A stretch of 64,000 nucleotides of DNA from Agelas oroides. Its lineage: Eukaryota > Porifera > Demospongiae > Agelasida > Agelasidae. Below, piece after piece: positions 1-64,000 of this stretch; position 1 is the stretch's first letter; each line of letters opens with the position of its first letter. The translations under genes and the position numbers were made by a program. The stretch covers positions 4,782,085 to 4,846,084 of the forward strand of contig OX422192.1 in assembly GCA_949130485.1 (NCBI GenBank), written 5' to 3'. The notes under the pieces are model-generated. The model worked only from the letters and a program-made list of their open reading frames with translations. It made no database searches and had not been told where the DNA came from.

Positions 1-708
1 GATGCCATGGCCCTGTGATACGGATGGTCTCCCTCAAATCTCCCGTCCAAGTGCGACTCCGGCAACCATTTCACTGTTGAACATGCACTCTCATGTGCCA
101 AAGGAGGTTTTCCATCCATCAGGCACAACGAAATCCGCGATCTTACGGCCAATCTCCTCACAGAAGTGTGTAGCGAGGTGTGCATTGAACCCAACATGCA
201 GCCGACTACGTCAGACCAACTGTCTGGAGCCACTGCCAATTCACATGATGGGGCGAGGCTTGATGTCTCAGCAAACGGAGTGTGGGGTGGGAGATTTGAA
301 AAGACATTTTTTGATGTGCGAGTCTTCAACCCCCACGCCCCCTCTAACAAGAACCAGACACCTTCCGCCTGCTACAGAAAGCATGAGAAGGAGAAAAAAC
401 GAGTTTATGAACAGAGGATACGTGAAGTGGAGCACTCGTCTTTTACTCCACTTGTTTTCTCGGCCACAGGAGGAATGGGGAGAGAGGCAACCTGTTTCTA
501 CAAACGCCTGGCCTCCATGCTCGCTCAGAAGTGGGATCATCCTTACAGCACCACACTCTGGTGGCTAAGGTGTCGTCTGACCTTTTCTCTCATCCGTTCA
601 GCTATCCAAGCCCTACGAGGAGCAAGATCATCTCGAGGCCAAGCCGCCCACCCCCCAGCAGCCATAGACCTTGCCATCACTGAGTCCTATATTACACCAG
701 ATTTTTAA
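1..708 (+). pseudogene. C-terminal part of a retroelement polyprotein, degenerate
   Basis: One reading frame runs from the window edge to the TAA at 706-708, interrupted by a TGA at 16-18. It contains a Cys/His patch (FTVEHALSCAKGGFPSIRH), a segment starting FFDVRVFNPHAPSN, and a basic stretch rich in K, R and E (EKEKKRVYEQRIREVEH). This tail is recurrent in uncharacterised reverse-transcriptase proteins of sponges and cnidarians. That recognition is from memory of the pattern, not a search. The upstream reverse transcriptase lies outside the window. The DVRVFNP segment could belong to a nuclease-like fold, but I cannot show catalytic residues. The premature stop indicates a dead copy. Confidence 0.55.
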
Positions 709-830
709 TCTCTTTGTCTCACCCAAGTTTCCTTTTTGTTTTGCATATACAATACCACTTGCTATACATTTTTCTCTTTTTGTTCCGTTGTATCACGTGC
801 AGTGTATGTGGGTAAATATAAAAACTGTTA

Positions 831-1231
831 ATTCGATCAATAATCGGACGGTGAAATTTGTCCTTTCTTGCTGTGTTGTCCCCAAACAAGTTGAAGTCTC
901 CACAATATTAGCATCAGTAGAATCTACAGGCTCTTGGCTACATGCTGGTACTTGTCCAGTGTTTGTACGTTGAGTAGTTCTCGAGATATTGCACGATATC
1001 GTTCGAACTCACCTATTTATACTGCACATATTAAAGTAAATCAACCAGCGTACTTTACGGAAAGAAACATGGATATCTCGAGAACTACTCAACGCACAAA
1101 CACCGGACAAGTACCAGCATGTAGCCAAGAGCCTGTAGATTCTACTGATGCCAATATTGTGGAGACTTCAACTTGTTTGGAGACAACACAGCAAGAAACG
1201 CTAAATTTCACCGTCCGATAATTGATCGAAT
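831..1231. mobile_element. Foldback MITE with about 158-bp inverted arms
   Basis: The segment 831-988 is repeated as its reverse complement at about 1072-1231, around an 83-bp centre. The outer ends read ATTCGATCAATAATCGGACG and its complement. The same terminal word (GATCAAT..TCGGAC) recurs near 1577, 1917, 2095, 14765 and 15445, so this belongs to a non-autonomous TA-type DNA transposon family. It has no coding capacity. Confidence 0.7.
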
Positions 1232-1599
1232 CGGACTGGTCCAGGTTCAGCTGCGCCCCGGAGTGTTCAAAGCAGCTACCGCTACCAAAATATATTGCGG
1301 ATTGGGGAGGTCTTGGGGCATCGTATCGATGCTAAAATCCCTCCAAAAGCAGCTTCAGAGAAGGCACAAACAACAGTGTCTGAAAATAGATACGCTTTTC
1401 CGAAGATTGATGTTTTTCGGACGGCCATTTAATCGCTTCAAGCGCCAACAGGAAACAATGCGCGGGCGTCATTTTTGGTACACCAGGTACCGCGTACCTC
1501 CGCTACAGTCTTGCGGTATCGCCGAATGTTTACGCAGTTTTCCCTCCGCGTTTGAGCGTCCGAATATACCTGTCGTCCGATAATTGCTAACTTACTCTA
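1232..1599. other. MITE-derived sequence without a gene
   Basis: The stretch holds two more copies of the GTCCGA-type terminal word, one ending at 1598 (CTAACTTACTC before TATGTACA). It probably forms the right part of a larger element whose left part is the foldback at 831. I see no exon. Confidence 0.35.
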
Positions 1600-1692
1600 T
1601 GTACATATTAAGTGCATTCAATACTGCAAGATTCAAGAACGTAAGTGTGTCAATGTAATTGAAGAAGTTTTTTCAATATGGCTGAAGTACCC
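1600..1692 (+). pseudogene. Inverted partial copy of a membrane-receptor exon
   Basis: On the plus strand this encodes a fragment (VHIKCIQYCK.QERKC.NVIE) nearly identical to the minus-strand gene piece at about 2718-2810. Similarity stops abruptly after IWLKY at about 1690. It starts exactly next to a MITE end (TA at 1599-1600). It is a duplicated, reoriented exon fragment and cannot encode a protein alone. Confidence 0.7.
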
Positions 1693-1734
1693 AGGCTGGA
1701 GAGGTGCCTGCATGGGTATGAGGCTAACTGCTGC

Positions 1735-2126
1735 ATGAATTCTGTTCACGTGTGTCCGAACATTGATCACGCGATAGCCTGCGAATGACGTCTTGCTATT
1801 ACATCGGCAAAGTGCAGCAGAACCCGAAATCTGGAGCTTTGTGAGGGGAAGGATAGGAGTACCTGCCTACCGAATTTGGTAGCTCTACGCGTTTCTCCAG
1901 CTTCTGTATAAGCACAGTCCGAAAATTGATCGCATTGTCCGAAATCTGCAGTTTTCGGACGCTAATTTCGTTAGCCTGTAGTACCGCGAAGCGATATCGC
2001 AGCAAGTTCATCTTTGGATTACAAATAGTACGCAAGTAGGTCTACAAACAAGATCGAAATGCAGGAAACCTTTCGTTTGCCTGAAACAAGCGTCCGAATA
2101 TTAGTCCGTCCGACAATTGGTCGATT
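1735..2126. mobile_element. TA-type MITE between receptor gene pieces
   Basis: A left-type end (GTGTCCGAACATTGATCACG) lies near 1752 and a right end (GACAATTGGTCGATTACTC) stops at about 2125, directly against the truncated receptor exon. Internal copies of TCCGAAAATTGATCGC sit near 1917. The boundaries are approximate. The element replaces the sequence that should follow the membrane exon. Confidence 0.45.
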
Positions 2127-3024
2127 ACTCTACATAAAACACTATCACAATTATAGAAGGTGGTGCATATTTAGTTAAGTAATAAGGGTCATTGTGTGAA
2201 AATTGCCCAGCAAGGAGAACACGACGTGGTTCAACCTGTGTGTTGTTCTCATCAAACAGTGGTGACGGCACCAGAATATAGGCTGATGATATGGCAAACT
2301 TGGTATAGGATAGTAGCACAAAGGCAACGAATGCATGTACAGTTGAACTTGCAAATCTCCATCTCCTGGAGCCCTGGTTCCTTTGCGCTTGTAGCCTTCT
2401 CCATGTACATTTTATGGTACACCAATTTTTTGACTTGAGGAAGAGCACAACAGCTACCATCATTACCAAGGGAAATAGTGCCACTATGTAGTTGAGTTGA
2501 AGTACGTCCAATGAATTCAATGTAGAAGTGATGCAGAAAGGATCCAGTAGGTATGAAATGGGGTCTAAATTGAAGATTCCATACAGAACACGGTAGGCTG
2601 ATAGGAATTGTCTTGTAGGTTCTCCAAATGCATCTAAAGAACTCTCAATTCGAATGCACGGGTTGTCATTTGAGCATAGATCCTTTGCTGTACAGTGATT
2701 GCCCTTCTTGCAATACTTCAGCCATATCGAAAAAACTTCTTCAATTACATCGACACACTTACGTTCTTGAGTCTTGCAGTATTGAATGCACTTAATATGT
2801 ACATATTTGTTGAAAGCATAAAGGATCCACCAGAGCAGCCAAAAGCAGCTTTCATTGCTCAATACATTTTGATTTGTATCATACTGCGTGGGAAGTTGAA
2901 AGAAGCCGCCACGGGGTACAAATCCCATGTACACCGTGGCGGCACCTGTGATCCTAGTTGTCTCATATGGTACAACTAGGTTGCTAAGCAACAGTCCAGC
3001 CCATTCACATAGCAGAAGCCTCAC
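2125..3024 (-). CDS. Multi-pass membrane receptor-like protein, C-terminal exon (partial)
   Basis: The open frame has several hydrophobic segments: near the start (CFWLLWWILYAF), then LNYIVALFPLVMMVAVVLFL, then a stretch beginning TVHAFVAFVLLSYTKF. These and the segment ILVPSPLFDENNT match the membrane region of a large receptor-like family abundant in sponges, cnidarians and choanoflagellates, usually preceded by extracellular repeats and with no settled function. The extracellular part is missing. The frame ends at a TAA (2125-2127) where a MITE begins, so the natural C-terminus is lost. An exon resembling that C-terminus lies at 3172-3573 on the opposite strand. The true start is probably an upstream splice acceptor, not the ATG at 3024. 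I regard this as a fragment of a rearranged gene. Confidence 0.55.
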   Translation of the reverse strand: MRLLLCEWAGLLLSNLVVPYETTRITGAATVYMGFVPRGGFFQLPTQYDTNQNVLSNESCFWLLWWILYAFNKYVHIKCIQYCKTQERKCVDVIEEVFSIWLKYCKKGNHCTAKDLCSNDNPCIRIESSLDAFGEPTRQFLSAYRVLYGIFNLDPISYLLDPFCITSTLNSLDVLQLNYIVALFPLVMMVAVVLFLKSKNWCTIKCTWRRLQAQRNQGSRRWRFASSTVHAFVAFVLLSYTKFAISSAYILVPSPLFDENNTQVEPRRVLLAGQFSHNDPYYLTKYAPPSIIVIVFYVE

Positions 3025-3068
3025 ACCAGACTAATTATGATACAAGCCAGCTGTACCATGGCTTCTTA

Positions 3069-3171
3069 ATGGGTATGGGTTGTACCATCCTCGGGTTATT
3101 GATGTCCTTCCTCGGGCTTCGCCCTCGGAAGTACATCATCAACCCTCAGATGGTACAATCCCCATACCCAT
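3069..3171. mobile_element. Short perfect foldback MITE
   Basis: ATGGGTATGGGTTGTACCAT is repeated in inverse orientation at 3152-3171 around a palindromic core (CCTCGGGCTTCGCCCTCGG). The whole 103 bp can form one hairpin. It sits exactly between the minus-strand receptor exon and the plus-strand tail at 3172. Confidence 0.8.
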
Positions 3172-3573
3172 GGTACAACTATAACATGTCTACCACTTCT
3201 TTATGTGATCTCATACCTCTTGTGGTACTTTGTAACAGTGTGTGGACATAAAATCAAACATTTCCTAAAGCGTTCATATCTGTTCTGCTGTATTTGCTGC
3301 CAAAATCATCCAAACTACATTCCATTGATGGACTCAGCAAGTGGGACCATGCAAAGCTCTGTGAGAAACACTAGCCTCTTGTTTGAAAGAGCTGAAGAAG
3401 GCAACACATATCAGCCCAGTCCATCCCTTCAGAGAGCCATTGATGCCCATCGGAATGATCAGGGTCAAGGTACTTACCAAAGTAGTGCAAGTAATGCATG
3501 TAATAACAACACTCAGCCAAGCAATTCATGTGCAATATCTCAGAATAAAGTAAATTCATTGAACACCAACTAG
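3172..3573 (+). CDS. Probable C-terminal exon of a multi-pass membrane protein
   Basis: The open frame begins with a hydrophobic helix (CLPLLYVISYLLWYFVTV), followed by a cysteine-rich juxtamembrane stretch (FCCICC) and a polar tail rich in S, N and Q that stops at 3571-3573. This is the layout expected for the last membrane helix and cytoplasmic tail of the receptor family seen on the minus strand at 2125-3024. The two pieces are in opposite orientation, which suggests an inversion. No splice acceptor is clear because the foldback abuts the frame. I infer a partial or broken gene. Confidence 0.4.
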   Translation, partial: GTTITCLPLLYVISYLLWYFVTVCGHKIKHFLKRSYLFCCICCQNHPNYIPLMDSASGTMQSSVRNTSLLFERAEEGNTYQPSPSLQRAIDAHRNDQGQGTYQSSASNACNNNTQPSNSCAISQNKVNSLNTN

Positions 3574-4239
3574 ACAAGGTTCCATGGTCAACAACGTCTT
3601 CACATGAAGTGAAGTTGTGAACAAAACACAAATTTGAATTGGTGCCATATAGTGCATGAATGACTAACACTAGCACTGAGTTAGCTTTGTACAGGTTTGT
3701 CACTTGTTACACTTGAGTCTTGTGTCACTATAGGGTACCTTGTTGTCTACTTTTTTGTAGTTATGCCAGCATATAAGTCAATACTTTTAACCCTCCATAA
3801 ATATTAAAATTAGAAATGAAAACTTGACTAAGAGTCCATTTTTACTGGATGTGTTCACATCTGTAGCTAGAGGAGGTGCCTTAGTGGTTACACTGCAGTT
3901 GATAGAATTCATCAGCATGTTTACACAGGGGATCTGATTACTTGTCACATAAAATAGTCACGCAATGGGCAGAACACATTTTGATTGATACCAGTTTATG
4001 ATCATAGCATGAATGACATAAGTATACAAGATCTTGCCATGTAATATGGATCATTTGTGTCCTCTGCCCTAGTATGGAGTGTGAGCATGAAACCTTCCCA
4101 CAAGTAACCACATGCCCTACAATTTTTTTTCTTCTCTAAACATTATTATGCAGAAGCAAGGGCACAGTCAAAATAGCAACTCAATGCTAGTGATACAGGA
4201 CTGACCTGGAAATAAGAGGATATGAGAAAAAAGTACTAA
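3574..4239. other. Non-coding, no feature seen
   Basis: AT-rich sequence. I find no splice-flanked open frame, terminal repeat or tandem repeat. Confidence 0.5.
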
Positions 4240-5040
4240 TTTATAATTATTAATTAATTACATGTGCACACAGAGCAAGATAAAAAACAGATAAAAATAG
4301 ATAAAAAGCACACCATAGAGAGAATGATGGTAGCTGCAACAAGGCAGCCATGAATGGAAGAAGATGGTAAACTGACCACTTCCTCAGGGAGGCTGTTCCA
4401 CAAATTACAAACGGACACAAAAAAGAGGCAGTTCTGGCAAATGGAATGTGAACTATGTGAGGGTGGTGAGTCCTAGGATTAGGATGAGGAGGGGGTGAAA
4501 ATATGAGGATGGAGGAATGATGGATTCGTTTCTGATTATGCGCCTGCATAACAGAACTTTCTGCCTAGAACGGCAGGAATAGAGGATAGGGCAGTTCAAA
4601 TCTGAGGTGAGTAAAGTTGAGGGGACTGACCATCGCTTTGTGCACAATTTTGCTGCAAACCCCTGGATGGACTCCAACTTGTTCGAGAGAGTGATGGAGG
4701 GAGGGGGGGGGTCCCAAATGCAGCTACAGTAATCAAGCCTAGGGAGGACCAAGGCCTTGTACAGCTGTGATAGTGTTTTCAGGTCAGCCAATTGGAAGTT
4801 GCGATAGAGAAGTCCTAGCTTCTGCTTGGCTGACTTACAGGTGTTGGTGATATGGGTGTTCCATTTCAGGTCACTAGTGATAGTAACTCCTAAATATTTA
4901 ACTGACACCAACCTTGTTACCATTGTTGAGTCAGAATAGTTGGTGGAGAGAAGATGATATTGAGAATGCCATGTTTTTGAGCATGTGAGAAGATATTCCG
5001 TCAGGGCCCGTGGAAGTCTGAGAGAACTCAGCAATGTCTC
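4240..5040 (-). pseudogene. 5'-truncated LINE, reverse transcriptase C-terminus
   Basis: Minus-strand frames encode the thumb and C-terminal region of a non-LTR reverse transcriptase. Visible are YLGVTITSDLKWNTHI, SAKQKLGLLYRNF and LYKALVLPRLDYCSCIWDP, the usual order downstream of the catalytic YADD motif, which is absent. The frame shifts near 4500-4550, where the tail continues in another frame (HHPHIVHIPFARTASFLC). The 3' end is a short ATTATTAATTAATT tail at about 4240, typical of LINEs without a long poly-A. The copy is dead on arrival: truncated and frameshifted. Confidence 0.8.
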
Positions 5041-6926
5041 AACAATCACCACAGTTTCTCAGACACTGTTTAACATTTTCTTCCGGCTTTCATTTAATGC
5101 CTCTCCATACATTCTATTACCTTATTTCTGAAAGCAGAGCTTACTTGTACTTAGAATTTCCACATACTTCTCTAAACCTTCAATACCTTCCAAACACAGC
5201 TAAACCTCTCTCGCATTTCCCATGCTTCTTAGTCATGTACCTATCGATGCTCTGGTCTCAGTGATTCAGGCACAGACTTTGCGACCTCAGACCAGAAAAA
5301 TATCCTGACACCTGCGGGTGCATACTGCATATTGTGTCAGGTAAGTTTACTGTATGTGAGAATAAGGTATACCTTAGTTTAGTTAATAGTGTAACTACCA
5401 TTACACACAGGTAGCTACACCAAGTAAACTGTTCAATGAGGAAAACTTTGACTGGGCTCATGGCCTATTGACATGAATCTTGATGAAGATGCACCTCGAG
5501 TTTCACTGCCAACTGATTGTTATGATAGAGCTGTACAGAGAGGCATAGAAGAACAGAGGCTGAAGAGATATGTAAGACCATGACAGCCGTGCTTGGTACA
5601 CAAACAATACTTACAGTGAATGAGGTGGAGGAGAGCTTGGAAAACGCATGCAAGTATGGTACACCAAAGAAAGGGAGGATTTATGGCAGAGATGTGCACA
5701 ATTAGAACTAAGGTATTCATTCTGTGTGCAGTTCAGATAGTAGCATAAGCATAGTCTCATGGCCAGATTATTTTTCCTCAGTGTGCTGAAAATTAGTTTT
5801 GGAACGAGACTACCATGGGGAGACCTTGATCTATAGTGGTGCAGGCGTATAGACTTCTGAATATGGAGGCACAGTAACCAGCATTGCAGGTTTTGTTCCC
5901 TCCCAAGCAATTGAAGAGTTTATTATTAAACCTTCTGTAGCAGATGGTGTACAAGCTTGTGGTACTCTTTGGTGTATCTACAGTAGTGTCTCTAGTGGTG
6001 CACTTTCACTTCTTTCTGCATTAAACTTATCGCAGCTAAAGGCTCTTCCAACTTGCATGTTTGTTTCTGGTTACCCACCTGCATCAAGAACAGAGACAGC
6101 AAGTTTCTATAGGTTTGTACATTAACTGGGCACAGCATCCATTTTTTTGCCACAAAACAGAGCTTTTTTGACCAATGTGCACATGCATTCTTGTACAGTG
6201 CAGATTGTGTGCGCATGGATCATATTTGGCCCTCTCGCCTGGAATCTCACTATAGAGTGCTTGTGGAGTGTAAGTTTCAAGCTCCTGCTTGTATTTTAGC
6301 ACTTGTATTTGACTATTTGTATGCTGCCAAGTATGAGTACAATAACACAAAATACACTCAGTATCCAAAGCAGGCGCTTCCTGTCTAGCAACTTAGCAGC
6401 TCGCCCACATGGCTCCTGTGAAATGGGTAGGACTAGAAAGTAACATGTAAATTGGAATGGCCTAATGGGGTATATGGCACTGTTTTGATTGCTGATGGCA
6501 TGACCCAATACATTGTGTAACTGATATACAGTGAATCCCTTCTCTCTACCCCTGCAGCAGTAGCCCAAAGGAGTATACTGCATGAGAGATCTCCCGTCCA
6601 GCCCTGCCATACAGTCACAGTGGGCAGCAAGAATTCTTCCATCCTTTCAGCATTTCCCATGGAACAAGGGGCTTTTCACTTGCATTTTTACTGCCTTTGA
6701 TTTACATGCAATGTGTACATGCATAGTAGCTTATACTTTTCAAATGATCAATGATCAATAATTTCAAATGATGATTTCGGAAGTTTCGAAAGCTATCCAA
6801 GATTTTATAGCTGAGCATGCCATCCTTAGTGCACTAAGTAACATGCAGACAGACGTAAGTTATAGCTGATCACAGTTTGGTAGCTAGCCTACTGTCCTAC
6901 TGTACAGTAGCTTGGCATGGATTATG
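5041..6926. other. Intergenic, no supported gene
   Basis: Several short open frames occur on both strands but none has splice sites plus a recognisable domain. The piece at 5470-5583 reads as a polar peptide ending at a TGA. It could be an orphan exon but lacks support. Confidence 0.4.
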
Positions 6927-6927
6927 C

Positions 6928-7026
6928 TAGTCTTGCAAGTCAGACCCTTTCCGTCCCGCAGCGCAGTATGCGGTACTGAAAGCGATCGGTGCTGTGGAAC
7001 GGAAAGGGTCTGGCTTGCGAGACTAG
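6928..7026. mobile_element. Foldback MITE of the GTCTTGCAAGYCAGACCC type
   Basis: The ends GTCTTGCAAGTCAGACCCTT and its near-complement (AAGGGTCTGGCTTGCGAGAC) flank a 50-bp centre, with TA on both sides. Relatives with the same CTTGC..CAGAC ends occur at 7789-7838, 16849-16935, 44300-44350 and 46798-46850. Confidence 0.8.
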
Positions 7027-7029
7027 GAT

Positions 7030-7468
7030 TATGCATAGCCACTTATCAGTCTTAGCTTAGTCTGAATACCTTTGCTTGCACTCTGCATCTGCTATAGTGC
7101 TTGCATATCCATGAATAAATCCTTCTTGAGCGATTTTCTTAGCCGTGCGCGCGCGCAATATGACTAACGCACGCACGTTGGTACACCAACATGGCGGATA
7201 GCAACGGTTGCTATCCGGAAGTGACGCAGTTGCAACGGGTCTATCAGAGAGTCAGTAGACTCTCTATGTAGGGATGGCGCCGACGCGCAATATTTGCAAT
7301 ACTTAAGCAAAAGCCGTATAACTTCACCACAAATACGCAAAAAGTTTATTTAAACGCCCAGGCTTCCTCTTTGAGTGCCTTTGTGATCAGCAAGACTCAT
7401 ACAAGTGGCCAAAAGCCACGCGGAAGACAGCTAAACACAGAAGTGTGCGCTAGCAAAAGTGCCATTTT
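7030..7468. other. No gene seen
   Basis: The segment is moderately GC-rich, with CpG-containing words (GCGCGCGC at 7147). It contains no conserved frame or terminal repeat that I can identify. Confidence 0.3.
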
Positions 7469-7474
7469 TCTTAT

Positions 7475-7510
<36 letters not shown>

Positions 7511-7522
7511 TCCTTCCTTCCT

Positions 7523-7574
<52 letters not shown>
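7469..7574. repeat. (CTTT)n microsatellite
   Basis: About 100 bp of CTTT units, interrupted by a few CCTT units near 7510-7522. It produces long but meaningless Phe/Leu/Ser and Lys/Glu frames on the two strands. Confidence 0.97.
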
Positions 7575-7575
<1 letters not shown>

Positions 7576-7788
7576 GTTACGACTTTTTTTTTCAAACAAC
7601 AATAACTCAAAAACGGTTCAAGCACTCACCGTAATTTTAGCACGAAACTGATGCTTATCACAGCACGGAGCTCTACGACCACTCAGCGTCTTCATAGCTT
7701 CAAATTCACCCTGGTAAACAAAAGCCGTTCAAAACACTCTGAAGGCTGCTGTGCGTTGCTTAGGACGCCATTTTCTAATTGCACACGA

Positions 7789-7838
7789 AGTCTCGTTCCC
7801 AGACCAAAGACCGCGGTCATTGGTCTGGAAGCGAGACT
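7789..7838. mobile_element. Short hairpin MITE (CTCGTTCCCAGACC type)
   Basis: AGTCTCGTTCCCAGACCAAA is mirrored by TTGGTCTGGAAGCGAGACT. The 50-bp hairpin resembles the 3'-flanking hairpins of both kelch genes (16820 and 54264). Confidence 0.65.
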
Positions 7839-8210
7839 AGTACGAAATCGCCAGCGGTCAGTACGCGTGGCTGTCACGGTCGTTTCCTCCCGCTACGTAG
7901 GTAAGGCGCTGCATTCAGCTGCCTACTTGTAGCTACACTAAAAATAGCCTACTCACAGAACTGTAAAGCTAGGATGGTCAGTTGTCAGTATGATAGTAGT
8001 TTCTGTGCTGCAGCTGGTCAGTTGTCATGTGATTGACAACTTGGTAGGAAGAGTGGATGGCCCTTCATCAGGTTCTAGCTGGCTATATTTATTAATACAT
8101 GCCTGGAACCACTACTAAACTGTCAACGCCGTTTCAAGTTCTGGTGTTGTGATTATACACTTGAAATAGGCTAACTGTAACTGAGATTAACATCAAAAAA
8201 GTACAGAAAC
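7839..8210. other. No gene seen
   Basis: Unique-looking non-coding sequence with no repeat or frame that I can support. Confidence 0.3.
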
Positions 8211-8803
8211 AAGACTTAAAAACATAAAAAAATATAAAAAGATGTAGGGATGGCATGCCAAAAAGTAGGCAAACAAGGTAGGGGTAACGCATGAAAGCAA
8301 AGGTCAACATATTTGCAAAGCCCCATCCCTACATCTTTTTCACACTACAGCTGATGCTGCTAGGTCATATTAGCCTCGTTCTTGAGCCAACATGTGGGAG
8401 AAGGAACGTGGCCTGGGGACGAGGTTAAAACCATGTGCCATGTACTTTAACGACACTTTCATAAGTCTGCAGTCTACTCCAACTCACTGCTTAAGTTGTT
8501 GAAGAGGTTCCGTATAACATAATGCTACCAAGAGGGTCATACTAGCCTCATTACCAGGCCATGTGGGAGGAGGAGGTGGCCTGAGAACGAGGCTACAGCC
8601 ATGAACTGCCAGTAATAAGGTTGTGAACTTGTGGCACGTTTTAGGAAGACCCCCATGCACTAACTGTAGTGTGAAAAAGATGTAGGGATGGGGCTTTGCC
8701 AATATGTTGACCTTTGCTTTCATGCGTTATCCCTACCTTGTTTGCCTACTTTTTGGCATGCCATCCCTACATCTTTTTACATTTTTTAATGTTTTTAAGT
8801 CTT
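8211..8803. mobile_element. Foldback element with 140-bp inverted arms
   Basis: The arm 8211-8350 is repeated inverted at 8665-8803, sharing the words GATGTAGGGATGGCATGCC and GGTCAACATATTTGC. The loop holds a second nested pair (TAGCCTCGTTCTTGAGCC near 8371, CTGAGAACGAGGCTA near 8582). Its right end lies 15 bp from the broken 5' end of the gypsy remnant. Confidence 0.8.
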
Positions 8804-8817
8804 GTAGCTAGTGCACT

Positions 8818-10617
8818 ATGACCCCCAAGAAGCCATTGACACTAGCTTGCGACACGTCCCCTTACGGACTGGGGGCTGTACTGTCTCACCAGATGCCAGA
8901 CAGAACCAAGAAGCCAGTGACTTTTGCATCTAGAACTCTGGCCGCAGCAGAGAAAAACTATTCCCAGCTGGATAAAGAAGCTTTGGCCATAATGTTTGGA
9001 GTGAAAAGGTTTCATTCCTACCTTTATGGGAGGCATTTCCAGACTCTACTCTGACCATCAACCATTGCGATACCTCCTCAGTGAATCCAAGGGAGTACCG
9101 GCAATGCCAGCATTGCGGCTGCAACAATGGGCACTAACTTTGAGTGCATATGAAGACACCATTGCGTATCGACCAGGCAAAGACCAAGCTCACACGTATG
9201 CCCTCAGCCGTCTCCCACTCTCAGAATGTCCTACTGCAGTTCCTGTGCCAGGTGACCTCCTGTTGCTCACAGAACTCGGGACCCCCAGACAACACATCCA
9301 TCCATCACACTCAACTCATCCCTCCTCCGCCAATAGGGTTGCATCTCTTCACTAGTCTCTTGATTGGGCCAGCCACGAAGGACGAATCTTCTCACATGTG
9401 AGAGAACTGGATCTCTATCTGTCCAGGTTCTAATTTGCTGTGGTGTCACTGGGGAAACATTGTTCATGTGTCATCATTCCACCTCCAGGAAGAAAGTGGG
9501 TTGATGTTAAAGAGTTACATGAGACGCACCCTGGTATTGTCAAGATGAAGAATCTGGCAAGGAGTTACATCTGGTGGCCAAACTTGTGTGCAGATCTCGA
9601 AGCGAAGGTGAGAAGTTGTACAGAGTGTCAGGCCAGTCGCCCAATACCTGCTATGGCCCCACTTCATCCATGAGAATGGCCTGAAAGACCTTGGGCGAGA
9701 TTACACCTAGACTACGCTGGCCCATTTCTTGGTCAAATGTTTTTGATTTTAGTAGATAGCCATTCTAAATGGATGGATGTCATCCCTGTTCATGCTGCTA
9801 CTTCATCTGCAACCATCAAGAAACTGAGAATCATATTTGCAACACATGGTCTGCCCGTGAGGAATGTGACTGACAATGGTACAGTTTTCATAAGTGACAA
9901 GTTTGAAGGATTCTTAAAGACAAATGGAGTCACTCACACACGCACAGCTCCGTATCACCCTGACTCAAATGGGTTAGTGGAGAGAGCGGTTCAAACGTTC
10001 AAGCAAGAAATCAAGCAGATCCAAGGACATTCGCTGGAGACCAGATTGGCAAGGTTCTTGTTTAAGTACAGGATAACATACCACAACTGGAGGTTCTCCA
10101 GCAGAACTACTGCTAGGAAGACAACCTAGATCACGATAGGATCTGTTGCACCCAGACACTGGTGTGAATGTTCGAGAAAGTCAGGCGAGGCAGTCATGGA
10201 CATGACAAACACACAAGAGCCAGAGCCTTTCAGGTTGGAGATCGTGTGTATGTGCGAAATTTTGTTGGAGTTCCTACGTGGCTGGAAGGAATTATCTTGG
10301 ATCAGATTGGACCGGTATCATTCCAAGTTCGACTGGCAGATGGCCGTATTCTTAAACGTCATGTGGACCATGTGAGAATTCGGTACCCAAAGGAGAATGC
10401 TATGCCAAGTGTACCTATTGTGGTTGAGGGACCAAGTGTTTCACATCCTAATGGGACCACACAACTGTCAGAGGAGACAGTTCACACAAATATTCCAATT
10501 GTGTCAAGCCCTCAGAGACATGATCCTGTCCTGCCACCCTGGGATCAGGAAGGATCCGACGGCCTCCTGATAGACTATGTTGAACACTTGAAAGGGGGAA
10601 AATATGTAGTGTCTTGA
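8818..10617 (+). pseudogene. Ty3/gypsy-type retrotransposon, 3' part of pol, decayed
   Basis: In order, in several frames: the RNase H region following the reverse transcriptase (LACDTSPYGLGAVLSH, FASRTLAAAEKNYSQLDKE, then YSDHQPLRYLL after a frameshift near 9040); the linker (YRPGKDQAHTYALSRLP); the integrase zinc-binding region (HETHPGIVKMKNLARSYIWW, CTECQ); and the integrase core, with Asp in LDYAGPF, Asp in VTDNGTVF and Glu in NGLVERAVQ. A C-terminal chromo/SH3-like segment follows (ARAFQVGDRVYVRNF). The reverse transcriptase palm, protease and gag are missing. Frameshifts and stops at about 9040, 9400-9435, 9671 and 10080-10170 make it non-functional. The family call is firm; the lineage within it is not. 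Confidence 0.92.
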
Positions 10618-10654
10618 GATGTATGTATGTGATTGCATTTCTGTGGTTACATTA

Positions 10655-11750
10655 CAGTCGAACCTCCGAACAAAGGACACTTTGGGAACGGGTTTCTTGT
10701 CCTTTGTTCGGAGGTTGTCCCTATCTCGGAGGTTCAATTGTATAATCCTCAAATAATCTTTTAATAATAATATATGTGAATAAAATGAAAATGGACTTGA
10801 AATCCCATGCATATATCATCTTCATGGACCCAAGCCTTACATAAATAAAGTGAAGGAATTGAACTCCTTATTAACAGCATCTGGACTTGTATAGGCCCTA
10901 CACATCTAGACTAAATCTTAAAAACTTCTTGACAGCAACGTACTTATTTACTGTGTGAAAGTGGAAGTTTAGATGTCTACATGCATACTAGCCTTGTTCC
11001 CAGGCTCTTGTGCGTGCGTTCATGCGTATGCGTGCGTGTCAAAGTCCTCAAAATGTGTAGGTGTGGTACAATTTTGTAGGTGTGGTTTCCTGGGTGTTCG
11101 TTATTTAGAGGCAACTTTGTATTGAGTCCGCTGTCCGGGATCGAGAAGCGTCCGCCTCTCGGAGGTTACTTACGTATTAGTGCTATAGTAATTTCTAGGG
11201 ATGAGGCTATTATGCTCAAAAATTCACCCTTTATGCTATGCTAGAATGCTTCAAACTATGTCCGATTATGCTCTTGGTGTGTCCCTATTATGCTCTTGGT
11301 GTGTCCCTATTATGCTCATGAAGCAAGTTAATCAATTAATAGAATTTAGTTAAAACTGCACTCCCAAGATGCTCACACCAACAAAATTAGCGCTGTTGAT
11401 CCACCCTTTAGAGTGTAGTGCTACTTAGCTGCTTTTATCATGATCTTTGTCAAAACAAGCTTCACCACAAAGGAGGAGTCAGACATGAAACATCCCTTAT
11501 GAATAGAAAGGCACACCTCTAACAGCTTAATACCCATGCGTGCGGCGGAAGCACCTTGCGCGCTCATTTCCGCTCAATGTTGCCTTCCGATTATTCCCGA
11601 TTATGCTCGCTCCGCAGAGCTACCGATTATTCCGGAAACTATGCCAGCATATTAGCCGCATCCCTAGTAATTTCAATCCGTAACACAGCGTTTGTCCGCT
11701 GTAGAGAGGTTGTCCGCTTCTCGGAGGGTCCGTTATGGGAGGTTTGACTG
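10655..11750. mobile_element. pogo-type MITE, TA target duplication
   Basis: The ends are CAGTCGAACCTCC and GGAGGTTTGACTG, flanked on both sides by TA. CAGT ends with a TA target are typical of pogo/Tigger relatives. The left end continues as a hairpin (GGACACTTTGGGAACGGG..). There is no transposase inside. The middle is occupied by a later hAT MITE (11196-11666). Confidence 0.8.
11196..11666. mobile_element. hAT-type MITE with 8-bp target duplication
   Basis: The ends TAGGGATGAGGCT and AGCCGCATCCCTA are flanked by the perfect 8-bp duplication GTAATTTC (11188-11195 and 11667-11674). Internal short repeats of TTATGCTC are visible. The terminal sequence and 8-bp duplication fit the hAT superfamily. 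It is inserted in the pogo MITE. Confidence 0.88.
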
Positions 11751-12449
11751 TATTTGTTTTGTGCATTCCGTACTCTTTTAAATATTTCTGTATATATAGT
11801 GTGTCCGTTGAATAAAGAGTCAGTCCCTCCAAGTCTCCCTGGTAGTCTAAAGTGCGCAAACACTATAACCCACTATGCAAGGGGCTAACCAGGGGCCATC
11901 CATGGCATAGCAGATCCTGTGGTAAGGTAAGGGGCCCTAATTTCGGGACACCTTTCGAATTTTAGCTTACTAACAAATAGCACTTCGCTACCTAGGGAGT
12001 ACAATAGATATGTACGTATACCTTGGGCATCGTACTTTCTGCTTTCCAAGTTTGAAGTTCTATTTCCAAAGAATGCGCGAGAACGTGGCGACTTTGTTCA
12101 CGTGATTCAGGTATTCCAATTTCGGGGGGTGGTGCCTAATTCGGGACACTTCCGTAAACTTGAAAATTCCGCACCATACAGCGTGTTCTGAAGTCTGAAA
12201 GGTTGAAAACAATTTCTAGGACTCATTAACAGTTTGGAGACACGCACTTGAGTATAAAAAATGGAAGAAAGAATGGTACAAAAGTGTATGCTTGCTGGAG
12301 TTTATATGAAAGATTATAACAGCAGCCAAAAGGGGTAAGTATATGAAAGATTATTGGATAGATGCTAGAATTTAGAAAGTATGTAAGAGCCAGTGATAGA
12401 CGATAATTATGCTCAGGCTGTTGAAAAGGTTATGATAGTGCATGAAAGT

Positions 12450-13761
12450 TTACTGATCTTCATCTTCATCTTTGCAGGCTGGACAGATCCACCTCAATTT
12501 TGGATCAGGCATATCAAGGTGACATACACACCAGTAGTGGTACCATCGCCAACAACCCCTTTCATCACATCCAATCCACCCTTCCTGTGCCTCTTCGTCA
12601 TCATCATCGTAGTTACCTCTACATACCTGACATATGTTATCATCCTCATCTTCTCCACATTTTCTTCCTGTCTGCCTTCCTCTTGTCTGCCGTCGTCTTG
12701 CCTGCCTTCCTCTTCCCTGACCTTTGCCTCTTGCTTTCCTGCGAGTTGAACCTTTCTTGGCTGCCTGCTCCTTTTTCTCCTCCTCTTGCTTTCGGATCCG
12801 TTCAATGACCTCCTCTTCGGTCAATGCCTCTCCATAGTGTGATGGCTTTGTCCGACCCTTTGCTCCTGAAGATACTGTAACAGTACCTTGCGAAATGAAC
12901 AAGTTCCCAAAGAACTGAGCAATGTGGATTGTGACAGGAGTTGGTGGTTGTTGCTGTAAGTGCATTGCAGACTGAGGAGGAGACTGTGACTGAGTTGATT
13001 GTGTCTGTGAAGGAGTTTGAAATGGAATGGATACCTTGAGTTTTGATGCTGGAATGGCATCTCGAGAGAGAGGGTGAAGTCCAGCACCTCTAAAACCACC
13101 TATCAGGTGCTCTGGAAGTAGCACACGGGGCCACATTTTTGCAACAAGTGACGGAAAAATACGTTTATCAACTTTTGCTGCCATGGTCTCCAGCTTGAAC
13201 TCCTTCAGAATCTGAGACCACACCAGCTTTAGAGGGCCAAAGACACCAACATCGAGAGGCTGCAACAGGTGGGTTGTATGTGGAGGGAAAGTGTAGAGGA
13301 CAATTCCTTGGTCTCGTGCTTCCTCCACCAGACCAAGAGTAGTGTGTGATTGGTGGCCGTCAAGAAATAGCACAACAGGTATGTCGCATGCCCTCCACAG
13401 CGGGGAGGAAAACTTTGCGGAACCATTCAAAGAAGTTGGCACCCTTCATCCACCCTGAGTCTGACATTGAGTACCGAGTATCCTGGGGGCCACCTTCAGT
13501 GTGAGCAGTCATCAAGTTCTTTCCTTTGTACACAATGTATGGGGGTAGCTTCTCACCAATTGCTGATCCACATGCCAGGATTGTTATATTCTCTCTGCCA
13601 CTACCCCCCCCCCCCGTCTCATGCACATTTTTCTCTCCTCTTCTTGTTAAAATCTTCCGGGATGCAACCGCTGTGCATATCCCAGTCTCATCACAGTTCC
13701 ATATGCGTCTCCCTCTTTCACTGTAAGACATTTCGTTCAGCCTCAGCTTCTCAAATAGCTC
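12450..13761 (-). pseudogene. pogo-like transposase, exon 2: DDE domain plus PHD finger, frameshifted
   Basis: The acceptor TATATATAG|GAG at 13761 joins in phase to exon 1. The DDE_1 catalytic aspartates are visible: IWNCDETG, VVLFLDGHQSH and LQPLDVGVFG. Past a Gln/Pro-rich stretch and a Lys/Arg/Gly-rich basic region, the protein ends in a PHD-type zinc finger: CQVC, then WIGCDERGC, HYWC and CPAC. A PHD finger in other proteins reads the histone H3 tail, so it may guide integration or chromatin access; that is inference. A one-base insertion near 13378 breaks the frame between the second strand and the second Asp. Repaired length would be about 589 residues over both exons. Confidence 0.85.
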
Positions 13762-14085
13762 CTATATATATATGGGAATTAGTCAATGTTTGATTATCTT
13801 GCATTTTGTTTTGTTTTGCTCATGCATTGTATGTCTTGTACATTCTGCAATTCACACTACGTATCTTGTTAAAATCTTCCGGGATGCAACCGCTGTGCAT
13901 ATCCCAGTCTCATCACAGTTCCATATGCGTCTCCCTCTTTCACTGTAAGACATTTCGTTCAGCCTCAGCTTCTCAAATAGCTCCTATATATATATGGGAA
14001 TTAGTCAATGTTTGATTATCTTGCATTTTGTTTTGTTTTGCTCATGCATTGTATGTCTTGTACATTCTGCAATTCACACTACGTA
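13642..14085. repeat. 222-bp tandem duplication inside the pogo element
   Basis: 13642-13863 is repeated almost exactly at 13864-14085. The unit comprises the 5' end of transposase exon 2, its acceptor and part of the intron. The upstream copy could act as a decoy acceptor on the minus strand. Confidence 0.93.
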
Positions 14086-14141
14086 TCACAGTTTGTTGCG
14101 TATGTATGTGTTTGCATTGATTATTGTCCCTTTATACCCGA

Positions 14142-14204
14142 ATGACGACTATAGTCGTCATGAATATAGGTACGTTAATTCCGAATGACGACTATAGTCG
14201 TCAT
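14142..14204. repeat. Two copies of a perfect 20-bp palindrome
   Basis: ATGACGACTATAGTCGTCAT occurs at 14142-14161 and again at 14185-14204, 43 bp apart. Each equals its own reverse complement. They lie in the intron of the pogo transposase. Confidence 0.95.
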
Positions 14205-14755
14205 GGCCACTATCGAGCGGTTAGCGCTCTATACCCCGCGGCTACGTAGTATATAGTTAGTATGTGCCGCAGGAAGTCAAATAAAGCATAATTAGCTGGG
14301 CCATCCTATAGGGACTTTCCCCGGAAATCGCGTTCGAAGTTTACCGTTCGATCATGTTATACTTAGTACTGCCACAGAACAGCTGGTTTCCCACGCGCTA
14401 CTGGCCCTACCGAATTTGTTCTCGCTAATCATCTAAACAACAGTGAAAACGTACCTTCGCTGGAAGTTTTGCCACGGATTTCCAGTCATTTTCCAATACG
14501 TAGCGAATACCCGCGCTTCCACCGCTGTATCTTATTCGGACTTCACTGCCAACTCGTATGACTACTTCCCGAGTAAAGCAGGTTTGTTTTCAACCAAACT
14601 AAGCCTAACTACCGATTGTTGAACTCTGCTAGTTCACAAGATATAACGCAATGAATCAACATAGTACAAAATCGCCATTTTTTATCTTGCTTCTCTCGTA
14701 ATCACGTGTTTATTGTGCGCATGCGCATCGGGTGTAAAGGGTTATTGTGTATGTA

Positions 14756-15457
14756 GAGGAAACGATCAATATTCGGACACCAGCCATAATCGGACGCTCG
14801 TACACGGAGACTAAGCCACGCAGATACTCTGTTATGCCACGGAAAGGAAGGCGGAGTCCACCGTATCCGGCGACTGAAAAATGGAGCTCGAGCGTCAATT
14901 CCCGCTAGCGCTAGGGGGATTAGCGTAACAGTCCGAAAATTTTGATAATCGGCAAAAAAAAAGAGTATTTTCGGACACCGCTTCCTGTTCCCTCCCTGAA
15001 GCAACTCTCGGCAAGATTTCTGCACTGTTGGAAAGCTGCAAGACCCTGCTGCTTCACGCCTGATCTTCGTCACCGTAACTGCCTTGGGCGCTGAGGGGAG
15101 CTGCCGAAGATTGAGTAGGTTGCTCCATCAATGATCGGACAGTGGATTTACGTATTTTTTCGCTGTGGAAACACCCAACTACGAAATAGGCCAACAATGC
15201 TGGTATCATTGGAATCTACAGGTCTTTACCAACGTAACGGTGCAAGTCTCATCTTTATACGTTGTGTGGTTCTCGAGATACAATTGTTTCCCGCCTTCAT
15301 ACGGGCCTAGTTACAGGAAACTGAATTTCTGAAGTACATGAATCAAGAACGGTGGACTCCGCCTTCCTTTCCGTGGCATAACAGAGTATCTGCGTGGCTT
15401 AGTCCCCGTGTACGAGAGTCCGATTATGGCTGGTGTCCGAATATTGATCGTTTCCTC
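14756..15457. mobile_element. Nested TA-type MITE with about 108-bp inverted ends
   Basis: GAGGAAACGATCAATATTCG begins the left arm (14756-14863) and its complement closes the right arm (15352-15457), with TA on both sides. The terminal word relates it to the foldback family at 831-2126. It is inserted 10 bp inside the pogo intron, so it leaves the exon 1 donor intact. Confidence 0.88.
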
Positions 15458-15467
15458 TATAATGTAC

Positions 15468-15926
15468 CTGCAGGTTGTGAAAGTAAATGTCCATCACTTC
15501 GGGAGTAGATGCCTCAGCCCTGCTTGTTGGAAAATGCTGTGGTTTCCTTTCGGACAGTGATGGCCACCGGTTGAGGAACCCCCGCCACCACTTCTTCCCA
15601 GGGACTCCATCTTTGAAAGGGTTCTCTCTCCCTTGTGATTTGAGGTAGTCCCTAACTACCCTACCCACTATGATTCGGTCAACCCCAAACCCAGATTGAG
15701 CCAGCAATTGGCAAGAACGCACAATACCTCGTTCTTCCTTTTCACTTAGCACTGTAGGTCTACCTGCTCCTACCTTCATATCTTCATTTAAGACATGCCT
15801 ATGCACGGTACTCTTAGGTAGGCCATATCGCTCTCCTGCCACCCTCAGACTCAACTGGTTTGTTTTGACTGCTTCCTGGGCTGCTGCTACCCTCTGTTGT
15901 CTCTCTTCTGTAGGCTTAGCTGCCAT
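15468..15926 (-). CDS. pogo-like transposase, exon 1 (DNA-binding half)
   Basis: The ATG at 15926 opens a frame of 153 codons ending at a CAG|GTACAT donor (15468). It begins with a pipsqueak-like helix-turn-helix (QLSLRVAGERYGLPKSTVHRH), followed by a CENP-B/Tc5-type second DNA-binding helix region (KKWWRGFLNRWPSLSERKPQ). It ends in YFHNLQ, which continues in phase 0 into exon 2 at 13761. In this family these domains bind the terminal inverted repeats. The intron of about 1.7 kb contains the nested MITE and the duplicated segment. Confidence 0.88.
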
Positions 15927-16158
15927 TGCGCCGAACAGTAATTTGATTTTCGCGCGAAAATCCCTCCAGGTTACGTAAGAGGCTTAATGATGACGTAATA
16001 TTTACAAAATGGGCGGAGCTGGCATACCGAAAATTGATGTGAAAGCTGCCGTCAAAGGTGCTCTGTGCGTGTGCTAAAAACTGTATGACTACAGCTAAGC
16101 GCGGCCTGGAAAAACAGCGAAAAGCTGTAAGTGTCCCGAATTAGGACCCCTTACCTTA

Positions 16159-16819
16159 CATAGAGTGAATCTCAAACACAGGATGGGCTGTACCTCTGAG
16201 ACTTGCTGCTGCTTTGAAACTCTTCAATTTGGTGTATGCATGCTTACTAGAATGGCCAATGCATAAAGTTCACTGGTGCAGGGCTTGCTTTATTATCACT
16301 TCTTGCTTATTGAAGTATGTGATGTTTATTACATGAATGTAACACCATCACTTCCCCTCTGAGCTTTTGCTATAGCTAGATCACACGTTCAGCACTGTTC
16401 AGGTGCAGCAACAGAAACAAACATCATTATCAGGGTGGAGTCCTGAAAATCCATGTACGTATATATATACTTGCATCAAGTTTGCCTATGTTTTCCTCTA
16501 CAGTATCCTCTGGAGATTGTCAGGTAGTCTCTACTCTCTCTCAGAGTCCGGCATACGTGTCAGTCTGGCCTACAAAACTATGTTTTTTTTTTGTTGTTGT
16601 TGTTGCAATATTGGAATATTTTTGTAATTGTATCACCAATTGCACTCATCACAGTATTGACCGGAAACAGAAGTTTGTCTTCCGGGAACTTGTAAACACG
16701 TTTATGTAACTGAGCTAAGTGGCTCCTGCATGCATTTCCAGTCATGGTGTGCTTTTGAAACAATATATCTGACTTGCAAAAATCGATGCACTAGTTCATT
16801 CGAGGCTAAAAAAAACTAA
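16159..16819. other. No gene seen
   Basis: Non-coding sequence with a short GTT repeat near 16590. It is downstream of locus 1 and may include its distal 3' flank. Confidence 0.35.
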
Positions 16820-16951
16820 CTTGTCCCCAGACCAGCTAATGTGGCCTAGTCTCGCGTAGCCAGACTCTCGCCGGAAAAGGAGAGTGGGCAGTTCACCAGA
16901 CTCACCCTTCTGGTGAGACTCTGGCTACGCAAGACTAAACCTGGGAACAAG
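16820..16951. mobile_element. Hairpin MITE split by a second MITE, 3' of locus 1
   Basis: CTTGTCCCCAGACCAGCTAA..GTGGCC and AACCTGGGAACAAG are the two halves of a hairpin that survives uninterrupted at 54264-54300, beside the paralogous gene. Between the halves sits an 87-bp foldback (16849-16935, ends GTCTCGCGTAGCCAGAC) flanked by TA. Confidence 0.8.
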
Positions 16952-16953
16952 AT

Positions 16954-18689
16954 CAGGGCCGTAGGAGCAGGTCCGGCAGGTCCGGCGGCCGCCGGACCAA
17001 TATTCGGCCAACCAACCCGCGCAAAAATGCCGTATGAGCTTCGGCGGGTTGTTCAATTCTTACTCCAAGAGTAGCTACGCTAGCAGGGAGCTCGGATGAC
17101 AGCTGTCATCCACAAAATTTCTGTTGGGGCTGGAGGCAAGCACGCTTTGTCGCCTGAAGAAAGTCCCCGTCGAAGCGTAAGTTCTGGCATAGATGATATA
17201 GTACGCCCGTACTGTATTATCTATGATTTTGGGAAACTACGCTCACAATAGATCGTGAATACGCGTGCCATTATACCGTGCGGCGAAGACAATAAAGAAC
17301 GCATACAGTAATGCCTCATTCTCGAGCGTAACTGCTGCAACCGAATCGTTGACTCAGCGACAACGGCTTCAAAACGGTCTAAAAAGTAATTTGAGAGCAG
17401 CAACATTCTAGGGGTGGTATACCGGGCCGCGGGTGGGCGTGCCCCAGAACATTATGCGCGCGCTTTGCGCTGTAATACGGCCGGACTGTCACGGAAATTT
17501 TGGTCCGGCGGAAAAATTGGTCCGGGGGACCAAAATTTCTGGAATATCGGTCCGGGCGGACCATTTTTTCCTGAAAATTTTGGCCCCCCTGTGAAAATAA
17601 TGGTCCGACCTGCACCACAAGCGAATTCCGCTTGCTGCTGTCTTGTGCGCTTGATAGAGCTAGACTACTACACTATGGCGGATAGCTGCAACTAACCTGC
17701 ATTGTAATAGCGAGTTTATCTGCATGTTTTGTTGTCATAGGCTAGCCTAGGCCTATACGACTACCGTCAAAAGCCTCGTATTTCACCATCAGTCAAGCAC
17801 GCAAATGACAGCACCTCGTGACTTACAGAAACTAGTTGGTAGCCGCAAGAAAGCATTTTCGCCTTCGTATACCCGGTGATTATCCTCTACATTCATGGAG
17901 TTGATGGTAATTCAACTGAAAAACGACTGTATCTTTCGATGATACGGAAATATATCGGACGGTCATGCTCACTTTGTACAGATATTATACTTAAATTGTT
18001 AACTAACTTGTTAGCAATAACAATGCCATACTAAGGGGGGACCAAAATCTTCAAGGTAGCACCGTTTTGGCTGGATGCTTCTGGGGGGACCAAAATTTTC
18101 AGGGTAGGACCAATTTTACCAGAATATATGGTCCGGGGGACCTTTTTTTTCAGCAGAAATAGCGAGTTTATCTGCATGTTTTGTTGTCATAGGCTAGCCT
18201 AGGCCTATACGACTACCGTCAAAAGCCTCGTATTTCGCCATCAGTCAAGCACGCAAATGACAGCACCTCGTGACTTACAGAAACTAGTTGGTAGCCGCAA
18301 GAAAGCATTTTCGCCTTCGTATACCCGGTGATTATCCTCTACATTCATGGAGTTGATGGTAATTCAACTGACAAACGACTGTATCTTTCGATGATGCGGA
18401 AATATATCGGACGGTCATGCTCACTTTGTACAGATATTATACTTAAATTGTTAACTAACTTGTTAGCAATAACAATGCCATACTAAGGGGGAACCAAAAT
18501 CTTCAAGGTAGCACCGTTTTGGCTGGATGCTTCTGGGGGGACCAAAATTTTCAGGGTAGGACCAATTTTACCAGAATATATGGTCCGGGGGACCTTTTTT
18601 TTCAGCAGAAATTTTGGTCCCTGGACCAATTTTTCCAGGACCAAAATTCCAGTGACAGGACCATTTCAAATTTGCTTCCTACGGGCCTG
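16954..18689. mobile_element. hAT-like element, 5-bp target duplication AAGAT
   Basis: The ends are CAGGGCCGTAGGA and TCCTACGGGCCTG, with AAGAT at 16949-16953 and 18690-18694. The second AAGAT overlaps the last base of the locus 1 stop codon. The interior is rich in GGTCCGGGGGACCAAAATTT words and contains a 452-bp tandem duplication, with no transposase. The paralogous site at 54300 lacks it, proving insertion. The 5-bp duplication matches the hAT5-type subgroup (established family knowledge); the assignment is by ends only. Confidence 0.82.
17706..18609. repeat. 452-bp tandem duplication
   Basis: 17706-18157 and 18158-18609 are nearly identical, with only a handful of substitutions visible. 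The unit spans unique sequence plus a GGGGGGACCAAAATTTTCAG motif. It lies wholly inside the hAT-like element. Confidence 0.95.
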
Positions 18690-18693
18690 AAGA

Positions 18694-19572
18694 TTACAAC
18701 ACGTCCTTTACAGCTACCACATCTATTCGGCTAGTCCAGTTGCCATTGCGATCTCGTCCTCCAGCAACAAGAATCTCCCCACTGGGTAACAGACAGCAGG
18801 CACAAAATGATCTTTCAGTAGGTAAGTCTCCCACTTTGTCCCATGCGTTCTTCTCCAGGTCGTAGATGTGGATGGCTGAGCTTCTTTGTGCGTCATGGCT
18901 TCCTCCCACTGCACACAGAGATTCGCGGAGAGCGATGGCGGCTGAGTTTTCCAGTGGGGCGTCGGGGAGGGTGCGCCACTGTGCGGGTGGCTTGCAAGTT
19001 AGTGTAAGGGCTGGGAGGTACAAGCTGAGTACTTTCTTGCCCAGCGTACCTCCTAGGAGATACAACGTGCCGTGTATAATGGCGGCTGACATTTCACGGC
19101 AGCTCACGGGGAGTGGCGTGGCTGAGAGCCACTGGCTATGGGGGTAAGACGTGTCAAGGATTTCCACTGCAGCTGTGTCAGTGTCACTAGTATCACCGCC
19201 ACCTGCCACCACCAGAAGTTGGTGGTAAGTGGATACAGCTGGCGAGCAACGTGGTGTGTTCATTGGAGGGTAAGGTTGTTTCCAGTTCGTCTGTGAGATA
19301 GAGAACACAGCTACTGTGTTGACCGGCTTGTGAGTCGACTGATCAACACCACCAACCAGTGTAAGCTGACTGCTCACTGCTGTCATGGTGAAACACCAGC
19401 ATTGATATTGTGCTAGTTTACTCCACAGTTGAGTGTGTGGGTCATATCTGTGTATGGCCCTGCAGTTCAGTGCTCTGAGATATAAGTTGTCATGAATAAC
19501 TATTAACTGGGGGAAAGATACTGTTGGCATGTCTGGCAGGTTCCTCCATGTTAGCTCACTGAGGGGGTGTGC
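18694..19572 (-). CDS. Locus 1 (CARD-SH2-kelch), exon 4: kelch propeller
   Basis: The last exon is 293 codons including the TAA at 18694-18696, with an acceptor TTTCAG|GCA at 19572 in phase 0. It encodes a kelch-repeat beta-propeller of about five to six blades. The paired glycines recur in LVGGVD, VVAGGGD, LLGGTLG, CAVGGSHD and LVAGGRD, each followed by conserved aromatic and aliphatic positions. Kelch propellers bind partner proteins, so this is probably the recognition end of the protein (residues about 305-596). The exon is intact and has a close paralogue of identical ancestral length at 54302-55179. A transposon abuts the stop, so the 3' UTR must come from inserted DNA. Confidence 0.87.
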   Translation of the reverse strand, partial: AHPLSELTWRNLPDMPTVSFPQLIVIHDNLYLRALNCRAIHRYDPHTQLWSKLAQYQCWCFTMTAVSSQLTLVGGVDQSTHKPVNTVAVFSISQTNWKQPYPPMNTPRCSPAVSTYHQLLVVAGGGDTSDTDTAAVEILDTSYPHSQWLSATPLPVSCREMSAAIIHGTLYLLGGTLGKKVLSLYLPALTLTCKPPAQWRTLPDAPLENSAAIALRESLCAVGGSHDAQRSSAIHIYDLEKNAWDKVGDLPTERSFCACCLLPSGEILVAGGRDRNGNWTSRIDVVAVKDVL

Positions 19573-22002
19573 CTGAAATTAAAAAAAAAAAAGTTTATTA
19601 CTTCATAGCATGTCCTAAAGTGGATGCTGAATAATTACAAATTATCCACCAGCACATGCTCAGAGCTTTGGCACACCATCTTTTTTACTAAGAGTGTATC
19701 AGCCACAGCGGGGAGAGAGCATATAATTACAACGTTTTCTCTGTTTTCAGCATTTTGCTTTCTTTCACAGCTGTTTTTTAATTGTCCATGTCCTCTCACC
19801 AGCTTCAGCAGCCTGACACACCCTCGGCAGTAGCTGTTTCAGTAGTATGACATCATAGAAATTAGTGGGCAAAGAGTATTAGCACTATAAACAGCTGTGT
19901 ACACATACAGTAGGAAGTTACTTATCTGAACTTCAGTTATCTGAATCTTCACTTATTCGAACCCCGATATTCATATATTTTTTCTGTGCATTAAATGGAG
20001 AGTACTCTGCTTTGTTTACAAATACAGTGGAACCTCTCTAATACAGACACCCTTGGGACCAAAATATTTGTCCTGATTAGTGAGGTGTCCTTATTTCAGG
20101 GGGAGATTTATATAAAGTTGGGACTCAGTGAAGTGATTAACCAGGTGACCTTATTTCAGAGGTGTCCTTTAAGAGAGGTTCCACTGTAGTATTGTTTCAA
20201 TTACGCGAACATTTCAGTTATACAAACACCCCTTGGTCCAAGCATGTTCAGATAAGTGACTTCCTACTGTACTTTTCTCCAGCAACAGATGCTGCTAGTA
20301 CATGTTTGACCTAGCTAGTCTAGTCTTTTTTATGCTGTTGGTTCCTCCTGTTGCGCAGTACTGCTTCTTTGGCGCACACATCCACACACACTACAGCATA
20401 AATAGGTGGGTGTAATTTTGAGAGAAAAGCACCCTTTTCAACAATTACAAAGGGGGTAGGCTTATTTTTGAGGGTGGGCCTAATTTTGGAAGATTGCAGT
20501 ATGTAGACGGAACAATCTTGTCTTTAATAGTTGTGTACATCTTATAAACAAATTGACAACCTGGACAAGAACAGTTTCTACTTTGTACTTCACTTTGACA
20601 CTAGTTCAGTGATCACTCACTGCAAAAGCCGTCACAAAGGTCACCACACTTAACAGCTTGAAGGGGGGGCACTATGGTCCGTGCACGTGTTTGTCTAATT
20701 ATAAGTAAATAAACTCATCCAGTCACATACACAGAAAAATTCTACTTGGGGCAAGGCCCCCCCAAACTGTACTTTCAGGGGGCATTCGCCCCCCTTGCCC
20801 CGCCGCCCTGTGCATATACATGGACACACTACTATTAAAGATGGACCATGTTAGTCCAGGTATATTCCAGGATCTTGTACCTGACACTGCATATGTGAGC
20901 ACTGTTTAGTCTGTCCCCATTCCTCTCCCATTTTTTATTGCTTAGTTTGTGTTCACAGTAATATATACATGGAAGCAAAAGAGAGGTAGAAAGTGCGGAA
21001 GGCCTGGGGCACGGGAACATCATCAGGATGTCGGAGATCTACATTCAAGAATTGCTCTAGAGTTCATCATCAAGCAGTCCACAGCTAGCAGACTTTCACA
21101 TGATCAAGAGTTCTCAGCTTAACTTGAAATATGCTCTCAGATTTTTCTGTATTTGTAGTTTCCCTACATCTGCCTTCCTCAGTTTTTGTGCAAACCGCAG
21201 AATGAAAACAGGGGAGACCTGGAAATGAGGATAGCTTGTGGGATGTTCAGTATTGGGACATTCTGTAAATACTGCATCCATTAGAGTTAAGGTACTTTTT
21301 CTATACTAGCATAGTTCTCAGGAAGACCCTAATCAAATTCATGTCCTTTTGACCTCATTTTGAGGGTGTTTTAAATAGAGAGACTAAGAGTCCTGGCCTA
21401 AATGTAGAGCAGGTGGTGAGACACCAGAGGAGGGTCTGAAACGAGTGACATCAAACACATTAACACGTGATCCTGATTGTCAAATTATTTGCTAACCTGT
21501 TACATTCCACTGATTCAACAGCGATTCTGGGGATCAGAAGTTTCTAGCCTGCTAGGTCCACTCAGGTGGGGGGACCTTCGACCATGTTGAAGCTGCCTAT
21601 GATTTCTGTTGTTCATCAATAGCTACATAAATGCCATTTGGAGGTCACAAAAGTGTGGAAAGTTCCTTTTGACTGGAGAGACGCCTTGGACGACTTAAAA
21701 AAACCCTGAACCATCATGATCTTGGTCGTAGAGCATTTCTTACTCTCGTAATAACAGTTTATCATCTTTGGCATGAACATTAATACATAGTGCACATGAC
21801 CGTGGTGCACCTCCTCTGATGAGGGGCAGGAAAACCTCATGCACCAAGGCTGCCATTTTTCACTATTTTAGTTACAATGTACAGATGTTTAGAAGTTGCC
21901 TCCAAATACAATGCTCTCTGAATTCAACCTGCAATCGTATCCATGTACTGCGTGGTGTGTGCACATGTACACATGACCACACTGTCACTACCAAACGAGT
22001 AC
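19573..22002 (-). other. Locus 1 intron 3
   Basis: The first 330 bp next to the kelch exon (to about 19905) are homologous to the intron beside the paralogous exon (55180-55500), including the words CACCAGCACATGCTCAGAGC and ATTAGTGGGCAAAGAGT. The rest holds the nested MITEs at 19908-20269 and otherwise no exon that I can support. Confidence 0.75.
19908..20269. mobile_element. Two nested pogo-type MITEs
   Basis: The outer element has ends CAGTAGGAAGTTACTTATCT and its near-complement, flanked by TA (19906-19907 and 20270-20271). Inside it, an element at 20025-20186 has ends CAGTGGAACCTCTCT and AGAGAGGTTCCACTG, also flanked by TA. Both are non-coding. Confidence 0.9.
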
Positions 22003-22052
22003 CTTGCTGTCTGATCCATGTGGTGGCATTGTGTCACTGGACTGTTGAGCAT
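22003..22052 (-). CDS. Locus 1, exon 3: 50-bp linker exon
   Basis: It is flanked by CCCTTGCAG| and AAG|GTACTC. With the single base left over from exon 2 it encodes 17 residues, a polar linker (DAQQSSDTMPPHGSDSK). It converts phase 1 to phase 0, exactly as required between the SH2 exon and the kelch exon. Confidence 0.78.
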
Positions 22053-22342
22053 CTGCAAGGGAAAAGTGGAATGAGTAACAATTATTAGTCAACGGCACTA
22101 AACAAAGTATAACGTTGAAGTCAGTGACACTACTTACTAATAATCAACAATGAGTTCAGTAACGATGGTATGAAGAATGCACCTGAACTGGTTGGCTACA
22201 TGTACATACATTTACAAGGTTCCTTGTGTTGGAGTAGGTCATGAGTTGGGAGGTGCATGTCACATTTGGTACGTATATATACACTACCATCTTTTACCTT
22301 TTGGATACCCTTTTCCTTTAAAGGTGTTGGCAGTACATTCAC

Positions 22343-22876
22343 CTGCAGTTAAGCGACGTCGGGGGAGGGGGACTGGAGGGATGGTGGTTTGAGAGGGCAC
22401 TGAAGGGGGGGTATTTTCCACTGTGAGGGAAGAAGGATCCAAATTATGGCCTGGGACTGGATCTTCTTGTGCTTGCCATGCATCAAGTTTCCACGTGCAC
22501 TCACCAACGTGGGTGATTTTGTAGCAGGGGTAGCTGAGCTGTCGGTGTGGACCCTCTGAAATAGGATGATGTTTGAAGTGGTCAATCAGGTCGGGAAGAG
22601 TCGTAAAGCCCTTGTGAGTCCCAGTGAGTTCGTAGAGGCCAGAGTCTTTCCTGTCGATAGGGAAATGTGCAATGCCTTCCAGATGCTTTAGGGACAATGA
22701 GAAGCAACCCACTTTGGTCTCACTCTCTCTCACTAGGAAACAGCCACTGCTAGTATGTTCAAGTCGCTCCTCTGCAGTCTCCCGTGTGATCCCAGTATGA
22801 TACCACACTTCCCTCAGAAGCTCAACAGGAAATCCTACGTCATATGTATGGGCTGACTCCTGAGGTTGGGAGACAG
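22343..22876 (-). CDS. Locus 1, exon 2: SH2 domain and proline-rich tail
   Basis: The acceptor TTTCCACAG|CT is at 22876 and the donor CTGCAG|GTGAAT at 22343. The exon encodes an SH2 domain at about residues 134-228: the entry WYHTGITRETAEERL, the phosphotyrosine-binding core FLVRES with its arginine (about R159), the strand HFPIDRK with the His expected at betaD4, and the C-terminal helix LPDLIDHFKHHP. All key residues are present, so phosphotyrosine binding is likely. The domain is followed by a proline-rich basic motif (PPVPLPRRR), a candidate SH3 ligand. Cytosolic signalling adaptor is the natural inference; no kinase domain is linked. Confidence 0.88.
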
Positions 22877-24554
22877 CTGTGGAAAGAATATTCTTCTACT
22901 GTTACACATGAAGATACAAGGTTATAATAAATGGAGTATGCAGATGGCTTCTGAATGTGGCAAACAGAGTCAAGGGGCAGCATGAAGCTTTTCTTTTAAC
23001 TCTCACTTGCAACTAATGGTAAGGAATTACTTGCATGAATTTTGCATGAAGTTGCACTGCATGCAGACCCCACCTCTTGCCCGCCAGAAATGGTTTCGTA
23101 GTAGACCATTCCCCAATAAAACCGATATATCACAGTGAAGCTTACACACAATTGTCTGCCGAGAAATTGATTCTTCAAACTTATAAATTGTGTGACGGAA
23201 CTTTAACAGCAGATTACTGTGGGTATAATCACCTGCATTATTTTCACGGTTTGTTCTTCAACCTTGACAAAATTGTGAGGGAGAATTACTCCTGACCTGC
23301 ATTCTTTTCAAAGTATAGTACTTATATGTAACAGTTTGTATTTGTGTAGTTGACATTATTCATTCTCGCAGTGAGAGCTACTCAGTGCAGTCAAGACAGC
23401 CTGAATGTTTTTCTTCTAGTTCTAAAAGTGTGTATGCATGGTGGTTTGAAACCATTCTGGTTACTAACAGCTACATCTTTGGGTCTAATAAAGGTACCTA
23501 TGTACCTCAAAGATGAACCACGAATGCTTCCATGGCAATGACCTCACCCATTGTATACAAAGCGATAATTAATGCACAACGCCAGCAGCTATTTCTCAAA
23601 ATGTGGAAGATAAACAGTAGGCAAATTGCAGCAATTTTGGCACCGTTTGAAAGCTTACCATCTGAAGAACATGAATGTGCTTAGAAACTGCAGCATCTTT
23701 CGTGAACTAAAACAAAAGCTGAAAGGTGCTAATTTTTGGGCTAAAACAGACAAACACTTGCACATTACTGCTACCTGTGGATTGTATGTTGTATGTATGC
23801 ACTGTTTCCACCCAGGTTCTAGTACAACCATTGCCGCAGACCCATTTTTGAAAATTTCAGCCTCAAACAGCTACTTTCAACAAAACGGCACGATGTTACA
23901 CATGCAGTTCACCAGTAGTTGCGTGAATGGCAGGAGAGTCTGGAGGGTAATGTGTGATTTGATGAGTGTAGGAATCAGACGACAGTCATCTGGCTAAATT
24001 GCTAAGATGTTTTGTATTCCACAACTTGTTTTCACCACTGACAGGCAAAGCTGGGTATACTGCTGCCAGGCAGTACTAGCATCCATCAGTCATCGCATTG
24101 TGGTTAGCTGCAGGGAAGTGGAGTGTATGCTCAGTGATGTAAATGACTCCGTAGCTTAGCTGTAGTAGTCGTACATACCTTAGTATCGTAACAGGCTTAC
24201 TATAATATCACATATTCTACCCTCTCTAATGGCACAGTGATGCTATTTTTGTAATAAATAGTTTACAGATGCCCCGAAACTGGTATTCTTGTTTGTGGTC
24301 CTTGAACCCTTAATATATTGCATGTTCAATACTGCAAACAGTGCATGTGAGTTAAAGAGAGCTGTAAATCAGCTGCTATGTTTATAGTTCAAGATTGTTT
24401 TGTGTGAATGTATGCATCAGTTTATTCTGTATTACAGCATTAGTGCACTGTGGTGGATCAAAACCACCTGATTTTTTTCATTTCACCATGGACTCATTTG
24501 GGCATAAACAGTTACTAAGTACTTGGATGCTATTGATGATAGCGAGAAATAAAT

Positions 24555-24790
24555 CCATGGAACAAATTCCAGCTGGGATTTGAACCCAAGACCTTCTGAA
24601 GACTAGTCAACACTTAGAGAGTGCAAATCAGTTGGAATTTGGCTGAGGCCTCTAGGCAATGCTGCTCATGTAGCCATTCTTCCGCTCCTCTGCCAGGGGT
24701 CCAAGTGGCTTAGTGGTAAGAGCGTCTGACTAGTATTCAGAATGTCTTGGGTTTGAATCCCAGCTGGATCCCAAGCTATCTCTCAGCAAA
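24555..24790. repeat. tRNA-derived SINE fragments, two in opposite orientation
   Basis: At 24712-24775 an A-box-like word (TGGCTTAGTGGTAAGAGCG) is followed by a B-box-like word (GGTTTGAATCCCAGCTGG) at the spacing of a polymerase III tRNA promoter. A second B-box-like word lies inverted at about 24572-24590 (CAGCTGGGATTTGAACCCAA). The flanking arms do not form a proper cloverleaf acceptor stem, so this is a SINE and not a tRNA gene. Confidence 0.65.
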
Positions 24791-27058
24791 AAAATCAATA
24801 TTCATGATGCCTACTGTGTTTACAGTATATAACATCAAGCCTACTTGATTGGTAATTATCCATCTGCCCAATTGGAATAGCTTAATCCTATGCAGATAAC
24901 TTTACTACTTTCATTTTGGCATGTGTACACTGGTGTCCTGTTCTCACAAGTGTCCAGGAGTTGAAAGGGAACAGTTTCTATATCACTACTTTTCTCTTTG
25001 CAGAAGTACAGAAGCCTCATTCAAGATCTGCTTGTCGTATCCTCCCACATGAAGACATGCTATATGATGCTTACATGCAAAAATCCAATGCTGTCACGTT
25101 GTACGTAGTCCTTTTTGTACCTAGTCAATTTTTGTTGGCCTCTCAGTCCTTCTTACTCCAGTGCTTGTCAGGCATACTGCAAAAAATGTTAATTTATTGT
25201 AAGTATTGATGGTCAAATTTTAAAATCACTTCTGATTGTATCCACTTGCATGGTTGATGAACTTAGCAAGTAAAAGAACCAACATCAAACTTTTTATTTA
25301 TCCAGGCTACTTTAGCAAAGTATACACAACATCGTGTACTATAATGTTGAAAGAAGTCGTCGAGCTAGTTCCATGCCTGGCCTAGGTTAACCAGTTACTC
25401 GCCTGACTTGACTGCAAGTTGCATCGGGCGGTACCACAGGGGATTGGGTGAAAAGACAGCCTCCCCTTTCCATATTCACGGACCACGAAAATTAAACCGC
25501 TAAAATTTCTGAAGCCTGAATTTGGGCTTGTTCTACGGAAATTTGCACTCGTAAAAATTACCAACCATACAGCAATTGCAAGACCTGCCTACCTACACGT
25601 ACTTCCTGTACCACGCCCACTTGATTTTGCCATGGGGGCATTCTTCATTCTTGATCCCACCTGCCAGTTTGTCTGGCGAAGCCAGACGGTAAGGGTCTAG
25701 TCTAACACCTATACCTGACCTGTCCCTGCTGCAAAAATATTGCAGCTCCAATCAGATTGCAGAACATTACAAGAATGTAATTAGAACATCCGGTTAATCA
25801 CAACACAGCTTTGAATGGAAGCACAAAGGCTGCAGCTAGTGACTTTAGCCTACCAAGAAGAACAGCTAAAGTTAGTAAACTACCTTCCTACAAGAGTGTG
25901 ATGGCATCGCTGTTCTTCCCACAGGTTAAGGGAAGTTTCTCAGCCTGGTTTTCTTCCCCTTATGTTTGGTAAGCTCAGCCCTGGGAGTTCACCACCGGTA
26001 TTCACTGCACAGCCGAGATAACTTTGTACTGCTTGTCAATTGCACGTTTCAGACGCAGGTAGAAAGGCTGTACATCGATTCCAGAGTTATAGTGACATTC
26101 GTATCAACTTAAAGAAAAGGTACTGGAGCATTCAGTCGAAACATCGGTAAGTTATTTTCCGAGCTCAAGTTGGTAACAGATAACCTTTTCTTTATTACCC
26201 GCACGCACATGCATGAAGGGGTTAAACAATCAGCTTTGTTCGTCTGTCAGTTTGTCAGTCAGTCCAGTGAAAAATTTTGAAATCTGAATATAGACAGAGT
26301 TAAACGATTTCTAAAACTGACAGTAGCATTGACATTTAAAAAAAAAGGGACATAGGTATACCTCATGGGGAGCAGAGCGGTTCTACCCTCTGCTTTTCCA
26401 GCTGTTTCGTATTTAAGGTCGGGATCGTCTGCCATTTTAATACCTTGGATACAATAGAGTCCGGGTATTCGCGGAGCGACGCATGTCCACATTACTTTGG
26501 GTCCGGGCATTATTTGTACCATTGTGCCAACTGGTAAGTTTGTCCATACCCTGGTAGGGTGAAGACAGGTGAGTTAGTCCATACTAGCCAAAGCCAAGAT
26601 GGGGTCTGGTGAAGATAGGTAAATTTCACGACAGAACTACCACACCAGAGTACTAGTGCAGTGAAGGCAGAACAGCTTTGTCAAGCGTGGTGAAGGCGGA
26701 AAGTGAACTTTGCGTATGCACACAATGTGTGTCCACGCTCCACACACACACATTTGAAAGACTGCAAAGCTGCATGAGTGACCAAACACCCACCAACATG
26801 CACAACACTAGGCCTCACCCATGCATGCAGCCATGCAAAAAGGGTGAGTGGGGTGGATAGCACAAGTCTCTGAGGGGCCCACTCTGGGACCCTGTGTGTG
26901 TCACCCAGAATGTGAATTGTGGTTATGTCATAAGACACCATGCAAACCATGCACGTAGCAGGATACATGAAACCAAACATGATACCCTTTACAGAAAACT
27001 GTTAATTACACCTTGAGAAAGCTCACCACCGATGAGCGAAACGTCGGGCCTCTAAGCA

Positions 27059-27690
27059 GTGAATAAAGTTTTGCCAACCCCCTCCTATATATACTGTCCT
27101 CATCATAAAGCTATACCGCAGCGCCGCAGAGATGACGTCATTTTTGAAACTACTGAACTATACTACTCGCACCCGCACCCTGAGATATACGCACTCTGGT
27201 CCAGGGAGATCTTTACCGAGGAACCGATTACATCCCCGGAGATACTGTCAGAGCCCCCCCAGACGCAGGATGACAGCATCAACAGCGTACAAGAGACACC
27301 AAACAGCCAATTCAGGCTGGTACTCTCGGTAACCCCGTCGTATAAGTAGTATAGAATCTGTTAACCATAGCTCTTCCCCCTTACTATTTAGCCCCACACC
27401 CACCTCAAGCCCAGTCCATCCCCCTACCCCTGACTCCCCCCAGAACCAGCCACCTCCCCCTCCACTTAGCCCCACTAACAGTCCAACCTCTTTCGATAAC
27501 ACTAGCCCCCACCATGAAGAACCCCTACCGGGATCCCCTGAACTATTCAGCCCCACCCCCATAAGTAGCACAATCCAAAACAAGTGGCCATCACCCCCCC
27601 CCCCCCTCTCCCTCAACGATCCCCACGCATTAGGAAAAGACACAGGCTACATAATTATGAAAGTCTCACCTCGGGAGCTACGATGTGCGT
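27059..27690 (+). other. Proline-rich open region of uncertain nature
   Basis: A frame ending at 27349 is followed by a Pro/Ser/Thr-rich frame (PPTPDSPQNQPPPPPLSP) ending at about 27690. The preceding words (GAAAGCTCACC, GAGCGAAACGTCGG) resemble 3' ends of non-LTR elements. It could be a retroelement ORF remnant. No domain is visible. Confidence 0.25.
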
Positions 27691-28015
27691 AGCAGTGTTG
27701 GCACTCCCCCACCAACACTTCAACCTCAGGGCCACTTTGTTCCACAATTATACCATAAAATAGCGTTGGGGTATGTCTTCACTGAAGACTTCTAGTTTAT
27801 ACAGCAGCCAACTGAGAAGCCACTGAAAATTAATAAGCTTATAATAACCAGAGCTATTACACATTCCAGGATGCACAGGTGCATGTGGCGTAGGCATTAT
27901 ACCAGACTACATGTACTTGCCTGCATGTAAACAATTTGTGGTTGGGGTAGTTTCACTGTGGTATGCATGTAGCTGGTGTCTAATTTACATGTACAAGTCC
28001 CACCCGATTACATAC

Positions 28016-28343
28016 CACAGTTGTTGTAAATGGTCTCAAGCTTTTCCGCCACGTCTTTCAGCGATGGTTGCTTTCTGAGCGCCAAGAGGAAGTTTTGGAA
28101 CTTGCCCGAGTCGACAGCAATCTGATCTCTGACTGCGCTGAGCAGTCTCGTCTTCCTCTGCACGCTGGACAGCCCCACCACGCTCACCTCGTCCACAACT
28201 GTCTCTGATACGACGTCATCGGAATACAGTTCCCACGCGAGAAGCTCCGGGTCCTGTATGCCCCTGATGAGGTCGGCAGAACACTTTCGGAAGGCATCGG
28301 ATGCTGCGCTAACGCCAGCAGCTGAGTTAAGAGCTGTAGCCAT
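28016..28343 (-). CDS. Locus 1, exon 1: CARD-like death-fold domain
   Basis: The ATG at 28343 opens a 109-codon exon ending in AACTGTG|GTATGT (28016, phase 1). It encodes a six-helix death-fold that I read as a CARD: LIRGIQDPELLAWELYSD, then KTRLLSAVRDQIAVDSGKF, then FLLALRKQPSLKDVAEKLE. CARDs assemble signalling complexes by homotypic contacts. The start is chosen because no upstream in-frame ATG or acceptor is evident. Joined to exons 2-4, the protein is predicted at 596 residues with no signal peptide or membrane helix. The CARD assignment is by pattern; another death-fold subfamily is possible. Confidence 0.72.
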
Positions 28344-28649
28344 TCTTCACAAAAGTACTAAGCTAGCTCAGCACATTCCACAGCATCTCGAGCAAGCCCC
28401 ACCCAGAGGAGGTAGTGAAGTACACGAATTTTGTATACGTACATTACATCTTCCGGTGATATCCATTACGATAATCGGAGTTATGCGGTTGTCGTACAAC
28501 GAAAGACCTGTGCCCGACCGCAGATTTCGGCACCATCTTTTCCAAGGTGTGTTTGTGCGAATGACCTGTCCTTCAAGACATGTGTATTTCAGGTGGTCAA
28601 GAGTCCACACAGCTGTCGAGTTATGTGAGAACGTTGTAAAAGCCGGTGT

Positions 28650-28860
28650 CATAGGCGCGAATGACTCCCGTCGTACGTGACTCCCGGTCACTGGTGCCTA
28701 GGCGTGAATGACTCCCGGTCACTGACGCCTGGGCGTGGATGACTCCCCGAACATTTTTGCCTAGGCGTGAATGACTCCCCCCGGATGCGAATGACTCCCC
28801 TAGGTGACTCACGCCTACGTATCAATTTTCGGGGAGTCACTCACGCCTAGGTATAATTGT
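28650..28860. repeat. Clustered GAATGACTCCC repeats with inverted ends
   Basis: Six or more copies of (GCGT)GAATGACTCCC occur on the plus strand and are closed by the inverse (GGGGAGTCACTCACGCCTAGG) at the right end. It is probably a MITE, about 300 bp upstream of the locus 1 start codon. Confidence 0.6.
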
Positions 28861-28869
28861 CTCATGCAC

Positions 28870-29950
28870 ACACGGAGATATCTTAAAACGATGTTAATGC
28901 ATATGATAGCTACATAATTTTACAATGACAACAAATCTGGCTAAAATTAGAATAATATTACACTACAACACATTATGCTACTCGCTGTCTCTGTGCTTTC
29001 TGTAAATCCTTACATGATGCACAAGAAAAAAATTTTCTAACTATTAGAATGTAGTCTAAGTATTAGTACACATTAACTTGAGGTGAGTGCACATCTACTA
29101 GAATGGAAAATTACAATGCTAGATTTAAGTAGTCCAATTCTAGTCGAAAGAAATAAAACTTATAATAAGTTCGTTGTTGCTAAATAAGAGATTTGTAAAA
29201 CTAAATTTTAGAAGTTAGTCACAATAGTAGTACTAACACAACAATTTCCTCTAACTATTAGTATTGTTTCTAAATTGTAGATTGAGTTACTTAATCAAAC
29301 GACAGCTAAAATGGAGGTTTAGATACTAAAAATTAGATAGTGTATTGTGACATTTGAGCAACCTTTCTTCAGTTAAGAAGTATCATACTATAATAAAGTA
29401 CCCTCAAAAAGGCCTCATTTAAAAATTAGCATGATTTACTATTTTTTTGTAAAGCTTACTACTAAAATGTAAACGATGATCTACACATAAGTAGCCTGCC
29501 TTGATTTTAGGAATGTAGTTATATTACAGTTTGGTAAGTGAAACTTATAAAGAGAAGGCTCCCTCTATATATTAGCATCATTTCAAAGCTATATGCTTGG
29601 TTGAAGCAAATGTTCACTATATCTCCACCAAAAATTAATCTACAATTAAGTACACTGTTGGTTATATTATTTAGTAACTAGAACATCTACAATACGGTAA
29701 AACGAAACTTGAAGAAAGGAAGTTCCATCTGTATACTAGCATAACTTCAAAAGTGTGCAGCAACTTTCCACAAATATGTGACATTTATACTAAACAGTAG
29801 AATAATTAATTTCAGGATGTGTTTTCCAAACATGCTTGTAAAGTGTGTTTGTAATGTACTGAGTGTACATCCACTTGAAGTTTTCTACTGTTGCGCATGG
29901 AGCCAAGATGGCGTGTGCAAGTGCTCTCTTCGAATAATGGAGTCTGCCTC
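28870..29950. other. AT-rich intergenic DNA
   Basis: Long AT-rich stretch without a supported frame or clear terminal repeat. Confidence 0.5.
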
Positions 29951-29976
29951 GCTCGATGGAACCTGCTTCGCTCGCC

Positions 29977-30815
29977 CATGGGTCTGGCTGGAGGCAAAGT
30001 GCTACAGTTACATTTGTCCTCAACCAAAGTTGTGTGTGTAACCTTGCTCGCCTATTGACGACAGGATACCTCTCCGAATCACAAGACTCGCTTGATATTG
30101 ACCAGAGGCAGAGAACTGCTGTACTGAAATGTTTCGTGGCAGCTAGATGTGTACACATGGCAGGCGAGACAAATGCTCGTCACAGAGTCGTGCCCACCTG
30201 TCATGCCGTGGGATGGGTAGCCCCTTTGATACGTGTTGCTGACAGCCATGGGTCTGGCTGGAGCCAAAGTGCTACAGTTACATTTGTCCTCAACCAAAGT
30301 TGTGTGTGTAACCTTGCTCGCCTATTGACGACAGGATACCTCTCCGAATCACAAGACTCGCTTGATATTGACCAGAGGCAGAGAACTGCTGTACTGAAAT
30401 GTTTCGTGGCAGCTAGATGTGTACACATGGCAGGCGAGACAAATGCTCGTCACAGAGTCGTGCCCACCTGTCATGCCGTGGGATGGGTAGCCCCTTTGAT
30501 ACGTGTTGCTGACAGCCATGGGTCTGGCTGGAGCCAAAGTGCTACAGTTACGTTTGTCCTCAACCAAAGTTGTGTGTGTAACCTTGCTCGCCTATTGACG
30601 ATAGGATACCTCTCCGAATCACAAGACTCACTTGATATTGACCAGAGGCAGAGAACTGCTGTGCTGAATGTTTCATCAGACTTGTGGCAGCTAGATGTGT
30701 GCACATGGCAGGCGAGACAAATACTCGTCACAGAGTCGTGCCCACCTGTCATGCTGTGGGATGGGTAGCGCCTCTGGTACGTGTTGCCGACAGCCATGGG
30801 TCTGGCTGGAGCCGA
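29977..30815 (+). repeat. 270-bp tandem repeat, three units plus partial copies
   Basis: Units start at about 29977, 30247 and 30517, with a partial copy at 30796. Each begins CATGGGTCTGGCTGGAG. The first two units are almost identical; the third has small indels (extra CAGACTTGTGG near 30677). Because 270 is divisible by three, one plus-strand frame stays open for 813 bp (29956-30768). No domain is recognisable. I treat it as a satellite-like array rather than a gene. Confidence 0.92.
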
Positions 30816-31123
30816 AGTGCTGGAGTTACATTAGCCCCAACTAAAGTTTTGTGTGTATATATATAATTATTCATGTTTGTGTGTGTGTCTTTGTTCTGTA
30901 AATTACGCGCAAATCTACCGGTCAGTCGCAAATGAACCTTTGAACAAGATTTTAAAATCCAGTGGATTTCACGTGGATTTCTGGATTTCAAAGTGGATTT
31001 CTGGATTTCAAGGGGATTTCTGGATTTCATTTGAACCGCTATTATTCTGAAGATACAGTTAAAATATACTCATGAACAATCTTGAACCGCATTCCTCTCA
31101 GCCTATATGCCAACAGAATACAA
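30816..31123. repeat. Short GGATTTCTGGATTTCAA repeats
   Basis: Around 30957-31030 a 20-bp unit containing GTGGATTTCTGGATTTCAA is repeated about four times. The rest of the stretch shows nothing. Confidence 0.7.
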
Positions 31124-31563
31124 TGTTACAGGCACTTCACCGCTACCTAGGTGTAGCGTGGCTCACAAATCAACTCGCCGTTCGGCGCAAACAGTAAAAA
31201 CGGTGCAAAATAGTTATTATTTGGTGCGAGCAATAGCAAGAGAATCTGTGTTGAAAGTAAGTGTGCCTACTTATATACAAAACAGAACACATGATGAAAA
31301 GTATGATGACAAATGGTGTGAGCTATACCACAACAGACAGGGGGATGGAGATGTACAGGAAATGTAGAGGTGACAACGAAAACATGGGAGGAGAAGGCTA
31401 TTGAGTGAAAAGAACCACCATGTAGCAAAATACACACCGAGATAAGCAGCATGCAGATGTACAAATAAGGCCATAAGGTGGTTTAACAGTATACATAAAT
31501 GAAAAATCATTACAAACTAATTGATACAACATATTAAGTTCAACAGTTAACATATGTTACACA
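31124..31563 (-). mobile_element. 3' LTR of the second gypsy element
   Basis: On the minus strand the purine tract AAGAGGGGAGC is followed by TGTGTAACA at 31563. The opposite end, TGTAACA, is at 31124. TG..CA ends with inverted TGTAACA words and a preceding polypurine tract fit an LTR of about 440 bp. No 5' LTR is present. Confidence 0.6.
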
Positions 31564-31598
31564 GCTCCCCTCTTGAAGAAAATACGTCCCGTATTCAG

Positions 31599-33640
31599 TT
31601 AGTGTGATATAACAGAGTGCAAATAGTCAGGAGGTCTCCGTTGTCGGCGAGGATATCGGAGTTCGGATCGATAATCAGGATCATCAATAATTTCAAGGTT
31701 TGACCCAACAGGCTCAGGTGGAAGAGAATGCTGATGATGTTGAAGAGGAGCTTTCTCTTGGTTTAAACGCATGTGTGGTGGACAGGCCTTCAGGCGGTTG
31801 AAGTGGACAACTAAACGATTGCGGCGTGACTGGACATTTTGAATGCGATAGGTAACATCTGAGAGTCGACTGACAACTTTGAAGGGTCCTGTCCAGGGAC
31901 GATGGAGCTTTTTAGGACATCCACGAGGGACCACAGGAGAAAACAGCCACACAAGATCTCCTGTTTCAAACAACTTGCCATGGACCTTCCTGTCATATAG
32001 TTCTTTCTGCTGATCCAGCTGATGGCCCATTTGTTCTCGCACTTGTTGATAGGCTTTCTCCAGCCGCTTGCGGAGGTCATCTGCATATTCTGAAGGAGAT
32101 GCCGTATCAGGGGTTGGAGTGCCAAACATAATATCAATCGGCATTCGAACTTGGCGACCATACATCAAAAAAAGGGGGAATACCCAGTTGTGGGGTGCAC
32201 ACTAGTGTTGTAAGCCAAACATAGGGGTCGAAGTTGGCTCTCCCAGTCAAAGGGATGCTTTTCAGCAGTGGTGGCTAGCATATTGAGCAAAGTGCGGTTG
32301 AACCGCTCAACCATGCCATCAGACTGAGGATGGTATGGTGTCATGCATGATTTGTGGATTCCGAGCAGCTTGCACACCTCAGCAATCACCTGTGATTCAA
32401 ACTGCCGTCCCTGGTCAGAATGCAGCTGCTCTGCTGGGGAGAAACGAAAGAAAAACTCATTGGTGAGTTTGTTGGCAACTGTCACTGCTTCCTGGTTACG
32501 GATCGCATAAGCCTCCACCCAACGTGTGAAGTAGTCGCCCACCACTAAAATGTAATTGTTCCCATTTGTGGACTCAGGAAATGGCCCCAGAATATCAGTT
32601 GCAACAATTTGCATGGGGTAACCGGCCTTGATAGACTGTAGGGGAGCTCTGGCCTTTGGTGCAGGAGTCTTCCTCATGGCGCATTTGGCACAGTTCCTGC
32701 ACCAGTTCTCCACGTCATTGTAGTGCCCAGGCGAGTAAAAACGCTCCTTGAGACGGGCGAGTGTTTTGTCCATTCCCAAGTGGCCTGCCAGGACACCCTT
32801 ATGCAGATCCTTTAGTACCTCCTCCTGCAGGGCTAGGGGGACAACCAGCTGTAGAGTCCTCTCGTGATCGACTGACCTCTCGTACCACCGCCACAGAAGA
32901 CCATCCTTTACCACCAACTGGTTCCAGAGTTGGAATAGGCGGCGGGAAGCTGGACTCAAGGCTTTCACTTTGTCAGGGGCAGGTTTCTTGTCTGCTTCTT
33001 TCGACTGCAGTACAAGACCAACTGTGGCATCCGCAAGCTGTAACTGTCGGAGTTCATCCAGCGAGCGACGCTCGGACGGCAATATTCCAGTGACGGCGAC
33101 GAGTGCTGGAGCTGTGCTGTGGTTCTCTCGACCACACTGGGTACAAGGCAGACGAGACAGGGCGTCTGCATTTGTGTGTTTTCTGCCCCGCCGGTGCACA
33201 GTGTCGAAATCGAATTCTTGGAGCCTTTCAAGCCACCGTGCAAGTTGGCCTTCTGGTTCTTTGAAGTTGCGCAGCCAAGTTAGCGATCCATGGTCGGTGC
33301 GTAGAGTGAAGTGGTGGCCAGCGAGGTAGGGCCTAAACTGACGTGTGAAAAAGACAACAGCAAGTAGTTCTCGTCGCGTAACACAATACCGTCGCTCGGG
33401 CTTGCTCAATACGCGGCTGCCATACGCTACCACCCTTTCCATCCCGTTGTCGTCAATCTGTGACAGTACAGCTCCAATACCAGTGTCACTTGCATCCGTG
33501 TCAATGATGAAAGGACGGCTAAAGTTGGGGTGTGCCAACACAGGAGCGGTCGAGAGGTGGTGTCGCAGCTCCTCAAAGGCGCTTTGACAGTCAGCGGTCC
33601 AGTGGAAGGCCCTCGCACGTATCCATATGCTGTAACATTG
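31599..33640 (-). pseudogene. Ty3/gypsy pol: RNase H and integrase, 5'-truncated and frameshifted
   Basis: The frame enters in the connection/RNase H region (HWTADCQSAFEELRHHL, FIIDTDASDTGIGAVLSQ, DHGSLTWL, NADALSRLP). It passes the integrase zinc-binding domain (HLGMDKTLARL, CRNCAKC) and the catalytic core with D (VATDILGPF), D (LHSDQGRQF) and E (GMVERFNRT). A one-base disruption in an A-run at about 32165 shifts the frame before the C-terminal part (LMYGRQVRMP, RLSDVTYRIQ), which ends at 31599. The reverse transcriptase palm, protease and gag are absent. It is distinct in sequence from the element at 8818 and much better preserved. Confidence 0.94.
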
Positions 33641-34349
33641 ATGCTGTAACATCTGCGATATATGCGCTAGCTCACCGTATCCGCTGTCAGGCTCACGGTC
33701 AGGAATTTTTAATAATAGCGTTCTCGTCGTCTCTATTTGCTGCTAGAACAAGAAACTTCAAGCTTCGGGCTGCCAGCCCTGAAATTGACGGTCGTAACCT
33801 TCGCGCGCGTCAGTGAGATACTAATACGCTCGTATCCAGTGCCGACCACACCTAGTTGGATGATCTGGGTGTTGCCTGAGCGCTACACAAGGCGACGGGA
33901 TGTTGCCAAACTGTGAAAGGTGGTAATAAGTAACAACAAAACTCAATATGACTTCAGCAAAAACAAAGTTGTTAATTATTGGAGTGTAAATTAAACGACA
34001 CAAAATACAAAATCATGCATAAACATTGTACTAACAGAATAGGGTGAATGCTACAATACTTAATTAAGCAAACAAAGTAACAACAAAACTCAATATGACT
34101 TCAGCGAAACAAAGGTGTTTGTTATTGGAGTGTAAATTAAATGACACAAAATACAAAATCATGCATAAACATTGAATGAATAAATGAAATATTTTATTAG
34201 AGTGACACGCGATATGCCCGGCCTGATTAGGCCTATGAGTCACTGAAAACAGGTACAAAATAATGGTTAAGTATACAGATATTACAGATTTAAAAGCTGG
34301 TTTCTAGTTTTATACAAGTTATACAAATGTGACATGAATGTCACAATAC
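33641..34349. repeat. Direct repeat of about 95 bp in non-coding DNA
   Basis: AAGTAACAACAAAACTCAAT starts at 33927 and again at 34075. The homology runs through CAAAATCATGCATAAACATTG in both. Otherwise no gene is visible in the interval. Confidence 0.85.
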
Positions 34350-37300
34350 TTAAGCCTTCACTCGTGGCAACACAGGCTTTCTGCCATTGGCATAGCATTT
34401 CACTGTATAATTGTTTCTCCTTCTTATCATACGGTGTAAATAGAATAAATGATGAGTTTTGTTCATAGCGCAAACAATATTCTTGTATCTTGCCATCCAA
34501 ACAAATGTTTGCTCACCAGCTTGGGTGTTAGCATCGGGGTGCATCTCCTTTAATCTTTGTGGTGAAAATGTGGTGTGACACTCTGGATTTACATGGTTTC
34601 AAAGATGAAAACTGTCAATAATCTTGTTCATACTTAACCATGCACGATCAAGTGGTGGTTTTAATGGTAATGGCTTTCTTGCAACTTTCAGGCGGCACAA
34701 ATTGCACATGTTGTCATAAGCCAGGTATATGGATTGCAGTTCCTCTGGCTTGATGGCTGATGACTGTAGAAGCGCAATTAACCATGTCAGGACAATGAAA
34801 AAGACCTGACTCGGGGACTCTGACCTAAAAATGAAAATATATACGTACATGAATTGTAATACAATTAATGCAGCTATATAGTTAGCTGCATTGACTGAAA
34901 GGAACATTTATGTGCACAATCCATACTATACCTGTATTTGTACATTAACATGACGCCAGCTACAGCTGTAAAACTGCTATGGTATGTAGGTGCATATCAG
35001 GGCTTTTCTGGCCATGCATATTTGCATGCATATCTGACACCATTAAGCAGTTACTCTAGGCCCAAACAAAGAAAGGTGCAAACAAAGGATTCTGATGTCA
35101 CAGAGAAGGTGCAAACTAATGAATTACATCTACGTCAAAGAATGCATGTAACTAGCTGCAGAGTCAGTCCCAGTGATCAGTATGCAATGTTGACATACAT
35201 GTATAGAGGTTGCCATGCCTCAATATGCCCTCCAGCTCTCACAATCAGCTGATGCCCCCTGGACCACCGTTGCAACCGCTTTGTCTCACCAGTGTTCTTG
35301 GTACATGTGACGGGGCTGAACTCTGCAGTTGCTTCTTGGAGCAGTGATGGATGATCGTGAAGCAGGTGATGTACGCCTATACAGAAATGGAAATTTCCAT
35401 TAGAGGATTATAGAGATTAGATGACTTGTTTGTTAGTGTTTCACTATGTAAGGGAAAGCTATTAGCTTGTTGTCAGGTCTCCTTACTATTGAATGTTTAC
35501 ACATGCACCATGCAACCAGATGTCAGCTCCCCCCTCCTTGCTGTTGCAAACTCAGGTCGGTTAAGGCGGCCCCAAATGTGATATGCAACAAATTGCAAAA
35601 GTATTGCCATAGTTCACAGGGATTGAATGGCTGCCGCATGTAAGCTTCTTAGCTTTGCTAGTGTTATTCTCGCTGCTAGTCCATATGTGTTATCCATGGT
35701 TTTGAAGTAGGTAGGTAGGTCAGACTTACCGAGGGCTGCGATTGAGGTCAAGCGCTGTATGTTTCTGGGAGCAGGAGAAGGGAATATACTCGAGTGATGA
35801 TGGCCTATCATCTTTGATGGCTAGATTTGTGGCTAATACTTCGAGTGTGTAGTGGACTAGTTGTACTAACGTACTGTACCTGGGGACAGAGGCTATTGTT
35901 GCTGTCACTGGAGAGGTGAGCTTTCATAATTAATCAAAATTATTTGCTTCTTGGAGCTTCAGGTTGGTATCTCTTACTGTTACAGTGTCCCTACCCAGAT
36001 TCAGATAGCTAAAACAAAAGCTTTCGCTTAATATCCATTGCATCGGGATTGAAAGGAAATTAAAGGATTGTTAGCATGTTGTCATGGTAATGCTAGCTTG
36101 TTCATAATAAAGTACAATCAATTAGCTATTTGGTTAATAAATGATTGTACATGTACTTTGTCTTCAATATATGAAGCAAAATCAAATTTGGGATATGCCT
36201 TAACCACTCTTGGGCTATAATCTTTGTGCTTTAGAGCCAATCAAGCCTGTAGCCATGATTTCTTAAAGGGGTTTGGGCCACAGGGTGTGTGCTGTGCATG
36301 TGGTAGGGGGGTGTTGCCACACCCAGCAATCTCGCCATGGGTAATGTGTTGTGGAAACTATTCAGACTGTTCATAGAATACAAAGGATAGCAGAGGTCCC
36401 TTCTAGCTTCATATTAGTCTGTTAGCCAGGGGGAGTTCAGTCAAACCCCTCAAATCCCCCTTGGCTACAGGCCTGAGAATTTCTGCTCTTATTTGTCTTT
36501 CTCATGTAAAGCAAGTTCAACAAACAAACCTTGAGATTTGGCAGCAGACTCTCCAGTATCAACTGCAGTAGCATCCAGGACTTGTTCTATCTGTTGCTCC
36601 TCTTCCTGAGTTGCACTATCATCCTCTGTAATATGCAAGGCATTAGAAGTGACAAAAAGAAAAACCCAGTTACTATGTAGCCTTCTTATTTACAGTGGCT
36701 TCTCAGCTGGCTTCTGCATAAATGAAGAGAAGGTTATCTGTTACCAACTTGAGCGCTGATGATGACTGGAGCATTCAGTCAAAACATCGCCAAGTTATTT
36801 TCCAAGCTCAAGTTGGTAACAGATAACCTCTTCATTTAGCCTTCTTATGTTTCACAATGCAAAGTGAAGGCAAGCTAGCTTTTCATGAACCATAAATTGA
36901 TGCTAACCTGTGAGTACTTGACAGTGCTTGAGGAATCCCCTCAAATCTGTCGGAATGGGTGGTGCTTGTTTTTCCAGGAGCTCACAGTGCGTCACAGTGC
37001 TCTTTGCAGAAAGCTTTACCATGAACTGGTGTTGCTGTACAGACATCAGACATGGAAAGAGCTGGGATCTTTTCAACTATACTACAAAGAGGAGAGAGAT
37101 TTGCTACAATCAATTTAGATAGGTAACTATACCATCATGTTTTAAACAAGGTACCTTGACTCGATGCATGCAATGGGGAAAGGTTAATTTCCAAATGCCG
37201 TCCGTGACCCATAGTGTACCACAGCCTACAACAAAGAAATATGATGTTCTGGCTTTCCCCACACCTTGGGATTTTCACCACTACAATGGTGCTGCTTCTT

Positions 37301-37540
37301 TTACTTCCAAAATTATTTAGCTTACCCCTTTTTTTGCAGTCTGGTGTGCAGTCATGGTGGTGGTAGATTGTCTGCGAGCAAATGGACTCTATCTTCTCCA
37401 TGAGTGCCTCTCTGTCTGAGTCCTTTCTAAATGTGAAGTCACTCAGAGTCACTGTGCCACTTGTGGTTACCAAGAGTCTGATCTCAGACTCAAGCTCTCC
37501 ATTATAGAAGGCATCAGCCACAGTGTGTGGGTTCACCTCT
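34350..37540 (-). pseudogene. KDZ-type transposase (CxC plus catalytic domain), decayed
   Basis: Minus-strand exons in order: about 37538-37300 (ends in a Cys/His cluster, HHHDCTPDCKKRG); 37090-36909 (HGKAFCKEHC, then in another frame TDLRGFLKHCQ); 36626-36532 (acidic, EDDSATQEEEQQ); 35376-35221 (RLQRWSRGHQLIVRAGGH); and 34827-34350. The last holds YDNMCNL with the Asp, IDSFHL, then NHVNPEC and GEQTFVWMARYKN with the Glu. This Cys-rich cluster followed by the D..H/NH..EQ layout is that of Kyakuja-Dileera-Zisupton transposases. A TGA after FHL (about 34600) and a frame change in the second exon show it is dead. Terminal repeats were not identified. Confidence 0.78.
36722..36836. mobile_element. 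Foldback hairpin
   Basis: GAGAAGGTTATCTGTTACCA at 36727 pairs with TGGTAACAGATAACCTCTTC at 36816 around a core ending CAAGTTATTTTCCAAGCTC. A diverged half-copy occurs at 26100-26192. It lies in an intron of the KDZ gene. Confidence 0.8.
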
Positions 37541-37659
37541 GCGTGAGAGGTTGAGCATATAGTTAATAGAATGTGCATTAGTACACTAGTTATCCTTTGA
37601 CAATGAATGTGTATCATTGTAACTCTCAGAAAAACCTTGAAAAGATACCCATGCATGGT

Positions 37660-38668
37660 TCCTGAAAGTGCAATATACTACAGTAAATGCATGTGGTCAT
37701 AACTGACAGTTAACTCTAAACACCTCAATCAACCAATTGATCAAATTTTGTTTATGTGTAACTTGTGTGTGTCCACAACCATCCTAATAAGGCTTATGAG
37801 ACACAATACTTACACATAGTTACAGGAAGGTATTAATACTAGCCACTGCTATATTAAAATAAGGGGGAGTGTGGTATAAGAAAGTGTAGTAAAGATCACA
37901 ATAATTGTAATCCTTACTACACTTTCCTACCACATTCCTGTAAGGGAATAAAAGAGACATTAAAATATGGGGGGTGTATGGATATACAAATGGAGGGGGG
38001 TTAGGATGAGCCAGTATAATTTGGGTGTTTGATGAGTGAACTTATATATACATATAGTATAGACAGTACCATTATACTGCGTCAGCATGTAACATGCTAA
38101 TTTGCTGCCACATTTGCAGCGTAGTTACCATGGCTAATAATTGTAATCCTTACTACACTTTCCTACCACATTCCTTTAAGGGAATAAAAGAGACATTAAA
38201 ATATGGGGGGTGTATGGATATACAAATGGAGGGGGGTTAGGATGAGACCTCATGGTCATTGACAACTAGTGTTGGTATTGTTTTGTTGTCTCCTTTCAGT
38301 AACCTCACTGCCTTCCAAAACTGCTTTCAGTGTCCATACGAGCTTTCTGTTGGCATTGGCATCCAATAATGTATTTATAATTTAAGTTTTATAAGCTGGT
38401 GGAACCCTCAATGTGATACTGATACTGTATACCTGTAAATTATTATAGTACAAAATATAAACTGTAAAAAATTTGGTGGGTTTTTCACACCAAGGCCCTG
38501 TCACACACCCAGTGTGAAGTTACACTAGCAGTGTGACTTGGTGGGATTGTCTTACCAAATAGCCAGTGGGAAGTCACACCAGCAGCAATATGGTGGGAAT
38601 TTCCCACCAGGTTAGTCACACCAATGGCAATATGGTTCCACCAGATTGTGTGAGTCAGACCTGATTGT
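37660..38668. repeat. Direct repeat of about 110 bp and GTCACACCAGCA repeats
   Basis: 37899-38008 is repeated at 38135-38247 (common words CTTACTACACTTTCCTACCA and ATATGGGGGGTGTATGGAT). From 38500 a degenerate short repeat of AAGTCACACCAGCAG/AATATGGTGGGAA continues after the giant foldback, at 41848-41925. No gene. Confidence 0.85.
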
Positions 38669-38914
38669 TATGGGGCGCCATATGTAAAAATATTCAGAAA
38701 ATACTGATATTTATCAAACATCACTGATATATATTAAATATCATGATATATATTAAATATCATGATATATAGCTAAATAGCATGATATATAATAAATATC
38801 ATGATGTATAGTCAAATGTCGTGATATATAATAAATAGCATGATATATACCTAAATGTCATGATATATAGCTAAATATCATGATATATAATAAATATCAT
38901 GATTTATTATATAC

Positions 38915-39440
38915 CTAGTATACGCGCCAATAGTATTTCCCATAGAGCAACATGACAAATATTTTCCCATATTTGATAGTCCGTATTTCATAGCCCTCAG
39001 GGCATATGCTGCGTAGCAACCGCGGCGTGTGCTTTAATTGGAATGCACTCGTAGCCGCTGCTGAAACAACGAATAAGCTTTCATTACGGATGAAAACGGA
39101 ATTATTTACTGACTTACGGTACTTTCTTCCACTGGTAGAGGGATCGGTACGCGTGCTGGTGGCGTCCAAAGCTAGAAACAGGCCAGCAGCCTGAAGCTCA
39201 TTAAATATGCACGCAGCAGCGACCTTTGTACTGCGCATGCGCAGTAGCTGTCTATCTGCTAGGTGCTGTTAAATCACAGTAGTATATAATAAATCTATTA
39301 TTTGATGTGTGAGAGGGCAATATGGCTGGATATTGCACTCTTGTGCTGTATTTTCACTCGCCTGCGGCTCGTGAAAATACGACCTCACACTCGTGCAATA
39401 TCCAGCCATATTGCCCTCTCACCCATCAAATAATATATAT
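38915..39440. mobile_element. Insertion in the left foldback arm, with its own hairpin
   Basis: The interval is absent from the right arm. It contains a palindrome at 39305-39425 (GGCAATATGGCTGGATATTG mirrored) and a minus-strand open frame at 38915-39238 of no recognisable family. The frame may be part of a repeat consensus rather than a gene. Confidence 0.65.
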
Positions 39441-40104
39441 ATATAGCTAAATATCATGATATATAGCTAATTAGCATGGTGTCATAATAGTCAACATTCT
39501 GGTTATCATATATTGTATGATGTCATAATGAGATCACCTGTTCTATCTAGAGCCCACCTGTATTGCTTACACTGAACTGCAGAGTCCATCATGGGTCAGA
39601 GAGTGGGTCATCCTTGAACTGAAGTTGACATGAATGCTGTCAAATACCTCAAGACAATTGGGATGCCAATGGAAGATATAACGGGTGTAAGCTGCCACCT
39701 CTGGCTTGAGCCGCCAGTGCTCCGTCACTGAGCCATGACAGCCGGACGACCACCAACCCTCACAATCCTCTATATTTACTGTATTTAGAGTGAGAAAATC
39801 ACTCAGCATGGGTTCTTTCTTGATGGAGAGAATTTCCGGTCAACCCCTGACGGAGTTCTAACGGCACATACTGAGTGGCTGCCAGGTGAGCACTGGTGAC
39901 TCAAGCCAGAGGTGTCCTGAGTTCGACTCCCGGCGGCTGCAGTCCTTTTCACTTTCCTCTCTTTTCGCCTCATAACATCTAAATTCATTTATTGGACGGT
40001 GTCGTTTAATCCTTGCCACTAACTGATCCAAGTCCATATCACTAATAGAAGTATTTGTTGCATAGTCACTTGGATTACCACTCACTTGAATTTTGTTGTA
40101 CAGT

Positions 40105-40544
40105 CAGGCCCGTAGGCAGGGCGGGTTTGAGGGGGTTCACTCGAACCCCCCCTTTCACCTCCAAAAGATTTTATATACATCGCTTAATTGTACATTTTAA
40201 GTGTCCTACCGTTTGAAATGGTCCACTAGTCTCGCTGCTACTTGGAATCATCGCTGTCCGAATGAGTCTGGTTGCAGCTATGCGAGTTTGTTCATAGAGG
40301 ACCAGGCTTAGGAAATGCATACATGGACAGTCCAAAATTGGATGCAATACTCGGCAAGCCATGTAGCTACTACGGCTCTGGTTCTGTCCCCAAATGGCCT
40401 CAGAAGCAATCTCAGAGCATCTAATTTCTAAAAATTTCCTGGGGTAGCATGCCCCCACAACCCCCTAGTCGTACATACTTATTGCATACATACAAATCAC
40501 ATACCCATGTAACCCCCCTTCTAAAAATCCTGGCTACGGGCCTG
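40105..40544. mobile_element. hAT-like MITE, 5-bp target duplication ACAGT
   Basis: The ends CAGGCCCGTAGGCAGGG and CTGGCTACGGGCCTG are flanked by ACAGT at 40100-40104 and 40545-40549. The ends match the element at 16954-18689. It is located in the loop of the giant foldback. Confidence 0.85.
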
Positions 40545-40697
40545 ACAGTGTTTGGTGGCTTACACCCGTTATATCTTCCATTGGCATCCCAATTGTCTTG
40601 AGGTATTTGACAGCATTCATGTCAACTTCAGTTCAAGGATGACCCACTCTCTGACCCACGATGGACTCTGCAGTTCAGTGTAAGCAATACAGGTGGG

Positions 40698-41278
40698 CCA
40701 TTGCCAGAAATGCTACGACACGGACTTCGCTCTCTTTGGAAACGTCCGTTACATTTCCGTTACACGTACTTCATGTTTTACTACGGGAGCTTATGGCGGT
40801 TCAAACTCTAACTTTAGTAACGAGCTTACCTTGTCCGTAAATGTGTTGTTAACGATATATTCACCTTCTGCTTTCTCTCTACTAGCCACAGATATCTACA
40901 GTGCTGGCTCCTGAAGGTCACAGAATTTGCCATTCGTGATAGTATTTCTACCGTATTTTCACACATTGAAGTGTGAAAAAATAGGCATTTCAAATTTTCT
41001 GAAATAAAAATATACACTTTTGCAGTTCATTTTTGATTGGTTAGCGATATAATTCACTTATTTTTGATGTTCTCTGCCCGACTGGCTGTAAAGTTTTTGC
41101 AGATTTTGTTCACAGAATTTGCCAAATCGGTACAAAATAGGTACCAAATGTACGCTAGCATATACAATTACGGATAATTGCAAATACGGTACAACGTAAA
41201 CTTCCGCGTTTTAATTATTACTCCGTACGCTACGGAAATAACGCCGTGACCGCCGCGCTATTCAAATTTCTGGCAATG
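40698..41278. mobile_element. Insertion in the right foldback arm, CATTGCCAGAAAT ends
   Basis: The ends ATTGCCAGAAAT and ATTTCTGGCAAT are inverted. The left arm (39545-39560) runs uninterrupted through the corresponding site, proving a later insertion of about 580 bp. The target duplication is only one or two bases by my reading. No transposase is seen. Confidence 0.75.
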
Positions 41279-42019
41279 CTCTAGATAGAACAGGTGATCT
41301 CATTATGACATCATACAATGTATGATAACCAGAATGTTGACTATTATGACACCATGCTAATTAGCTATATATCATGCTATTTAGCTATATATCATGATAT
41401 TTAGCTATATATCATGATATTTATTATATATTATGATATTTAGCTATATATCATGATATTTATTATATATCATGATATTTAGCTATATATCATGATATTT
41501 ATTATATATCATGATATTTAGCTATATATCATGATATTTATTATATATCATGATATTTAGCTATATATCATGACATTTAGGTATATATCATGCTATTTAT
41601 TATATATCACGACATTTGACTATATATCATGATATTTATTATATATCACGCTATTTATTATATATCATGCTATTTAGCTATATATCATGATATTTAATAT
41701 ATATCATGATATTTAATATATATCATGATATTTAATATATATCATGATATTTATTTAGGCGTATATATCAATATATATCAGTGATGTTTGATAAATATCA
41801 GTATTTTCTGAATATTTTTACATATGGCGCCCCATAGTATGTAAGTGTGAAGTCACACCAGCAGTAATATGGTGGGAATGCCCCACAAGATTGCAAGTCA
41901 GAAGTCACACAGGCAATATTGGGTGAGACATTTACATGCTTTGATTGTGGATGCATGCATGGAAATGTGGGTGCTCTCACGCTGACTGTGTAGAGCTAGT
42001 CATAGCTGGTAGGGTGTCT

Positions 42020-43240
42020 CTATATGGCATTCCAAAGCGGACAAAATTTTCAACAATTTTCATGGTCAAAACCCGTTCCAATTTCATGGTCAAACACACA
42101 TTTTTATGGGCAAAACTGATATTTTTGTGCTCAGATCTTGCAAATTTTCTTGGTCAGTCTCCATTCCATCCCAATGACAAAATTTCATGCTAAAAACCTA
42201 TTCCATTCCAACGACAAAATTTCATGCTCAAAAACCTATTCCATTCCAATGACAAAATTTCATGCTCAAAACCTATTCCATTCCAACGACAAAATTTCAC
42301 GCTCAAAACCTGTTCCATTCCAATGACAAACTTTATGCTCAAACTCATTCCATTCCAACGGCGATACTCGACGCCAGCCACGCCTTCCTGCTTACCTGCG
42401 GTGTTTTTCGACAGTCCGACCCCTCGCTGGGAACAGCTACAAAGGCAATACTTCACCGACGGTCTAGGGTTACCAGGCGAGTTAGCTGAGTACTCGAGCA
42501 AGTCAAACAGTCCACCTGTTCCCGGGATAATTTCGGTCGTCTTCGTTGTCAGAGATCAGGGAGATTGTGGCAAGAGAATTGAGCTGCATCCCTCCTATCA
42601 CTACTAGATGTTTGCTCCAATCACTACCAGATGTCCAGTGTAACCAGCTGCATCCCCCATCACTACTAGATGTTTGCTCCAATCACTACCAGATGTCCAG
42701 TGTAACCAGCTGCATCCCCCATCACTACTAGATGTTTGCTCCTATCACTAGCTACCAGATGTTCTGTGTGACAAGCTGATGCATTGGCTGTGCGTCCTCA
42801 TTATATATTTGCTGAAAAACAGATTGATTCCATACCAATATTTACATGTCAGTTTGTGGATTTGTAAGTGCTCAGCATAACAGTTAAAACATGTCTCCCT
42901 AAAACGTCAGAGTACTTAGTCTCCAGATGCTACGTTTCATCCTCCCTCCTATCACTACTGAACCTCTTAGTGATAGGAGGGATGCATCATGCATGCTGAA
43001 ATTTTGTCGTTGGAATGGAATAGGTTTTGAGCATGAAATTTTGTCGTTGGAATGGAATAGGTTTTTAGCATGAAATTTTGTCATTGGGATGGAATGGAGA
43101 CTGACCAAGAAAATTTGCAAGATCTGAGCACAAAAATATCAGTTTTGCCCATAAAAATGTGTGTTTGACCATGAAATTGGAACGGGTTTTGACCATGAAA
43201 ATGTTGAAAATTTTGTCCGCTTTAGAATGCCATAGTCTCT
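42020..43240. mobile_element. Inverted-repeat element with 35-bp tandem units in the arms
   Basis: 42023-42226 is repeated inverted at about 43003-43228 (ACCCGTTCCAATTTCATGGT, TTTTCTTGGTCAGTCTCCAT). Tandem units of CCATTCCAATGACAAAATTT with TCATGCTCAAAACCTATT run over 42160-42360 in the left arm, about five copies, and about two copies in the right arm. The loop has a 60-bp tandem repeat (42590-42740: CACTACTAGATGTTTGCTCC, three copies). It contains no coding sequence. Confidence 0.8.
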
Positions 43241-43375
43241 AATCACTGGAATGGAATACGGAATGGAACGGTGGAATGGAAAATGGAATGGAAATGGTGA
43301 ATGTACATAGTTACAGCTAACTTGTGTAGCTGGCGCTGTTTTTGTTTGTTTGTTTGTTTTTTTGTTTCTTTTTTC
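43241..43375. repeat. GGAATGGAA-rich MITE end
   Basis: The words TCTCTAATCACTGGAATGGA and TTACAGCTAACTTGTGTAGC also occur at 46551-46650 and, inverted, at 45030-45127. It is a third copy of the inner end of the large inverted repeat. Confidence 0.75.
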
Positions 43376-43429
43376 TATAAAAGGTTTATGCATAACATAG
43401 CAAAGGGAATATAAATAGCTGTCGGCTAA

Positions 43430-43985
43430 TTAGATATAATCCCATATTCTATTCTTAAAGGATGAAAAAGTAGTGTCAACCACTGATAAAGGCAGAGTAT
43501 TCCATGCATTGATAGTACGTGGTACATATGAGTGTTGAAGGTAATTAGTACGTGCAAAGGGACAATGATACAAAAAAGGTCTAATGGTACTAGGAGTTCT
43601 ACCAGTTCTTGTGGAGAAGACATCTGGGGGGAAATAGAGTAAGCCGTGAATGATTTTGTACATGGTTGATAAGTCCAAATAGAGTCGCCTCGTAGATAGT
43701 TTAGGCAGGTCCAGTAATTCTAACAGCTGTTCATATCCTGAGTCCCACTGCTTTGTGCAGAGTTTACATCCAAATTTTTGGATATTTTCCAGCAACGTAA
43801 TGTCTTTGATTGTATATGGACTCCATACTGGGGAGGCGTACTCCAGGTGTGGCCTTACCAATGACATGTATAATCTTAATAATGTTTCTGGTTGAGATTG
43901 TTGGTAGAAGCGTCTGTAAAGCAGACCTAGGAGTCGCCTGGCTTTGGCACAAATGGATTCAATGTGTTGCGTCCATGTTCTTCAA
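43430..43985 (-). pseudogene. 5'-truncated LINE, reverse transcriptase C-terminus (second family)
   Basis: One open frame covers HIESICAKARRLLGLLYRRF, then LVRPHLEYASPVWSPY, GCKLCTKQWDSGYEQLLELL and INAWNTLPLSVVDTTFSSFK. This is the region after the catalytic palm of Jockey/CR1-like elements. The frame ends with a stop at about 43430 and a short 3' UTR. The sequence differs clearly from the LINE at 4240-5040. Truncation at about 43985 is abrupt. Confidence 0.85.
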
Positions 43986-44057
43986 GGTTGAGCTAGCTAC
44001 TATGTGTCTAGGGTTCTTACCTCACCACAGAGGCTGTATGAGCAAGTCCAATGCATG

Positions 44058-45131
44058 TTGGCATCATTCTTCCTTGTCTGGTATCACGGTCAGAACTCGG
44101 AGTCCCCGGAGACCAGCTACAGTACCATACATAGGAGTCATGCTTACTACTGTAAAGGAAGGCTGCTACTAAGGTTGTGTGACCAAGGATTGAGGTGCAC
44201 ACACAAGACCAAAGCGAAGAAACTGAGGATCGAGCACTAATTTCTGCCATCAAGCACATTCAAGTTTGTCTACGAAGACTATAACTATGGTCTAACTCTT
44301 GCGAAGCCAGACCCTTGTTTTTCGTTCGAGAGTCAGGCTTGCAAGACTAGAATAACAAAGCATCTGATGATAAGCCAGCAACGGTACCATGCTAGGATAA
44401 TGAAGCATGACGGTGGGCAATGCCGTACTTGTTCATAAGCTTCTGCAGTGAGATAACAGCCCTGGAGATACAGTGGCGTAGGAACCGTAGCGGCCGTAGC
44501 GGCTTTGGCCGCTACACTTTTTAGGCCGTAAATTAATATTCATAACCTGCATGCTATAAGTTAGCTCAAGCTAGCCTCGTTCTCTGGGAGCGAGGCTAAG
44601 GCAAGCAGCGTCTTCGTTGCATCAGTCTCATATGTAGTTACATGCGTACATTTCCGATTAAAGTACACTATAAGGTGATCGAAATCTTGGCAGTGAGATG
44701 GCTCAGTACGAAGCTAATGCAGATTTTCAAAGAGACTACTACAAGCGACGAAAGCTAGCCGGGCGGTCTCCTCGGAACGACGACGAAGTCAGGTTTTCCA
44801 CATAAATTGAATATTGTACTGGAGGGTTGGTAAGGTCTGAGAACGAGGCTAGAATATTATGCGCCGTTGAAAAAAGGCAAAAAAATTCGCCGCCGCGCTA
44901 TACGCGCGGCGAAATTACTTTCCATTTTCTTAGCAGCGCTTCGCGCTGCACAGCATGGCCTCTGCACTCCAAATTTGCTTCCTACGCCTATGAGATACAC
45001 TAGGTAGTTCAACCTAGACTGAGCAGCGTCAGCTACACAAGTTAGCTGTAACGTGTACTTTCACTGTTCCATTCCATTTTCCATTCCATCGTTCCGTTCC
45101 ATATTCCAGTCCAGCGATTAGAAACGCCCTA
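44058..45131. repeat. Left arm of a large inverted repeat
   Basis: It is complementary to 46545-47093 apart from a 522-bp hAT-like insertion (44471-44992). Shared words include TGTGTGACCAAGGATTGAGG, GATGATAAGCCAGCAACGGT and CTTCTGCAGTGAGATAACAG. It includes a CTTGC..CAGAC hairpin (44300-44350). Confidence 0.9.
44471..44992. mobile_element. hAT-like MITE, 5-bp target duplication AGATA
   Basis: The ends CAGTGGCGTAGGAA and TTCCTACGCCTATG are flanked by AGATA at 44466-44470 and 44993-44997. The opposite arm has the empty site (TATCT once, at 46677-46681). It contains a GC-rich palindromic patch (GCCGCCGCGC..GCGCGGCG) near 44890. Confidence 0.88.
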
Positions 45132-45434
45132 GCTGGTAGGTTACCAACAGCTGAGCACGACTGCTTGTGACTGTCTCTGTAGTTTGCTTACCATTTCACA
45201 TGGTTTGCCATCTCGCATGGTTTGCCATCTTTCCCATATTGTTTATTGCTTGTCCGTGTCCACACTTGTGTCTACATTTTAGCCATCATGCTATATAGTT
45301 TGTTTAGGGTTTGCCAATTTAGTGTATTTGGTGGATTGTGTTGTCTGCTGTCATTGTTGCTTGCCTGTGTCACTTCTCGTCATTATTTTTGCTTGATTTG
45401 TTGATTTAATGCCTTGTTGCTTCAAAACACACAG

Positions 45435-46020
45435 GAGATGCTTTCTTCCATGGTATAAGACACAACAGAAAGGGCTGAACATTGCCAAAGAGTTGGGTTC
45501 TGCCATTCCAGAATGTACACTGATGTCCAAACTGTCACCCAGCCACTTGAAGGATGTGTTCTGGATGAAGCTCTCTGAGTATCAAAGGTAGTCCATAGCC
45601 ATATATAAAACTGTGAATTAAATTACAGAGTACTAAGATTTTAGTGAGCACTAATGGTGCAGTAACTATAATGTGTTTGACACTATTGATGCAGTAATTA
45701 TAGGTGATTTACATTATCAGTGCAGTAACTACTATACTCTACTATCTATACTACTAGTGAAAAATGTAGCAAATGGATTATTATGGGTAGCAAGTATTGA
45801 CTTTGAAATGTTTGCTTGTTCACACAGTGAACCCAAGGTGATGAAGGCGGTTACAACTCTCGGCAGGCAGCTTGACAGTGAGACGTTTGTGTTTGGGCCA
45901 ACAATACAAATTTCCAGCAACGGTGGCCTTATTCCCCTCGAAAGCCAGGAATATGAATGGGTACAGCAGGTAGTTGATTTGGCTAGTGTGATACCTGATT
46001 CACCACTGCTGGAGCTATAG
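45435..46020 (+). CDS. Two terminal exons of an unrecognised protein
   Basis: Exon 45435-45587 (acceptor CACACAG|G, donor CAAAG|GTAGTC, phase 2) and exon 45828-46020 (acceptor TTCACACAG|T) join in phase to a frame ending at TAG 46018-46020. The peptides read WYKTQQKGLNIAKELGS.. and VMKAVTTLGRQLDSETFVFG.., regular amphipathic sequence that looks like real protein. I do not recognise the family. No upstream exon is visible. The pair sits in the loop between the arms of the large inverted repeat, so it may be a gene fragment captured by an element or a host gene split by it. Confidence 0.5.
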
Positions 46021-46544
46021 TCCCTCACTGTGACCAACCACTGGAGACGTTACTGCAGGGACTTCAGACTCTGACCCAGGAAAACTTTGGATCAGCAGTG
46101 TTTGTCTTGGGTGCGTAAAACAGCAGCAGTTCTCTGACTTCAAAATTTTCTGGTCACTTAATGTGCAGTAACTTGTATATGTCGTACTACCGGGTAGAAA
46201 TCCCACATCATTCCATTTCATATTTTCATTGCGTTACTGCAGTCGAAGAGCAGTAGAGCTTAACTTCCACTAAGGATGAAACAAGTCCTTAGCGGAAGTC
46301 GTGCAACACTGCTCTTCAAGTGGAGAAACGCAATTGAAATATGTGACAAATCGATTTCTACCCGCACATTCAGTATTTAGTTGAATTATACATTTTTCAT
46401 GTCATTATTGCACATAGTGTCACTGTATGCTTCTGCACATATGTAGTTGCATTTTAGTAAGTCTTGTTTACTGCAAGAATATAGGGGCAGTGGTTACCTC
46501 ACTGTTCTATGAAGACATCTTGAAAACATTTGGCAGCTGTGGAG

Positions 46545-47093
46545 GGGCGTCTCTAATCGTTGGACTGGAATATGGAAAGGAACGATGGAATGGAAAATGG
46601 AATGGAACAGTGAAAGTACACGTTACAGCTAACTTGTGTAGCTGACACTGCTCAGTCTAGGTTGAACTACCTAGTGTATCTCCAGGGCTGTTATCTCACT
46701 GCAGAAGCTTATGAACAAGTACGGCATTGCCCACCGTCATGCTTCATTATCCTAGCATGGTACCGTTGCTGGCTCATCATCAGATGCTTTGTTATTCTAG
46801 TCTTGCAAGCCTGACTCTCGAACGAAAAACAAGGGTCTGGCTTCGCAAGAGTTAGACCATAGTTATAGTCTTCGTAGACAAGCTTGAATGTGCTTGATGG
46901 CAGAAATTAGTGCTCGATCCTCAGTTTCTTCGCTTTGGTCTTGTCTGTGCACCTCAATCCTTGGTCACACAACCTTAGTAGCAGCCTTCCTTTACAGTAG
47001 TAAGCGTGACTCCTATGTATGGTACTGTAGCTGGTCTCCGGGGACTCCGAGTTCTGACCGTGATACCAGACAAGGAAGAATGCTGCCAACAAT
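46545..47093. repeat. Right arm of the large inverted repeat
   Basis: It is the complement of 44058-45131 without the hAT-like insertion. The arm begins GGGGCGTCTCTAATCG and ends near GGAAGAATGCTGCCAACA. The strong similarity of the arms suggests recent origin or ongoing gene conversion. Confidence 0.9.
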
Positions 47094-47170
47094 GCTAACT
47101 CACAAATAGAGTGCAAGACGTTATTTATTTTACCAAGTAAGTCACAAGCACAATTATTACTTTTATGCAG

Positions 47171-47892
47171 GTATTTCCGGTAGTAATCATGAAACACCAC
47201 CCATATCGTTCCCCTCTGCGAAAGTACTTGTCCCCTAAAAAGGGATCACCTGGCCGGAAATTGACTTTCACCTCCCCTCAGAAGGCAACCCGTTCCCCCA
47301 CAAGTTCACCAACATGCAAGTCCATCTCCCAACAAGTTACTCAACAAGCAGGAAGATCCCCTCAAAAGGGAACCCTTTCTCCGAACAAGTTTACCAACAT
47401 GCAGGAAACTCTGGAAGAGCTAAACAGTTGTCATGAAGGAAGGTATAAAGTTGAAGTTACAAAATTAAAACAATCACTCTAAAAGTTTGTTCTAATTTTC
47501 TTTACCAGAAACATAAAGAAAAGGAAATGTTCTGCTGATGAAACACCCTGCTCACCCCTGAAGGTGGTTAAATGCACTATGAACAAATCCATCAAGAAGC
47601 ATCAAAAAATGAAGAAAAAAAAGACAGGTGAGTTTTATGTATGCACCAGCATTGGTCTAGTCATTGGTATCCAATTAATTGGTCCATACATCCTGTTGTG
47701 TTACCAATGTTTCAAATTACAGGTTGTTTCTGTGGAGTGTGCAACAGGAGGTACAATGGAAAGGGCTCATGGATTGGGTGTGATGGGGAGTGCCAGAACT
47801 GGTATCATTTCAACTGTGTTGGACTCTCAGTTACAGATGAGCCACCAAAAGGAGATTGGTTTTGTCCCAAGTGTAGTACAACTCTTGACTAA
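47171..47892 (+). CDS. PHD-finger protein, last three exons
   Basis: Exons 47171-47442, 47509-47627 and 47723-47892 join in phase (2, then 1) with standard AG/GT borders and end at TAA 47890-47892. The first encodes an SP/K-rich low-complexity stretch (SPLRKYLSPKKGSPGRK). The second is basic with a nuclear-localisation-like run (KKHQKMKKKKTG). The last is a PHD zinc finger: CGVC, WIGCDGEC, WYHFNC, WFCPKC. In known proteins this finger binds modified or unmodified histone H3 tails. The 5' exons are not visible, since the region upstream is the inverted-repeat arm, so the gene may be truncated. The spacing resembles the finger at the end of the pogo transposase at 12450. Confidence 0.68.
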
Positions 47893-47993
47893 CACTCAGT
47901 TGTTGCTATGGTGATTGTGTTCAAGCTGCATTATCAACTTAAGTTGAACTAAACACATTTATTTACTCATTATTGCTAATGATTGATTGGAAC

Positions 47994-48309
47994 CAGTGGC
48001 GTAGCTTACACCCGGGCCCATACGGGCCCAGGCCCTGGTGAATTTCTGAGTGCCCTGGTAAATCATCGAGGTGAACTTACCTGAACGGCAAAAGCATTGC
48101 TGTATATAGAATTATGTCATGTAGAATAAAGCTGCCAATGCCGCTTATCTACGATTTTTAGCTTCTTTGCCCGTCAACTTCAGCAACAAATATGAGCCCC
48201 AGATGCGAGCTATGCTGTCTCAAAGCCGGGGTCAAAGTTCACCTTGTGATAGCACGTGGCCACGCCCACCAAGTGCCCCGGTAATCGCTGAACTCTGGCT
48301 ACGCCACTG
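47994..48309. mobile_element. hAT MITE with 8-bp target duplication ATTGGAAC
   Basis: The ends CAGTGGCGTAGCTTACACCC and TCTGGCTACGCCACTG are flanked by ATTGGAAC at 47986-47993 and 48310-48317. A clean, compact hAT MITE of 316 bp without coding capacity. Confidence 0.93.
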
Positions 48310-48317
48310 ATTGGAAC

Positions 48318-48603
48318 CCCACTATTGCTAGCCTCTGAAATGTGGACACTCCGCTGTTCCATAAAGTGGTCAGGTTTTTTGGTTCCAACGGCACATGGAC
48401 TGTAGAAAATTCACTCGATATAACACGGCCACTTGCATGCCCCTCAAGCAAACCAGATTGTCAGCCACCGGTACTCGATTCTAGTCTGAACCCCAGCCCC
48501 TTCTGGTTGCATGAGGAAGGGTTAGTCACGTGGCCAGAAGTGTCTGGGATCCAGACTAGCTCGATTCTATGACTAATTAGCACGGGTATACGTGTATTAC
48601 TGG
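48318..48603. repeat. Hairpin-like non-coding segment
   Basis: CTCGATTCTAGTCTGAACCCCAG near 48476 and CTGGGATCCAGACTAGCTCGATTC near 48544 form an imperfect stem around CCCTTCTGGTT / CCAGAAG. No gene. Confidence 0.5.
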
Positions 48604-50090
48604 CCTCTGGTTAGCTGTAGTTACTCTGTCAGGAATTTTGGCCTCCGTCAGGAAAAAGAAACAGGCATGCCCCATGCACTCCACCTGAGTTGTGTGTAGT
48701 TACTCTGTCAGGAATTTTGGCCTCCATCAGGAAAAAGAAACAGGCATGCCCCATGCACTCCACCTGAGTTGCGTGTAGTTACTCTGTCAGGAATTTTGGC
48801 CTCCGCCAGGAAAAAGAAACAGGCATGCCCCATGCACTCCACCAGAGTTGTGTGTAGTTACTCTGTCAGGAATTTTGGCCTCTGTCAGGAACAATAAACA
48901 GGCATGCCCCATGCACTCCACCTGAGTTGCATGTAGTTACTCTGTCAGGAATTTTGGCTTCTGTCAGGAAAAAGAAACAGGCATGCCCCATGCACTCCAC
49001 CTGAGTTGCATGTAGTTACTCTGTCAGGAATTTTGGCTTCTGTCAGGAAAAAGAAACAGGCATGCCCCATGCACTCCACCTGAGTTGCATGTAGTTACTC
49101 TGTCAGGAATTTTGGCTTCTGTCAGGAAAAAGAAACAGGCATGCCCCATGCACTCCACCTGAGTTGTGTGTAGTTACTCTGTCAGGAATTTTGGCCTCTG
49201 TCAGGAAAAAGAAACAGGCATACCCCATGCACTTCACCTGAGTTGCGTGTAGCTACTCTGTCAGGAATTTTGGCCACTGTCAGGAAAAATAAACAGGCAT
49301 GCTCCATGCATTCCACCAGCTCAACTGAGTAGTTACTCTGTCAGGAATTTTGGCCTCTGTCAGGAAAAAGAAACAGGCATGCCCCATGCACTCCACCTGA
49401 GTTGCATGTAGTTACTCTGTCAGGAATTTTGGCTTCTGTCAGGAAAAAGAAACAGGCATGCCCCATGCACTCCATCTGAGTTGTGTGTAGTTACTCTGTC
49501 AGGAATTTTGGCCTCTGTCAGGAATTTTGGCCTCTGTCAGGAAAAAGAAACAGGCATACCCCATGCACTTCACCTGAGTTGCGTGTAGCTACTCTGTCAG
49601 GAATTTTGGCCTCTGTCAGGAAAAACAAACAGGCATGCTCCATGCATTCCACCAGCTCAACTGAGTAGTTACTCTGTCAGGAATTTTGGCCTCTGTCAGG
49701 AAAAAGAAACAGGCATGCCCCATGCACTCCACCTGAGTTGCATGTAGTTACTCTGTCAGGAATTTTGGCTTCTGTCAGGAAAAAGAAACAGGCATGCCTC
49801 ATGCACTCCACCTGAGTTGCATGTAGTTACTCTGTCAGGAATTTTGGCCTCTGTCAGGAAAAAGAAACAGGCATACCCCATGCACTTCACCTGAGTTGCG
49901 TGTAGCTACTCTGTCAGGAATTTTGGCCACTGTCAGGAAAAATAAACAGGCATGCTCCATGCATTCCACCAGCTCAACTGAGTAGTTACTCTGTCAGGAA
50001 TTTTGGCCTCTGTCAGGAAAAAGAAACCGGCATACCCATGCACTTCACTGAGTTGCGTGTAGCTACTCTGTCAGGAAAGTGAAAGTGGCA
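48604..50090. repeat. 79-bp minisatellite, about 18 units
   Basis: The unit starts GTTACTCTGTCAGGAATTTT, continues GGCCTCTGTCAGGAAAAAG and closes with CATGCACTCCACCTGAGTTG. Variants with CACCAGCTCAACTGAGTA recur at about 49315, 49650 and 49968. A roughly 330-bp block of four units therefore repeats as a higher-order unit. One unit (49500-49545) has an internal 24-bp duplication. Confidence 0.96.
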
Positions 50091-50587
50091 TATACCATGC
50101 ACTCTTACCTAGCTAGAAACTAGTATGCCTGTCTACTTCACCTGAACAGCATTATCTCTAATCTAGCTTGCAGGATCCAAAAAATTATGGCCAAACTCTG
50201 TTCAGCTTCAAAATATGATCTATAGACTGGTGTTTTGCATGTAACCTTCAGCAACAAGCCCAAATGAAACTCTGAGCATTAAATTTTTCAGCTACACCAT
50301 TGAAGTGCAGTTAGGCATTCTAAGTTAGACTGCACTTCAATGGTGTAGAATAGAATCTAAGTACTGAATTTTTACTGTGGCACAAATTCTATGACAAAAT
50401 TCTCTACATGAAGCCCCCCAGCATCCCGTGTGATCGCAAATGTCACATACTATCGTGAGACAACGAGAATCTGAAATCATGAGACTCACGGTAAAACTGA
50501 AAGTTGGCAGGCCTGCTTTAAATCCTCCCTTCTAAATCCTTCTAAATCCTCCTCTCTGTCCCTTTTCACACACACACACACACACAG
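50091..50587. other. Non-coding; small hairpin and (CA)n
   Basis: GCACTTCAATGGTGTAG at about 50330 pairs with CTACACCATTGAAGTGC at about 50291, forming a hairpin. A CA run (50567-50586) serves as the polypyrimidine-poor tract before the IMPDH-like acceptor. Confidence 0.6.
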
Positions 50588-51449
50588 GAGGTATATACTG
50601 CAGTCTACAAAGTGGCAGAGTACGCCTGGAGATTTAGTGTACCAGTCATTGCAGATAGTGGGATACAAAGTGTGGGTCGCATTGCACTGGCTTTAGCACT
50701 GGGTGATGATAGGGTCTCTGCTGGCAGGAACAGAGTCTCGTGGTCAGTACTACTTCCAGGACGGAGTGAGTCTGAAGAAATACAGAGGTAGGAATGTTTG
50801 GATGGTGTTTATACATAGCCCCTATTTGTTGCCTTTGTTCAGCATTCATTTCTCCTTTCTTATCCTTGTTTCCCCTCCCCTCCTGTCCCTTTCCTCTCTC
50901 CCTCCCTCCCTTTCTTCCCTCCCTCCTCTCTTCCATCCCTCCTTCTTCCTTATCTCTCTCCTTTCCCTTCTCTCTCTCTCCCTCGTCCCCCTCATCCTCC
51001 CTTCCATTTATCCCTTCCTCCCTCCGTCCCTCTCCATCCTCTTTTCCCTCCCTCCCTCCTCCCTTCCAGGCATGGGGTCTCTGAGTGCAATGGAGCAGAA
51101 TAGTGGCGGTCAACATTGCCACTTCAGTGAGGGGGAGAGGGTCAAGGTGGCGCAGGGTGTGTCTGGCTCCGTGGTTGTCAATTGCAAGGGATCTACATTC
51201 CAGCTCATACCTTACCTCCTAGCAGGTATGGGAGATTATTGTTTTGAGGGTGGTGTATTATCATGACATTACAGTACAGTGTTTATATGAGGTGTGTCTA
51301 TGTGTCTCCCACAGGGGTGGAGCACAGCTATCAGGACCTGGGAGCCCGCAGTCTGACCAACCTCCACTCCATGATGTACAGTGGGGAGCTGAGGTTTGAG
51401 AAGAGGACAAAGTCAGCCATCGTGGATGGAGGGTCCACGGATTACACTC
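50588..51449 (+). pseudogene. IMP dehydrogenase, last exons only, frame broken
   Basis: Three exons with intact borders (50588-50787, 51070-51225, 51315-51449) encode the C-terminal third of IMP dehydrogenase, the enzyme that makes XMP from IMP in guanine nucleotide synthesis. Visible are [20 protein letters not shown], the flap-region pieces [15 protein letters not shown] and [26 protein letters not shown], and [20 protein letters not shown]. The N-terminal barrel half, CBS domains and active-site cysteine loop are absent upstream. Between GLY and the ATGATAGGG that follows (about 50703), about 11 nt are missing relative to the family, shifting the frame. Retained introns mean a segmental copy, not a retrocopy. 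The final C-terminal residues would need one more exon, not found. Confidence 0.88.
50870..51065 (+). repeat. Pyrimidine-rich low-complexity intron
   Basis: Nearly 200 bp of CCCTCC/CTCTTTCC with few purines, directly before the acceptor at 51070. It generates spurious Ser/Pro/Leu and Glu/Gly/Arg frames. Confidence 0.95.
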
Positions 51450-51950
51450 GTAAGTAGTCAGTGGGACTTCATTATGGTGGTCTGTCAACTAGCTAGCACT
51501 ATGGTGGGAGTCACCGTGCATGTAGCCTCATACCCAGACCTTCTGCAAACATTTGTAGCTTGGGGGGTTCACTTCATCACCCATGATTTGATCTTAAAAA
51601 TGTGGTGTTTAGAATTCTTATGCTTTACTCATAACAATCCAGTTTTTCATATTGGGGTTGGCAGGGGCACACCCTTGGATCACCCAAGGCATTAAGACAT
51701 GGAAATTAGTGTCTCATCAGTACCCACTTCATTTGAGCCCTGCTGCCTCAACTATCATTACCACCTTCCAAACTATGACCACCCACTTTTTCTGCCAAGT
51801 GTGTATAGTGTTCACTAGTATTGAGTAATGACCACCCACCCTCCTGCAAATATAGTGGCTGATGAGAATTGATAAACCAACTTTACCTGACCTTAGGGAT
51901 GTCAAATGTAACAGCAACTTATGAAATTAGAACAGCACGCATAATTTACA
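51450..51950. other. No gene seen
   Basis: The short final IMPDH exon would be expected here, but I do not find it. The interval is otherwise non-coding. Confidence 0.4.
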
Positions 51951-51967
51951 CTAACACATTGAGACAT

Positions 51968-52158
51968 TGAGAAGCAGGAGAGCAGTGGTCATGGTAGTGT
52001 CATCATTCCACTGTCTCCTCTTCTGTTTCACTTGCAGGAGAGCAGTGGTCATGGTAGTGTCATCATTACACTGTCTCCTCTCCTGTTTCACTTGCAGGAG
52101 AGCAGTGGTCCTGGTAGTGTCATAATTACACTGTCTCCTCTTCTGTTTCACTTGCAGA
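51968..52158. repeat. 60-bp tandem repeat, three copies
   Basis: AGCAGGAGAGCAGTGGTCAT starts units at about 51971, 52036 and 52096. The unit closes with TCTCCTCTTCTGTTTCACTT. Only a few substitutions separate the units. Confidence 0.93.
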
Positions 52159-52282
52159 GACTGTTCTAGGACCAACCCACAATCATAGATTAGGTTTTAA
52201 TGTTTCATGGTTTATCATTTTTGAACCCACACACACCAACTTGTTTGGATGTTTGTCAACCTTCTGAGGTTCTGATGCAAAG

Positions 52283-52441
52283 TCAGAGGGTCTGCATGAC
52301 TTAGAAACCAGTAGCCTCGTTCCCAAACCAGTCCCAGATTTTAGCATGACTTAGAAACCAGTAGCCTTGTTCCCAAACCAGTCCCAGATTTTAGCATGAC
52401 TTAGAAACCAGTAGCCTTGTTCCCAAACCAGTCACAGATTT
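52283..52441. repeat. About 55-bp tandem repeat, three copies
   Basis: GCATGACTTAGAAACCAGTA followed by GCCTTGTTCCCAAACCAGTC recurs at 52293, 52344 and 52395. Confidence 0.93.
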
Positions 52442-52840
52442 TATCTTGCAGCTATGGTGGCTACGAGACAAAATCTGGGAGTTAGGCATTGGTGAATTAT
52501 GCTGGCATATTTCAAGCATAATAGGCCAAATATAGTCTTGGTATTGCATGGTGTGGGAAATGTACCAGCCTTTCTTGTCAGCCCACATAGATTTAGACTT
52601 TTTGATCTTCCTTTTGCATGCTAAATTTGTTGGAGGCTTTAGTTTTTCCTGAATAGAGCGCAGTGGCTCAGTCAGCTCCATAATAGCACCGTCAGCACCA
52701 CTATCAGAGGCCATCACCTCACATAATGTACATGTGTATACACCATGTGGTCAAGCATAATACCGAGCATAATATTACAAGCAATGCTGGCATAGCGTAA
52801 TAGGGCAAAAGCTAAAGTTGAGCATAATTCGCAAATGCCT
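52442..52840. repeat. Possible old hAT MITE (GCATAAT-rich)
   Basis: Words such as GCATAATAGG, GAGCATAATATTAC and GAGCATAATTCGC resemble the TTATGCTC repeats of the hAT MITE at 11196-11666. No terminal duplication was identified. The minus-strand frame here (52391-52717) is not a gene that I can support. Confidence 0.35.
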
Positions 52841-52842
52841 AC

Positions 52843-53450
52843 TACCTTAAGGTGACTATTTTTTGCAAGTACTAATGTTTGAAATTTTTGTGGTTTAGGA
52901 CAAAAATGCAAAATTTTGTACCTTCAAACATAAATCACAGGATTGAAAAAATCATAAATATGATTAACCGAGTATTGCACTACTATCGTGTTCAGTCCCA
53001 CGTTCTTGCCTCGCTTCTGGTTCACACTCTTCAGCCTCATTGGTCTATCTGGGTCAACCATGCAACCCTTGACATCTCTTTCGGAAGGTGGCCGACTGTC
53101 GGCTCGACAATAAAACCTGGCATACTTTTTCATGTGGCAATGGCATATCGATCATAGGGATTACTTCTTTCATGAAGGAAGTACCTCGTGTAGAGTCGTG
53201 GTCCTGTATTTATGATATTCTCTCAGACTGCACAGACTAAGATCGGTAGCTGTAGGCATAAGTTGATCGATAGTGCTCGCTGCGTAAAATTTCTTCAGGA
53301 ATTTTCGTGCGACTCACTGTGCACATGTGCGTGGTGGTGCTGGAGTTTGCATGGTTATATGAAAATCGCAAAATTTAATACCAGTGAAATGTTTAGGATC
53401 CCAAAACCACAAATAAAATTTACCTGTAAATAATTGTCACCTTAAGGTAG
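52843..53450. mobile_element. MITE with TACCTTAAGGTGAC ends
   Basis: TACCTTAAGGTGACTATTTT at 52843 is mirrored by AATTGTCACCTTAAGGTA at 53433-53450. It is 608 bp. The CTTAAG centre of each end is itself palindromic. No coding sequence. Confidence 0.8.
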
Positions 53451-54263
53451 GAGTTGCCTGGTAACGTAACCAGGGCACCCTTGGCCCAAGTACAGTTAGT
53501 GGTAGCTCATTCCAGATCTGGTTGAAGGATCACCCTCTCCCCATGAGAAAAATAATTGCGCCCCGGGGATAAAAAATGCCCAAATTGATTGCATCCAGGG
53601 GGTTCAATACGCTGGTTTGATTGTGTCCAAGGGAGGTAATGCTGCTAATTTATGTTGTCCAAGGGGGGAACTGAAATCTGCTCATCCACAGGGGGTGAAC
53701 ACTTATTGAATGGAATGGCACATTAGCTTGGATCAACAGTTTATGCAAATTGTCCAGAAAGCCTAAGGTATGCAGTTCTCTCATGTTTGGCTTTGTGAGA
53801 CCAAAAACAAGTTGCTAGTGTTCATCCAGCATTCCCCTCCTCGCATAACACACACCTCCCTCCAAGCAATTATCCTGTAGCAGGAAATCGGTGATCTTAC
53901 TGAGTTATCCATTGAAGGGATGAGGACAATGTAACATGCCCTGTGCAGAGGCATTTTGTTGTGCATGATTACCGTATGTTGTGCTGGATCAGAGATTTGT
54001 GGAAGTGGGTTCGGCTTGCAAGACTGTTATATCTATGCGGCCTTCCAGTGCTTCATAGCTGATATAGTTTCCTGGGAGTCAGCAGTAGGCAGGTATTAGT
54101 TCACTGTCACTGGTTTACACAAGATCTGCTTAGTTACTGATCCACATGAAGATCTGCTAAGAACCGCAGAACAGCGCACACATCACATGCATCAGAAATG
54201 ACTAAGATCAGAGTGCAAAAAAAAAATCAAGGTCAGAGTACAAAAATGAAGATCAGAAAATGC
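53451..54263. other. Intergenic, no feature seen
   Basis: No supported frame. It contains short degenerate repeats of AGGGGG-type words near 53600-53700. Confidence 0.4.
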
Positions 54264-54300
54264 CTCGTTCCCAGACCTGCTAAGGTGGCCTGGGAACGAG
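54264..54300. mobile_element. 37-bp hairpin MITE directly 3' of locus 2
   Basis: CTCGTTCCCAGACCTGC and GTGGCCTGGGAACGAG form a hairpin one base from the TAA of the kelch exon. The same hairpin, interrupted, follows locus 1. It therefore predates the duplication, or it is part of the gene 3' end. Confidence 0.8.
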
Positions 54301-54301
54301 A

Positions 54302-55179
54302 TTACAACACAACATGTACAGTTGCTGCGTCCATTTTTTGGCAAGTCGAGCCATCTCCTCCAGCTACAACGATCTCTCCGCTCGGTAACAGACAGCACGC
54401 ACAATATTTTCGTTCAGTAGGTAAGTTGAGCACCTTGTTCCACGTGTTCTTCTCCTGGTCGTAGACGTGAATGGCTGAGCTTCTTTGTCCGCCATGGCTT
54501 CCTCCCACTACCAAAAAGACCCATGGACATCGATGACTGTAGAGTACTCCAGCGGGGCGTCGGCGAGTGTACGCCACTGTGCAAGTGGCTTGTCAGTTTG
54601 TGTAAGGGCTGAGAGAGACACACTGAGTACTTGCTTGCCCAGCAAACCTCCTAGTAGGTACAACGTACCGTGTATAATGGCGGCTGACATTAGACGGCAT
54701 CTCACGGGGAGTCGTGTGGCAGAGAGCCACTGACAATGGTTGACAGATGTGTCGAGGATTTCCACTGTAGCTAGGTCAATCCAACTAGTATCACACCCAC
54801 CTGCCACCACCAGACGCTGGTGGTAAGTGGATACAGCTGGGTACACACGAGGTGTGTTCATTGGAGGGTAGGGTTGTTTCCAGCTCCTCTGTGAGGGAGA
54901 ATACACAGCTGCCATCTTGCTCCTCTTGCCAGTGGACACATCAAGACCACCAACCATCACTAGCTGGCTACTTAATGTTGTCATGCCACAACAGCATTGG
55001 TATTTTAGTGGTTCACACCATTGTTCATTGTGAAGGTCATATCTGTGTATGTCACTGTCACTGGAGAGTCCTCTCTCATAGACATACAAGATGTTTTCAA
55101 TTGTTACTGACTGTGGACACCCCATTGCTCTTGGCATGTCTGGCAACTTCCTCCATGTTAGCTCACTAAGGGGGTGTGT
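54302..55179 (-). pseudogene. Locus 2, exon 12: kelch propeller, one-base deletion
   Basis: The acceptor ATTTCAG|ACA at 55179 (phase 0) and a TAA at 54302-54304 give 878 bp. The intact paralogue at 18694-19572 is 879 bp. The frame is broken in an A-run (T-run on the coding strand) at about 54515-54519, where one base is missing relative to the paralogue. Kelch glycine pairs are visible on both sides: MVGGLD, VVAGGCD, LLGGLLG, then in the other frame VVGGSHG and VVAGGDG. The exon should supply residues about 1219-1510. If the deletion is real, the last two blades are lost. Confidence 0.85.
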
Positions 55180-56370
55180 CTGAAATACAAAACAAGTTTA
55201 TTACTTTATAGCGTGTCCTAAAGTGGACGCTAATTACCACCAGCACATGCTCAGAGCTTCGCCACACCATTTCCTGTTACATGTACAAGAGCGTATCAGG
55301 CATAGCAGAGGGCATATAATTATAATTTTTTCACACTATTTTTAGCATTCTGCTTTCTTTCACAGCAGTATTTAATTGTGTATGTCTTCTCATCACCTTT
55401 GGCAACCTGATACACCCTCAGCAGTAGCCATTGCAATAGTATGACATCATACAAATTAGTGGGCAAAGAGTCTAGCACTATAAACAGCTGTATACACACA
55501 TTTTTCTTCACATCAGCACTTGTTTGTGTTAGAACCAGCAGAATTGTAAGCAACTGAAAGAGGCAAATGTCCTAAAGTGCCCACCATTTCCGACATCATA
55601 CTGATAAAAATGACAGTATGGCTTCCCATTGTAGTTGGTAGCTCCATATATCTTTTTAAAGCTCCATTTTCAACTTCCTAGAGCAGCTATTTACTACCTG
55701 TACGACTGCTAGCAATTTTTCTTCCAAACCATGCGATAATTTTGGCTGTACATGGAGCTATATCAACTACCTGGGGTTGCATACTGACAAAATTTGACTC
55801 ACCTTGCATTAGGCTAGCGACTAGCTTTCAGACAATTCTCTAGCAGTGACTAGACTTAAAAGTAACTAATAAACTACACAAGTCTAAAGAGTAAGAGCCC
55901 TAGTGAGAGCACTAGCTAAACACAAACTACTAGCTAGCTATTCAGCAAGCACAAAACGTTTGAATTGAGACAGTGAGCAGCTGCAAAAAAATTGCGCCCT
56001 ACATGTCCCAGACTCAGACTTTGTGGAGCCAAACTAATTACAACTTCCTGTACACTGTCATAGTGTGCAGTAAACATGTGCTGCTGGTCTGCACAGCTCT
56101 AGCATGGAAGCTACATACTTACAACCAACAGCATCAGCTATTTGCACATGGTGCACTAATATAAATCCCAGAATAAATATGCAAGTCTAGCTAAGTCTTG
56201 CATGCTGCTTTTGCATGCCGTTCAGTAAATAGTGGAACTAATGTAGATGTAGAGTACTCCCACTTGAAATAATCTTTTGCTAGAATATATTGAATGCTTA
56301 TTGCAAGTGCACGTCTTTGCAAGATGCCATCAGAATTTTCCTTCAGGGCATTGATAGAAGATCAACTAAC
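55180..56370 (-). other. Locus 2 intron 11
   Basis: The first 320 bp are homologous to the intron next to the paralogous locus 1 kelch exon. No further exon or repeat is supported in the remainder. Confidence 0.7.
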
Positions 56371-56663
56371 CTCTAGTCTAGCTGGTTTAGAAGTCTGGCT
56401 GCCAGCACAGTTGCTGATAACACAGCGGTAGCTCCCTTTGTTTGACTTCTGCACACTGGGGATAGTTAGAGTAGCGGTATCAGACCCGTCCACACCGCTG
56501 CATGGCTGCCACTCCTCACTCACACCCTCTTTGGGTGGATTCCGTTGCCAGTGATAGTTCAGTGGTTCTGTTCCATAAGCTTGGACAGTGAATGTCACGG
56601 GTTCAAGAGAGAATGCCACAGGTTTCGAGTCTTCAGGATGACTGGTGATTCTGGGAGGCTCAG
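56371..56663 (-). CDS. Locus 2, exon 11: Ig domain 6
   Basis: The acceptor CATGCAG|CT is at 56663 and the donor GAG|GTTAGT at 56371. It is phase 1 to 0, matching the kelch exon. The I-set-like Ig fold has core residues in TFTVQAYGTEPLNYHWQ (Trp of strand C) and SYRCVISNCAG (Tyr-x-Cys of strand F). The strand B cysteine is replaced by Phe/Thr, as in the other Ig units here, so the usual disulphide is absent, compatible with a cytosolic location. Confidence 0.82.
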
Positions 56664-57240
56664 CTGCATGTACAAGTGATTGCAACATATAAAGTTTACT
56701 TGGTTATGAGGTCTGTGACCAGCATGCTGCTATGCTAAGTGTGAGCAGTGCTCACTGAAGTTGGGTGGATTCCATTGCCAGTGATAGTTCAGTGGTTCTG
56801 TTCCAGTAGCTTGGACAGTGAATGTCACGGGTTCAAGAGAGAATGCCACAGGTTTCGAGTCTTCAGGATGACTGGTGATTCTGGGAGGCTCAGCTGCATG
56901 TACAAGTGATTGCAACATATAAAGTTTACTTGGTTATGAGGTCTGTGACCAGCATGCTGGTAGCTGGTATGCTAAGTGTGAGCAGTGCTCACTGAAGTTG
57001 ACTCAGGGGGAACCATAAAAACTGGGGGGGGGGGACTACTTATGGTACCATGGATGGTCCCAGGGGGAGCACATAATAAAGTTTACTTGGTTATGAGGTC
57101 TGTGACCAGCATGCTGGTAGCTGGTATGCTAAGTGTGAGCAGTGCTCACTGAAGTTGACTCAGGGGGAACCATAAAAACTGGGGGGGGGGGGGGGGGGGG
57201 GACTACTTATGGTACCATGGATGGTCCCAGGGGGAGCCAT
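56526..57240. repeat. Local tandem duplications next to Ig exon 11
   Basis: 56526-56757 is duplicated at about 56758-56996. The copy includes only the first half of the Ig exon (56759-56893), which runs into non-coding sequence and has no donor. A following block of about 150 bp (TTTACTTGGTTATGAGGTCT to CATGGATGGTCCCAGGGGGA) is repeated at 56928 and 57078, with G-runs of 10 and about 22 bases. Confidence 0.9.
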
Positions 57241-57397
57241 GTACATAATACAGTGCTGTGTTTGCTCTGGGGGGATCGATTATGTATCTTATGTATGTGA
57301 ATGGTTGCTGTTGTGCTTTGATCTTTGTGTACTGCCATTGTGATAACTAATAGTCTGACTCTGGAAACCAATCAACTGTGCATGAACCAGTACTCAC

Positions 57398-57691
57398 CTA
57401 CAGTAAGTGTTGCATACTCTGAGGTCTCACTACCAGCACAGTTGCTGACAGTGCAACGGTAGCTCCCTTCATTCAACTCCTGAACATTGGGGATGGTGAG
57501 TGTAGAGCTGTTTACTTCTGGAAACCTCTCCACATCACACGACTGCCACCCTCCACTCCCATCTCTTGTTTTAATTTCCCACTGGTAGTTTAGTGGCTCA
57601 GTTCCAGTGGCTTTCATACTGAATGTCAGAGGTTTACCTGGGACAGCATTCTTCACGCCACATGGGTGAGTGGTAATCTTGGGGGGGTCAG
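57398..57691 (-). CDS. Locus 2, exon 10: Ig domain 5
   Basis: A 294-bp phase 1-1 exon, acceptor CATGCAG|CT, donor CTGTAG|GTGAGT. Key pieces are the strand C Trp in LNYQWEIKT, STLTIPNVQ, and the strand F GSYRCTVSNCAGS. Symmetric 1-1 phase explains how such domains multiply by exon duplication. Confidence 0.85.
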
Positions 57692-57875
57692 CTGCATGGG
57701 GACAAAAAGCAACATGCTGTTGTGACTGTTTGCACACAATAAATATACCGATATGCTCACTGGAGTTGTGTCCTGGCGCTACAGACAATGCAATGAAAAT
57801 GAGAGTCCAGTGTGTTGAACTGTTAACACTGCCAATGTACAAAGGAACTGTATTGTTTTTCACAACAGTTCTTAC

Positions 57876-58169
57876 CTACAGTCAGTGTTGCACATTCTGA
57901 AGTCTCACTACCAGCACAGTTGCTGACAGTGCAACGGTAGCTCCCTTCATTTGACTTCTGTACACTGGGGATGGTGAGTGTGGAGCTATTGGCCCCTGGA
58001 CAACTCTCCGCATCACACAACTGCCACTCTCCATTGCCCTCTCCTATTTTATGTTGCCACTGGTAGTTTAGAGGCTCTGTTCCAGTGGCTTGGATGCTGA
58101 ATGTTACAGTTTTCCCAGGAACAGCATCCTTTTCCTCTGGTGGGTGGGAGGTGATTCTAAGGGGCTCAG
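57876..58169 (-). CDS. Locus 2, exon 9: Ig domain 4
   Basis: A 294-bp phase 1-1 exon with the same borders. Core LNYQWQHK, STLTIPSVQKSNEGSYRC. It is closely similar to the neighbouring Ig exons, and the gaps are short introns of about 185-190 bp. Confidence 0.85.
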
Positions 58170-58358
58170 CTGCATGTAAAAACCAAAAGCGGAATGTGAT
58201 TTTTTGCACATAAGGCATTGAATAGCTCACTGCAATTGAAGTGAGCACCTGGTGAGTGCCACAAGATGGCACTTGAGTAGTGGTTGGGCTGTAAACTAAT
58301 GTGACTTGGGAAGCAGATTAGTCAATCAACTAGTATATCATTTCATGTCATAACTCAC

Positions 58359-58652
58359 CTACAGTGAGTGTTGCACATTCTGAACTTCCACTACCAGCAA
58401 GGTTGCTGATAGTGCAGTGGTAGCTCCCTTCATTTGATTTCTGCACACTGGGGATAGTAAGTGTTGGGCTTTTTGCTCCTGGAAACCTGTCCACATCACA
58501 TGACTGCCACCCTCGACTCTCATCTCCTGTTTTAAGTTCCCACTGGTAACTTAGACGCTCTGTTCCAGTGGCTTTGATTGTGAATGTCACAGGTTTGCCT
58601 GGGACAGCATCCTTCAGGCTTTCTGGGTGATCAGTGACCCTGGGAGGTTCAT
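58359..58652 (-). CDS. Locus 2, exon 8: Ig domain 3
   Basis: A 294-bp phase 1-1 exon, acceptor CTATACAG|AT, donor CTGTAG|GTGAGT. Core LSYQWELKTG, TLTIPSVQKSNEGSYHC. It is the first Ig after the coiled coil, at about residues 827-924. Confidence 0.85.
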
Positions 58653-58727
58653 CTGTATAGAGGAATCATGTGTGGAGTATGTGTGTGTGTGCTTAAGAAT
58701 AGTTTGTACTTTTCACAACCACCTTAC

Positions 58728-59079
58728 CGAGATGTCTGTGAATTTGAATTTCAACCTTCTTCTTGGCCTCCATCTCATGAACTGCAGTCTCCCTCTCGAA
58801 AGTACTTTGCTGCTTCTGGAACTCTGCTTCCTGCAACCTCTGTCTTAGTTCAGCGGTCTCAGTTGTTAGTGCAATTACAGCTGACAGCAGCTTTGGATTA
58901 CTGGCTGGCTTCTCATGTGACTGAAGTTCACTCTCAAGTTGTGCCACTGTAGCTTCCTTCTCCTGCAGGGAACGTGAAAGAGCTCCAACCTCTTTGGTGA
59001 GACCACTGATACGTGAGTTTCAGGCTGCAATCTGTAGTGACTTGTGTTCCAACTCCTCCTTAGTTGTGATCAGTTGTTG
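58728..59079 (-). pseudogene. Locus 2, exon 7: coiled coil with in-frame TGA
   Basis: The acceptor CTTTATAG|CAA is at 59079 (phase 0) and the donor CATCTCG|GTAAGG at 58728 (phase 1). The exon is rich in E, Q, K, L and A in heptads (LQEKEATVAQLESELQSH, AELRQRLQEAEFQKQ). A TGA at 59020-59022 falls after SLQIAA, at about residue 729, and the frame continues normally after it. No alternative splice pair removes it. Either the protein ends here (NTD-Ig-Ig-Death-coil, about 728 residues) or the gene is inactivated. Confidence 0.8.
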
Positions 59080-59161
59080 CTATAAAGAAAGAAGGTTGAC
59101 TTATAGATGGAAGTTATGCATGCATGGAACAGGTCAATTTAAAGAGCAATGTATACCATAC

Positions 59162-59725
59162 CTCCATTTCACCTCGATCAGACAAAGTTATCTGGAGAAT
59201 CCTCTTTACTTCCTCTTTCACATCATTGTATGATCTTGTTAAATCTTCCTTCTCTTTCTGCAATGCTTTCACTTCTTTGTTCTTCTCTGCTAGTTCAGCT
59301 TGCAGTTTGGATAGTTCATTCTTTACTGCTTGGGCTTCCTGTTGAACAGACTGGAGTTGTTCTTTCTTCTTTTCTAGCTTTTTCTTTAATTTTTTGATTT
59401 CTTCTTCGTTTTTGTTGGTCATCTGTTGAAGCAGTTGGCATTTCTCAACACTATGAGCCAAATCCTTTTGCATTTCCCTGAGCAATAGAGAATCATGCTG
59501 CCTCTGTTGCAGTTCTGATTCAATGTTTCCTGTGTCTTGGGCAAGTTTCTGCACCTCCTTACCAAGTTTGTTCAGCTCACTCATGAGATTGTTTACATTC
59601 TCATTTAGAGGCACTTGTGAATCTCTTGAGGTCTGCAGAAGCTGCTCGATCTCTGACAGTCTTCCACCTAGTTGCTGAAATTCATTTCTGTGAGAATGGG
59701 CTTCAGTAGACTCCAGTCCTGCAGC
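59162..59725 (-). CDS. Locus 2, exon 6: long coiled coil
   Basis: A 188-codon, phase 0-0 exon; the acceptor ATAAAG|GCT is weak in pyrimidines and the donor is ATGGAG|GTATGG. Continuous heptads (IEQLLQTSRDS, KKLKKKLEKKKEQLQSVQQE, ELAEKNKEVKALQKEKEDL) predict a parallel coiled coil of over 150 residues, suggesting a dimer or oligomer. It lies just after the Death domain, a position suited to clustering it. Confidence 0.85.
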
Positions 59726-59791
59726 CTTTATGAGCATGCAATAATGTCATGAATGAATGTCTCCAGGGGTTCACATGCATTCTTATCTCAC

Positions 59792-59856
59792 CATTTGGTG
59801 GTTTGTCTCAGCATACTCCAAGGGCTTATTATCAGCAGTGTTTGGAAGGGTAACTC
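59792..59856 (-). CDS. Locus 2, exon 5: short linker exon
   Basis: A 65-bp exon between CCATCCTACAG|GA and CAAATG|GTGAGA. It changes phase 1 to 0 and encodes about 22 polar residues (VTLPNTADNKPLEYAETNHQ). Exact phase fit with both neighbours is the main support. Confidence 0.75.
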
Positions 59857-59916
59857 CTGTAGGATGGTGCTAGGTAATGCAAGCAACAGGTATCAATAAG
59901 TACAAGTACAACATAC

Positions 59917-60171
59917 CATACTTTATAGCAAGGTGAGAAGCAAGACGCTCTCTCCCTATTCCCACCAATGCCTTGACAACAGCAGACCAGGTCGGAATCA
60001 CCTGTTTCTGCCACTCAATTAGCATCTGGGTACGACACTCTTTAGTATCTGTATGATCTTTTTTAATTGCATCTAGTGTCGACCAATGAAGTCCCAGGTG
60101 GATGCCAAAGTGATACCATTGGTTCAGTGTACTCAATTCATTAAGGACATCACGCAGCTCCCTGATTTTAC
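59917..60171 (-). CDS. Locus 2, exon 4: Death domain
   Basis: A 255-bp phase 1-1 exon. It encodes an 85-residue six-helix Death domain: LRDVLNELSTLNQWYHFGIH, LGLHWSTLDAIKKDH, the conserved Trp-centred TQMLIEWQKQ, and WSAVVKALVGIGRERLASHL. Death domains recruit partner Death-domain adaptors in NF-kB-type or apoptotic signalling. MALT1-type proteins also combine Death and Ig domains (established), though without kelch. Confidence 0.85.
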
Positions 60172-60301
60172 CTGCATGAAATGTAAACCAGAAATAGGTA
60201 CATTGTAGCATGCCTAAACAGAAATGCATTGTCTGAGCATGGCTGTAAGTCTACATGTAGCTTATGATCCACTGAAAATTGCACGACCGACTAGAACTCA
60301 C

Positions 60302-60607
60302 CAATGATGTGATCAGCACATTCTGATATCATTTCTCCAACAACATTAGTAACCACACATCGATACAGCCCTTCAGTGCAAGACTCAATGCTGGAATATG
60401 TCAGTGTTGCAGTGTTTGCTCCCTGAACTGACCAACTGGAGGAGAGGTTCTGCCACTCCTCACTACTGACCCCCTCCACAACAGCCTTCCACTGCCACTT
60501 GTAATTCAGTGGCTCTGTTCCAGTGGCTTTGACAGTGAATGACACAGGTTTGCCAGAAATGGTACATTTTAGCTCTTGTGGATGAGTGGTGATCTTTGGA
60601 CGCTGAG
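60302..60607 (-). CDS. Locus 2, exon 3: Ig domain 2
   Basis: A 306-bp phase 1-1 exon, acceptor TCTCTAG|CT, donor CATTG|GTGAGT. It is more divergent than the other Ig units, but the strand C Trp (YKWQWKA) and strand F YRCVVTN are present. It immediately precedes the Death exon. Confidence 0.82.
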
Positions 60608-61055
60608 CTAGAGAATGAAAAAAGAAGTGTCACTCAACACAATGACACATGTGATATGAACATGTGAAAGATAACTTATACAGTATAAGCATGAATACTG
60701 GGAATATAATAGGTACCAACAGACTGGTAACAACCCTGTATACTTCTGATGAACACCGCACTTAACTCATCATAACAACATTATAACCAACTTTCTTGTG
60801 TATAGTCTACATCTGAAATTCCATGCTCGTATCTGTAACATAGCTGCCTGTATTCAATAGCAGTTACAGGCTGGAATTTAATATCTTTCTAAATGCTGTT
60901 AACTGCCATGTTGTACATAGTGACCTGTTTTATCTTTCCCTGACATTTATGCAATGGAAATGAGTAATCAAGTTTCTGTGTTCTTGTGAGAAGCAGGTTT
61001 ACACCTCAATTGTCATCGTAGAAACCTCTTGTCTTTCACCTTAAGATTAACTCAC

Positions 61056-61349
61056 CTACAGTGAGTGTTGCACTTTCTGAAGTCTTGCTACCAACATAGT
61101 TGCGGACAGTACAGCGGTAGGTCCCTTCGTTTGACTTCTGCACACTGGGAATGGTTAGTGTGGAGCTGTTTGCTTCTGGAAAACTCTCCACATCACACAA
61201 CTGCCACCCTCCATAACCATTTCCTGTTTTTATCTCCCACTGGTAGTTCAAAGGCTCTGTTCCAGTGGCTTGGACAGTGAATGTAAGGGATTTGCTAGGG
61301 ACAATATTCTTCATTTCTTGTGGATGAACAGTGATTCTAGGAGGTTCAT
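61056..61349 (-). CDS. Locus 2, exon 2: Ig domain 1
   Basis: A 294-bp phase 1-1 exon, acceptor ACATCCAG|AT, donor CTGTAG|GTGAGT. Core LNYQWEIKTG, TLTIPSVQKSNEGTYRC. It is closest in wording to domains 3-5, separated from them by the divergent domain 2 and the Death/coil block. Confidence 0.85.
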
Positions 61350-61605
61350 CTGGATGTGGAAATACAGTGTGAGCCATGTTTCCACAATGCTACACACATT
61401 TATAGTACACAAGTTGTGATCATCAGCTACATTTTCTACTGCACGAGTCACTGCCCCCCAAAAAACAGTTATTTGTACATATTGTCTAACAGCCTTAAAT
61501 AAATTCTCCAGTTTTGATCCTAACCCTTCTCTCTCTGTGTTTGTTACTGCAAAAATTGGAGACAAGGGAAGATTAGATTTAGGAGGTATAGAGAGTCATT
61601 CATAC

Positions 61606-62248
61606 CTTTCTCCCCATAAAGGGATTCAAAATCAAACAGCTTGCTGTCCTTCCAGCAGGACATGAAGGTGGAGCAGTTCTCTGTGGTCACCAGGCGGAGG
61701 TCTGCTCCTTTTGTGTTTTGCCGATTGGGAGAAACCAGGAAAAGTTCTGGCTCAACTATGACAAGCCAGTCCTGAGATGGTTTTGTTTCCATGGATTTTA
61801 AAAATACCGACAGGAGATCCAACTGCATGGCATATTTAACCATCTCAATCTCAAGGAGAAACTTTTTCAAACATGATTCAGAGCTAAACACGATATGAAA
61901 GAGTGGGGACTGTTCGTAATAGAATGTATCCACATGGTAGACCCCACACTTGTGCAGAACGGGTGAAATTGTGTTTGCAATCAACCAAAGCTTGGTGCTG
62001 ATAGTGGTACCACCATGGCAGAAGCTGATGACGGGCTCTTCATAGACGCCTTCCTTGGATGTGACCGTCACATTCTCTCCGTTCACCTGCACCTTCGTTC
62101 TCAACAGGAAGAAGTCGTTGTGGTAGCTGGTGTGGACATTGAAGTCGGAATCCATCTCAATGTCTACCAGACGTTGCATCGCCATTGGAGCGTTCAAAGA
62201 GAAGCAAGTTTCCAAAGTACGTAGCTCAGCAATTTTTTCAAATAACAT
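61606..62248 (-). CDS. Locus 2, exon 1: N-terminal domain of unknown family
   Basis: The ATG at 62248 gives 214 codons plus one base to the donor GAGAAAG|GTATGA (61606, phase 1). The product is a compact alpha/beta-looking sequence (TSYHNDFFLLRTKVQVNGEN, VISFCHGGTTISTKLWLIAN, DWLVIVEPELFLVS) with no signal peptide, so the assembled protein is likely cytosolic. I do not recognise the domain. The frame is open a little further upstream without another ATG, so the start is the best but not the only choice. Together the 12 exons would encode about 1510 residues if both lesions are ignored. Confidence 0.75.
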
Positions 62249-62613
62249 TCCGCAATCCACAGCCCCCACTCATGGGAACGCCAAGTCAAACCAAATCTCT
62301 CTTGTTCTAAATGTTCGCACGAAATTCTTTCATTCTTTGGAAATTCCCGGGCACGTGCACTACTCCCACCCTCTCTCGCCGGGAGGCGCGCGCAGGCGGG
62401 GCACGAGACTAACACTACTCTGCGACGTTGCAGGTCACTCAGCCACCTCGGCAGGAGCAGCGAGATGCAAGTCTGCTGCCCCCTTTGCTCATGATGACCC
62501 TCCAGGTGAGTATGTAGCCACTGTGGCGCCAGGAACTATGAGTTCGGTTGCTAGGAGCGTGGAGAAGCCACCGTTTCTGAGTTTGAGGGAGTCGGCGCCA
62601 CGAAGGAAGCGAG
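62249..62613. promoter_or_regulatory. Possible bidirectional promoter
   Basis: A 365-bp interval separates the first ATG of locus 2 (minus) from the ATG of a plus-strand first exon. It is GC- and CpG-richer than its surroundings (GGGAGGCGCGCGCAGGCGGG at about 62380). No TATA box is placed convincingly. This is inferred from the head-to-head arrangement. Confidence 0.4.
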
Positions 62614-62964
62614 ATGTCTCTTTACCCGAAGCTCAGCGATTCTTTGTATCTGTCCAGCGATGACGAAGTGAACAACAGCGAAGGGTTTGAGTTGGACGGG
62701 GGCTCGGACAACTTGGGGAGACAAGAACTGCTCAACAGGGAGACGCGTGTGCGGCATGAACAAAAGAACATGCCACGTGTATTGAACGAGGGAGAGTTTG
62801 CAAGTGGCTCCTCCTTTCTTGAGACCCCGCGCAGCGAGAGACACTCAAATGCTACCCTCTCACTTGAAGACTTTGAGCAGAAGTACTTGGGCAGGAGATA
62901 CAACACTCAAAGAAGAGACAATTTGTTGGCTTTGGCCAACAGAGGATATTCTAGTTCAAGAAGG
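62614..62964 (+). CDS. First exon of an unknown acidic/polar protein (partial)
   Basis: The ATG at 62614 opens 117 codons to a potential donor AGAAGG|GTAGTC at 62964. The sequence is polar and acidic at first (LYLSSDDEVNNSEGFELDGG), then carries a KYLGRRYNTQRRDNLLALAN segment. No domain is recognisable and a disordered cytosolic N-terminus is likely. The candidate donor coincides with the end of a foldback MITE (62965-63662), so the real exon end may have been disrupted. If unspliced, the frame runs on to a TAA at 63045. Confidence 0.5.
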
Positions 62965-63662
62965 GTAGTCTACAATCACTGGAGTGGATTAGTGGACTGG
63001 ACTAGTGGACTGGACTGGTGGACCAACATTTCTTGTGCTCTCTAATGAGACCTTAATCCCCTGTAGGCTTAGCCATGATGCATGTTAGTCTTTATAAACC
63101 TGGAAACACAATTCTCTGTCTGTAGATTTGTAGTGATTAACTCTCAGACAATGTAGTGTTACAGAGGCCTTGCTTCAAATTGCGCTTAGTGTGCAGCATG
63201 GTGTGAGGTAAGTTTCAGCTTCATACCCAGGCCCCAGTTTTTCTGATTGCCTGGGAACTATAACTTTCACCTTCCATGTTATGATGCCATCTGAGTACAA
63301 ATCTTCAGTGAAGGTTCTGGTCACGGCATATGACACTTTCAGTCGGATAAATGACTCATACACTTGCAGTATACTACAGTGCCTAATCTGTAAGCGTTAT
63401 CACTCTGCAAGTATAATCAAGTACTCAGGAAGACTCATTCCAAGTGACATCTGTATTGCCGATGGTGGGTGCCTTGAGGCTTGCCAAGTAGACTTATAGG
63501 GCTAAGTGTGCATATGCTTCATGTCATCTAGTTGTTAAATATTCTCACTAGAGTCTGTGAAAGAAAGTGGCTGTGTTTGTAAGTGCAACCTTATAGGTGA
63601 GTTCTCATTAGAGAGCAATTTTTAGTCCAGTCCACCAGTCCAGTCCAGTGACTGTAGACTAC
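62965..63662. mobile_element. Foldback MITE with GTAGTCTACA ends
   Basis: GTAGTCTACAATCACTGGAG and its near-complement (CCAGTGACTGTAGACTAC) bound a 698-bp element. The ends also contain GGACTGGACTAGTGG tandem words. It is inserted at or just inside the end of the plus-strand first exon. Confidence 0.75.
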
Positions 63663-63689
63663 CCATTTCAATGACTGCTTTGAAGCAGG

Positions 63690-64000
63690 TTTTATCAAAC
63701 ACTGACATTGCAAACAGGATTGTGTTGGCACAGCTTGGCCATCTCACACTCGGGTTTCAGGCATTGTATCACAGGCGGTGCCAGAAAGGCATTATATCCT
63801 ACACCACTTTCTTTGGTTAGTTCCCACATCTCCTTTTCATATGAAGTATATTCCATCTTTCTGCCAGTGTAGGAGTGTAATTTGTGACCAGCAAAGAATT
63901 TACCAATTCCCGGCATTCTTCCTGCGACAGTGGAACCGTAGAGATTTTGTTCACCATATCGCTGATGAACTTTTCACGAGTAGTAAGGAAGACACCTTCA
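63690..64000 (-). pseudogene. Fragment with Cys pair, possibly KDZ-related, at window edge
   Basis: The minus-strand frame has IQCLKPECEMAKLCQHNPVC, a Cys/His cluster like those preceding KDZ catalytic domains. Upstream, another frame (FLTTREKFISDMVNKIS) runs into the window end, implying a frameshift or intron near 63880. Too little is visible for a firm call. Confidence 0.3.

Follow-up and report, generated by a model that had tools for sequence, protein, structure and literature searches.

Sponges tell self from non-self and host dense microbiota, and the molecules behind the specificity of that recognition are poorly known. The MALT1 paracaspase holds Death and Ig domains within one cytosolic protein, KLHL proteins have BTB-BACK N-termini, and fungal HNWD proteins have a NACHT core. 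The Podospora het-d and het-e genes (HNWD) are described as an allorecognition multigene family with a beta-propeller reader, in which diversifying selection acts on a small number of interaction-surface positions in each repeat and repeats are swapped between members (PMC1805685). Sponge NLRs, for example those of Dysidea avara, are reported to have undergone a large lineage-specific expansion, to carry a CARD or DEATH N-terminus and to be mostly considered cytosolic; the main text of that account makes no use of the word "kelch" (PMC12909245). Upon MAMP exposure, expression changes in a D. avara gene with "Ig domains and a CARD domain" and, across D. avara and Aplysina aerophoba, in DEATH-domain and "Kelch motif containing" genes; in the passages concerned these are separate annotations, and no Ig-Death-kelch architecture is given there (PMC6208332). 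We found no description of an Ig-Death-kelch or N-Death-kelch family in the open-licence literature searched.

The window analysed here, a stretch of 64,000 nucleotides from Agelas oroides, carries on its minus strand a gene with an N-terminal exon, two Ig exons, a Death exon, two coiled-coil exons, four further Ig exons and a kelch exon. Its family resembles HNWD, as characterized in the cited account, in being multigene and in having a propeller interaction face under diversifying selection, but the propeller there is a fungal WD40 one, whereas here a kelch propeller is joined to Death, Ig and coil. With the sponge NLRs of the cited account it has in common a lineage-specific expansion and a death-fold end, and the NLRs differ by their NACHT and LRR, neither of which was found by Pfam in the window exons or in the relative L072. 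A likeness to MALT1 had been suggested in the preliminary description, and the combination of Death and Ig domains is indeed found here as well. However, kelch and coil stand in place of the protease, the domain order differs from that of MALT1, and Pfam gave no caspase-like protease domain in the window exons scanned or in L072. Moreover, Ig4, the one Ig exon compared with solved structures, is closest to titin (2e-22) and DSCAM (2e-17), with MALT1 far down at 5e-5, and on these grounds we rejected kinship. The resemblance to Keap1/KLHL lies in the kelch propeller, whose ligand ring is the same, and in sequence relatives in the PDB; here, by contrast, a hypervariable ring goes with Death/Ig or CARD-like/SH2 partners.

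Exon structure of the window gene

The modules lie in the order previously proposed (Table 1). The phase arithmetic given for them also held, with consistent splice phases and an AG acceptor and GT donor at all internal exon borders, but we count 11 exons rather than twelve. Most Ig exons, four of the six, are 294 bp and phase 1-1 as had been stated, the exceptions being Ig2 and Ig6. Translation had been begun at 62248; because the first 21 residues vary among relatives, the start codon is probably, judging from conservation, the Met at 62185. Given that the same co-linear order recurs at dozens of places, the order of modules in the window is not due to chance.

Table 1. Positions, within the window, of the window gene, its lesions and repeat arm, and locus 1
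Feature	Position	Strand	Remarks
N-terminal domain exon	61606..62185	-	start at conserved Met
Ig exon 1	61056..61349	-	294 bp, phase 1-1; Pfam
Ig exon 2	60302..60607	-	306 bp, phase 1-1; Pfam
Death domain exon	59917..60171	-	255 bp, phase 1-1; PF00531 30.4 bits, cut-off 22.6
Coiled-coil exon 1	59162..59718	-	phase 1-0
Coiled-coil exon 2 (coil2)	58728..59079	-	phase 0-1; contains in-frame TGA
In-frame TGA in coil2	59020..59022	-	common to inverted twin; open in L070, L071, L072
Ig exon 3	58359..58652	-	294 bp; Pfam
Ig exon 4	57876..58169	-	294 bp; local profile
Ig exon 5	57398..57691	-	294 bp; local profile
Ig exon 6	56371..56663	-	293 bp, phase 1-0; local profile
Kelch exon	54302..55179	-	frameshifted near 54514-54517; Kelch_1 in both frame pieces
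Left arm of large inverted repeat, part	53508..64000	.	C10:4835592-4848991 vs 4849924-4863070; repeat carries twin gene
Locus 1 kelch exon, intact	18703..19569	-	same type as window gene's; local profile 496.6 bits; Pfam kelch
Locus 1 SH2 domain	22518..22847	-	upstream of kelch; PF00017 67.6 bits; co-linear relatives
Locus 1 CARD-like N-terminal domain	28017..28343	-	likeness by eye; adjoins SH2 + kelch in L065

In Pfam scans Ig1, Ig2 and Ig3, the three of the six Ig exons scanned, matched Ig_3 and I-set above cut-off, and Kelch_1 was above its cut-off in both pieces of the kelch exon. Coiled-coil exon 1 gave coiled-coil-type matches, all below their own cut-offs, among the 25 of 91 Pfam families listed. 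By eye, none of the six Ig exon translations has the Cys in strand B that takes part in the canonical disulphide. The N-terminal exon had no Pfam match; comparison of 20 members of this domain with Pfam gave scattered weak matches only (best 0.0019, in one member), its relatives were absent from PDB searches, and a search for them in genome contig and viral contig collections was fruitless. Over 27 relatives the domain has an omega of 0.37. Elsewhere in the window, locus 1 has a CARD-like/SH2/kelch architecture and two co-linear relatives, its CARD-like domain being without a match in Pfam and PDB searches.

Lesions, an intact relative and the extent of the family

An intact gene had been implied, but the window copy, as assembled, is unable to encode the full protein. 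In addition to the TGA in coil2, the kelch exon changes frame at a point where it is one base shorter than that of an inverted twin gene, which lies ∼10 kb away, is 98-99% identical to the window gene, and carries the same coil2 TGA together with a kelch stop of its own. We considered selenocysteine at the TGA and rejected it, as the position is occupied by Cys in L070 and L071 but by His in L072. Rescue of the stop by exon skipping was likewise rejected, since coil1 ends in phase 0 and Ig3 begins in phase 1, so that skipping coil2 loses the frame. Because of the stop codon and the frameshift, the window copy is not supported as a working sensor; it is a disabled family member.

The relative L072 (C10:4585000-4594600) has an open frame of 1271 aa with the architecture N-Ig-Ig-Death-coil-Ig-Ig-kelch, encoded in nine exons whose phases equal those of the window gene. 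Four Ig domains and kelch are above the Pfam cut-off in the whole protein. Death is missing from the Pfam list for the whole protein at E 0.001; when the Death exon is scanned alone (PF00531, cut-off 22.6), it scores 26.1 bits in L072, 24.2 in L070 and 22.7, barely above the cut-off, in L071. No strongly hydrophobic segment is present in L072 (highest 19-aa mean 1.21), which, together with Ig domains lacking the B-strand Cys, is as expected of a cytosolic protein.

The genome contains 57 N-domain places. A Death exon lies downstream on the same strand in 52 of them and a kelch exon in 37, with no kelch on the opposite strand; in the upstream control, kelch was found at seven places, each time belonging to a tandem neighbor. 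Several distant places (on C2, C6 and C9) have N-Death only. These counts, together with locus 1 and its relatives, bear out the earlier suggestion of a death-fold family with a common kelch C-terminus, and the family is a large, tandem-expanded and probably demosponge one.

Aside from this family, contig C141 (22,436 bp) appears mitochondrial, with TGA read as Trp. By eye, its genes include cob and nad4 with an atp9-like frame in between, as well as a cox1 split by an intron that contains a LAGLIDADG-like frame. A mitochondrial atp9 in such a gene order is indicative of a demosponge.

We consider it likely that the window locus is no more than a pseudogene, or else one half of a fold-back of two haplotypes created in assembly, and tells nothing about a working system. 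The coil2 TGA stands in both arms of a 13-kb inverted repeat with a spacer of ∼0.9 kb, the kelch lesions differ by arm, a short T run adjoins the kelch frameshift, making a sequencing error possible, and stops or frameshifts are not rare in other members either, being present in 7 of the 31 weaker N rows and 2 of 41 rows for coil2, as well as in the Death exon of L070 and the kelch of L062. The arms, however, align at 99.18% and 98.16% identity and, because they differ in sequence, are not a single read repeated. The pseudogene part is likely to be true of the window copy, but among the 30 kelch exons retrieved as best matches 27 are unbroken, the best 30 N-domain rows are without a stop and L072 is open from end to end. 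It might also be supposed that two adjacent genes are involved, one with the N/Ig/Death exons and the other with the kelch exon, given that the Ig6-kelch intron exceeds 1 kb and that kelch was undetected within 13 kb at 20 of the 57 N-domain places. We rejected this reading as very improbable on the co-linearity at the 37 places, where order and strand are kept with a spacing of 3-10 kb, and on the exons of L072, which join in a phase-compatible open frame; in addition, the kelch matches start with a common THPLSELTW-like stretch that lacks a Met.

Diversification of the kelch ring

Ring positions were assigned by the Keap1 rule, as residues 15 and 14 before each GG plus one after; the kelch of L050 has five GG motifs and one blade lacking GG. 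With the ring set defined after the entropy table had been inspected, and with substitutions counted by parsimony on a tree possibly distorted by gene conversion, the ring shows 268.6 nonsynonymous and 18.4 synonymous changes (omega 3.22, P 4.5e-9), and the kelch outside the ring has an omega of 0.68. Random column sets matched the nonsynonymous count of the ring 0 times in 20000, and ring omega exceeds that of the rest of kelch in all four subgroups. Among the 16 closest pairs, dN in the ring amounts to six times the synonymous rate in kelch outside it; in the pair L016/L017 ring dN is only slightly above ring dS (0.263 and 0.242, respectively). The duplicates L020 and L021 are 99.83% identical in the N exon and 91.64% in the kelch exon, with 16 nonsynonymous changes and 1 synonymous change in the ring. 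N and kelch distances are uncorrelated over 45 pairs (r 0.00), and the two exons are decoupled in this sense. Given the diversifying selection on its binding ring, these substitution patterns make kelch very likely a recognition domain, in agreement with the preliminary description.

Relaxed constraint combined with gene conversion, with no selection for recognition, might also produce a variable kelch. The window copy and its twin have decayed, kelch exons appear to have been exchanged between genes, and outside the ring the omega of kelch rises to 1.09 within the C20 subgroup and to 1.10 among the closest pairs. We nevertheless regard this as improbable, since ring omega is far above 1 overall and is 4.08 in those same closest pairs, and column sets at least two residues off the ring stay at 0.50-0.90 (the +/-1 shifts give 1.49 and 1.56). 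It also seems unlikely that the kelch exons are E3 ligase substrate adaptors or Keap1/KLHL-type redox sensors diversified for substrate range, with Death/Ig as scaffold. The nearest solved kelch chains, after designed SAKe proteins, are KLHL20, an influenza NS1A-binding protein and KLHL12, and the ring is where Keap1 binds its substrate; however, neither the Pfam exon scan of the window gene nor that of L072 revealed a BTB, BACK or F-box domain, the partners are Death and CARD-like, and so rapid a diversification would in our judgement be unusual in a housekeeping adaptor.

A candidate recognition system

On balance, we lean toward reading the window gene as a disabled copy within a family, probably of demosponges, that encodes death-fold sensors; these would probably be cytosolic, with a kelch reader that is diversifying and shuffled. 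By analogy, such a sensor family is best read as a counterpart of the fungal HNWD or NLR receptors. In working members, the constrained N domain and the Death domain would form the signaling end, the coiled coil and Ig domains an oligomerizing stalk, and the C-terminal kelch propeller would read a ligand with the ring residues that Keap1 uses for Nrf2. Bound ligand may then bring the Death domains together or free them, and they could recruit a death-fold adaptor leading to a defense or cell-death response. Positive selection would diversify the ring residues, and exchange or replacement of kelch exons may proceed without involving the N-terminal exons.

A bolder and rather doubtful proposal is that the family might be the intracellular half of sponge self/non-self recognition, with an anticipatory kelch repertoire whose ring is varied by selection and by exon swapping among tandem genes, which is wired to Death/CARD-like ends and in which the N domain would be a new effector or adaptor module. 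More generally, a tandem family with a death-fold signaling end and a kelch ring under diversifying selection would represent an animal receptor class parallel to NLRs and the fungal HNWD genes, and would make recognition specificity testable.

Organization and lesions of the window gene

Following the AG/GT borders of the candidate N-Ig-Ig-Death-coil-coil-Ig-Ig-Ig-Ig-kelch gene from 62248 to 54302 on the minus strand, we placed 11 exons rather than the twelve of the preliminary description, with phases that are consistent across all 11, as had been claimed, and with four of the six Ig exons exactly 294 bp long and in phase 1-1. Pfam matches were obtained for the three Ig exons scanned (Ig1, Ig2, and Ig3), for the Death exon (30.4 bits against a cut-off of 22.6), and for the kelch exon, and the N exon had no Pfam match. 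The Met at 62185 is the likely translation start, as relatives differ in the residues that precede it. A kinship with MALT1, which the domain order had been said to recall, found no support.

Exons of the window gene and the kelch of locus 1, a second kelch gene in the window
Feature	Position	Strand	Phase or remark
N exon	62248-61606	minus	0-1; start from the preliminary description
Ig1 exon	61349-61056	minus	1-1
Ig2 exon	60607-60302	minus	1-1
Death exon	60171-59917	minus	1-1
coil1 exon	59718-59162	minus	1-0
coil2 exon	59079-58728	minus	0-1
Ig3 exon	58652-58359	minus	1-1
Ig4 exon	58169-57876	minus	1-1
Ig5 exon	57691-57398	minus	1-1
Ig6 exon	56663-56371	minus	1-0
kelch exon	55179-54302	minus	entered in phase 0
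locus 1 kelch	18703-19569	minus	intact, same type as window-gene kelch

A tandem duplication of period 230 (56531-57000) spans the 5' half of the Ig6 exon, and a partial Ig fragment (56751-56891) lies in the intron upstream of that exon, near long G runs (~57020 and ~57180).

Although the exons are real, this copy is broken by an in-frame TGA in coil2 (59020-59022), where the relatives L070 and L071 have Cys and the relative L072 (C10:4585000-4594600, on the contig of the window) has His, and by a frameshift near 54514-54517 in the kelch exon. An inverted twin of the gene is found across a spacer of ∼0.9 kb, within an inverted repeat whose ∼13-kb arms (C10:4835592-4848991 and 4849924-4863070; 53508-64000 in the window) align at 99.18 and 98.16% identity, the kelch-side segment having diverged more than the remainder. 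The repeat is possibly an assembly fold-back of haplotypes, against which stands the difference in sequence between the two arms, or possibly a palindrome with gene conversion. The twin has the coil2 TGA in common with the window copy, lacks its kelch frameshift, and carries a separate TAG later in the kelch; given the shared TGA and the separate kelch lesions, both copies are therefore probably pseudogenes, or produce at most an N-Ig-Ig-Death-coil piece.

Elsewhere in the window, open frames at 31599-33742 (minus strand) resemble, by eye, a Ty3/gypsy-type polyprotein with RNase H and integrase, further transposon-like frames lie at 9674-10129 and 43430-43981, and tandem arrays occupy 29976-30857 (270-bp unit, 3.2 copies) and 48616-50077 (79-bp unit, 18.3 copies). 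On the apparently mitochondrial contig C141, where TGA encodes Trp, cox1 (positions 5332-8134 of the fetched stretch L075) is interrupted by a ∼1.2-kb intron with a LAGLIDADG-like open frame. Judged by the gene order of this contig, the source is probably a demosponge.

Family members across the genome

L072 presents a single open frame of 1271 amino acids in 9 exons, ordered N, Ig, Ig, Death, coil1, coil2, Ig, Ig, kelch, with phases as in the window gene. A Pfam scan of the whole protein placed four Ig stretches and the kelch over the cut-off and did not list Death at E 0.001; scanned alone, the Death exon scored 26.1 bits against the cut-off of 22.6, a weaker match than that of the window copy. 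For each of the seven exons compared between the window gene and L072, dN was lower than dS (Death, 0.030 versus 0.073). Among the best-matching kelch exons fetched, 27 of 30 are unbroken. The exceptions are L062, the first part of which is in a different frame, and the window copy with its twin. Stops occur in none of the 30 best N rows and in 7 of the remaining 31, the Death exon of L070 has a TAA close to its end, and a TGA interrupts 2 of the 41 coil2 rows (the query begins past the window's own). Judged from these reading frames, decay is therefore common in the family, yet intact members exist.

The N exon search of the genome (259 Mb, 141 contigs) returned 61 rows, which gave 57 places once four second-fragment rows of listed places were dropped. 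By coordinate mapping, a Death exon lies downstream on the same strand at 52 of the 57, using 75 of 150 Death rows (the upper part and some weaker rows chosen for nearness to N places). A kelch lies within 13 kb downstream, before the next N and on the same strand, at 37 of the 57, and 20 have none, among the 82 of 151 kelch matches used (down to E 2.1e-24, with three fragment rows and all weaker ones omitted). Mapping also took in 133 of 150 Ig rows and all 41 coil2 rows, and Death, coil2, and kelch are all present at 30 of the 57. As controls, kelch was found upstream on the same strand at 7 of the 57, each paired with an adjoining tandem gene, and on the opposite strand at none. The suggested death-fold family sharing a kelch C-terminus is thus borne out by the genome survey. 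Contig C10 carries 40 of the 57 places, with 12 between 0.93 and 1.54 Mb, 6 between 4.3 and 4.91 Mb, and 22 between 8.0 and 9.32 Mb. Among the matches used, distant places on C2, C6, and C9 have N and Death, or N alone. Diverged N-domain genes (37-43% identity; C2:23632001-23689483, C6:2212154, and C9:6602164), with a Death exon and without kelch among the matches used, perhaps represent an older N-Death core.

Locus 1 (18703-28343) has an SH2 domain (67.6 bits) and a CARD-like domain, the latter with no support from Pfam or PDB, upstream of its kelch on the same strand. The CARD-like/SH2/kelch order recurs at C10:1001616/1002855/1004763 and, in a span of <1.7 kb, at C10:4737467/4737005/4736141, and these two co-linear relatives support the prediction that locus 1 is one gene. 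Since it shares its kelch type with the N/Death family, one type of putative reader is joined to at least two different predicted signalling ends.

Diversification of the kelch ring

Entropy over 30 kelch exons peaks at equivalent positions blade after blade. We derived a ring rule from Keap1 (15 before, 14 before, and one after the GG of each blade), which was written after the variable columns were known. In Keap1, the GG of each blade follows Ser363, Ser508, Ser555, or Ser602 by 15 residues and Arg415 by 14, and Arg380, Tyr334, Tyr525, and Tyr572 stand one residue past the GG. A Keap1 stretch of 203 letters from about residue 407, in which Tyr334, Ser363, and Arg380 are not included, agreed with PDB chain 1zgk_A along its full length. 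The contacts Asn382 and Arg483 fall outside the rule, and blade 1 of the kelch in this family has no GG, its three ring columns being set by position. The rule serines and two arginines (Arg415 and Arg380) are described as Nrf2-interacting and the rule tyrosines as top-side ligand-interacting residues (PMC12266349).

On a FastTree tree of 28 kelch exons, from which the window copy and its twin were left out, the 18 rule columns underwent 268.6 nonsynonymous versus 18.4 synonymous changes, giving an omega (a dN/dS-type ratio) of 3.22 (one-sided P 4.5e-9) versus 0.68 in the 273 columns outside the ring, and none of 20000 random 18-column sets reached the nonsynonymous count. Omega was 1.49 and 1.56 when the set was slid by +1 and -1 residue, and 0.50-0.90 at +2 to +8 or -2 to -6. 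An earlier, slightly different set, with one insertion corrected for, gave 3.15 versus 0.67 elsewhere, or 2.48 versus 0.65 pairwise, a ratio equalled or exceeded by 23 of 10000 random sets. Ring and rest differed likewise in four subgroups (3.65/0.67, 3.14/1.09, 2.76/0.62, and 1.64/0.56) and in the 16 closest pairs (4.08 and 1.10), where ring dN was 0.256 and the synonymous rate outside the ring 0.042. Several variable columns outside the rule (e.g. 39, 90, and 139) evolve as fast as the ring, and omega for the N domain was 0.37 (27 members). By these substitution patterns, the putative kelch reader of the death-fold family is diversifying.

The N exons of L020 and L021, two family members, are 99.83% identical, with no nonsynonymous and one synonymous difference, and their kelch exons are 91.64% identical, with 16 nonsynonymous and one synonymous difference in the ring. 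The pairs L016/L017 (N 98.29%, kelch 93.26%; ring dN 0.263 and dS 0.242, i.e. similar) and L013/L015 (N 96.85%, kelch 95.32%) show a weaker trend in the same direction, and across 45 pairs from 10 genes the distances between N exons do not correlate with those between kelch exons (r 0.00). The history of the kelch exons thus seems separate from that of the N exons, most simply through gene conversion or unequal exchange.

Predicted location and mode of action

A cytosolic location of the family proteins is likely, because strongly hydrophobic segments are absent from the L072 protein, in which the mean over 19 residues peaks at 1.21, and the B-strand Cys of the canonical disulphide is absent from all six window Ig exons (translations read by eye). 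NLR expansions in sponges are already known (PMC12909245), as are expression changes of sponge Ig-CARD, DEATH, and kelch genes upon MAMP exposure (PMC6208332); we found no description of the N/Ig-Death-kelch family in the open-licence literature searched. The closest working parallel is the fungal het-d/het-e family, which has a propeller reader, interaction-face positions under selection, comparable to the kelch ring, and exchange between members (PMC1805685), which may have a counterpart in the kelch exons. In the sponge proteins, the kelch ring would bind ligand, the coil and Ig domains would bring about clustering, and the Death domain would then recruit adaptors. The N domain is constrained, had no relatives in the Pfam, PDB, genome-contig, or viral-contig collections searched, and may be a second effector or a regulator.
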